The translations under genes and the position numbers were made by a program. Of a DNA stretch of 64,000 nt, positions 1-64,000 are shown piece after piece. Where the stretch lies: the NCBI GenBank assembly GCA_943736015.1, contig OX031070.1:37626173-37690172 (forward strand). Direction: 5' to 3'. The notes beneath the pieces were generated by a model. The model saw only the letters and a list, made by a program, of their open reading frames with translations. It was not told where the DNA came from and made no database searches. Source of the stretch: Tridacna crocea. Taxonomy: Eukaryota; Mollusca; Bivalvia; Cardiida; Cardiidae. The number at the start of each line of letters is the position of its first letter. The first letter of the stretch is position 1.

Positions 1-169
1 AACTCGATGAAGCCTTGAACAAAGATATACTCGAGGGTAGTGAGGAGGTGTTGGACATTGTGTACCAACCACAGGCTGTGTTCAGAGTCAGAGCCGTAAC
101 AAGATGTACAAGTTCTATACCAGGTCATGCGGAGGCTGTCATTTCTGCACAGTTTAGTCCAGATGGCAG
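1..169 (+). CDS. NLE1: NLE1 exon a (5' end outside or at window edge)
   Basis: Reads LDEALNKDILEGSEEVLD, then IVYQPQAVFRVRAVTRCTSS and IPGHAEAVISAQFSPDG. This is the end of the N-terminal domain and the first WD repeat. The frame starts at base 3. The donor GT is at 170-171; the last codon AG/G is completed by the next exon. Whether bases 1-2 are exon cannot be judged. Confidence 0.93.
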
Positions 170-3100
170 GTAGGGTTTCATTCAAGCTATCTTAACCATT
201 TACCATACAATTCAGACTTTAAATGATCGTAAGAAGAAGGACTTTAGCCCTTTTCCACACAACAAAATTTTACCCCTGTCAAAATCATAAGCATTTGCAG
301 ACTATGATTTCAAAGTGGCTCAGATGGTGTAATTTTTCTTTGATAGGGTAGAAAACTTTGTGGGAAAAGGAGAAAATGCTGGTTACAAGCATTTTCTCCT
401 TTTCCCACAATGTTTTCAAAAGGCTTCTTCCTCAGGGTCATCAAAAGTCATCATTGTGTGGTAAATGGTTAGACCCTTATCCTGCTAAATAAATTAAATG
501 AAATTATCAAACCAAGAGTAAAAAACCTCATGGATGACATTTCAAGTATATTTTTGGGAGGAAAAATATCTCCTTATCGGACATTATAGATCAAAGATCA
601 GACAGCATGTTCTGTGCAGTCAGATCTTGATCTACACTGTCCGCTAAAGGTCAGCAAAGAGTGAAAAGAGAGTCAGAGCTGTAACAAGATGTACAAACTC
701 TATACCAGGTCATGCAGAAGCTGTCATTTCTGCACAGTTTAGTCCTGATGGAAGGTAAGGTTTTGCTTGGGTTGTTTTAACTCGTTACCAAATGACATAA
801 TTTTAAGATTGTCCAAATCGAAAGCATTTGCATACGACGAAATGATAGTGACTAAAAATTTAAAACTTGTTTTGTGAAGGGTAGAAAACATTGTGGGAAA
901 AGGAGACAATGCTGTTTACAATGTTTTCTAAAGACTTCTTTCTAAGGGGCATCAAAAGTAGGGATTGTGTGGTAATGGGTTAACTCTTTACCACACAGTC
1001 ACCACTTTTAATGATCATGAGAAAAAGAAAAAAAACAAAAAAATAATTTTCTTAGGTTCTTGAGATGTTTTCTTTTATTTCTAAAACTGAAAGCATCTTT
1101 TGATCTACATGTAAAACTGGTATACAATGTGGAAATGCTGTCAGTTTGGTGGAGTTAAAAAACTTTTAGTGTTTGGCAAAGAGTTGAATAATTAGAAAAG
1201 ACACTTTTTTGCGACACTTTTGTACAGGTATTTAGCCAGTGGATCTGGGGACACAACAGTCAGATTTTGGGATGTGAATACAGAAACACCACAATACACC
1301 TGTAAAGGTCACAAGCACTGGATTCTCGCTATAGCTTGGTCGCCAGATGGGCGGAAGTTAGCGTCTGGCTGTAAAAAGAGTCAGGTATATAAGACTTGGT
1401 AATACAATAACATGTAATGCTATGAATAACAATATCAGATGGAATGCTTATACTGCATTTATGTTCTCTGCAACTTGCTGTAAACTTCATGATAATTTTC
1501 ATTGATTGCATAAAATTAGAGACCGATCCAAATGTGAAGATGTGAAGCAAGTGCAGACAACAAATTAAATGCAACTCAATTTTTGGGGTGTATGCATTTG
1601 AGAATGGAAAAAACATTGTGAGAAAAGGAGAAAATGTTGGTCACAATGTTTTCAAAGGCCTCCTTCTGAAAGGCCATTAAAACTGTGTGGTGGATGAATA
1701 AAGCAACGACAAGTGCAGTAGGTATTTTGAGATGCTTAACTCATTACCAAACAACTATGATAGGCCTGTCCAAATTGAAAGCATTTGCAGACGACAAAAT
1801 AAAAGTGACTGACAATTTGAAATTTGATTTCTGAAGGGTAGAAAACATTGTGAGAAAAGGAGAAAATGCTGGTTACCAGCATTTTCTCCTTTTCCCACTA
1901 TGTTTTCTAAAGGCTTCTTTCTCAGGGGCGTCAAAAGTAGGGATTGTGTGGTAGTGGGTTAAAAGGATGAGATTTGGTTTGAAAAGGTAGAAACATTGTG
2001 GGAAAAGGAGAAAATGCTGGTCTTTTCCTTTTAGGTTCATTAAAATTTAGAATTGTTCAGTAAACTGTTAAACAAAGAAATACTGGCAAAAGGAGAAAAT
2101 GCTGCTATTGAGACTGGTTTTTAAAAATACATCTATACTTGTTTTCAGCTAATTCTCTACCCATTTCATGCTTATTTTATGAAACTATAAGCTTTATGCA
2201 CCTTCATGCTGAATGTTGTCTCTGATAGCTGCAAGTTTGGACAGATTATGGTGGATGGAAAATGCATTTCATGTTTTTGGAGGCCTTCGCAATTGCTGTT
2301 GTCACTTCCAGTTTTAACTGGGTACAAGTCCCTTTAGATTTCAGATCGGATTAGCCTGCTCAGTCCGTGCAGGCTGGTCCAAGAGGGCACTCTATGACTA
2401 CATTAGATTTTGTGCTACAGTAGACCTGGGCTAAGCAGAGAATTATATAAAAAATGGAAAGTGTCATTTTGGATTAGCCTGCGCTGACTGCACAGACTGA
2501 TCTGAAACCAACCTTTACACAAATGTCGGAATTCCCCTTTTCGCGTGTTGCAGGCCATTATACATGTATATTAGCAATTTATCTATATTTACACAGCTGA
2601 GATATTTTACACATGTTCGAGTTTTAACAGCATTTTTCCTGTCTAGCTGTATGGATAGGCTTTAATTTTTTTTTCTTTATTTCTAGATCTGTATATGGGA
2701 CCCATCAACTGGACAACAAATCGGAAAAACTTTAAGTTTGCATAAACAGTGGATAACCTGGCTGGCATGGAAACCTTTACATCTGTAAGCTTGATCATTA
2801 ATTTCTTGAGTGTTTAACTCTTTACCACACAATCCTGACCTTTAACAACCCAGAGAAAGATGCCTTTTGAAAACATTGTTGGAAAAGGAGAAAATGCTGG
2901 TAACCAGCATTTTCTCTTTTTCCCATACTGTTTTCTACCATGTTTGAAACAAATCTTAATTTCTGAGTTATGTTTATTTTGTTGTCCTCAAATGCTTACA
3001 AGTCTAAAATTTTGTTTTTTTAGTAAAGAGTGAACACATTACCACACAATCCCTACTTTTGACGACCCTGAGAAAGAATCCTTTAGAAAACATTGTGGGA

Positions 3101-6100
3101 AAAGGAGAAAATACTGGATACCAGCATTTTCTCCTTTTCCAACAATGCTTTCTGCCCTTCACAAAACAAATTTCAGATTTTCAGTCGCTTTTATTTTGTC
3201 GTCTGCAAATGCTTTCGATTTGGACAAGAAAAAAAATTGTCATGTGATAACGAGTTAAAATCCTTACAACATGACAAATTTCAGACTCATCTGAACAGAA
3301 ACCATTTGCTTACGATGAATTCATTTGAACTCAATAAATAAGTGTCTTTAACTCATTACCAAACAACAAAATTTTAAGTTTGTCCAAATTGAAAGCATTT
3401 GCAGACGACAAATAATGTTCCCATAATGTTTTCAAAAGGCTTCTATCTCAGGGTCGTAAAAACCAGGGATTGTTTGGTAAAGGGTTAATTGATAAAACAT
3501 GTTCCAAATGGATAGAAAAAATTTTCATTACTCAGAAAAAATGATCCTAAAAACCCTTTTTAATATGGTCTTTAGAATTGATTTATTGATTGTACGGTTT
3601 TTCATGCCATTTTCAACATTGTTTTAGTTACTAGTATACGGTGGCAGCCAATGAACCTATTGACGCTTTAGTATCTTTTATCAGTACTCAGTACATATTC
3701 TTTCCAGGCCACTAGCTGCTTTCCCACGTAATCATCATCAAAACATTGATCAGTGGTGAGAGAGGAATGAATCCTGGTGCAGCGATTAATCCTTTGAAAG
3801 AAATTGGCTGAACTAGGATCAAACCAGTGATCCCCCCACCCCCTTTCATTCTCAACTCATTACCAAAGGACACAATTTTAGACTGGTTCAATTTGAAAGG
3901 ATTTGCAGACGACAAAATAAAGGTGACTGTAAAATTGAAATTTGTTCTGGAAGGGGTAGAAAACACTGTGGGAAAAGGAGAAAATGCTGGTTACCAGCAT
4001 TTTCTCCTTTTCCTACAGTGTTTTCAAAAGGCTTCTTTCTCAGGGGCATCAAAAGTAGGGATTGTGTGGTAATGGGTTAATGGTAGAGTAAATGATGATT
4101 TTTTTGTGTGTGTGTTCTCATTTTCAGAGATGGAGAGTGTAGATATTTAGCAAGTTCCTCAAAAGTAAGTTCTTTTACTTTCTTTGTTTTTTAACTCTTT
4201 TATGATTTATGGGACAGTCCCAAGATTTTAACCCTTTACTCCATAAGGCATTCCTATGGCACCTCTAATTGACCCTAAATAATAGCAAGGATGAAGACAA
4301 TTCTTATGTGTAAATGACACCTTTGATAGCATAGAAAACATTGTGACAAAAAGTGAAATTGCTCATGACAAGCAATTTCACCTTTTGCCACAATGTTTCC
4401 AAAAGGCTCCTGTGAGCACTGTGTAGCAATGAGTATCTATGGAGTAAAGGGTTAATAACCATGACCTAGTAGGCTTTTGCTAACATTGCTTGAAAAGGAG
4501 AAAATTTTGGTGACCAACATTTTCTCATTTCCCACAGTGCTTTTTACCCTTTCATAAACAATTCATATAATCTGAGCAAAATTAGTTAAAGTCAAGTCTT
4601 TGCTGTCTGGAAGAGAGAAGGAAAGTAGATATCTATACTGATTGATACAAGCAAAATGGTTGTGTGCTTGTCTCAACTTCTCACCTACCACAAATCATTG
4701 GCATCAAGGGATCCATGATATTTCAAAGAAAACCATTTCATCAGAAGACATATTTACAAATATGTATTGAGCTGAAAAGACATTTTGCTGAATACAAGTT
4801 CCCTCAGTGCAACGTTTGTTAAAGTTACAGAAAACAACAGAAAAGTTTGCACAAAAGTTCAACATAAATTCACCACCATAACATTCTTATTTGATTCTAT
4901 TGTCTGGAATTTATTAAAATGTGTTTGATTTATGTGGGTATTGCTAAAAAAAGGTAACATTTTGAAACCTTGCATCACAATGTTTTTTTATTTTTCGCTA
5001 TTTTGATATCTACAACCACTCTTTTAACTTTTGCAGGATGCCACAGTTCGAATATGGGACACGGTTTTGTCAACATGTACAGTTTGTATATCAGGGCATC
5101 TACAGTCAGTGACCTGTGTGAAGTGGGGAGCGACTGATTTAATCTACACAGCTTCACAAGATAGAACTATAAAAGTTTGGAAAGCAGAGGATGTGAGTTT
5201 TTAAATTAAAAGTCACTAATATAGCTTTCTTTTTCATAGTTGTAGACATTTTCATTTTTTTCAACCCTTTGCTAGTCGACAAAACTTATTCCTTTACCAG
5301 ACGACAGAATTTTAGCCTTGTCCAAATTGAAAGCAGTTGCAGACGACAAAATTAATGTGACTGAAAATTTGAAATTTGTTTTGTGAAGGGCAGAAAACAT
5401 TGTGGGAAAAGGAGAAAATGCTGGTTACCAGCATTTTCTCCTTTTCCCACAATGTTTTCTAATGGCTTCTTTCTCAGGCGCGTCAAAAATAGGGATTGTG
5501 TGGTAATGGGTTAAGCCATGTACAAAGTGAAAGCATTTGCAGATGAGATGGGGAAGAAAACATTGTGGGAAAAGGAGAAAATGCTGGTTACCAGCATTTT
5601 CTCCTTTTTCTACAATGGTTTTTTCAAAAGGCATCTTTCCAAGGGTCGTTAAAATTTAACCAGCATTTCCTCCTTTTCCCACTATGTTTTCTTCCCTTCC
5701 CAAAGGAAATTTCAAATTTTCAGTTACTCTTATTTTGTTGTCTGCAAATGCTATCAAATTGGACCAATCTAAAAAAATATTGTTGTTTGGTAAAGAATTA
5801 AATATAGCATTTTAACATGAAAAATAAAATTTGATTCAAATGATGAGATCTGTGAAAAAAATGTGGGAAAAGTGTTGGTCATTGGCAGTTTGTCCTTTTC
5901 CAACAATATTTTCAAAAGCCTTTCTTTTCGGGGTCAGCAAAACATGGGTATTTTCAAAAGCCTTCACTCTTTTTAGGTGTCAGCAAGGATCATTTCGTAA
6001 GAGACTAACCTAAGGCTGACACAGAATTTATACATTGCAGGGATCATTGTCAAGGACGCTTCAAGGTCATGGGCACTGGGTCAATATCCTGGCCTTGAAT

Positions 6101-9100
6101 ACAGACTATATGATGAGAACAGGAGCTTTTGATCCGAGACACGCAGACATCGTGTACAGAGAACAAAGTTTGTCAAGTAAGTCAGTCTTCATTCTCAAAT
6201 ATGTTAGACCAACGACAGCCCACAAATTGTTTGTTCCCTTTTAACTCTTTACCACACAACAAAAATTGTAGGCTTAGCCCAAATTCAAGGCATGAATTTT
6301 ACGGATGACGATGTGGTTGTAGCTCAAAGGATTGAATTTGTCTTTGATAGTGTAGAAAACATTGTGGAGAAAGGAGAAAATGCTGGTTACCAGCATTTTC
6401 TTCTTTTTCCACAATGTTTTCAAAAGGCGTATTTTCCAGGGTCTTTAAAACAAAGGATTATGTTGTAAAGGGTTAACAAGTTTTGGACTGGAAGAAACAT
6501 TTCTTATGGCTAGTCTGATGGAGCCGTCTGTCTTTTAGCACTCTTGAAAGAGAAAATGTGAAATAAAAACCTTTCACACTTAAAGGCTCAATAGAGGCCA
6601 AAATATCAAAAAATAGATTTTAAAATACATTTGAATTTAAATCATACCATTTAAAGATAAAGAAAATGTTGTGGCAACAACAGTCTGTTATCGTGTGGTT
6701 GGATCATTATGTTCATATCTGGCAGAGAGAAGAATTTCAAAATCAAGCAAAAATGAAACAAAAGACACAGCTACCTAGCAGGTTTTAAACTAGTTTTGAA
6801 ATTAATTTCTCTGTCAGCAACTAACACATGGACAGATTGTCATCTTCACACCTGTTTCCATACTTTTAAATGGTTTGACATAAAGTCGAATACCCACTTT
6901 GTTTATTTTTGGGCTGTATTGTTTCTTTAACACTGTGCCAAAATGTCAAAATTTATGACTTAACATTTAAAGCATTTTGGCAATGCATTGCAAAGAAAAT
7001 AGGTCTCTCTTGGTTTCAGACAGCTGTGTTAAATAGGACCTCATTATATGTATGCTGGGATAGATTTTTGTTTATGTGTGGTGCAAGAAGCAGGTTTACA
7101 CACACCTTTAACACGAAGAGTTCCTCAAACATATTTAAGTCTTTACCACACAATGCCAAATTTTAACCCTCCGGGGAAAGAAAGCTTTTGAAAATTTATG
7201 GAAAAAGGAGAAAATGCTGGTAACCAGCAAATTTTGACCAGTTAAATGGATTTAACTCTGTACCACACAATGCCAAATTTTAACCCTCCTGAGAAAGAAA
7301 GCTTTTGAAAACTTATGGGAAAAGGAGAAAATGCTGGTAACCAGCATTTTCTCCTTTTCCCACAATGTTTTCTGTCCTTCCCAAATCATGTTTCATATTT
7401 AATTTTTCCTCTGCAAATGTTTTCAAGTTGGATCAGTCTAAAATTTTGTCGTTTGGCAAAAGGTTAAAAGGTATTGAAGATCACAAATTAAATTTAGCTG
7501 AAAGATGATCTCTGTCTTTGGTAGGGTAGAGAAAGATTATGGGAAATGGAGAGAATGGATAATGGGATTTTCAAATGATAATTTCTGAGGCATGTGTGGG
7601 AAAAGGAGGAAATGCGGATTAGCAACTTTTTCTCCTTTTTCTACTATGTTTTCAGATACTAGTAACCTCTTTTTCTCTCTATCTCTATCCTCTCTCTCTC
7701 TCTCGCTCTCTTCTCTCCTATCTATCTGTCTGTGTGTGTATCTCTAAGTGAAAGAGAAAGAAATAAAAACAAGAAGGGATGAAACAAAACCACATGAGAA
7801 GTTATTTATTCTGATCTTCACTTATGTTAAAGGCATATTTCATAAAACTTTGTTTAAGTAATTAAATTTGCATAATCAAAAGTCAACAATAAGAGAAAAC
7901 AATAACAACAACAGCAGTAACAAAAACAACAGAAAAACAGGACATGTGTATGATTGTAAAAAAGGTAAATGCTTCAAGCGCCAAATAAACCATGTGGACA
8001 TCTTCAGTCATGAGTAAGAACCAGACAATTGTGTTTTCAAAGTTGTTTTTCGTATAAACTGTTTAACCCTTTACCACACAATCCCCACTTTTAAAGACCC
8101 CATGAAGTAAGCCTTCTAAAAACACTGTGGGAAAAGGAGAAAATGCTGGTAACCAGCATTTTCTCCTTTTCCCACAGTGTTTTCTACCCTTTCCAAATCA
8201 AGTTTCATGTTTTGATTCACATTTATTTTGTTGTCTGCAAATGCTTTCAATTTGGACTAGTCCAAAATTTTGTCGTTTGGTAAAGAGTCAAGCAAAGCAG
8301 ACAGTGTGGATCAAAGATCAGACTGCAAATTTTTGTGCAGTCTGATCTTGATTGACACTGGCTGCAAAGGGCAACTTTAGTTGTGAAAGGCAATTTATAC
8401 CCAATGGACATTTTTTGTCTAGAATAAGTTGTAGATAATTGCCATTTCATGCTTGCTTATTCTGTGTATAATTTCAGCAAAGCAGATAGAGTAGATCAAG
8501 GATCAGACTGCATGTTTTGTACAGTCTGATCTTGATCTACACTGGCCGCAAAAGACAATTGCTACTCTAGTTGTGAAAGGCACTTTATATCCCAGTGGAC
8601 ATTTTTTGAATAGAGTAAGATCCGGACAGTTGCAGTTTCATGGGTGTTTTTTGTCTTTGGGGTTACAGCAGAGTGGACTGTGTGGATGAAGAACCTGACT
8701 GCACATTTTGTGCAGTCTTATCTTGATCTACACAGGCCAAAACTATAATCGTGAAAGTTGCTTTGTGTGTTAAGATCACAATTCTGTAAGTAGAGAGTCT
8801 GGTTATGATGTAAAACTTTCTCCATTTGAAATCCTTATCAGATAACAAAAAATTAGGCTAGTACAATTTGAACTGCAAATTCTTTCCATTTGAATGAGTG
8901 TAAAAATTTGTTGTTTGGTAAAGAGTTAACCCCATACCACGGAATCCCGAGTTTTAACAACCCTGAGAAAGAAGCCTTTTGGAAACATTGTGGGAAAAGG
9001 AGAAAATGCTGGTGACCAGCATTTTCTCCTTTTCCCACAATGTTTTCTAACCTTTCTGCAACACAGAATTTTGTTGTCTGCAAATGCTTTTGATTTGAAC

Positions 9101-12100
9101 CAGTCTAGAATTTTATCGTTTGGTAAAGAGCTAATGTTTGTTACGGAATATTTTACGCACAAGAAACTGGTATGCTGGTGTCCCTATGTGGGGCCATACT
9201 GCCAGATGATTTACAAGATGCAAATCCCACTTTCCATACCTCTGATATATCTGTCAGGTCTTTTGAGCGAAAAAATTTCAATTTTGATTGGCTGTGAATC
9301 ACGTGGTACGCATCACTAATGCTCTCTTTTGTACGGAAGTAGTGAACGACAGCATTGCTCTCCGTGTCTGCGTTCTGTGTTCTGTCATGTATATCGTCGA
9401 ACATTCCTGTAGCTTGGTCTGAGCATGTTGGGTTGGCACTCGACTTGATTTTTACGTTGTAGCTTATATCTCCGAAAATAAGCACTGGTTGTTTTGGACT
9501 TTCGTAATGAAACTGGAATATAAAAGTTGTTGTGGTACTGCTAAAAGTGCTACATGTAGAAGCTGTTAAAGTTTCAAGTTGTCTATCAAATTCAAAACAG
9601 TCATCTAATGTACTGCCAACTTCGCTTATTTTCATTTTGATTTTTGTTGCTGAAATATTTTCATAGGTTATATTCAGTGCAATGTCTCTGTGTTTTTCAC
9701 TTTGCCTTATCTGGTTTATGGAAGCTAGTCTTATCCAGTTGACCTGTGACCCCTGTAAAGCTTCTGTATGATTCTGATCAAATAATGGATGACTGAAGAA
9801 GATGCTTACATTCTTAAAGTACTTGCTGTCATCCCATTCGCCCTCTACTATGGTGTGAGGGACTTTAAAATTAAGGGAACCATCTGGATTGCGTTCTACC
9901 TGAGTGAACAGGAAAACAGCTATGGCTCCACCCAGTGTGATCAATAAGCCAATCATAATGAAGACTCTGTAGGTCACATGTCTGCATGATTCTATATTCT
10001 CACTGGCACATTCAAGGTCACGGCGTGCATTTTTACCGCAATATTTAATTAGGGAGACAATAACCCTAATCACACAGCCAAGGATTATCACAGAAGCTTT
10101 GACAAGTTGGAAATAGCTTACTGCATCTTCACGACAAGCAACAATAACAACATTGATCACAATCTGTGGGACATCTTCAACCCAAACAATAATAGCCGAC
10201 AGAAGGTCAGAATCTATCCATGGTTTCTGACGGAATATTTCCAGCCAAAGATTAATGACCTCAAAGGTGAAGGTCAAAGAGCCGATGATTGAGAAGGCCA
10301 ACAACGAATACTTTGTAGCGTCATTTACAGGTCCATAGACCAGCCCCTCTTCTGTCTGGGAGACATCGTGGTATAGCAGCCAATCACTGATCAGATCAGC
10401 CGTATCTAGGCCAAGGACAAGAAGAAATATGAGAAGCTTGAACCAGAATTTATTGTGGAGTTTTTCACAGCAGGACATTTCGTCAATGTTACTATCTTTC
10501 TGTCTGTTTTCGCAACCACAATCTGTCACCTGTGAGGGTTTGCGTGGTTTTAACTGGATGTGTGTTGTACTGTATGATTTATTCGCTTGGTCTTAATCTT
10601 GGAAGGCCATCTGGCTGCCTTGATTTCTGTTGAGTGCTTATTAAATTTATCTGGAATGATAAAGAAGGAAAAACAAGCTGTATAAACTATTCAAATATAT
10701 TTTCAGCATGTGCGAAGTATGCCCCAATTTCTTATACCCTCATTCCACTAGGCTGTGATCCATGTGGCTCTCATGGAGCGACGTAGATTGCCATGCAGAA
10801 TGCCAAGAACACTAACAGATCTTTAGCAGATCGCCAAGATCGCCTAGATTGCAGCCAGCCTACTCCCTTGCACCAAGATCCATGGGGCTCTGTTCAGAAC
10901 GCTGTCAAATTGCTTTTTAATTGCTTAAATCGCTATCCAAATGCAACTTGAGTGTAAACATCGTAAATGGAGCGCTATCGGATCGCTCAAGAGCTCAAAT
11001 GTTCCTGCTATATGCTGGTCATTGCGCTCCTATGTGATCTGATAGCGACCATTAGAGATGCAGTAGCGTTGCGATCAAGTAGCGATATGGTCGTGCCCAC
11101 ATACGATCAAATGGCGATATGATAGCGCTCTGTTACGATCAAGTGGTGATAGGATAGCACTCTGTTACGATCAAGTGGCGACATGATGGCGCTCCAATCA
11201 CGCTTTTGGAGGACTATATGTCTGTCTCTCAGTCCAGTTGTGCTGAGGCCCGAGGTTTGATACCCCACCTAACGAGGATCTTTCTGAGATACGTTGTGTT
11301 TCCCACTCAACTACAGGTGAACTGGTATGGAACCCAGAGGTAGCCTTGCGTGTGTCGGTGCTTAACACCGTGCAGGTTAAGGAACCAGGGAGTTATATTC
11401 GAAGAAGAGCTCGGGGCTTGTACCCGGATTTCCTTGTAGTCGATTCTTTTTCTTAAATGGTCCATACCATATATGCCTCGAACACAGAGGGACCTTAATC
11501 CTACAAAGTCTTCATATCATCATTTTGCATTTGGAGACCACCTGGTGTAGGCACAATAAATTCTTTAATCAACTACAGTATGCCACCCAGGGGAAGGAGC
11601 GAAAGGAGGGTCAAAGCCTCGAGTCTCTAACGGAGCGAAAACAGGTTGTATAAGGTTGCAACTCCTAGCGAGGCTACTTCTGTACGACGGCAGAGCGTCA
11701 TCTGGTTGTTATCTGAGCAGGAGTGTCCTCATAATCACAAATTTGGCAGCAATCTGAGGCGATCTACGGTGCTCTGTATGAGCGCATAGAGTGCCGTAGA
11801 TTGCAGCCTAGTGGAATGGGGGTATTACGTATGAGTAAAACTGGAAGGTTAAACCCTTTACCGAGCAATCCCTGGTTTTAACAACCCAGAGAAAGAAGCC
11901 TTCTGAAAACACTGTGGGAAAGGAGAAAATGCTGGTAACCAGCATTTCTATGCCCCCCCCCCCCCCCTTTCGAAGAAGTGGGGGTATATTGCTTTGCACT
12001 TGTCGGTGGGTCCGTCAGTCCGTCAGTCGGTCCGTAGACCACATTTTTGTCCGGAGTATAACTCAAAAACTATCTCAGGTATCATCTTGAAACTACATAG

Positions 12101-15100
12101 GTGGATAGATCTCATTAACCCATTACCACACGAGAAAAATTTAGACTGGTCCAAATTGAAAGCATTTGCAGATGACAAAATAAAGGTGACTGAAAATTTG
12201 AAAATTGGGATGACAGCAAGTACTTTAAGAATGTAAGCATCTTCTTCAGTCATCCATTATTTGTGAAGGGCAGAAAACACTGTGGTAGAAGGAGAAAATG
12301 CTGGTTACCAGCATTTTCTCCTTTTCCCACAGTGTTTTCAAAAGGCTTCTTTCTCAGGGGCGTCAAAAGTAGGGATTGTGTGGTAATGGGTTAAGGAGAA
12401 GTGCAGTGCACAAGAATCATAACTCTGCCCATGATATTTATGGAGTTATTGCCCTTTGTTGATTTTCATACTTAATTTTTGTCCGGAGCATAACTCTAAA
12501 AGTATTTCAGGTATCATCTTGAAACATCATAGGTGGATTAATCTTATTAAGGAGAAGTGCAGTGCACATGAACCATAACTCTGCCCATCATATTTTTGGA
12601 GTTATTGCCCTTTATCGATTTTCATACTTAATTTTTTTCCGGAGCATAACTCAAAAGGTTTTTCAGGTATCATCTTGAAATTTTATATTTGGATAGATCT
12701 TATTCAGGAGAAGTGCAATGCACAAGAACCATAACTCTGCCCATCATATTTTTGCAGTTATTGCCCTTTGTTGATTTTCGTCCTTAATTTTTTCCGGAGC
12801 ATAACTCAAAAAGTATGTGAGGTAAAATCATGAAACTTTAAAGGTTGATAGTTCACATAAATGGGAAGTGCAGTGCCCAAGAATTGTTTATTTAGGCGAG
12901 AATTTTTTTATTAGTTGATTTACAAACCCGCCGACTGCAATTTTCCCAGAACCAGAAAAAAAATATGAGAAGGTTCCAAAACATTTTTTTAAAATTTTTC
13001 CGCCGACCCTAACCATTATTCGTTTCGTCAAAAAAAATCTGTATTTAAAGCGAACATCAACTCAAACTTTTAAACTGGTAGGCCTACCTGTCTTGTCTCC
13101 TGTAACCTTCCGATACGAAGATCAATAACATGCAGCAGCGGGACCCACGCTGCCCATCGCCATTTTCGCCAGTTGTAGTTTTTCTTTAACTGGCAAAAAT
13201 AAGTGTCGAAAGGATTTTTTATTGACATTTTTGTCTCAGCTCACGAGATAAGTGGAGAAAGACTGAAGCAGGAACTTGAGGAAGTATGCTACAGGGTGAA
13301 AAAGTCGTCTTCATTGACTCAAATTTGCATCATCAAGCTTTCACAGCGAAAAAACTTCGCCTAACAAACAGTCCCGACCAGGCTTATATTCATGAAATAT
13401 CGGCAATCGAAGACAAAGGATGACAGGTTATCACTAATTAACTTTATCAATTCGGACAAGACAGCAGAGTGTTATGATCCTTACCTGTTACTAACTCATT
13501 AAATCCACCCCTTTATCCTACGAAAATCACACCTTTTTTTCCCACAGGTAAAGTGTCTGCATATTTGTTTAAATGATGTCACACTATCGATCATTACTGA
13601 TTCTCAAAACATGAATAGTTATAAAATAAACTTGAATTACCACCTCTTACAGCTGGAGATATTTTTTCCAAACATATTTTAAATAAATTATAATAGTAAA
13701 GTGAAGGATTGCAAAAATCTTAAGGTAGTGGACCCATAATAGGCCTAGAGCAGCATGGCATAAAATTTCTTGACAGTTGGAAAAGACAGATTTGTACAGA
13801 TATAATACTTTTGGACATTTTTAACCGACCAGAAATTCCTTTGATGTCTAATTTGAAATTATTTGTTGATAATTTTGTTAGTTTCCAAAAAAGGGAGATA
13901 ATTATGATATCCATTTGAAATGAAAATATAGTGGTTTTAGATTTATAAATGATAATTCTAAGAAGGACAAAAAGGAAAAAGTGGCTCGGTGAAAGTAGTA
14001 CATTTATACTCATTTTTAGTCTAAGCAAATTTTCTAGGATAATATTACAGTGGAAAAAACTGTTTTCTATTACGGGCCCAGTCCCCGCCCACTACGTTAA
14101 AGACGATCATTTGCCTTCCTCATGTCGGCAACTCAGCAAAATATGCAGTGTAGTGTTCCATTTTTAGAATACTCTACACCTTTTCCTCCTTATCAGCCAG
14201 TTTATTGACTAATAGATTACATCTCTATAGATCTTGTTAAGTTTCTTTTAAACTTTAACAAGTCATTATCATGTTTTTGAATCAAGATTGTGGTCCCCAT
14301 CACAGGGATAAAGAAGTTTTTTTTTCTCTTCTTACCAGTCTGGACACTGTTTGTAATCTGATGAGAAATGTTAGAGTTTTGAGTTAAGTGTAACTCTGCA
14401 TCAGTGGGGTCATAGGCAGTCAAAAACAAAATGGTCTGATAATGTTCTTTTGAGTCAACAAATACGCCAGGATAGAAATCCTTACTAATTGTTTTTCTTT
14501 GATATAGCAAATCATATCCAAAAGGGATAGTTAGGTGCAACTTCTTTTCTTCCATGGAAGGCATACAGAAATTCTCTCATCACATACTTTCTTTTGTTAG
14601 GTTCAAGAAAGGGATACTGTCTACTTGCAGCACAAGTCTGCTTCTAGATTCAAACAAATTTAACTACATTATGTGTTTTTATCATGCTTATACCCCCCAT
14701 AAACAAAGTATGGGGGATGTATACTAGAGTCACCATGTCTGTCTATCCGTGAGTCACAAAAAGCTTGGCATAACTCCCAAAGTAGAAAAGCTAGTGACTT
14801 CAAACTTTGGATTTTTGTTCGAGGCTTAACTTCCAAAATAAAACAGCTAACAACTAAAAACTTCATGTACAGATCGGCCACATTAAAGAGAAGTGCAGTG
14901 TACAAGAAGCATAACTTTTTCCACTATTTTAAGGGGTATATCTTTTTGTATATTTAACTTTGGATTTTTATCTGGGGCTTAATTTCCAAAGTACAAAAAC
15001 TACTGACTTCAAACTTCATATATAATTAGATCACCATAAGAAAAAGAGCACTTTACCAGTACCATAACTATATTCCCACTATTTTCAATTTATTTCCCTT

Positions 15101-18100
15101 TGTAAATTTTAATTTGGATTTTTGTCTGGGGCATAACTTTCCAAGTATAAAAGCTAGTACTAGTACCTTCAAACTTCATATACAGATGGACCACATTAAC
15201 AAGAAGTGCAGTTTTCATAACTATAACTCTGTTCCTGCTACATTTAGAGTTATTGCCCTTTGTTAATTTTAACTTTGGATTTTTAAAATGGGGCATAACT
15301 TGCAAAGTACAAAAGTTAGTCACTTCAAACTTCATATGATTTTGAATCGCATCAAAGTAAAGTGCACTGTGCAAGAACCATAAATCTTTTCCCACTATTT
15401 TCAGAGTTATAGCCCTTTGTAATATATATATTTTTAAACTCTTTTGTAAACCATTCTGCATTCTGTGACAAAGAGCTGTTTAGTGACAAGGAGCTGGTTT
15501 GGGGTATGATCACATTTAGTGATAGCTCTATTGTTTTTGTTTTGTTTTGGGAGCTCAAACAATGCCAACTTCATAACGACCTCAATAGAGGTGACTTAGG
15601 AAAACATTATGAGAAAAAAAAAGAACATGTCTGTTTTTTGTAGATTCACTGCAATGAATTTCCAGAACTGTTTCTGTAAAATTGTGCTAAATTTATTGAA
15701 ACTTCAGAACTTCTTAGCTAATGTTGTGGTTTGTGAAAGAGCGACCTTCTGTTTCTTTTCTTGTCAGACAATCATAAAGAGCCTAAGTTTTAAGAATTCA
15801 TTTAGCAGCAAACGTCGTATAGCCAGATCAGACTTCTTGTAAAGGAGCAAATTCAATCAGAATCTTCAGTGTTTGTTATTCTGAATGTGTCTTTGGACCT
15901 CATTGATCTGTGGTATGACATTATTAAAGGTGGTCATTACAGTTTTTAAGGTATCCAGAATAGATTTTTAGGAAAATTATGGTAACTTGAAAGATGCAAC
16001 TATAATACAGACTGTTGGTTTACCTCACTAGTTAAATTTTAAGTTTCTTGCGGTATTGGTAGGAAAAAAAATAATGAAAAGAAAAATATCTTTTTTTTAT
16101 ATTTTTTTATCGACTGAACATTTTTAGAGCTTTTTATTTTGTTTTTTTTTTCATCCCCCCGACCCTAAATTTGAAAAAAAGATCTCGTAAATCAACTTAT
16201 AAAAAAATTCTGGCATTATCATTAATAATTTTTAAGTAATTACCCTTTGTTCGTTTTTACACTTTGAACTTATCAGTTTATAATCACATGTTATATTTAG
16301 AATTGGAGGCAATTAGGGGGGCATACATGTTTTACAAACATCTCGTCTCCTTTTTCACTATGTTTTCTACCCTGCTGGAAACAAATTTCAATTTTTCATA
16401 TACATTTATTTTGTTGTCTGCAATTTGCTCTCAATTTGGACCAGTCTAAAATTTTGTTGTTTGGTAAGGGTTAATCAAAGAAAGTGAAAAAGATAGGGAA
16501 TATACAACTAAAGTAACCCTATGCAGTTATTATGCTTAGCAAAATCAACTCCCTTTAATGAATGCAAATAAGAGAAGGCTTAGTATTGACTTAGGAAGCT
16601 TTTGTATGGTATATAATCCAAAGCTGAGGCATGTGGATTCTACAGAAATGATGGATGCCCCAGACTGATTGTCTGATTACCTTGCAAGATGCCTGTGACA
16701 TATGTGTGTGGGCTGTCCTATGTGCTAGTTGTGTGTGGGCTGTCCTATGTACTAGTTGTGTGTGGGCTGTCCTATGTGCTAGTTGTGTGTGGGTTGTCCT
16801 ATGTGCTAGTTGTGTGTGGGCTGTCCTATGTGCTAGTTGTAGCAATTTGTTGGTTGAAATGCAATTTTTTAACCCAATACCAAACAAATTCGACATTAAA
16901 TGATAACAAATAATTAATATTTCCTCTATAATCAGCATTTTCTCCTTTTCTGACAATGTTTTCTGCATTATCAAAGTACATCATGTGAGCTGCTGAGCCC
17001 TAGTAGCTCAGTCCAGAGTGTGTGAGACTTCAGAATTGGGGGTCGTTGGTTCGATTTCCATGCTTGATGAATTTCCCTAAGAAGATTTCAGATGATAGTC
17101 ATTGCACTCACTCTCACTCATACACGGCGGGGAATCACGTGACACAACAACAACAACAATGACCGTTATTTGAAAAAAAATCCCCAACTTCAGGTAAGAA
17201 AATCTTCAATAATTCCATTAATACATGACCGATTGGAATTTGGTTTAAAGCAGAGAAGGCGGAAGGACTCCGGGGATTTGCTTGATGTGTTAGATTTTTA
17301 AACAACACCTGATAAAAAAGTTATTGACGAGCAAACAAATTATCCAGGGTAAAAAATTTGTTTGCTCGTCAATAACTTTTTTATCAGGTATTATTTAAAA
17401 AATCTAACACATCAAGCAAATCCCTGGAGTCCTTCCGCCTTCTCTGCTTTAAACCAAATTCCAATCGGTCATGTATTAATGGAATTATTGAAGATTTTCT
17501 TACCTGAAGTCGGGGATTTTTTTCAAATAACGGTCATTGTTGTTGTTGTTGTGTCACGTGATTCCCCGCCGTGTCATAGTCACTCCTCTCTCAAGGCTGA
17601 TAATTGTTTTAACCCTTTCCCATACTCAACTCTTCCAAACTCAAAGAGTTTGCAGACGACAATTTCAGATTTGATAAAAATGGCAGAAAGTTCTCCAAAT
17701 GGGTAGAAAACACTGTGGGAAAAGGAGAAATTGCTTGACATGAGCAAATTCTCCTTTTCCCACAGTGTTTTGGAAAGACTTGTACTGCAGACACATAAAA
17801 ACAAGGGCTTGTTTGGGAAAGGGTTAACAATGGTAATGTGGGAAAGCAGCCAGTGGCTTGGAAAGAATATTGTTTGGAGCAATGGTAAAGAAACTCCAGG
17901 AAAGCATGGATAAATGCACTGGCCACAATGTTCTTGTACTTCGAAAACAACAAATTTTTACCATTTTAGTAGAAGATAACCCTTTATCAAACAGTCCCTG
18001 GATGTTACGACCCAAAGGAATAACCCTTCTGAAAACATTGTGGGAAAAGGACAAAATGCTGGTCACTCTTCTAAAGCCATGTTTTTATTAGCTGCACTGG

Positions 18101-21100
18101 CCGAAGGCCAGCGAGCTATTGTCATGGCGTTGTGTCCGTCGTGCATCCGTCCATTCGTCCGTGTGTGTGTCCGTAAACTTTTTCTTTAAAAAACTTCTCC
18201 TCAGAAACTATTGACTGGATTTTTACCAAATTTCACAGGAATGTTCCTTAGGTGGTCCTCTTTTAAATTCCTTCAAATGATTGTGTTCCATGAATAATTC
18301 TGGTTGCCATGGCAACCAAAGTAAAAACCTTTAAAAATCTTCTCCCAAACCACTAATTGAATAGCATTAACATTTTGCAGGAATGTTCCTTAGATAAAGG
18401 TCTACAGAATTCCTTAATAAAAAAAAGATCCGTCAAAAAACATGGCTTTTATGGGAGACTCATTTTCCTTTTATGGTATAAATTAAATTTTTGAAAAATT
18501 TCTTCTCTCAAACTATTCATTGGATTTCATTGTTGTATTGCAGGTTAGTTCCTATGGTGGTAAGTCTTTACCATACAATCCTGACTTTTAGCAACCCTAA
18601 AGAAGAAGTCTTTGGAAAACACTCTTGGAAAAGGAGAAAATGCTGATAATCACCATTTTCTCCTTTTCCCTCAGTGTTTTCTACTCTATCAAAGAGAGAA
18701 ATCATCATTTCATCAATGTTCAATTTTTTGTCTGCAAATGCTTTCAGTTTGGTCGCATCCCAAATTTTGTTGTTTTGTAAAGTGTTAAAGATGGTTGCTT
18801 TATATAATCTATAATCCTTTTCATATAAAACAAGAGAACCTCTTCACTTTGATTAGTTCTGGTAAAGGTTTGTTGACCTACTGGTGACATAGCACAAAGA
18901 GGGACAGGGCTTTACTGTTGTGATAAGGCATTTTGTTATCCAATCAAACTGATCCTGCAACTTCAATAAAACAATTGCCACAATACATATTTTCTATATT
19001 TTGATGTTTCTCCACCCAAAATGGTTTGTAACAAGACCCTCTTTAACTATAACCGGAAGACAAAATTTTTGTAACTGGTCATAATTGAAAGATGTTGCAG
19101 ACAACACAATAAAACTCTTCAAATTAGTGAAACTTGTATCAAAAAGGGTAGAAATTATTGTGTAAAACTAAGAAAATGTAGGTTAGTGTTATTTTCTTCT
19201 TTTCTCACAATATTTTTCATAGCTTTTTTTTCTTTAGTGACCTAAAATGCAGGAATGAATGGTAATTGTTAAAAACTTCTCTTCACCATTACAGAAAAAT
19301 CAGGCCTGTGGAGCGATACAGGAGCTCAAGCACCTCTAGTTTTTTGAGTCACAGTTTTTTTGTCAACTGCAAATGCTTTCAAAATGGACTAAAATTTGGA
19401 TTAAACTTATGCCGTTAATCTGTCTTCTGTAAAAATGCATTGAATTTGTACAAGTCCAAAATATTGTAATTAGGTATGAAATTAACCTTTTATGTCAAAA
19501 CCCAAAGTTAACAACCCAGACTTATTAGGCTTTTGAAAACATTGTGAGAAGAGGAGAAAATGCCAGTAACCAGCATTTTCGCATTTTCCCACTATGTTTT
19601 CCATCCTATCAAATAGGGAAATCTTTATTTCCATAACATTTATGTCGTCTGCAAATGCTTTCAGTTTAGACCAGTCAAACATTTTGCTATGTGGTAAACA
19701 GTTGAACAGACAAGAAAATTTTCAGCCTTGTCTAAACTGAAAGCATTTGCAGATGGCAATTCCAATGTGGCTCAAATGGTGCACCAGCATTTGGTTACCA
19801 GCATTTTCTCCTTTTACCACAATGTTTTCAAAAGGGGTGTTCCTCTTTAACCCTTTACCACACAATGACGACTTTTAACGCCCCTGAGGAAGAAGCCTTT
19901 TGGAAACATTGTGGGAAAAGGAGAAAATGATGGTAACCAGCATTTTCTCCTTTTCCCACAAAGTTTTCTACCCTATCAAAGCAAAATTGTACCATTTCAG
20001 CCACTTTGAAATTGTCGTCTGCAGATGCTTTCAATTTGGAGAGGTCTAAAATTTTGCTGTGTGGTAACAGGTTAACTCATTACCAAACGACAATATTTTA
20101 GGTTTGCCCAAATTGAAAGCAATTTAATTTGCAGACGACGAAATAAAAGTGACTGAAAATTTGAAACTTATTATGTGAAGGATAGAAAACATTGTGGAAA
20201 AAGAGAAAATGCTGGTTACCAGCATTTTCTCCTTTTTCCACAATGTTTTCTAAAGGCTTCTTTCTCAGGGGCGTCAAAAGGAGGGATTGTCTGGTACTGG
20301 GTTAATGTGTGGTAAAGATCATTACCCTTTACCAAACAACAATATTTTAGACTTTACCAAATTGAAAGCCTTAGCAGATGACAATATAAATGTGGCTACA
20401 TTGATGTGGCTTGTTTTTGAATAGGCTGAAAATATTGTGGAAAAAGGAGAAAATGCTGTTTACCAGCATTTTCTCCTCTTTCCACAAGTTTTTCAAGAGC
20501 CCGTTTTCCAAGGGTTGTTTAAACTCAGGATCGTGTGAGAAAGAACTAGTTAACTCTTTACAACAAAATCCCGACTTTTAATGACCCTGAGAAAGAATCC
20601 AATAGAAAACATATATGTAGGAAAAGGAGAAAATGCTGGTAACCAGCATTTTTTTCCTTTTCCCACAACAGTGGTTCTGAAATAAGCTACCCTAGTTGTC
20701 CGAGTCAGCCATTCATATGGCCAGACAAGTAGATTTTAAAGGCTGGGTTGTCTGGACAAGTGAAAAATTTCAAGGGAACAGGCAATTAATTTTTTCCGAA
20801 AGCGAAAGTTGGCGGTTTTCTGAAAATGAGAATGAAAATATACATGTATATAATATCGGAAATTCCCTGAATGGTACTGGTATCAAATTACTCTCTCCGA
20901 TGTAAATCGATTTTGTGTAGTATAAGCCTCTATATATAGCAATGGCCAATTGCACGCCTGGACGCTTGCATTGAGAACCCTTCTTGTCCAACAATTAAAA
21001 TTCAAAGATCTGGTTGATACAGACTAATGGTGATGCAGAGAACCCTTGATAGTTTTTTCTTATATGATAAATATAGCCTCGTCCCCTCCTCATAGTATTC

Positions 21101-24100
21101 ATCATGATAAACACTTTCAAGATGAGAAGAAAAAGAAATAAGGCAGAGTACTAAAAGGTTGGACGCCAAGAGGAAAATCGGGTTTTATGATTCTTGGCTC
21201 ATTGATTTCCCGTGGCTTGAAAATGCAGACGATCTGTGTGCTTGTAAACCATGTAAGGAGTTCCTGCTTTTCGCGGACCAGAGCAGTGGTTTATTAAAAT
21301 GGCAGTATATTTTAAGACAAGGCAAAACCAGTGTTCCCACTCATGCAAATATTGCGTATATCATGTTATGGAATTGAAATACACGTAACAAATTTGGGTT
21401 TCACGAGACACCACATAAGAACAAAAAACATACAAAAAAATGACGGGTTTGAAGTTACTTGTTGCCCTTATTGATAAATCATTGTCAAATAACACACAAA
21501 AACCTATCCATAGATTAAGACACATGAAAAGATGCTTGATGCAAAAAACACGGAAACTCATGACTCAACACAATGTTCTTTTTGACATTGTCAGATCAGA
21601 GTCTTTTCAGACCGTTTTCAGCTTTTTAATGACTATAAACTGTAAATTTCCACATATGTCTTAATATAACAAACTTTTGTTGTGCAAAACATCATTATTG
21701 ATTACTGCACTTTTAGTTTGGAACCATTCTTGTTTTACCATCATATGAAATCTTACCCTAAGATTTACGACTTGGGGCTTGAACCTTTCCCAAACGACAA
21801 ACTTTTGGACTAGACCAAATTGAAAGCATTTGCAGACGACAATTCAACTCTTGCTGAAAAGATTATTTCTGTCTATGATAGGGTAGAAAACATTGTGGGA
21901 AAAGGAGAAAATGCTGGTTACCAGCATTTTCTCCTTTTCCCACAATGTTTTCAAAAGGCTACTATTCCAGACCCATAAAAAACAGGGATTGTTTGGGAAA
22001 CTGTTAAAAGTACCCTTCAAATAAAAAGCCAGTGGGAATACTGAAAAGTTACAGTGATTATTTGTTTATTTACTGTTATATTGATATTGTGTGCATCTTA
22101 TCCTTTTATATTTAACTTCAAAGTACAGACAAGTGGGTTTTTGATACGAACAAATCAATTTGTGATCATCACTAATCTGCAGACAAGTAGGCTTTCAAGA
22201 TATTTCAGAACTACTGCACAATATTTTCTAGTCTATCAAAGTCAGAAATCATCATATTGATAAGATTTGATTTGTCATCTGCAGATGCCTTCAATTTGGA
22301 CCAGTTTGACCCATTACCACTCAATCCCTACTTTTGACGCCCCTGAGAAAGAAGCCTTTTGAAAACAGTATGGGAAAAGGAGAAAATGCTGGTAACCAGC
22401 ATTTTCTCCTTTTCCCACAGTGTTTTCTACCCTTCCCAGAACAAATTTCTATTTTTTAGTAACCTTTATTTTTTTGTCTGCAAATACTTTCGATTTGGAC
22501 AAACTTAAAATTTTGCCGTTTGTTAATGAGTTAAGATTATGTCATTTGGTAAAGGGTTGAACAAGTTGAGGGCTATATGGTTTATCTTATGGTAGATTTT
22601 GACCAAAGCTTTGATGTGATCTGACTGATTTATGGAATGTTTGTCCCTCTTATCAGTTTGTCCTTGATTTATAGAACTTTGAAGCTATACCAAATAACAA
22701 AACTCTAGACTGCTCCAAATTGAAGGCACTTACGACAAAATAAGTGTACCTCAAAAAATGAAATTTGTTTTGAACAGGATTAAAAACATTGTGGGAAAAG
22801 GAGGAAATTCTGGTCACCAGGATTTTCTCCTTTTTCCACAATGTTTTTGTCTGGAGCAATACTCCCACAGTTTTTCACGTACTGAACTCAAATTTACACA
22901 CAGGGTTCCTATCTATGTGAAGTTGTGCATGTGCGATTTTCATGACCCTGCTGCGATTTGTCATGGAATTATCTCCCCTTGAACTTTTTGCAACTCTTAC
23001 TTCTGTACTAAACCATTCTGCATTTTGTGACAAAGAGCTGTTTTTGTGACAAGGAACTGACGGGGGTGAAATTATGTTTAGTGATAGCTCTGGTTACATC
23101 TGTAGAGGAATATTTGTTTAAAAAAAAGTTTGATTAAAAAGAAAGTTCAATGTATGCTGGTTAATTAGTAAATTTATCATTGTCTATTTTTAGTGCCACT
23201 GTCATTGATGATATTAGGATAATTTGTTACAATAAAAAAAGTGCAAACAATTTAACCCTTTCCCAAACACTCCCTGGATTTTACAGGTCTGGAATAGTAG
23301 CCTTTTGAAAACATTGTGGGAAAAGGAGAAAATGCTGGTAACCAGCATTTTCTCCTTTTCCCACAATGTTTTCTACCTTATCATAGACACAAATCATCTT
23401 TTCAGCAAGAGTTGAATTGTCGTCTGCAAACACTTTCAATTTAGTCAAGTCCAAAAGTTTGTCGTTTGGGAAAGTGTTAATCAGGTGTTTAGATAAAAGT
23501 TGTATTTCTCTGCTAGTAAGGTCTAACTAAGGGTCATGATTATCCTTTGCCAAATACACCCAAAATTTAACAAACCTGAGGAAGCAGCCTTTTGAAAACA
23601 TTGAGGGAAAAGGAGAAAATGGCGGTGACCAGCATTTTCTCCTTTCCCACAATGTTTCCCACCCTTTCATGGAGAAATCCCATCCTTTTCTGTAGAATTT
23701 TATCATTATGTTCGAATTTAAGTGTCCTTGGGAAGAAGCCGTTTGAAAACATTGTGGGAAAAGGAGAAAATGCTGGTTATTTCTCTTTTCTCACAATGTT
23801 TCCCACACTTTCATGGACAAATCCCATCCTTTTCTGTAGAATTTTATCATCGTGTTAGAATTTAATAAACCAGGGGAAGAAGCCTTTTGAAAACATTGTG
23901 GGAAAAGGAGAAAATGCTGGTAATACGCATTTTTTCCTTTCCCAAAATGTTTCCCACCCTTTCATAGACAAATCCCATCCTTTTTCGTAGAATTGTATCC
24001 TTGTGATAGAATTTAACAAACTTGGGGAAGAAGCCTTTTGAAAACATAGTGGGAAATGGAGAAAATGCTGGTAACCAGCATTTTCTCCTTTCCCACAATG

Positions 24101-27100
24101 TTTCCCACCCTTTCATGGACAAAACCCCATCCTTTTCTGTAGAATTTTATCATTTTGATAGAATTCATTTTCCTGCTGTTAATCCTTTGACAAGGGTTAT
24201 GTGGGAAAGCAGCCACTGGCTTTATAAAAGACTTGTACACAGTACTAGTTAAAAGATGAATTCAGATAGGTGAACTGGTGGATGTGGTATAACTGAAATA
24301 AATTTTGTAAAGGACTTTGATTCTTTACCACACAGTACATGTACCATGTTTTGACGACCCTGGAGAAAAAGGCTTTTGAAAACCAGCTCTTTCTACCTTG
24401 TCCACAATGTTTTCAACTCTGTACAAGATGAATTTCATGTTTTGAGGTCCATATCACTTGTCGTTTGCAAATCCTTTCAATTTGGGCAAGTCTGAAATTT
24501 TGATATCTGGTAAAGAGTGTAACACCATACAAACAAACAAGAAAAAACAGTTACCATATTTCTTCTAATAAAGGCATCCTCCTTGATAGAAGCCTCCCCT
24601 CCCCCCCACCCCCACCCCCGATTTGAGCTTTTATTAGGAAAAGTATGGTATTTTACAGAGTGAGAAATTAACTTCCCACTTGCACCAATTTTAGCTTTGT
24701 CACAAATAACTCTTTACCAGAAAGTCAAGAATTTTAGAGGCACTGAAAAGAAAAATGCTTTTGAAAACATTGTGGGAAAAGGAGAAAAATGCTGGTAACT
24801 AGCAATTTCTCCAATACCCACAATGTTTTCTGCCTTGTCAAAGACAGATGAATGTCATCCGTTTAGCCACGATTAATTCATTTACTGCAAATGCTTTCAG
24901 TTTGGACCAGTCATACACTTTGTTCCCAGGTAGAGTGTAAACCCCTTTTCCATACAACCTTACTTTCAACAACTCCAAATAAGAAGCCTTCTGAAAACAT
25001 TTTGGGAAATGGAAAAAATGCTGGTAACCAGCATTTTATCCATTTCCCAAAGTGTTTTCTTTTCTCTGAAAAACAAATTTCATGTTTTGGGTAACATTTA
25101 TTTTTACATTTGCACATGCTTGTAAATGGGACAAGTCTTGATTTTCATTGTTGGTCTCAACAAAATTTTAGGTTTGTCCAAATCGAAAGCATTTGCAAAC
25201 AACAAAATACAAGTGACTGAAAATTTGAAATTTGTTTTGTGAAGGGTAGAAAACATAGTGGGAAAAGGAGAAAATGCTGGTTACCAGCATTTTCTCTTTT
25301 TCCCAGAATGTTTCTAAAGGCTTCTTTCTCAAGGTCGTCAAAAGTAGGAATTGTGTGGCAATGGGCTAAGCATTTGAGTTTAATAATAATTAAAATGTAA
25401 GCTGGTTTTTACTCAAGAGTTTTGTGGTAAGAACTGACTATACCTACCTCTCAGAAAAATGCTTTTTTATAATCCCTTCACCACATGGCAAAATTTTAGA
25501 CTTTAAATTTCAAATGCGTTTGGAGACCACAAACAAAAACTGGCTCAAATTAGAGGATTTGTATGTGATGGGATAGAAAACATTGTGGGAAAGGAAGAAA
25601 ATTCCAAACAACAAAAGTGGAGACTTTTGCAGAGAAAAAATAATTGAGATAAACAAAAAACTATAATTTGGTTCTGCATTTGCAGATAACATGATAATTG
25701 AGATTAAAAAAACTGAAATTTGGTTCTGGATGGGTAGAAAACATTGTGGGAAAAGGATAAAATGCTGGTTATCAGCGTTTTCTCCTTTTCCCACTATGTT
25801 TTTAAAAGGCTTCAATCTCAGGGTTGGAAAAACCAGGGGTTGTTTGGTACAGGGTTAAGCAGCTCACACACTGAGTTTTGCTTAAATTGGAATGGTAGCA
25901 ATATAGTGGGAAAAAGAGAACATGCTAGTATCCATCATTTTCTCCTTTTCCTACAATGTTTCTTAAAGCCTTCTTCTTCAATATTGTTCATATTTGGCAT
26001 TGTATGGAAAAGAGTAAACAGATTTAAAACTAGGTGAATGAAATTGGTATTTTCAGTACAGGAAAGACCAAAACATTGCTCAAATTACTATTCTTTACCA
26101 AATAGCAAAATTTTGGACTGATCCAAATTCAAAGCATTCAAATTCAAATAACATGTGGCTCCAGCAATGGAATTTGTCTTAAACATGATAGAAAAGATTG
26201 TTGAAGATCATGAAAACGCTTATTGTTAGCATTTTCTTTTTCCATAATGTTTTTAAACGCCTTTGAACTTTGTGTCCTGTAAAGTTTGGATTGTGTGGTA
26301 AAAGGTTAACCCCTTATTGAACAATTCATGGACCCATGGAAAGAATTCCTTTTGAAAACATTGTGGGAAAAGGAGAAAATGCTGGTAACCAGCATTCTTT
26401 CCTTTTTATACGCCCGAAGGGTTGTATTATGTTATACCCCCGGTCGTCCGTCCGTCTGTCCGGCCTTACGAGCCTGACATTGTGGGGTTAGGGGTAATTG
26501 TACATTTAGTCTCTATGGGGTTCCTTCTGTCTATCTGGTAGGTATGGGGTTAGGGTTTGTAGGTTTAGGGTTTGTGGGGTCAGGGTTAGCTTGTGGGGTT
26601 AAGTTTGTGGGGTTATTTTGGTGTATTGAATAAAGAGCAATTCGACCTCACAAGGTCCGTCTTGTAAGACCGTCCGTCCGTCCGTCCGTTAGCAATTTCT
26701 TGTGTGCGCAACTCCTCCTACAGTTTTCATCGGAATTATTTGAAACTTGCCACAATGAATCTCCATGATGTCTAGTTGTGCACCTGGGTTTTAGAATTTT
26801 GATCGCTGTTTCCGTTCCAAAATTATCTGCCCTTGATTTCTGAAATAACCAACTTTTCACTTTGAATTTTTGTTCAGGCCATAACTTCCATACCATAAAA
26901 GGTATTAAATTGAAACTACATACACAGATAGAACACATTATGGAGAAGTGCAGTGCACATGAAACATAACTCTGCCACTTCTATTTTTTGAGTTATTGCC
27001 CTTTGTTAATTTTCGGATTGAATTTTTGTCCAGGCCATAACTTCCAAACTATAAAAGCTAATAACTTGCAACTTCATATACTGATAGAACACATTATGGA

Positions 27101-30100
27101 GAAGTGCAGTGCACATGAACCATAACTCTGCCACCGTTATTTTTTGAGTTACAGCCCTTTGTTAATTTTCAGTTTAAATTTTTGTCCAGGCCATAACTTC
27201 TAAACTATAAAAGCGATTAACTTGAAACTTCATACACTGATAGAACACATTGTGGAGAAGTGCATCGCACATGAACCATAACTGTGCCACTTTTATTTTT
27301 TGAGTTATTGCCCTTTGTTAATTTTCACTTTGAATTTTTGTCCAGGCCATAACTTCCAAACTATAAAAGCTAATAACTTGCAACTTCCTACACTGATAGA
27401 ACCTATTATGGAGAAGTCCAGTGCACATGAACCATAACTCTGCGACCTTTATATTTTTAGTTATTGCCCTTTGTTAATTTTCAGTTTGAATTTTTGTCCA
27501 GGCCATAACTCCCAAACTTTAAAACCTATCATCTTGAAACTTCAAAGACTAATAGAACACATTATGAAGAAGTGCACTGCACAAGAACTATAACTCTGCC
27601 ATCCTTCTTTTTTAGTTATTGCCCTTTGTTACTTTTCTCTTTGAATTTTTTATCTTGAACCTTTCAAGACTGATAGAACCTTGTGGAGAACAGCAATTCA
27701 CAAAATTTGTAACTGTGTCATCCTTCTTTTTTTAGCTATTGCCCTTTAATATTTTTCACATATCATGGAGATTAACTACTCTTCATTCATGGCCCTTCCG
27801 TCATTTCAACTCCTTTCACTGACAAGCCCCTTCGGGCGTATATGCGCCGCTTTGCGAAGCTCTTGTTCCACAATGTTTTAGTTTAAACATATTTTATTCA
27901 ATATAATATTTACATACATGGTACTATTCTGGTAGGTAAAGTTACGTGAAAAGGATTGGAACGAAAGCTACTAGCTTATAAAGTTCCTCTCCTGTTTCCA
28001 CAATGTTTTGTATCCATTCTGATGATTCATAGACTAATTCAATTATTTGAACCATGCTCAATTTGTCATCTGCAAAATTACTGCTTTTGATTTTGACAAG
28101 AATATATTTTCACTTGTTTTAACCCATTACCACACAATCCTTACTCTTGATGACCCTGAGAAAGAAGCAGTTGGAAAAAAACACTGTTAGAAAAGGAGAA
28201 AATGCTGGTAACAAGCATTCTCTCCTTTTCCCACAATGTTTTCTACCCCTCACAAAACAAATTTCAAATTGCAGTCACTTTTCTTTTGTGGTCTGCAAAT
28301 GCTTTCTATCCTGACAAAGCTAAAATTTTGTCGTTTGGTAATGAGTTAAAAGGCAAAGAAACATACATAGGAAAACAAAAAAAATAGATACCTTTTTCTT
28401 GTAGAAATCAAATCATGAAACTCTTGTAGGCATAAAATCATGAAAAGTTTGAACTTCAAACCCCCGTCTACTCTAACCGTCGCAATAGCACGCTCTTTTA
28501 TCATGAGCTGATAAAAATTCCCACGCAGTTAGTGTGACATCACCGTTTTTTTTAGATCAATTATAGGGTTTATCGACAATAAGGGCACTAAGGTTTGTTT
28601 TATTGAAATTTGAAGCTCTTGCAGATGATAAATATTTTTATCAAAATCAATTTTGATAAAACTGCACAGCTCCAGATAGCCTGGGAGTGATTTTGACTTC
28701 AAAATGAAAAATATTAATTATTCTCCACTAAACCCTATGTTATGGGCACTCATTGGAATTGTCTCATGGAGACGATTCTAATGAGTACCCACAACATAGG
28801 GTTTGGGAGAGAAATGATGGATTTAGAATACCTTCATTTCCACTTATCTGGAGCTCTGAAAACTTTAACTTAAGTTGTTACCGTTTACCAAACAATACAA
28901 AACAGGCAACTGTTAGAAGAAGGCTTTTTCAAAACACACAACTACCATATTGTAGGTTTTCAAAAGCAGACACAACAAGACCCTGAGAAAGAAGCATTTA
29001 GAAAACATTGTGGGAAAAGGAGAAAATGCTGGTAACCAGCATTTTCTCCTTTTACCACAATGTCTTCTACTCATCACAAAACAAATTTAAAATTTTCGGT
29101 CACTTTTATTCTGTTGTCTGCAGATGCCATCATTTTGGACAAGCCTAATATATTGCCGTTTTGTTAAATGAGTGAAAAGTTTTTGCACGTGCACAAAGTA
29201 TCAACCCAGATCAGCCTGATCAGTCTGCACAGGCTAACTTGGGTTGAAACTGTTGGCTATTTGCTTCAACTCTTTACCAAACGACAAATTTTTGGACTGG
29301 ACTAAATTCAAAGCATCTGCAGACAACAAATTGAATTATGTTAATAGGATGATTTCTGACTCGGGTAGGGTAGGGTAGAAAATATTGTGGGAAAAGGAGA
29401 AAATGCTGGTTTCCAGCATTTTCTCCTTTTCCCACAATATTTTCTATAGGCTTCTTTCTCAGGGTCATTTAAAGTCAGGATTTTGTGGTAATGAGTTAAA
29501 CTTTTAACTCTTTCCCAGACAACGAAATAGTTTGATCACTTGTCGAAATTGAAAGCAAATGTAGACGACATAGTAAATGTGACTCAATAGCTGAAACTTG
29601 ATTTTTTGAAGGAATGAAAACATTGTGGAAAAAGGAGAAATGCTGGTTAACAGGATTTTTTCCTTTTACCAGATTGTTTTCAACAGCTTTCTTTATGAAG
29701 GTAGTTGAAACTCAGGATTGTGTGTTAGTTCATTACCAAACAGAGTTTTAAACCTATATTGAAAGCATTTGCAGACAACAAATTTAATGGAACCCAAGTA
29801 TGTAGGATATAGTCTTTCATATGATTAAAAACATTGTGGGAAAAGGATAAAATACTGGTTATCAGCCTTTTGTCCTTTTCCCACAATGTTTTCAAATAGC
29901 TTTCTCGGGGTTTATTAATCTAAAAAATTTGGAGAAATGTTTCTGCTCCCTGTAATGGTGAAAAAGATGCCATTTTAACCCATTACCACACAATCCTGAC
30001 TTTTAACGAACCTGATAAAGAAGCCTTTTGAAAACATTGTGGGAAAAGGAGAAAATGCTGGTAACCAGCATTTTCTCCTTTTTCCACAATGTTTTCTTCC

Positions 30101-33100
30101 CTTCCTTAACTCTTTACCACACAATCCCGACTTTTAACGACCCTGAGATAGAAGCCTTTTGAAAACATTGTGGGAAAAGGAGAAAATGCTGGTAACCAGC
30201 ATTTTCTCCCTTTCCCACAATGTTTTCTACCCTCCAAAAATCAAAAATCAATTTTTGATTCACATTTATTTTGTCATCTGCAAATGCTTTCAATTTGGAG
30301 TAGTCCAAAATTTTGTTGTTTGGTAAAGAGTTAAACAATTCTCAGTTTTTTTATCACATTTATTTTGTTGTCTGCAAATGTTTTCCATTTGGAATAGTCT
30401 AAAATTTTATCGTTTGGTGAAGGGTTAAAACACTGTGAGAGGAGAAAAGTTTTGTGATCTAAATTTTCTCCTTCTTTTCCCTCACAGTGTGTTTTACCGA
30501 AACTTATCATTTTAGCCAAATGTACTTTGCCGTGGGGACGAATCTAGAATTTTTCTGTTTGGTAAACAATTGACAGTTTTATCAACAGAAGACAAGATTT
30601 TGACAGGCTGAAGCCAGGTGTAGAGAGAATCATGATGGTCATACTGGGCAATCTACAGCTAGGGCAAACAGCTTCATTTTACATACAGAGGGGAGCTTTC
30701 TTAGCCCCTAGGTTTTGTCGTCTGACATGTGAAGGTCAGGAAACCTCATTTCTTGTAAGATAATATTTGTTGTAAGGTCAGGTGACTTGGAAACCTGTTC
30801 ACGGCTGTGTTGAACTATGTTGCCTTGTGCCGAAACTATACAATGAATTTATTATACTACAAAGTTTTACCATTTCAAAGCGCATTAAGCGAAATTTTTC
30901 TGTATTATAACCTCACAAATCAAGTATGCTGATGAAATAGAAATTCCCTTTCTGAGTGCCCCAATTCAATGAAAACTGACATCACTGGGAACTGTCGTCA
31001 CTAAAACGTGCAGTTTGGTGCATTTATGTGCAATCTGGTGATCGTTTGATGCTGCTATTTTGGATGTTGTGTGCACATGTAGTGATGTTTAGGTGGCACT
31101 CAAAAGGGAAACCGGCTTTACGTGGGTTTTGCCAGGGAACTTTATATATATGTTTACAGCCTGTTAACCAACCAGATCATGAGAAATTTCTTTGCAGTAT
31201 AATAATGTTCCCTTGTGCATCTTACTGAAAATCATTTAACGGACCTGCCAGGGTCTGTATTTACCAACCATCCCTAAGAACATTCTCGGTCTTATTCTTC
31301 AAGATTTCCTGACCCATTTGGTTTAGCAAATCAGAAGTCCTGTTACTTTCACATTGACAAAATTTTGACGAATAAGACTAAGAATGTTTAAGAATGGTTG
31401 GTGAAGGACCCAGGTTGATCTTCTCTCACTATCCCTTGAAAGTTCATAGGATAGTTGGGATAAGATCAAAGCATGGTAACTACCAGCTACAGCTGGAAAG
31501 AAAATTTTGTTATACTGCAAAGAAATTCCTTTTGATCTGATTGGATAACATGCTCCGAACATATATAATTATCTTGTACACGGGCAAAACCAATGTAAAA
31601 GCAGTTTCCCTTTCTAGTGCCGAGTATGAATGACTGCACTATTAATGCAACATCCAAAATGGCGGCATCAATCAAGATTAACATCAAGATCATGCGCCAA
31701 GCTGCACGTTGTAGCACGTATTACCAAGGTTTCAGTGACGTCAGCACCCAGTGATGTCAGTTTTCATTGAATTGGGGCACTCAGTAGATTCTACTTCATC
31801 AGCACATTATAAAAAATTTGTTGTACGTTCTGGTAGCAGGGGACTTGGAAACTTGTTCATGGCTGAATCATGTCACCACTTTGCCTTGGGCTCGGGGCGA
31901 CATGATTCACCACAGCCATAAACAAGTTTTCAAATCCCCTGCCACATGACCGTACAGTTAATAATGTCAGTTGAGATGTGAGAAAGCCAGGAAACACATA
32001 TGTAGGCACACAGACTGCTGTGATATGACCAGAGCTTTAAAAAAAGGCTTTAAACTCATTTCTGTCAATGAAACATATTAATTTGGCAGTTTGTCATTAG
32101 TTTCTTATTAATGTTGAGGAAATTTGATAGTATGCAAAGTTTCATGTCATTTAACCCTTTACCAAACAACAAAATTTTGGGCTTGCAGACGATGAAACAA
32201 ATCTCACTGAAAAATTTAGATTCGTATTTGGAAGAGAAGAAAACATTGTGGGAAAAGGAGAAAATGCTGGTTACCAGCATTGTCTCCTTTTCCAACAATG
32301 TTTTCAATAGGCTTCTTTCCTAGGGTCCTTAAAAGTCGGGATTGTGTGGTAAAGGTTTAACCCTTTACCAGATGACAAAATTTTAGCCTTGTACAAAAAG
32401 ATAATTGAAAGCATTTGCAGGCCACAAGTTAGCTAAGGCTATAATGGTATCACTTTTCTTCAATAGAGTAGAAAAACCTGTGGGAAAAGGAGAAAAATGC
32501 TGCTGATCATGTTTTAACCCTTTACCACACAACCCCGACTTTTAACACCTCTTTAAAAGAAGCCTTTTGACAACATTGTGGGAAAAGGAGAAAATGCTGG
32601 TAACCAGCATTTTCTCCTTTTCCCATGGTGTATTCTTCCCTTCCTAAAACAAATTTCAATTCTTTAGTCACTTTTATTTTCTCATCTGCAAATGCTTTCA
32701 ATTTGGACCAATCTAAAATGTTGTGGTTTGGTAAAGAGTTAAAAGGCTACCTCCTAAGGGTCATTAAAAGCCACCAGTGTGTTGTTAAGGGTTAATAAGA
32801 CCAAAAAGATACTTTTCCTCTGTACAAAACCACAAAATTGTAGGCTGGTCTAAAGGAGAATTTGCAGGAGAAAATTGAATGTGGCTCAATGGTGGTATTT
32901 TTGTGTTGGAAAAGGGTAGCTAAACATTGTGGGAAAAGGAGAACATGCTGGTGACCAGCATTTTCTCCTTTTCCCAAAATGCTTATTAAAGCCCTTTTCC
33001 CAAAGATTTATTTTATGAAATTGCTTTGCAAAAGGTTTAATCCTAAGAAGCAGATGTGGAAAGACTTGGTACAAGCCAGTTTCCCCGCTAAGCTTTGCCT

Positions 33101-36100
33101 GCTGTTGCAGCGATGGCCAACTGGATGTAAAATATGCGGTACCATCAATACAAATTAGTTACACAATGAATACAACTTAGGCTCTTTAACATACCACAAA
33201 GTTTTAGACTTGTCCAAATTGAAAGAATATGGAAATGACAAATTAAATGCTGCACAAATGATAGAATTTGTCCATTACAGGATGGGAAACATTGTGGAAT
33301 ACCAGCCTTTTCTCCTTTTCCTACAATGTTTTCAAATCCTTCTCTATCAGGATCGGTAAAACTCTGCATTGTGAGCTGAAGGGTTTAACTTCCTTCTTAC
33401 AATGATATACCGTATAACGTTTTTTTTTTACTGCTGTAAAAGTTTACGAATTTGAGCTAAAAACATGTAATTTAAATTTTTACGATTTTATTTTTTACTA
33501 ATTCTAAACATGCGTAAAATATTACAGCATTAAAAATATCAGTGCATTGTCCACTTTCATTTAAGATTATAAGTGTATTGTTTGTTTTAAATACAGGTTG
33601 AAAGAAAAGTGTCACTCTTTGGCGTGCGAATAGTGGTAATTGTTTTGACGTGCGAATAACTGTTTTAACATATACCTGTATGGTCATAATTGATAACTAA
33701 CTGTGGAGGCACATTGTCATCTGTCATTACTTTTTTCAATCTCTTTAGAAAGCCCTCCTTTAGCTCATCGAAATTTTAAAACCTTGGGTTTTGCAGTTGT
33801 AAAGCCACGTCTTTTCACAAGACCCATTCGTGACATTTTTGAAGCAGCCCAAAGCCGAGTCAAATTCTCATCAACGCCATAACCAACGTGTCGTGTATCA
33901 TGAAGGTGCCTCTTTTACGTGGTGTCAAAGCATTTTTAACCTGAATATTCAATTCACGTATAGTATGGATTGGAATTCTCTATTAGTTTTCTGTTTGGGC
34001 ACGGAAGCCGTGGCTTAAAATACCCAAATAGAGATGACTGATTGAGAGAAGTCCTATCACATGTAATCAGAACACAAGTGAAAAAATTTTTATATTGCGT
34101 GTATTTAGTGCACAGGTATTACATACTGATAACCCTTTATTTCATATGGATACAATACTACGGTTTTACGCTGTAATTATTTACGCGTCGAATTTTTACG
34201 AATATTTTTGATGCGTAAAAATTAGTAAAAATTGGCAGCACGTAAAAAAAACCTGTTATACGGTATTATGGCACTTTAATATTGTAACAAACAAAAAAAT
34301 TATAGACTATTTGAGATTGAAAGCATTTTTAGACAACAAGATAAAATGTGTCCCAAAAGATGAGATTTTTCAAAAGAGCAGAAAGTAATTTAACTTAGTG
34401 GAAAAAGGAGCATTTCCTTCATTTGCTACACTATTCCTACTCTTTCAAAGACTCATGTCAAGTTTTATGCAACACAAGTTTTTATACATGAAGTAATTGA
34501 TGACTTTGGCTGCCAATAAAATGTACAAGACTCAAATGGTTGAATTGGTCTTTAACGCATTACCAAATGACAAAATTTTAAGTTTGTCCAATTCGAAAGC
34601 ATTTGCAGACTACAAAATAAAAGTGACTGAAATTTGAAATATTTTTTGTGAAGGGTAGAAAACATTGTGGGAAAAAGAGAAAATGCTGGTTACCAGCATT
34701 TTCTCCTTTTCCCAAAGCATTTGCAGACTACAAAATAAAAGTGACTGAAATTTGAAATATTTTTTATGAATGGTAGAAAACATTGTGGGAAAAAGAGAAA
34801 ATGCTGGTTACCAGCATTTTCTCCTTTTCCCACAATGTTTTCTATAGGCTTCTTTCTCAGGGGCGTCAAAAGTAGGGATTGCATGGTAATGGGTTAAAAG
34901 AATAAAAAAAAAACGCTGAAGGTAAGGGAGAAATTGCTTGTTGTCTGCCACAGTGTTTGCAAAAGCCATCTTGGACAGGGTAGTTAACCCTTTCCCATAC
35001 GACAAACTTTGGACCCTTCCAAACCGAAAGAGTTTGCAGACGACAATTTTAGACTTGGAGAAAATTGCAGAAAGTTCTCAAAAAGGGTAGAAAACACTGT
35101 GGGAAAAGGAGAAATTGCTCGTTACGAGCAATTTCTCCTTCTCCCACAGTGTTTTCAAAGACTTTTACGGCAGACACATAAAAACCAGGGCTTGTTTGGG
35201 AAAGGGTTAAGACATGGAACTGTTTGCTAAAAGGTCGAGTACATATATAAGGGAGATAAGTCAGGAAAAATCCCATCTTGTGTTACAGAATTATCTTTCT
35301 TGTCCAATATAGAAGCATTGGTGTACAAAAGACTGATACATATTAGGGTTGTGGCTCTCCCATTCTTCTCTCACAGCTGATTATTGTTTCAGTGATGACA
35401 ATGTGGGAAAGCAACCATGGCTTGAGAATAATATTGTGCAAAGCAGTGATAAAAGAAACTATAGGAAAGTATGGGCAGGTGGTCTGGCTATTGCAATGTG
35501 TCTGACATAATATTGAAAACTTTGTTAAACATCATACAAACTACAGCCAAACATTCACATAATTATTTGGAGAAAATGCTGCTAATCAGCATTTTGTCTT
35601 TTTCACACATTATTTTTAAAAAGTTTATTCCAAAGGGTACAGAAGTATAGGATTGTTTGGATTAGGAGTAAGTCAATTGATATGCGATCAGAAGGCCTTC
35701 TTATGATCCAAGTTGCTAACAGAGCTCCAGATAAGAGGGAGTGATTGTATTCTTAATCCATTATTTTGCTTCCAAACACTATGTTGTGGGTACTCATTAG
35801 AATGGTCTCGATGAGACGATTCTAATGAGTACCCACTACATAGGGTTTGGTGGAGAATAATTAATATTTCACTCTTAAAATCAATATCACTCCTTCTATC
35901 AGGAGCTCTGTTCAAATGCTGGTCATGCAAGAGTTATGTTTAGCAAGGTATTATAGAGGTCCAGTCTAATTTGTAAAATCCTAATAAGACTGAAAAACTA
36001 CTGAAAATGATGTAAAGAACAATCATAAAAGGTTATGAAGGGAAGAAATCAGAAGAAATGTGTTTTTTTCCACAGATTTTAAAAAAAACAAATTCATTTG

Positions 36101-39100
36101 ACAAACTCAATAGAACTATTATTATAAGTTTCAAGTATGTTTCACAAACGTGTGGGATCACTGGGAAAGTAGCCAGTGGATAGAATAGTATGGCTAAAAT
36201 AATAGAATTTATCTTTTAGATGGTAAAATCATAGTGGTAGTGCTTGTTATCAGCATTTTCTCCTTTTTGTGAAATGTTTTCGAAAACCTCTTTCCTCAGG
36301 GTTGTGTAGACATGGAAATATTATGTAAAGAGTGTAGATATTAGCACTCCACCCGCTTCCAAAGCTCCAAATAGAGGAAGTGATTTTGATTTCAAAATTG
36401 AAAGTATGAATTATTCTTCACTAAACCCTGTGTTGTGGGCACTCATTAGAATCGTCTCATTGAGACGATTTTAATGAGTACCAACAACATAGGGTTTGGA
36501 AGAGAAATAATGACTTTTTTTCCATTACTCCCTCTTATCTGGTGTCAATGAATGTCCCTTTCTTCCTGTACAATTGCATCTATACAAGCCCATTATGTAG
36601 ATGTCATCTTCTGTTTGTAAAGAATGGTTGGTCTTCTGCCGAAACTTAGCTGACTTTACCACACAACAGAATTTTAGACTTGTCCAAATTTAAAGCATTT
36701 GTAGCCGACAAATCAAAAATTGCTCAAATGGTGGAATTTCTCCTTGATAGACTGAAAACTATTGTTGGAAAAGGAGAAAATTCTGGTAACCAGAATTTTC
36801 TCCTTTTCCAACAATGTTTTCGAAAGGCTTCTTTCCAAGGGTCGTTAAAACCAGGGCTTGTTTGATAAAGAGTTTATTAAACAAAATCATAGACTTGTTC
36901 ACAATGAAAGCAGTGACAGCAGTTGCAGACAACAAATTAAATTTGACGGAAACAATAGTGCAGAGGAAGTTTTAATGCGTTTCTGCAATACATTATACCA
37001 AGCATGTCTCCATATAATTATGGATCCAAAAATCCATTTTATTTAAATACGGACTAATTGCGAGGGGAAATACTTGTTGGACATGAAGAAAATCGACCAA
37101 TGGCAAAAAGTGTCCAACCAAGAAAGCTGACCTGGGTCGGTAGTCTGCAAAAGTATTAACCCCCTTAATTATTTTTACTCATTACCAAACGATAATATTT
37201 TGGGCTCTGGAAAGCATTTGCAGAAGATAAAAGTGACTGAAAAGTTAAAAATTGTTTGTGCGGCGTAGAAAACATTGTGGGAAAAGGAGAAAATGGTGGT
37301 TACCAGCATTTTGTTCTTTTCCCACAATGTTTTCCATAGGCTACTTTCTCAGAGTTGTCAAAAGTAGGGGTTGTGTGGTAATGGTTAATACAGAACATGG
37401 TCCAATAAATATTTGTCTTAGGATACAACATTACTGGAAGAGGAACCAATAATCTTCACCAACATTTCTCCTGTCCCCACAATGTATTCACAAGCTTTTT
37501 TCCCTAGTGTTTTGTTTGAACATGGGATTGTTACATAAAGAATTAACACATTAGCATTCCACCCGCATGCCGCTATCCATGACTGGTCCTTTCTGTCCTG
37601 TGCAGTTGCATCCATACATCCCTGTTATCCATATGTCGTCTGCTGTTTGTAAAGAATGGTTTGTCGTCTGTAGAAAGTAGGGTGTGGAATCTCTGGATAT
37701 TTTTTCATGAACCAGTCTTTGGGTATTAGAAATGATGGCTTGGTGTTTTAAATACATCAGTTGTCCAAGTTTGTCATAGTTTCCATTTTTAAGTTGTGGA
37801 TAAAATATGTCAGTTTCGTTAGATGTAACTGTCCAACACATTGAATCCTTAAGGTACTTGACATTATAAACAATGTTACCAAGAAGAAGGCGTGGTTTTG
37901 GTCTGATGAAGTAGAATTTAAATGCAAGTCTTTCATGGTTTTCTGTGTTCGAAATAAAATCAGGGCTACATGTATCATGTGGACTTGTTTTAATTCCACC
38001 AACTCCTTGATTATAGCATTCTGTAAACATTAGACTGGTTTCATTAAAGCCTGTTAACATAAGTTTCTGTATTTTACCGTTCTCTTCGATGTAGAAAATT
38101 TTCACATGTATGATATCATTGTCAAAAAAGTCATGAATTTCTGCCAATTTTAACCATATCTCATTGCTAGTCACATTTTCATTTTCAATATTTACATGAT
38201 GGAAATATATCCCAACATTTGTGAAATATTTATCATAGGCAAACTTTCCAGCCCAAATCTCTTCAGGAAGTCTAAATCTAAACTGCCGTTCATCTGTTGC
38301 GATAACATGCGTGAAAATAAATATGGCAACTGAACCGCACATCAATAAGCACAAACCAGCTGCCAGAAAGCCTTTACTGATGTATTTACATTTTCCTGTG
38401 CTCTCTGCGTTAGTTTTGTCAACATGTTTGTGAATCAAAGGAATGATGATCTTTAAGGGTATGGAAACCATTACCAACAGTGCTTTGATTAGCTGGAAGT
38501 AGCTGACTGGTTCATTATGACACAGAGTGATCACAAAACTGGCTGTTATCATGGGGAGTTCTTGGAACCAGACTGTGATTACAAATGAAACTTCAATAGA
38601 TATCCAGGGTTTGCCTGAACACACATCGTAAAAGAGATTCAGAATTTCAAACAAGAATATAAGAGTTCCGAGTCCGCAAATAAGAAGGATCAGCATCAAA
38701 ATGTATGCGTTTAAAGGTCCGTAAACCAGTCCCTTGTCCAACGTGTAGACATCCTTGAAAAACAGCCAGTCATTGGCTATCTGTACACTATCCAATGTTG
38801 TTATAGTAACAAGTATGAAACCATTGAGATACGGGTGTTCTGTAAACACTCTGTAAAAGTGGCGGCCATTTTGACTTGTTTCATTATTGTCCTCATCATT
38901 GATAAGTTGAAGATGCTGTCTTGTCCTCATTTTGTCCTCATTTCATCCTCATTTCATCTTTTGTCCACATTTTACTTTGTGCTCATTTCATTTCTGCCCA
39001 CAGTTTACTTTTTCCTTGTTTAATTTTGAAACTCCTATGACTTTTTTTTTTAAAATCCCATTTCATTTATTTTAGTTCACTTTTCATTTTGTCTTTTATT

Positions 39101-42100
39101 TCTCTTTTGTTCATGTTTCACATATCGATTAATTTTGTCCTCATTCCATTTTTGTCCACATTTCATTTTGTCTTCTTTTAATGTTTGTTCACATTTCATT
39201 TTGTCCTCATTTTATTTTGTCTCCATTTCATGTGTCCTCATTTCATTTTTGTCCACATTTCTGTTTGTCCTCATCATATTTTTGTCCTCATTTTACTTGT
39301 CCTCATTTTACTGTGTGCTCACTTTATTTCTTACTCATCTAAAATTAAAACCCAATTATTTCACATACATCAACATGTCATTGTATCTCAATGTCAGATT
39401 ATTGTGATGTAAACTTTTACTGAGAATTGTTTGGCATAGCTTATTAACATACAAACTCTCTTCATTGTGAAAAATATTATATCTATGTTTTCCTGGCACT
39501 GCTGTGCAAAAACAAATCTGATATGAACCATAGTACATTATATCTCTCTCTCTATAGAAAGAAAACCTTTATTTCTTATTTGTGACCCGTCACGCATAAA
39601 GGGACAATCTGGGAATTCCGTACATCAATAAAATGAAAACAGATGAAAGATAGTGCAGGTCAGTTTGAGCTGATAGTTCAAAAATGATTTTATAATAGGG
39701 TAGAATGACCACTTTTCATACAGGAAATATAAAAGTGAAAAGAATTGACCCTGGTCAGCCTGCGCAATCAGCACAGTCTGACAAGGGTCAGCACTTTTCG
39801 TAGTTCCCAGATGATCCCTTTTTGCGTGATGGGTCAGATAGTGCAGGTCAGTTTGAGCTGATAGTTCAAAAATGATTTTATAATAGGGTAGAATGACCAC
39901 TTTTCATACAGGAAATATAAAAGTGAAAAGAATTGACCCTGGTCAGCCTGTGCAATCAGCACAGTCTGACAAGAGTCAGCACTTTTCGTAGTTCCCAGAT
40001 GATCCCTTTTTGCAGTGATGGGTCATAATTGTTACCCTTTTTGCGGGTTAGGAAAATTTTAGACGTGTACATATTAGAAACATTATTTTTGCAGACGACA
40101 AATTAAAGTTGATCAGATAAAATTATAGGAACATTGTCCTTGAAAACAATGGAAAAACCATATGGAAAAAGTCATACTATATGCACTTACAATATACAGT
40201 GTATGTTGTAAGTGCATATACATGGTATATGCAATGTATATGCAATTACAATAGTCTTGCACTTACCCCTTGGTATGATTACAAGGGAAAGGGAGTAAGA
40301 TATACATGGACCATCATGCGCGGATCCAGATATGTTTCTCAGGGGGAGTCCGACCGAAAACGCACTCGTCTTATTATATGATACTTTGATTTCCAGATTA
40401 CAGTGGATGTAGCCCAAGCCGTTTACAAGAAAAGTCAATGTTTACAGTTCTTACCATGTGGAGGTCTCCACATTTAGAACCTTTTTTTTTTTAATTTATG
40501 ACTGTATTTTACATAAATGTTGTACAATATCAAACCAGTACCATTTCACGAATCCGATAACCATATTTTTGCCAAAATTCTAAGGGTGGGGGGTGGTGTC
40601 CGGTACCCCCTCCCCGGATCCGCCCATAACCATACTCTGTGAAAAGGGTGTTCCGTTCCATTTTATCTGCAAAAAGTATCTGCCCATTTCAGCCCTTGCA
40701 GTCCATGCAGGCTGACCTATTTCAAAAATGCTTGCCACACGATCCCGACTTTCAATGACCCTGAGAAAGAAAGCTTTTCAAAACATTGTGGGAAAAGGAG
40801 AAAATGCTGGTAACCAGCATTTTCTCCTTTTCCTACAATGTTTTCCACCTGTCCAAATCAAATTTCAATTTTTGATTCACATTTATTTTGTCGTCTGGAA
40901 ATGCTTTCAATTTAGACAAGTGCAAAAGTTTGTGCATGTCTAAGGACCATTCGTCCTCATAATTCAGATACATGTGGTTGTTAAAATGCAGCATGGAGAT
41001 GCAATAACCCCCTTTTCCAAGAGTATGTTTTTTGTGTATATATATATTTGTTGATGGCTCCTTCCTTTCATCGAACAAAATACTGTGAACTCTTTGCCAG
41101 ACGTCAAAATTTCAGATTTACCGGAATGGAAAGCATTTGCACACGACAAAATGAATATGACTCGAAAATTGAAATTTACATTTGAAAGTTAAAGACTATT
41201 GTGGGAAAAGGAGTATTATAGGAGAATATTGCTGGTGACCAGCATTTGTTCCTCTTTCCACAATGTTTTCAAAAGGTTTCTTTCTCAGGGTCTCTAAAAG
41301 TCGGGATTGTTTGGTAAAGGATTAAACCTTTACCAAACAATCCCAAATTTTTTTAATGACTTCAAGAAAGAAAGCTTTGGAAAATATTGTAGGAAAAGAA
41401 GAAAATGTATGTCACCAGCATTTTCTTTTCATACAATGTTTTCTACCCTTTTTGATGAAAATTCAACTATTTTAGCCATAGATAATTTGTCATCTGCAGT
41501 CACTTTCAATTTGGACCAGTCTAAAATTTTTTTGTCTGGTGAAGGGTCAAGATGCAACAGCTGGCGAGATTAGCTGGACATTTTCTATTTATGTGCCTTT
41601 GTCATACTTCAGATGGAGCATGAAATCTGCATTCCTTTTATACCATTGAACATTATATTCCGCATTATGTACACAGAAAAGCAGATGAAAAAGATTGATT
41701 GATTTAGGGTGTTTAACTCCTTTTTCAACATTATTTCATTTATATCGCGATGGCCAGTGCACCTATCCATGCTTTACTGGAGTCTCTTTTTACCAGAACT
41801 CTGCACAATTTTCTTTCAAAGCCACTGGCTGCTTTCCCACATAACCATCATCGAAACAATGGTCAGCGGTGGGAGAGGAACGAATCCTGTCTTAACCCTA
41901 TACCACACAATCCGGACTTTTAACAACCCTGAGGAAGAAGCGTTTTGAAAACATTGTGGGAAACGGAGAAAAATTAATGCTTGTAACCAGCATTTTCTCC
42001 ATTTCCCACATTATTTTTTACTCTGTCAAAGGTCATGCACATGCTGTTTTGGACTGTAGTCTCTGTAGCTAGCTGCTTGAAACGTCAGCCATGTGGCAGC

Positions 42101-45100
42101 GTATATTTTGATGACAGCACTCTTGTTGCTTTGTAGAAATTGTGCAAGCAGTATGTTTTTTCTGCGGGCGCCTGCATGCCTTTGTGCTCACATATATATG
42201 ATGCTAATATTCTGAAGTTGTGTATTTCTAATAAATAACCTAGGGCCTTTATTGGAACCATAGCAAATTGATGTAATAGTCAATGACCTTTTTTGTGTAC
42301 TATTTGGTAATTTCTGAGTGTTACCCAGTATTGCAAAACAATACTGCGACATAACTGTAATTCAGCCAGTCTGCTTAGATTTCGTGAGATTTCGAGAAGA
42401 AACCAAAAAACTCTGGTTGCATTTTGCTAACAGACTTTTTGGCAGCTGAATCCATCCCCCACAAAGGCTGTTTTTAGAATACATGAACATCCACCGCTAA
42501 ATAGAACAAGTCACAGCAAGGAGAACATTTTACAGGTAAGGGAATCATTAGAATAAAACATTGTGGGGGTGGAGAAATTACTTGTTACAAGAAATAAACG
42601 TTCTTTCTCCCAAATTGTTTTCTAAATCATTTTATTGCAAAGGTGTTTATAGCTGTATGTTTGTTTGTAATAGAATGTTTCATTTTTTCAGGTGATGAGC
42701 TGAAACAGAAAGCCCTAGAGAGATTAAAAGATGAAACTGTAAGTAAATGAGTGTTATATCATGTCTTTGTCACCCATTTACCCTTTACTCCATAAGGAAT
42801 TTCTATTTTATCTGTAATTGACCCTAAATAACAGCAAGGATGAAGCCGTTTTTTATGGGTATATGACACCTTTTGATAGCATAGAAAACATTGTGACAAA
42901 AGGTGAAATTGCTCATCACGAGCAATTTCACCTTTTGCCACAATGTTTTCCAAAGGCTCCTTCAAGCAATGTGTAGAAACAAGTATCTATGGAGTAAAGG
43001 GTTAACCCTTTACCAAACAATTCCTGGTTTTTATGACCCTGAGATAGAAGGCATTTGAAAACATTGTGGGAAAAGGAGAAAATACTGGTAACCAATGTTT
43101 TCTACCCTGCTGGAAACAAATTTCAAGTTTTGAGTTGTATTAATTTTGTTGTCTGCAAGTGCTTTCAATTTGGAAGTGTCTAAAATTTTGTCGCTTTGTT
43201 GTCGCTTGCTTAGTTATCATCGCCTGTGTCTTTGCAATTTTTGTTAAATTGTATTGCTTCAATTCACAATTAGCCCAGTGTAATATTCCTACAATTTTTG
43301 TTGTACAAAACTAATTATTATTTCATGCTTTCCGGTAGGATATCGAGAAATAGCCGTGAAAATATTTTTCGATCATACACAGGTATGACCTGTGAAAATC
43401 CGATTTTCATGTTCTTGTTGCCTAGGTAAATTGCACATGCCTCACAACCAGATGGAAATATGATGTCATTTACCTTACATTTCTTGCGCTTGACATGATA
43501 TTGTAATGCCTTGCTTTGTAGGAGGGCACGCCACAGGGAATAATGGAAAAGAACTGTACTGGATTTTGATAAAGCTCCTCTGAGAAAGGGTTAAAAGCAT
43601 GAAATAAATAGAATATTTGGGTTTTTTTGGTGAAAGATAGAAATTGTGCCACTCGTGAAAATATTACCGATGGTGTTCACTCGATGAAATAAATTTCGAT
43701 CTTTCACAGAAAAAAACAAATATCCTCTTTATAATGTGTTTCTTACTTGAATTCTGTGTTTGTTATAATCTGTCTGTCTGTCTGTCTGTCTGTCTCTCCG
43801 TAGACAAATTTCTGTCCTGTATTTATGATGTTATTTTTATATCACTCAAAATAGTTCAAACCACTGCCAATGTATATTGCTAAAGATTTATTTTATACCT
43901 TTAATCTCTGTGTTTTAATGGTGACAAATTAACCTATACTTTTGTACATCTTCGTGAGCCAAGTTTATGATCCCAACATAGATCTTATCTTGTCTGATTG
44001 AGCCCGATTTCAAGATTGCTGCGATGCGCCCTCTATTGGATGCTGGTTATTACCCCCCTTTACATCATATTTCTAAAAGCAAATGAAATATCGTTTTACA
44101 AACCGCTTATGAATACACATGAAGCGATAAGCAGACATCCACATGGGTTTCCATGTTTACCTTCTACTCGAAAGGTAGAGACCTTGTTCTTTTTTTATCA
44201 AAGATGAAATGCTATGAGTGATTTCATTTGTTGCAGCTACAGCTGGCTGCATCCAATGAAAAAGCATATCAGGTGAATGTAAAAATAAAGCTCAATCCAC
44301 CAAGGCTAGAGTAGCATAGTGAATTGTCAGCCTTGGCTTGCGAAGATGACTTTTGTAGGGAGTTTCATTTTTTATACGCACGAAGAGTCGTATTATGTTA
44401 TACCCCAGGTCGACCGTCCGTCCGTGTGTCCGTCTGTGTACAAAATACTAGTAATTTTAAGTCCTGAACTCCTCCTATAGTTTTCCTTGATTTGTATTGA
44501 AACTTTGCTCCTATATTGAACATATATTGAAGATTTGCAAGGCGCAATTTTCAAGTGTCAACTCTTCCTGCTTGAGGAATTATCTCCCCTTCAACTTGAC
44601 ACCTTTTTTGCCAAAGAGTTGGCGGGAGTATAAGTCACATTCAGCGACAGCTCTAGTTTTCTCTGTCTTTAGTAAATGGCTTGTTCATGTTTCTTGTGAC
44701 AGGGTGACAGTCCAGAGAGACTGGTTTCTGGTTCAGATGATTTTACTCTATTTCTCTGGTACCCAGAAAAGGACAACAAGCCTATTACAAGAATGACAGG
44801 GCACCAGCAGTTGATTAATGATGTTCGATTCTCCCCGGATACAAGACTCTTAGCTAGTGCATCTTTCGATAAATCCATCAAATTATGGAATGGCAAAGAT
44901 GGGAAGTGAGTATATGAACTGTTTACCAAACCACCATTTGGAAAGAAGCCTTTTGAAAACATTGTGGAAAAAGTAGAAAATGCTGGTTACCAGCATTTTC
45001 TCCCTTTCCTACAATGTTTTCAACTGTGATAAGGATAAATACCAGCATTAGAGCCATCTTTAATTTGACGTCTGCAAATACTTTCAATTTAGACAAGTCC

Positions 45101-48100
45101 AAAATTGTCATTTGGTAAAGAGTTAATCCTTCTATCAGGGCCGTATTCACCAACCATTCTTAAGAACGTTCTTTGTCTAATTCTCCAAATTTTTCTACAT
45201 TTGTAAGCAACACAACTTCTGATTGGCTAAACCATTTGGTTAAGCCAAAATGGTTTAGCCAATCAGAACTTGTGTTACTTACAAATTTAGAAAACCCTGG
45301 AGAATAAGACGAAGAATATTCTCAAGAATGATTGGTGAATACGGGCCCAGGTCCTTTGTTTTCAAAAATTAATAGATCTTGTTTTTAAGGATCCTGGTGA
45401 AGAAGGTTTAAGAAAACAATGTGGAAAATGGATAGAAAATGCTTTTTCCACAATGTTTTCTACCCTTTCACCGCCAACTTCTGCTATTTAAGCTACATTT
45501 TAATATAAGGTCTGCAAGGGCTCAGATTTTGACAAGTTCAAAATTTTATCATTTAACCTTTACCAAACAATGCCTGGTTTTTACAACCCTGAGATAGAAG
45601 CCTTTTGAAGAACTTTTCCCACAACGTTTTCTACCCTGCCTGAAATAAATTTTGATTTTTGAGTTACAGTACAACCTGTATTCAGAGACCACTTAAGGGA
45701 AGTACTGAAATTGGTCTCTTACAGTAGGTGGTCTTTAAATACAGGTTATATTAGGTTAATGTAAGAAAGGTTGTTATATCAGAACAGTGGTCTCTTAAAG
45801 CAGGTGGTCTCTTAATAGAGATAGTGTCTAACACTGTATATTGATTTTGTTTGCAAGTGCTTTCAATCTGGACTTGCCTGAAACTTTGCCACTTGGTAAA
45901 GAGTTGATCAAAATTAAAAAAATATCATTCCAGATTCATAACTACTTTACGAGGCCATGTCAGTCGAGTGTATCAGATATCATGGTCAGCAGACAGCAGG
46001 TTATTATGTAGTTGCAGTTCCGATTCAACGCTAAAAGTATGGGATATAAAGATGAAGAAGCTTCTCTTTGATCTGCCAGGGCATGCTGATGAGGTAAGAT
46101 CTGGTTTCTTGAACAAGATTTTTTACCATTATTAACAGTATTATCCATATTGAACAGTATTACAGCCAATTAAAAGAACACTGTCATCATAGTCTCACAC
46201 TGTCATTTTTGACTCATGCTATCATTTTAGTCCATCAGTATCATCTTAGCCCAACACTGTCACTTTAGTCTCTCACTGTCACATTAGTCCCTCACTGTCA
46301 TATTAGTCCCACACTGTTATATTAGACCCTGTCTGTCATCATAGTCTCTCATTGTCATATTTGTCATTCTCTGTATTTGTCATAGAAGTCCCTTACTGTC
46401 ATACTAGGCCTCTGTCATTTTAGTCTCTCACTGTCATTTAAGTCTCGCACAGTCACATTAGTTCCTCACTGTCATATTAGTCCCTTATTGTCATATTAGA
46501 CCCACTCAGTCATCTTAGTCTCTCATTTGTCACTCTCTGTCATAGAAGTCTTTTACTGTCATATTAGACCCTCTGTCATTTTAGTCTCTCACTGTCACAT
46601 TAGTCCCTCACTGTCATATTAGACCCTCTCTGTCATCTTAGTCTCCCATTGTCATTTTAGTCACTCTCTGTCATATAAGTCCCTGAATCATATTAGACCC
46701 ACTGTCATATTAGTCCCTCGTTGTCATATTAGATGCTCTCTGTCATACTAGTCTCTCACTGTCATTTGAGTCTATCACTGCCATATTAATCCCTCACTAT
46801 CATATTAGGCTCACACTTTCATGTTTTATCTTTGTTAAATTTGTTTATGATCTATTCTGTATTTGACTGACAGCTATATGCAGTAGACTGGAGTCTAGAT
46901 GGTCTCATTCATTTTAGTCTCACATTGTCATTTGAGTCCCTCTGTGTCATATAAGACCATTTCTGTCATATTAGTCTCTCACTGCCATCTTAGTCTCTTA
47001 CTGTAATTTTTGTCTCTCACTGTCACATAAGTCCCTTATTGTCATATTAGTGGCTCACTGTCACATTAGTCCTCTGTCGTTTTGGTCTCTCACTGTCACA
47101 TGAGTTCCTCAATGTCATATTGAACATTTTCTGTCATCATTTTAGTCTCTCAATGCCATGTTAATCCCCCAATATCATATTACACACACACTTTCATGTT
47201 TTATCTTTGTAAAATTTGTTTATGATCTATTCTGTATTTGATTGACAGGTATATGCAGTAGACTGGAGTCCAGATGGTCTCATTCACTTTAGTCTCACAT
47301 TGTCATTTGAGTCCCTCTGTGTCATATAAGACCCTTTCTGTCATATTAGTCCCTCACTTTCATCATTGTCCCTCATCATCATTTTAGTCTCTGACTGTCC
47401 TATTAGTCCTTCACAGTCATATTAGTCCCTTACCATCATATTAGACCCTCTGTCATTTTAGTCTCTCACTGTCATATTAGACCCCCTCTGTCATCATAGT
47501 CTCTCATTATCATTTTAGTCACTCTCTGTTGTATAAGTCCCTCACTGTCATATCAGACCCTCTGTCATTTTAGTCTCTCACTGTCATTTTAGTCTCTCAC
47601 TGTCACATTTATCCCTCACTTCATATTAGTCCTTCTTTGTCATATTAGACCCTCTCTGTCATCTTAGTCCCTCATTAGTCTCTCACAGTCATATTGGTCT
47701 CTCACTGCCATAATATTTCCTCTCTGTCATCATAGTCTCTCATTGTCATTTTAGTCACTCTCTGTCATATAAGTCCCTCAGTGTCATATCAGACCCTCTC
47801 TCATTTTAGTCTCCCACTATCATTTTAGTCTCTCACTGTCACATTTGTCCCTCACTTTCATATTAGTCCTTTTTTGTCATATTAGACCCTCTCTGTCATC
47901 TTAGTCCCTTATTATCATATTAGTCTCTCACTGTCATATTGGTCTCTCACTGTCACATTAGTCCCTCAATGTCATATTGAACCTTTTCTGTCATTTTAGT
48001 CTCTCACTGCCATGTTAATCCCCCACTATAATATTAGGCTCACACTTTCATGTTTTATCTTTATAAAATTTGTTTATGATTTATTCTGTATTTGATTGAC

Positions 48101-50787: not shown

Positions 50788-50796
50788 GACAGCTGA

Positions 50797-50993
50797 TGTC
50801 ATTACCAAACGACAATATTCTAGGCTTGTCCAAATCGAAAGCATTTAAGGACGACAAGATAAAAGTGACTGAAAATTTGAAATTTGTTTTGTGAAAGGTA
50901 GAAAACATTGTGGGAAAAGGAGAAAATGCTGGTTACCAGCAATTTCTCCTTTTCCCGCAGTGTTTTGTAAAGGCTTTTTTCTCAGGGTCTTCC
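50797..50993 (-). mobile_element. PalT copy in the NLE1 3'UTR
   Basis: Starts 10 nt after the stop codon, left TTAA lost, stem almost perfect (one-sided change in AGCAATTTC). Truncated on the right. 50994-51589 holds the poly(A) candidate and plain sequence. Confidence 0.9.
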
Positions 50994-51077
50994 TTTTAGC
51001 TTGGATTCCTTCTTTCAACAGAAGTTACCAGATTATTGTGAATGAAGGAGAAATGAAAAAAAAACATGCCAGAGAAG

Positions 51078-51083
51078 AATAAA
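51078..51083 (+). promoter_or_regulatory. Candidate NLE1 poly(A) signal
   Basis: AATAAA lies about 290 nt past the stop codon. If used, the 3'UTR would contain nearly the whole PalT hairpin at 50797-50993. Confidence 0.45.
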
Positions 51084-51589
51084 TGGAGGGTAGTTGAAAT
51101 AAAAATGATCTTTTATCCAACATTCACCCAACTGTTTGTTATACTTTTTTGACAGAAAGAGTGTACAGGAAGTATCGGAATAAAGTGAAATACATGCACA
51201 AGTTTGGTAAAGAAATATCCACACTTTTCAAAGTTCTTGTCACTGACAGTTGGCACATTGTTCTAGTTTTATAGAACATGTTTTACTTCCAGCAACTTGA
51301 AGTTTGACAGATTCAAGTCCCATATCATGCAGATCACTAGGTCAAGCTTAGCAGCCTTAGGGTCAAAGATTAGTTATGAAAATTTTAGGAAAGAATTACA
51401 AATATAAACAGGCAAGCTCTCAGTGCAATGATTTTGTGGAAAGATAACTAATTACTGATTTAAGTCATTAAAGGCAGCAAGAGTTATTTCTCTTCTAGAA
51501 GTGAAATCGATCCTGCACGTTATGAATGGCAGTAGAACTTTGGACTTAAAATGATTCTTTGATTCAGGGTCGATATTTATGCACAGTTT

Positions 51590-51817
51590 TTAACTCTTTA
51601 CCAAACTAGAAAATTTTAGACTGATCAAAATTGACAGCATTTGCAGAGGACAAAATGAATGTGACTAATGTAATTGAAGTTTGTTTCAGGAAGCGAAGTA
51701 AACATTGTAGGAAAAGGAGAAAATGCTGGTTACCAGCATTTTCTCCTTTTCCGACAATGCTTTCATAAGGCTTCTTTCACAGGGGTGTTAAAATAGGGAT
51801 TATGTGGTAAGGGTTAA
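51590..51817 (-). mobile_element. PalT copy, complete
   Basis: TTAA both ends; GTAGGAAAAGG / CCTTTTCCGAC stem. Confidence 0.93.
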
Positions 51818-51825
51818 CGAACGTT

Positions 51826-51977
51826 CATAATCTTATTCTTAAAAATTTCAAAAGTTGAAAGTAATAAAACTTGTGATTGGCTTAACCAAATTGGTTTAGC
51901 CAATCAAAATCTGTGTTACATTCTAAATGTAAAACTAGACCAGTAACGTTCTCAAGAATGGTTGACAAATAGAGCCT
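51826..51977. mobile_element. ACCAACCATTCTTAAGAA MITE, decayed
   Basis: Retains the inner TGATTGGCTTAACC palindrome and the right end AAGAATGGTTGACAAATAG. Confidence 0.78.
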
Positions 51978-52003
51978 ATCTGTCTGCCCTCTCTATGTCT
52001 GTC

Positions 52004-52312
52004 GAGCCTTGGTAGCTCAGTCGGTAGCGTGCAGAACACGGGGTCCAGGGGTTGATCCCTGGCTATGACCCCTGGCTCTGCCATTTTCTTTCCGAGGATT
52101 GGTGATAGTCACTGCAACAGGATTCATTCCTCTCCCACCTCTGACCATTCTTTCGACGATGATTGACCATTTTTTCGACGATGATCAAATGAAAGCAGCC
52201 AGTGGCTTGGAAAGAAAATTGTGCAAAGTACTTGTAAAAGAAACTCCTGGAATGGATAGGTGCTCTGGCCGCTGCTGAAATAATGTTGAAAACTGCGTTA
52301 AATACAATACAA
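52004..52312 (+). mobile_element. tRNA-derived SINE, most complete copy
   Basis: tRNA-like head GAGCCTTGGTAGCTCAGTCG with box B GGGGTTGATCCCTGG. Body has GATAGTCACTGCAACAGG, GAAAGCAGCCAGTGGCTTGG and GTAAAAGAAACTCCTGGAAT. Tail AACTGCGTTAAATACAATAC. A ~25-bp tandem duplication (GACCATTCTTTCGACGATGA) lies inside. 52313-53032 shows nothing recognised. Confidence 0.9.
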
Positions 52313-53032
52313 TCAATCTCTCCATGTCTGTCATAGCCCCAAAATCCTGATCATGTACTGATGCAGAAACTTTACCAGCCACTTTCTTGAAACTTCTTAG
52401 CTGGTGATAGGGAGTAGAGCCGAGTCGACAATGCCCCTATTTATGGCATTCATATCGTAAAAAAGACAATTGCAAATTTGGCCATGAAGAGTTGTCCGTC
52501 TTTCAGCCATCTTGTATCACCTAGCAACCGTTCAGCAGGTGCGCTGAACCTCGATTGATTTAGAGCAGTCAGAACATGTTCTGAGGAATAGGGCACAGTG
52601 TTCCGAAATACTCTATTGACCTAGAACATGCTCGGAGTGTCCGGAGTAGTGAAAGGAATACGCCCTGTATCATTCTCTTTCTGTCTCTATCTTGCTCCTC
52701 CTTAACTCTCTCCTCCTGTCTGTCTTCCTCCTTTCTTTCTCTTGTACAAATTACTGGGCGTAACGTTAAGCTACCCCGAAAGTTAATGGAGAATGAAATA
52801 TTTAGTTGTTTTTCTCAAGGAACGGGTTAGAAATGATAATGTCTATTTATATAGTTACATAAAACTTTGCTATCGAGTTAACGACAGGCGTAACTTAATA
52901 CTTTTATTTGTCATATTTTTTGTGATATTCCCCGAGAAACTCGAGTCATCTTTAAACAATTAATGTGAAAGTTATCTCGGTTTGTCGGGAGATTATATTG
53001 AAATCACACGACGATTTTTTTCTCTAGTCATT

Positions 53033-53264
53033 TTAACCCATTACCACTCAATCCCTACTTTTAACGACCCTGAAAAAGAAGCCTTTAGAAAACATTGTGA
53101 GAAGAGGAGAAAATGCTGGTAACCAGCATTTTCTCCTTTTCCTACAATGTTTTCTACCCTTCACAAAACCAATTTCAAAAAAATATCAGTCCCTCTTATT
53201 TTGTCGTCTGCAAATGCTTTCGATTTGGACAAGCCTTAAATATTGTCGTTTGGTAATGGGTAAA
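53033..53264 (+). mobile_element. PalT copy, complete
   Basis: Right end GTAATGGGTAAA directly joins the duplicated block at 53264. Confidence 0.92.
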
Positions 53265-54278
53265 AGTCTCCAATAGCTGCAAAGAGTACACGACTACACG
53301 AGTACTGAATGCATTTGAACGTAAATTAAATCATACCTTTTACGAGGATGAAAGCTATTTTGAAGAGGACAAGCTGTTGTTGTGCGATCGCTGGTCGGTC
53401 CAAGTGTACGGTCCAGTTTCTGGCAGAAAATGGAATTTGAAATCTGGTTAAAAGTAAACAGAAGATATAGCGACCTGGCAGCTTTTGTCCTGAATGCATA
53501 TTTACATTTTTTTCTGCCAGCGACTTTATTAGTTGTACGGTCAGGTGGCAGGGGACTTGGAAACTTGTTCACGGCTGTGCTTAATCATGTCGCCCCGAGC
53601 CGAATGCGAGGTGGCGACATGATTCACCACAGCCGTGAACAAGTTTCCAAGTCCCCTGCCACCTGACCGTACAACGAATTTATTATACTGCAAAGTTTTT
53701 CCCTTTCAAAGCGCTTTAAGCGAAATTTTCCTGTTTTATAATTTCACGAAACGAGTATGCTGACGAAATAGCAATTCCCTTCTGTGTGCCCCAATTCAAT
53801 GAAAACTGACGTCACTGGAAACTGACGTCACTTAAACGAGCAGTTTGGTGCAAAAATGTGCAGTCTGGTGATCGATTCACGCCGCCATTTTGGATGATGT
53901 ATTGCACGTGTAGTGATGTTTACGGGGCACTCAAAAGGGAAACTGTTTTTTGCCAGGGAACATGACATTATGTTTGGTATGTTAACCAATCAGATCACGA
54001 GAAATTTCTTTGCAGTATAATAAAGACTTATCATCTCCCGCCAGATGGCATTCTACAAATACACATCTATCTAATTTGAGCATTCTTGGTACAGAACCGG
54101 ACTACTTTTCTACGGGACAGCCGTTTCTTTGCATTTCAAACTAAAATAAACGCTACCTGGTACGATTCATTCAGCTATGATCAGCAGTGTAGAAATCTGG
54201 GGCTGAAACAGGCACGAATTATCAAACTTATTGATAAAAGCCATTCCCTCCATTGGTACTTTGTAGTGCGTATTCAGG
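53264..54278 (+). repeat. Segmental/foldback repeat, copy 1 (filled)
   Basis: 53264-53525 matches 59947-60207 at high identity (TCTCCAATAGCTGCAAAGAG...TTTCTGCCAGCGACT). After a composite insertion it resumes at 54024-54278 with AAGACTTATCATCTCCCGCC and the CTGATCAGCAG-type arm. Confidence 0.9.
53526..54023 (+). mobile_element. Composite hairpin + TTTATTATACTGCAAAG MITE, with empty-site proof
   Basis: Hairpin 53535-53676 (arms ~56 bp, TACGGTCAGGTGGCAGGGGA) plus MITE 53680-54023. The sister locus at 60207 reads CAGCGACTAAGACTTATC without it. Confidence 0.93.
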
Positions 54279-54755
54279 GGTAACAACCTACGTCATGTAG
54301 CATACGTCATTGGAGACATTTTATATCCGCCATTTTCGTTTTAAAATGTGAGTTTTTCAGCTTGTACATTATTGTTATTGAAAATCTGTCCAAACAAAGC
54401 AGAGCATAATAGTACCTGACAACTTTCTTCGTTAGTCTACATTAATATTTTGTTCATTAGTTTCGCTGTTTTTGCAATTACCTCCGCATAATTTTCGAAG
54501 CCGCTGACGCATGTGCGATTTAAAAATAGATGTATACAATGCCGTTAAGAATACTTGTGTTGAAGTGTTTAGAGCTACATCATTGCTTCATGGCATTTTG
54601 ATTTCACGAATAGTACAAATATATTTTCTGTCACCAGATGAAGTAGGTATTCGTGTAAATTTTTGATACATATATCTTTTTAAAGTAATTAATCTGCACG
54701 TTGCGCACAAAATGACGACTATTCCGACACCTCTGCTATGACGTAGGTTGTCACC
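54279..54755. mobile_element. GGTRACAACCTACGTCAT element, 477 bp
   Basis: Left GGTAACAACCTACGTCATGT and right CTATGACGTAGGTTGTCACC are inverted. It splits the foldback arm from its TGATGCGTCAT end at 54800. No coding frame. Confidence 0.85.
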
Positions 54756-55854
54756 TTGGTATAACTGCAATCCTCCTCCCCAACTTTGGGGGGGGGGGGG
54801 TGATGCGTCATAGAAGACAAGTCAAATCCTCGAAGAATTTTACATGCGCAGACAACGTCTAAGATGTGGACCGACCATACAATAACAGATTGTCACCATC
54901 ACTATAATTTCCAATCATACTTTTTGAAAGGCATGATTCGATTATTTAATTTTTACCCCCACTTTGTTCACCTTTGGCAGCTATTAGACCTTTAAACCTT
55001 TCAGGGTCGCATGCACAAATGAATGGCTTTTCGGATGGTATAGATCAAGACTAGACTGCACAGAACGTGCAGTCTGATCTTGGATCCACACCGTCCGCTT
55101 ACCCAATTTACCTTATCAGATAGTGCCAAATGTTGCGTGTGATGGCTGCAAGATTGCACAGTTTACGACGGACAGAAAGGTTAAAGGTGGGTATTTAGAA
55201 TTTTAACATCACACAAAATTAATATATATATATATCATTGAAATTTATATGAAAAAAATCAAATCATCAATAATTAAGAATCCTAAAATTACAATTTTTT
55301 ATGGTATTCCCTTAAAAGGCTACGTAGCCTCTTAAGCTACTTTTAGATTTCGCGCCAAAAAATAAATAAAGCATTGTGGGAATGTCAAGTGACTGGTACG
55401 TGACTAATAACGCTTAAATTCCATTACATAACAAACATGTAATAATAATTTTCCATAATATGTCTTCTTTGGACGGATGTTTGAAACTTCGTCCGTGTTT
55501 TCCTGTATTTAAATGAGAGAATTGATAATCTAAAAATAGAACGTGTTCTCCGCTGGTGTCAACCAGGTCCGTAATAAATCTCTAATTTCTCGTGTTATCG
55601 ATGGTTTTCGACTACTGAGGTTTTAGGAAAGCAATTTAAAAGGCTTTGGGAGTATAAGGATGATTTTTTTTTGCATTTTTGTAAAAATTTTCGTCCCAAA
55701 ATCTGAAGGGCCACCTTTAAAAGATTTTTGACCAATCACGAATTTCTATTCCTTATTTTTTCATCAGTACCTAAAAGTAAGTCAGCCAGCAAATTCAGCT
55801 ACCCCCCAAAAAAAAGGTTATTGTATTCTATGGAATTTAGGGTAGCCTGACCTT
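54756..55854 (+). other. Foldback remnant, a small MITE and unassigned sequence
   Basis: A foldback end TGATGCGTCATAGAAGACAA with (G)12 lies at 54789-54870. A GATCAGACTGC palindromic MITE bounded by AACCTTTCAGGGTCG and GACAGAAAGGTT lies at 54997-55190. 55200-55850 shows nothing recognised. Confidence 0.7.
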
Positions 55855-56063
55855 TTAACCCTTTACTCTATTGCTTGAAGGAGCCTTTGGAAAACATTGT
55901 GGCAAAAGGTGAAATTGCTCGTGACGAGCAATTTTACCTTTCGCCACAATGTTTTTTATGCTATCAGAAGGTGTCATATACACATAAGAAACAGCTTCAT
56001 CCTTGCTGTTATTTACGGTCAATTAGAGATACCATAGAAATGCCTCATGTGGTAAAGGGTTAA
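55855..56063 (-). mobile_element. PalT-2 copy
   Basis: Opposite orientation to 4228; stem tip TCGTGACGAG; left flank shortened. Confidence 0.92.
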
Positions 56064-56088
56064 AGTAAGAACAGGTGTAAGCGATCAT

Positions 56089-56324
56089 TTGACCCTTTGC
56101 TCGACAGCAAACTTTTAGACACGTCCAAATTGAAAAGAGTTTGCAGCCGAAAAATCGGATATAATTCGAATATTTTATTTTCTGTTAAATGGAAGAAAAC
56201 ATTGTGGGGAAAAAAAGGAGAAAATGCTGGTTACCAGCATTTTCTCCTTTTTTTCCCACAATGTTTTCTGAAGCCTATATCTATCAGGATTGTTCAAACT
56301 CGGATTTGTGATATAAAGGGTTAA
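56089..56324 (-). mobile_element. PalT copy with lengthened stem
   Basis: GTGGGGAAAAAAAGGAG pairs with CTCCTTTTTTTCCCAC: the same expansion in both arms. Confidence 0.93.
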
Positions 56325-56434
56325 TGCTTTTCCTGCTCAAGAACTTTAATAAAAATTTAAATCCAGGTGCAAAACTCAAATAATGCTAATTTCAATAATG
56401 ATTTTTTTAAAGAAAAATAAGTTCTTACCGGACA

Positions 56435-56515
56435 GTGTAGATTCAAGATCAGACTGCACGTTTTGTACGGTCTGATCTTGAAAGACAATGTCCGCAAAAG
56501 GTCAGGGAGCCCCGC
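56435..56515. mobile_element. GATCAAGATCAGACTG hairpin MITE
   Basis: TTCAAGATCAGACTGCACG with inverse GGTCTGATCTTGAA. Confidence 0.75.
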
Positions 56516-56876
56516 TCAGTACCCAATGGGTTACTATTTTCTAAAATGCTAATAGAAATATGGTACACTTCGTTATGGAATGTAAACTTGCAGCGTCTCG
56601 TCTTTATTAAAAAAAAACGTTTCAACGCCTCTGGGACAGAAGGCATTTGTAACCATTGTGGTTAAACGAGAAAATCGGGATCTTTTTCCGTGTTTCGCAA
56701 AGTTTTTATTCTGGCCCTGTAAAGAAAAATGTCATCATATTTTAATCCTAGATCCTTTCTACAGATACCTATTTCTGCACCATTCTGCAGACCTTTTGTG
56801 TGCGGTGGGGGGGGGGGGGGGGGGAAAGAGGCTTCAGGGGGCGGGGCAGTTGGCAGTGATTTGGCAAAAGAGGGAC

Positions 56877-57052
56877 GATAAAATTTTGGGCACCTGAAAA
56901 TTCAAAGCATTAACAGATAAGCTCTTGCTCGGTGCGTAGTATTTGTCTTTGAAAGGGTACACAATATTGTTGGAAAAAGAGAAAATGCTGGTTGCCAGCA
57001 TTTTCTCTTTTTCCAACAGTATTTTAAAACTCGCACTACCTCAGGATTGCTT
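56877..57052 (-). mobile_element. PalT copy with doubly changed stem
   Basis: GTTGGAAAAAGAGAAAATGC pairs exactly with GCATTTTCTCTTTTTCCAAC. A (G)18 tract lies at 56806-56824. Confidence 0.9.
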
Positions 57053-57119
57053 AACATCATTTTTTTTTGTATACAAGTGAAGATTTAAAGGAGCAATATC
57101 TCTTGTTACGGAAATAATA

Positions 57120-57610
57120 CCTTAGGCCTGCTGCGAACCACACAGTCCCGTTGCTTTGCCTACGGTCGTTGCCCACTCGTCACAACTCGGCGAATTCCGG
57201 GACTACATATAATCCGTCCGTATCAAGCCGTTGTCTACGCATGTCATATTCTTCGAAGATATAACGTATCACTCATCCCTTACATTCGGCATACCTCGGG
57301 TGGTGGGAGTTAGATGTAGGCACGGAATCGGCCGAGTTGTGACGAGTGCCATCCCTTATATATACATGGGAAAAGAAAGGCTTATATTGAAGCTGTAACC
57401 CAAGCCTGTTGGAGGCTGTATTGATAAATGGCCGGTGCATAGGTTACATTGCCAGCTGGTCGTAGATAAATGAATCGCACCAGGAAGCGTTTTATTGAGT
57501 AAACGTTTATTTTATTTTGAAATTCCAAGTAAAGGTTGTCGTTGTGAAAAGAAGCCCGGTTCTGTACATAGAGCGACCCAATTCAGATAGATATGGGTGC
57601 TTAGTTTTTC
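57120..57610. repeat. Foldback-related block
   Basis: A ~215-bp inner inverted pair (CTCGTCACAACTCGGC at 57176, GCCGAGTTGTGACGAG at 57331) is followed by a reverse foldback arm at 57465-57610. Confidence 0.8.
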
Positions 57611-57674
57611 CCAGAGCAAAATAATCAAATGAAGAATGATTTTTTTTTCTTGTTTTAATTTGAAATTTAATAGT

Positions 57675-57902
57675 TTAACCCTTTCCAAAATGACAAACGT
57701 TTCAACTAGACTACATTGAAAGCATTTGCAGACGACAATTCAACTGTTGCTGAAAAGGTGATTTCTGTCTATGATATGGTAGAAAACATTGTGGGAAAAG
57801 GAGAAAATGCTGTTTACCAGCATTTTCTCCTTTTCCCACAATGTTTTCAAAAGGCTACTATTCCAGACCCGTAAAAACCAGGGATTGTTTGGGAAAGGTT
57901 AA
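57675..57902 (-). mobile_element. PalT-4 copy, complete
   Basis: Same subfamily and orientation as 21779; perfect stem. Confidence 0.94.
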
Positions 57903-57909
57903 AACGGGT

Positions 57910-59190
57910 TTCCCAATGACCCGGTACTACTTTTCAACAAAATGTATAAAGGACATTATCTCCCTCTAATTTGGGCATTCTGGGTACAGAACCGGACTAC
58001 TTTTCTACGCGACAACCGTTTCTTTGAATTTCAAAGTAAAATAAACGTTTACTCAATGAAACGCCACCTGATGCGATTCATTCAGCTATGATCAGTAGTT
58101 TAGAAAAATCTGGAACTAAAACAGGCCTGATTTCTACCCAAAAGTATTGATACAAGCCATTTATTCCATTGCTACTTTATAGCGCGCCCATCTTTGGGGC
58201 ATTATCTCCCGCTGGATGGCATTCTATAAATACTCATCTATCTGATATGGGCATCCTGGGTACAGAACCCGAATCACTTTCCTACGCGACAGCCGTTACT
58301 TTGAATTTAAAACTGAAATAAAGGTTTACTCAATAAAACGCTACCTCGTGTAATTCACTCAGCTATGATCAGCAGTTTAGGGAAATCTGGAGCTAAAGCA
58401 GGTCTCATTTCTAACGTATTGATCAAAGCTATTTTCTACATTGCTACTATATAGAGCGTAATATTACAGTCAGCCCGCTTTCGGGGCTAGTGATGCGTCA
58501 TATAAGACAGTCGAATCTTCGAAGAATATGACATGCGCAGACAACGATCTTTTGGGTCGTTACTTCGAAAAAAATGAAAAAGAATGAGCAGAAAAAAAGG
58601 GGCGCCAAAAAGAGGCAATTGCTCATTTGGTTACTTTTCATTATTTACTTCATTTTGAGCCACAAAAAGATTTTCAGTATTCATTTTCGAGTATCTTTTA
58701 CGCCGTGTTTATTCTGTAGAAAGATATATTTCTCGTATTTCCATCTATGCAATGGGAGAAACAAAAAAGTGAAAGTCAAACTATCTCCCTTGTTAGATAA
58801 AAATAAAGGTAACCAAACTGCAACTAGGTCCCGTTGTCTGCGCATGTCATATTCTTCGAAGATTCTCCCTGCCTTATGTGACGCATCACTCTCCCAATAT
58901 TTGGGGGATTTTAGTAATTTAATACGCGCTATAAAGTAGCACTGAGAAAAATGGCTTTTATTAATACTTTTGTGGAAAAATCAGGCTTGTTTTAGCTCCA
59001 GATTTCTCTAAACTGCTGATCATAGCTGAATGAATCGCACCAGATAGGATTTTATTGAGTAAACGTTTGTTTTAGTTTGAAATTTAAAGTGACGGTAGTC
59101 GTATAGAAAAGTAGTCCGGGTTTGAACCCAGGATGCCCAAATAAGATAAATGTGTATTTGTACAATGCCATCTAGCAGGAGATAATGAAC
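57910..59190. repeat. Foldback element cluster
   Basis: Forward arms 57910-58195 and 58196-58547, a ~280-bp centre, then a reverse arm 58829-59190. The inverted pair contains AGTGATGCGTCATATAAGAC, GACATGCGCAGACAACG and CGCTACCTCGTG-type sequence. The 121-codon frame at 58574-58939 crosses centre and arm and is not a recognisable gene. Confidence 0.85.
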
Positions 59191-59315
59191 TAGGTCCTTC
59201 TATAGGATTTCTTTTTTTATCCTTGGCTTTACTGGGAAATGTTGCGATTAGTATGATTTGAATTTTGATGTGTATGGAAGATCCTCATAAAATGTTCAAA
59301 TCGTGAATCACACAC

Positions 59316-59505
59316 GATCAGAGCTCCGGATAGAGGGGGTAATTTCTATTTCAAAATTGAAATTATTAATTCTTCTCAATTAAACCCTATGTTGTGGGTA
59401 CTCATTGGAATCGTCTCATCGAGACGATTCTAATGAGTACCCTCAACATAGGGTTTTGCAGAAAGATTTATAATACCATCACTCCCTCTTATCTGGAGCT
59501 CTATA
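59316..59505. mobile_element. AGAGCTCCAGATA palindromic MITE
   Basis: AGAGCTCCGGATAGAGGGGG to CTTATCTGGAGCTCT; tip GTCTCATCGAGAC. Confidence 0.93.
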
Positions 59506-59689
59506 CGATTACCATCTAAATGCAACAAATAGACCAGTTTTGTGGTTTGATAAATTTTGAATGGATATTTAAACTTGAACAATGCTATAGGCCTAAAGTG
59601 CAAAGAATATCGGAGATAAAAAGCAAGTACAGTAATACCTTGTTTAGCACCTAGTCAGTAGCGGGACGGACCGATTCTAAGTTGGTAGA

Positions 59690-60440
59690 ACTTGTGGTCC
59701 AACCCCATTTCATATTTTGAATAATTAAAGTGACAATGGAGAAAATGGCTTTTAATTTATCCATACGTTTGAATAAAAATCAGGCCTGTTTTAGCCCCAG
59801 CTATCCCTAGAATGCTGATCACATCTAAATGAATCGCACAAGGTAGCGTTTTATTAAGTAAACGTTTGTTTTAATTTGAAATTCAAAGTAACGGTTTTCG
59901 TGTAGAAAAGTGGTTCGGTTCTGTATCCAGGATGCCCAAATTAGATTAGTCTCCAATAGCTGCAAAGAGTACACGAGTACGGAATGCATTTGAACGTAAA
60001 TTAAATCATACCTTTTACAAGGATGAAAGCTTTTTTGAAGAGGACAAGCTGTTACTGTGCGGTCGCCGGTCAGTCCAAGTGTTAGGTCCAGTTTCTGGCA
60101 GAAAATGGAATTCAAAATTAGGTTAAAAGTAAACAGAAGATATAGCGACCAGGCAACTTTTTTCCTAAATGTATCTTTACAGTGTATTTCTTTTCTGCCA
60201 GCGACTAAGACTTATCATCTCCCGCCAGATGGCATTCTTATCATCTCCCGCCGGATGGCATTCTACAAATACACATCTATCTAATTTGAGCCGGACTACT
60301 TTTCTACGCGACAACCGTTTCTTTGCATTCCAAACTAAAATAAACGCTACCTGGTACGATTCATTCAGCTGTGATCATCAGTGTAGAGATATCTGGAGCT
60401 GAAACAGATAGATGAGTATTTGTAGAATGCCATCTAGGCG
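59690..60440. repeat. Foldback element, copy 2 (empty site)
   Basis: Reverse arm 59690-59945, loop 59946-60206 (duplicate of 53264-53525), forward arm 60207-60440. A 32-bp tandem duplication of CTTATCATCTCCCGCC with GGATGGCATT lies at 60208-60265. Confidence 0.88.
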
Positions 60441-60673
60441 GAGATAATGCCATTTGATTATACAAAAAAAAAAGCACAGGGTGTGTAGGTGTATAATTCA
60501 GTACGCCCTTGGCTCATGAAAGAAAAGGTGAACACGTCAATGGCGCGAAAAACCGGATATGAGAAAGGAGTCTATCAATTAAGTGTGAAATAAAGGAACC
60601 AGTCTAATTCTATTAAGACACGCGCATCCTTTTAAGACGTATGAATAGAGGGCGGTTTTATTACGGAACCATG

Positions 60674-60884
60674 ATTAAGCCTTTTCACGCAATTTCGAGT
60701 TCTAACGACCCTGAGAAAGTAGTCATTCGAAAACATTGTTGGGGAAAAAGGAGAAAATGCTCCCTTTTTTCCCCACAATGTTTTCCAGCCTTTTGGAAGA
60801 GATATCACATCATTTGAGCCACATTTAGTTAGTCGTCTGCAAATGCTTTCAATTTGGACTACATGTATTTTATAAAAAGTTCAA
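60674..60884 (+). mobile_element. PalT copy, shortened stem
   Basis: GTTGGGGAAAAAGGAGAAAA with a tip deletion. Confidence 0.85.
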
Positions 60885-61320
60885 ACCCTTTACCATCTAC
60901 ACTGAAAGCCTGTGCAGACGACAAAGGATTTAAATATGGCTCAATGATAGGTTTGTCATTTCAAAGGGTAGAAAACATTGTGGGTGGAAAAGGAGAAAAT
61001 GCTGACTCAGCTTTTTCTCCTTTTTTCCCCATCATGTTTTAAGTCTTTACCACATGACAAAAATGTAGACTTGTCCAAATTGAAAGCATTTGTAGACGAC
61101 AATTTAAACATGGCTCACGTGGTGGAATTTCTATTTGATTGGGTAGAAAACATTGTGGGAAAAGGAGAAAATGCTGGCTACCAGCATTTTCTTCTTTTCC
61201 TACAATGTTTTCAAAAGGCTCTTTTTTAGGGGGTCGTCAAAACTAGGGATTGCGTGGTAAAGAGTTCAAAAGCCAATGGCTAAGTTTCGATAAAACTCGG
61301 GATTTGCATAGTATATAACT
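60885..61320 (-). mobile_element. PalT copy hosting a nested PalT
   Basis: Outer parts 60885-61038 and about 61269-61320 (TCGATAAAACTCGGGATTTG), less certain than the two other nested cases. Confidence 0.7.
61039..61268 (-). mobile_element. PalT copy, nested
   Basis: TTAA left, TTCA right; stem intact. Confidence 0.92.
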
Positions 61321-62967
61321 GACGCTTGCAGTACCAAACATATGTACTCTATCTTTGTTAACTACTCAGAATACGGTCCAATAAAAATTTGAAAGAAAGG
61401 GTTTTTTCCGTTTTACGGGCTTGCCAAAAAGTCTACGCTATAGATAAAAAATCAATATGCTCGTTCTTTGTAGTCTGATCTTGATCTAATCAGCCCGTAA
61501 CAGTCCCTTTTTCCGCCTGTGATGGAAACGTGACCAAGCAATTGTCGCCTGGAGTGCAAACCAATTGAAAATGCAATAGAAATTTTATGTGCTTAATGCA
61601 CATTGATTCTTCGGACATGGAATATTTCCCGCCTTTTCTACACGGTCGCTGATAATACTGCAACAAGTTTATAATTGGTAGGATTGAATAATCTCTTACG
61701 TCGCTTACAACATTGATTCATTTATATCGTGGCGACTGTTCATTCATTAATGTATGTCGTAGGTTTTACCAGTACTAGATTTATAAGCTTTTAATGTCAT
61801 ATCAAGGGAAACTCCTTTAAAAATCAAAGCGTTGAGAACGCTGAGATGGTATTTGTCAAGGAAGCCATTGTGTGAAATTAATAATTTGAAAGAAAAACAG
61901 AAAAATTATTCAACGATTTGCTAGTAGGTCAACCTACTGAGCAAATGAAAACCTTTTTTGGTTGAAGAGAGAGTTCTCATGACAAAATTAGGATTATTTG
62001 TGTATTGGTGGTTTCCATTTGCTCATTAGGAGGTGTCAGGAGTAACGTTCCTTGACAATAGAATACATGATGAATAGAGAGAAAAACCATATGAATATAA
62101 ATAGAATCAAATTTAGTTTGTACCTGAAAATTGTAATTTCGAAATACCCGGTATCTTTTGTCATTAAAATTTATTTCCCAACATTACGATCAATTATTTC
62201 GATCTATAAGTATTCATATCCAACCAAATGGAGTAGTTCGCAATTATGGGATGAACAAGCCATGGGACGAACTGGTTTTGGAACGAAAAAGCCGAGGACC
62301 AAGCGATCGGTAGACAAATTTTGTATCTGATTGTGTAAACAGGATATGTGCGAGTAAAGCAAATGTCCGAATGTCTCTTTTGGCGTGATGCAAGCCATTT
62401 TTGAATGACCTTAGTGTCTCTATACGCACTCTTTTGCAGACGCATCAAACCTTTTTAACAGAGCATTGCTGTATTAAAAGCGATTGTTGTACTGTGTTTT
62501 GGAAGACGACGAAGATTTCAAATTATGTGGTTTTAGCACATTCTTTTGAAAATGGTGGAAATGTACTCTACGATATTTTTGTATTAATCATCTACCTCAG
62601 TATTTTTCTATTATAACCCATTTCAGGATTTCCCCTCAAAAGAACATTTTTTTAAACATTATGTAAATTATGTAACTCTACACTCTTGTAAAAAAAGAAC
62701 ATTTCACAGTTGAAGGCAGGATGTTTAAGAGTGTCAAACCACTACCACGTCTGGGACACATGATCGCATGTTCGACTATTCCTCGATACGTGTACCTGAT
62801 CGCAAACGTGATTCCACCCGTATTTCCTTCCAGCTGCTGGACGGTATTTATTTAAAAATAGATTCATCTATGGTTAATTTTGAATTGTAAAACAAGATAT
62901 CTGATTTGTTGGGAGGTTCTGTCTTCATTTCGTCTCTTAATTTTGCATTAGAATAGAAGTAATTCTT
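61321..62967 (+). other. Stretch without recognised features
   Basis: AT-rich. A GATCAGACTAC MITE remnant lies at 61465-61500. The frames at 62052-62448 are short, overlapping and lack homology I recognise. Confidence 0.6.
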
Positions 62968-63037
62968 TAAAAAGGACAAACTTTTAGACATGACAATTCT
63001 GAAAGCATTTGCAGACGAGAATTTAATTGTCACTTAA
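62968..63037 (-). mobile_element. PalT fragment, left arm
   Basis: GACAAACTTTTAGACATGAC to GAGAATTTAATTG. Confidence 0.7.
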
Positions 63038-63225
63038 CTCTTTACCTCACAGTCCCGACTTTTAATGAACCTATGAAAGAGGCTCTTTGAAAACAGCATT
63101 TTCACATTTTCCCCACAATGTTTTCTTCCCTATCAAAGACAGAAAACATTAGATGACCTACAGTCGTTTTGTCTTCTGCAATTGCTTCCAATTTGGACAA
63201 GTTTAAAATTTCGCTATGTGGTTAA
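63034..63225 (+). mobile_element. PalT copy, first stem arm deleted
   Basis: TTAA both ends. A (G)15 tract follows at 63261-63275. Confidence 0.85.
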
Positions 63226-63321
63226 CTATGATATAACAATAATTTGGTCATGCGCTTGCATGGGGGGGGGGGGGGGATTGTTTCATTTCCATATTGCATT
63301 GTGCCTAGCTATAGTCATCAC

Positions 63322-63550
63322 TTAACTATTTACCTCACGACAAAATTTTAGACTGGTTCAAATTGAAAGCATTTGCAGACGACAAAATAAAGGTGCTTGA
63401 AAAATTGAAATTTTTTCTGGGAAGGGTAGAAAACACTGTGGGAAAAGGAGAAAATGCTGGTTACCAGCATTTTCTCCTTTTCCTACAGTGTTTTCAAAAG
63501 GCTTCTTTCTCAGGGGCGTCAAAAGTAGGGATTGTGTGGTAATGGGTTAA
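63322..63550 (-). mobile_element. PalT copy, complete
   Basis: ACTGTG/CAGTGT stem variant; very like 3851-4080. Right TTAA shared. Confidence 0.95.
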
Positions 63551-63773
63551 CCCATTACGACACAATCCCTACTGATGACGACCCGGAGAAAGAGACCTGT
63601 AGAAAACATTGTGGGAAAAGGAGAAAATGCTGGTAACCGGCATTTTCTCCTTTTCCCACAGTTTTCTACCTTTCACGAAACAAATTTCAAATTTGCAGTC
63701 ACATTTATTTTGTCGTCTGCAAATGCTTTCGATTTGGACAAGCCTAAAATTTTGTCGTTTGGTAATGAGTTAA
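63547..63773 (+). mobile_element. PalT copy, complete
   Basis: Abuts the previous copy in inverted orientation on one TTAA. Confidence 0.94.
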
Positions 63774-64000
63774 TTATGGATCCATGAAATCAATAATTTT
63801 GTCGAACAACGGAGTGAGTAATGGGGTAGAATGCTCTCTCGACATGCAGAAATTTCACAAATAACAAGAGTTTTGACCTATGTCAACCTGCACGAACTGC
63901 GCAGGCTGATTTGCATAAATGATTTTACAAATGTAATTAGCATCCTTTTTCTCAAAGCGTGGCTTATACATATTTTTGCAACCTATTCTTCTATACTATG

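Follow-up and report, generated by a model that had tools for sequence, protein, structure and literature searches.

Do the two arms of a genomic hairpin change together, and if they do, what couples them? The question arises from a 64,000-nucleotide window of the Tridacna crocea genome that contains many copies of PalT, a dispersed element whose stem variants often occur as pairs. A first-pass annotation of the window took such coupled change as a sign of selection for pairing or of repair that rewrites one arm from its partner. PalT is a TTAA-flanked element of roughly 229 bp, with about 270,000 copies per 1.05-Gb genome and a perfect inner stem at 183,553 genomic places. Aligned copies start with TTAAC and finish with GGTTAA, giving TTAA at both ends, and similarity ends beyond. 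Short terminal inverted repeats, TTAACTCTTTACCA and TGGTAAAGGGTTAA, are present in the consensus, with some columns variable. At its centre, two 33-nt arms on either side of a single base form a palindrome, and the flanks outside the stem are, as first described, not symmetric in aligned copies. A consensus-like stem folds as DNA at -35.9 kcal/mol, whereas 200 shuffled versions average -6.3. Palindrome cores with at most 20 mismatches in 66 were found 217 times in 0.29 Mb of sampled sequence, and one shuffle of the same 0.29 Mb gave a single core match, at 29 mismatches.

Judged from its ends, PalT is probably a piggyBac-like MITE. Members of that group have TTAA at both ends and short terminal inverted repeats, and are short, apparently non-coding and numerous. 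PalT shares these features (it is small, apparently non-coding and of high copy number) but differs in the big near-perfect palindrome at its centre. Elements of the group are moved by a piggyBac transposase that recognises matching ends, as may be true of PalT. Foldback or palindromic MITEs have subfamilies distinguished by paired stem changes, and PalT likewise has lineages with differing yet paired stems, although its stem lies inside the element, apart from the terminal repeats. Among the titles and abstract beginnings listed in literature searches, none describes the PalT element, which is weak evidence of absence.

The hairpins and their paired variants are real and are located in the stems below. 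Positions in the first-pass annotation mark element starts, and the stems lie about 60–130 bp downstream of them.

36647–36876 (limits approximate), + strand: MITE copy of repeat family D5 carrying the annotation's main example
36755–36821, + strand: stem of that copy, in which pairs 11 and 27 are matched doubles, three pairs are one-sided and none is an unmatched double; GTTGGAAAAGGAGAAAATTC and its exact inverse lie at 36764–36812
56195–56268, + strand: run-expanded stem; each arm has A7, the left one also G4 and the right one C3
56960–57026, + strand (orientation weak, flank scores 44 vs 26): stem containing GTTGGAAAAAGAG, in which three pairs (5, 11 and 18) are matched doubles
3959–4025, + strand: pair-7 C.G stem (ACTGTG/CACAGT)
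8118–8184, - strand: pair-7 C.G stem (ACTGTG/CACAGT)
63429–63495, + strand: pair-7 C.G stem (ACTGTG/CACAGT)
24993–25059, - strand: stem in which pairs 9 and 17 are matched doubles
29378–29444, + strand: stem in which pair 5 is a matched double
35090–35156, + strand: alternative stem of the PalT-2/3 kind, doubles at pairs 7, 25 and 30
17706–17772, no strand assigned: alternative stem of the PalT-2/3 kind, doubles at pairs 7 and 25
4334–4400, no strand assigned: alternative stem of the PalT-2/3 kind, doubles at pairs 13, 20 and 25
42884–42950, no strand assigned: alternative stem of the PalT-2/3 kind, doubles at pairs 13, 20, 25 and 30
55890–55956, no strand assigned: alternative stem of the PalT-2/3 kind, doubles at pairs 13, 20, 25 and 30

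The ACTGTG/CACAGT pair also occurs in window stems starting at 12273, 17706, 18615 and 35090, and the different stems attributed to PalT-2 and PalT-3 are those of the last five lines. An expansion at 56207 said to occupy both arms does so for the A run (seven in each arm) but not for the G run (four left, three right), and is therefore only partly symmetric.

Most stem changes affect one arm. Only the flanks guided the choice of 119 copies, and of the 330 stem departures in these, 296 (90%) are one-sided, 26 are matched doubles and 8 are unmatched; 12 of the matched doubles fall at one pair. A second sample, in which copies fetched for a stem variant were left in, gave 400 one-sided departures out of 459. 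Across 47 well-preserved window copies, 125 pair cells are changed on one side, while 18 doubles are matched and 7 are not. Pairs 18 and 27 give no clear sign of coupling: among the matches listed genome-wide, 2 of 98 and 1 of 99 carriers, respectively, are double, with no clear excess over independent mutation (the pair-18 expectation rests on an estimated wild count of 165,000). Clear coupling at pair 11 is also unsupported, since its 410 doubles lie within the 167–545 scaled from local one-sided rates. Nor do the data support general arm repair after insertion. Besides the one-sided majority, rare variants are almost as dense in the stem (0.033 per cell) as in the flanks (0.042 and 0.037) of the 119 flank-selected copies.

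The large paired states prove to be inherited when their flanks are compared. We compared each copy with its five nearest flank neighbours, leaving in copies fetched for a stem variant. The pair-7 state was shared at 0.667 vs 0.069 (15 copies), and the states at pairs 25 and 30 at 0.48 vs 0.02 (5 copies each). The ACTGTG/CACAGT and PalT-2/3 stems thus track flank similarity, that is, shared descent, and we rejected them as independent paired events because they cluster by flanks. Among otherwise perfect 55-mers, the pair-7 double occurs 9,798 times, the left-only form 1,775 times and the wild form 38,855 times; independence predicts about 81 doubles if right-only copies equal left-only ones. 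With one-sided changes in the majority and the large paired states inherited, coupled change is not the rule of the stem that it had seemed. The first-pass annotation had set its proposal against a stem of mostly one-sided substitutions whose paired states are due wholly to shared descent. The majority is as described there, but "wholly" does not hold: subfamily descent is seen at pairs 7, 25 and 30, and not for the run expansions or for the pair-11 doubles, which show no flank clustering in the neighbour test.

Tabulation against independent mutation, as the annotation had proposed, leaves doubles above expectation in run-expanded stems and in well-preserved copies. Five otherwise perfect copies have the A4 run expanded to A7 in each arm, and seven have it so only on the left. 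Independence predicts about 0.001 doubles, assuming equal right-only and left-only numbers and at least 48,653 wild A4/T4 45-mers (from subset counts). Further changes within this class are also symmetric: two non-central changes separate 34 copies from the A7/T7 stem, and the changes are symmetric in 9 of these vs 2.2 expected (P 0.00026). The arms are identical over combined changes within a single copy in L048, L050, L053, L054 and L055, and in L050, L053 and L055 a combination of run and base changes recurs from one arm to the other. The doubled share is 5 of about 19 carriers for A7 and 1–2% for substitutions; simple arm copying predicts like shares for the two, and those observed differ.

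Descent and chance alone might account for these stems if the run-expanded copies were relics of an old, diverse, longer-armed lineage and the other doubles small unseen subfamilies. The flank clustering of the pair-7 and PalT-2/3 states shows such descent at work, and the flank-sampled copies are only about 0.1% of the total. The flanks of symmetric run-expanded copies are diverged (0.277, against a background of 0.175), which is also compatible with relics of an old lineage. One-sided A7 copies are equally diverged, however (0.265), so the symmetric copies are not visibly older, and the one-sided copies are about as numerous as the double ones. The flanks of the 14 symmetric run-expanded copies are no more closely related than those of random copies that are similarly diverged (relatedness 0.910 vs 0.911, sd 0.023). 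Together with the excess of further symmetric changes and the unclustered pair-11 doubles, these observations make descent and chance alone rather unlikely.

Matched doubles outside the pair-7 C.G and PalT-2/3 states point in the same direction in well-preserved copies. In 143 such copies there are 22 vs 7.7 expected (0/1000 shuffles), and 11 vs 3.8 (1/1000) when pairs 0, 1, 7 and 11 are removed; 3 of the 143 carry at least two such doubles, against a null of 0.13 (1/2000). The signal is weaker in copies with at most three mismatches (4 vs 1.8, 103/1000). With at most five mismatches it is 10 vs 4.2 over all pairs (6/1000) and 4 vs 2.2 without pairs 0, 1, 7 and 11 (185/1000). The full set of 185 copies with at most 20 mismatches, which takes in stems shifted out of register by indels, has no excess (46 doubles vs 50.4, sd 7.6; 9 copies with at least two doubles vs 9.7), as descent and chance would predict. 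These counts and the centre spectrum below leave out 16 of 207 copies fetched for a stem variant and six PalT-2/3-like copies, and the 143 exclude the stem at 56960, which has 11 mismatches and an unsure orientation. In one copy (L014:4947) a double occurs at pair 10 where the closest flank relative (7%) is wild and the next one-sided; these are separate copies, not orthologues.

Two further observations concern the hairpin centre and its surroundings. The central base is A in 15 of the 143 copies, compared with 1.3% T>A at stem sites, and C and G are raised too; the T>A excess might reflect spacer inversion, but the spectrum differs from that of stem sites only at p = 0.08. At L042, around 2621–2908, lies an element with two inverted 5' halves; for 38 nt its arms match each other and have private changes in common, within a whole self-alignment of 296 nt at 79% identity. 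We did not count this locus as arm copying because recombination between two elements could explain it.

Taken together, run-length doubles on unrelated flanks, additional symmetric changes among the run-expanded stems and the private doubles of well-preserved copies argue for a process in which one arm is copied from its partner. The best fit is rare template switching between the arms, a mechanism already known, for the residue left by descent and independent mutation, and we think it probable that the stems reflect three layers. Copies that spread bore near-perfect stems, a few lineages bearing other, equally paired stems (pair 7 C.G; PalT-2/3), and their descendants inherit both arms jointly, as the flank clustering shows. 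After insertion the arms mutate separately, giving the mainly one-sided changes counted above. Occasionally, during hairpin extrusion, one arm would be copied from the other by template switching at the quasipalindrome, doubling whatever the copied arm contained, run expansions and substitutions alike. We infer this third layer from complex symmetric changes on unrelated flanks. Of the causes originally suggested for coupled change, arm copying is thus supported as a probable rare event and not as a general process.

Arm copying has precedents. Among its results, a study of yeast inverted repeats (PMC8604942) describes one arm templating the other, with several differences lost at once, and spacer inversion as a second outcome. 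PalT would resemble this case in the use of one arm as template; the yeast work, in the account it gives, concerns single loci and strain phylogenies, whereas PalT is a dispersed family without orthologues in which spacer inversion is only suggestive. Compensatory changes in RNA stems are reported to arise from a single template switch rather than from two mutations and selection (PMC8794818). Paired changes from one copying event would be common to both systems, but the stems that report describes are those of rRNA and microRNA, and PalT is a mobile-element DNA hairpin for which no RNA role is known.

The remaining alternatives fare worse. Selection for pairing would operate without arm copying if a mismatched source spread poorly, so that a second change restoring pairing was favoured. 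In the 119 flank-selected copies the stem diverges by 4.5% and the flanks by 14–15%, with stem/flank distance ratios of 0.33 for distant pairs, 0.64–0.67 for close pairs and 0.28 for the single closest pair. Constraint is evident in variants common to many copies and hardly in rare ones; the stem may therefore be constrained at the level of spreading copies, and pairing selection or other causes could be responsible. Such selection acts on sources only and so cannot explain symmetric stems in single or few copies with unrelated flanks, and pair 11 is frequently one-sided in otherwise good stems; as the source of the residue it is very improbable. Gene conversion between copies, moving whole stems with both arms across flank backgrounds, would break the stem–flank link as seen for A7 and might contribute to low stem divergence. 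It is hardly credible here: wild donors are at least 1,000-fold commoner than A7 stems, so A7 transfer should be very rare, and pair-7 stems remain tied to their flanks. Self-priming hairpins in sequencing could give false symmetric arms as an assembly or library artefact, an extremely unlikely source since one-sided differences persist in most stems and there is no general false symmetry.

Template switching at hairpins is usually studied one locus at a time. The PalT family could show at what rate it happens in an animal germ line, over what tract length and with what bias, and could separate mutational coupling from pairing selection, which is relevant wherever covariation is taken as evidence for structure. 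It also carries a caution, as paired states in repeat families can be mere subfamilies. We see the chances as evenly balanced that template switching has been recurrent after insertion across some 270,000 hairpins, with a strong bias to run expansions. If so, nature would have replicated quasipalindrome correction on a huge scale within a single animal genome, as an experiment ready to be read.

PalT is organised around a palindrome. In aligned copies the element spans about 229 bp, starts with TTAACTCTTTACCA and ends with TGGTAAAGGGTTAA, with similarity stopping beyond both ends, and its middle consists of 33-nt arms flanking a single central base. One consensus-like copy is predicted to fold as a single hairpin. 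PalT thus has the anatomy of TTAA-type MITEs, and its ends would point to piggyBac. The window lies at C15:37626173-37690172 of a genome of 1.049 Gb and 31 contigs, which was searched with a 20-nt stem pattern allowing up to two mismatches, giving 270,682 forward and 269,558 reverse matches; the reversed control gave 7 and 14 in the same search. Since the stem is a palindrome, these matches denote approximately 270,000 PalT copies. A 29,009-bp contig of the same genome encodes a COX1 with three in-frame TGA codons, as expected for an animal mitochondrial genome. Other repeats in the window are as follows:

46146-48600, degenerate copies of a 19-nt unit (TTAGTCTCTCACTGTCATA-like) in a dense array, satellite-like and separate from PalT
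~36424-36497, another, imperfect long inverted repeat (AAACCCTGTGTTGT... and its inverse), just upstream of the PalT copy whose stem starts at 36755
57965-58186 and 58925-59146, the two arms of an inverted repeat (222 nt, 86% complementary), with 738 nt between them

Elsewhere in the genome, about positions 2621-2908 of locus L042 lies an element that consists of two 5' halves in inverted orientation, whose arms agree over 38 nt and have private changes in common; its self-alignment covers 296 nt at 79% identity.

The first-pass annotation had claimed that both hairpin arms change together, through selection for pairing or through repair copying one arm onto the other. Each stem position was scored with its partner in the other arm as a pair, and a matched double is a pair changed in both arms with pairing kept. 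Among 119 copies picked by their flanks alone, 3,330 pair cells show no change and 296 a change in one arm; matched doubles number 26 and unmatched ones 8, with 7.9 doubles (sd 2.5) expected from shuffles, and pair 7 accounts for 12 of the 26. Corresponding counts are 4,128, 400, 46 and 13 for 139 well-preserved copies picked by their stems, and 1,401, 125, 18 and 7 for the window's 47 well-preserved copies. The paired variants are real, but most stem change is one-sided. Pair 11 is unusually variable, being changed in 18% and 25% of flank-picked copies in the two arms, mostly one-sidedly and with no clear grouping by flanks.

The frequency of variants speaks to whether the stem is generally repaired. 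Rare variants (1-5 copies) occupy 0.033 of stem cells and 0.042 and 0.037 of flank cells in the 119 copies. Variants present in at least 12 copies occupy 0.010 of stem cells versus 0.076 and 0.069 of flank cells. Common variants are thus scarce in the stem while rare ones approach flank density, which argues that the stem is held mainly among spreading copies; after spreading it mutates at nearly the flank level, contrary to general stem repair. Median divergence from consensus is 4.5% in the stem and 14-15% in the flanks, and the stem-to-flank ratio of pairwise distances is 0.33 for distant pairs, 0.64-0.67 in close-pair bins and 0.28 in the sole pair less than 6% apart.

Several individual doubles may be due to independent mutation. 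The left-arm G to T change at pair 27 has 1,864 matches, both strands counted, and is double in 1 of 99 distinct copies among the matches listed, with about 0.25% expected under independence from 183,553 wild places. At pair 18, G to A has 9,532 matches and is double in 2 of 98 copies among those listed, against about 1.4% expected from an estimated wild count of 165,000. These two pairs allow arm copying at a few per cent of substitutions and do not require it. The 410 G to T doubles at pair 11 fall within the range of 167-545 obtained by scaling up local one-sided rates, taken at four stringencies.

Descent accounts for the largest paired states. Perfect 55-mers number 9,798 for the pair-7 C.G state (ACTGTG/CACAGT), 1,775 for its left-only form and 38,855 for the wild stem. 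Flank neighbours of C.G carriers share the state at 0.667 versus 0.069, and those of the five copies with a change at pair 25 and of the five with one at pair 30 at 0.48 versus 0.02. These states are inherited subfamilies. No flank clustering was seen for one-sided pair-7 changes, centre A or pair-11 doubles; the nearest to it among the unclustered states was right-arm T at pair 11 (0.18 versus 0.09, p 0.054).

In well-preserved copies an excess of doubles persists with the pair-7 C.G state and the differently stemmed PalT-2 and PalT-3 left out. The 143 copies with up to eight mismatches hold 22 matched doubles versus 7.7 in shuffles (0 of 1000), or 11 versus 3.8 (1 of 1000) without pairs 0, 1, 7 and 11. 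Three of them (at 36755, 24993 and L021:3675) carry at least two doubles, a count attained by 1 of 2000 shuffles (null 0.13); in 151 copies (up to ten mismatches) that null rises to 0.46 (14 of 2000). Among the six copies closest in flanks to the 36755 copy, and likewise to the 24993 copy, not one carries both of that copy's doubles. At L014:4947 a pair-10 double stands without any one-sided change, and the closest flank relative (7%) has the consensus pair. The 118 copies with up to five mismatches have 10 doubles versus 4.2 (6 of 1000) over all pairs. Counting against the bulk signal, they have 4 versus 2.2 (185 of 1000) without pairs 0, 1, 7 and 11, and the 81 copies with up to three mismatches have 4 versus 1.8 (103 of 1000). 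No excess is seen in the 185 copies with up to 20 mismatches (46 versus 50.4, sd 7.6). Of 143 well-preserved copies, 15 have A in place of T at the stem centre (odds ratio 8.7 versus T to A at stem A/T sites), possibly by spacer inversion; C and G are also raised there. On contig C1, at ~14.03-14.19 Mb, two pairs of matches repeat the same spacing (14064230/14065250 and 14149516/14150536), which hints at a segmental duplication from which stem changes might be dated.

Stems whose A4 run is lengthened to seven (A7) depart far from independence. A7 occurs in both arms of five perfect 51-mers and in the left arm alone of seven; given at least 48,653 wild stems, independence predicts about 0.001 doubles. 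A search allowing up to two mismatches gives 49 places that retain the longer length in both arms; 34 of these have two non-central changes, which are symmetric and complementary in 9, at different pairs in 24 and at the same pair but non-complementary in 1. The one-sided spectrum predicts 2.2 symmetric cases (P 0.00026). Flanks were read for 14 copies, the five perfect and the nine symmetric. The arms are identical at all positions in L048, L054 and L055 and at all except the outermost in L052; both arms of L053 have GAAG, A7 and a lengthened G run, and those of L050 have pair-5 and pair-12 changes plus A7. The remaining copies have one to three one-sided differences each. A chance origin of these symmetric stems is excluded. 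At the resolution that 14 copies offer, the data do not support descent from one distinct source, since their flank relatedness is 0.910 versus 0.911 (sd 0.023) for random copies of like divergence. Flank divergence is 0.277 for symmetric A7, 0.265 for one-sided A7 and 0.175 for background; the first two do not differ (p 0.58), so age alone fails to explain the symmetry. Doubles make up 5 of about 19 A7 expansions (right-only taken as equal to left-only) versus 1-2% of substitutions, possibly because copying favours the longer arm or because the run-expanded stems derive from an old lineage.

A yeast study describes template switching at inverted repeats that copies one arm from the other (PMC8604942), and a study of RNA stems proposes arm copying by template switching (PMC8794818). 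Template switching at the PalT hairpin would copy one arm from the other and so produce symmetric combined changes in single copies. The symmetric combined changes seen in single PalT copies match this prediction. We infer that the copying took place after PalT insertion and worked by polymerase switching. What stands of the claim that the arms change together is a small residue of doubles, which points to arm copying of an already known kind.
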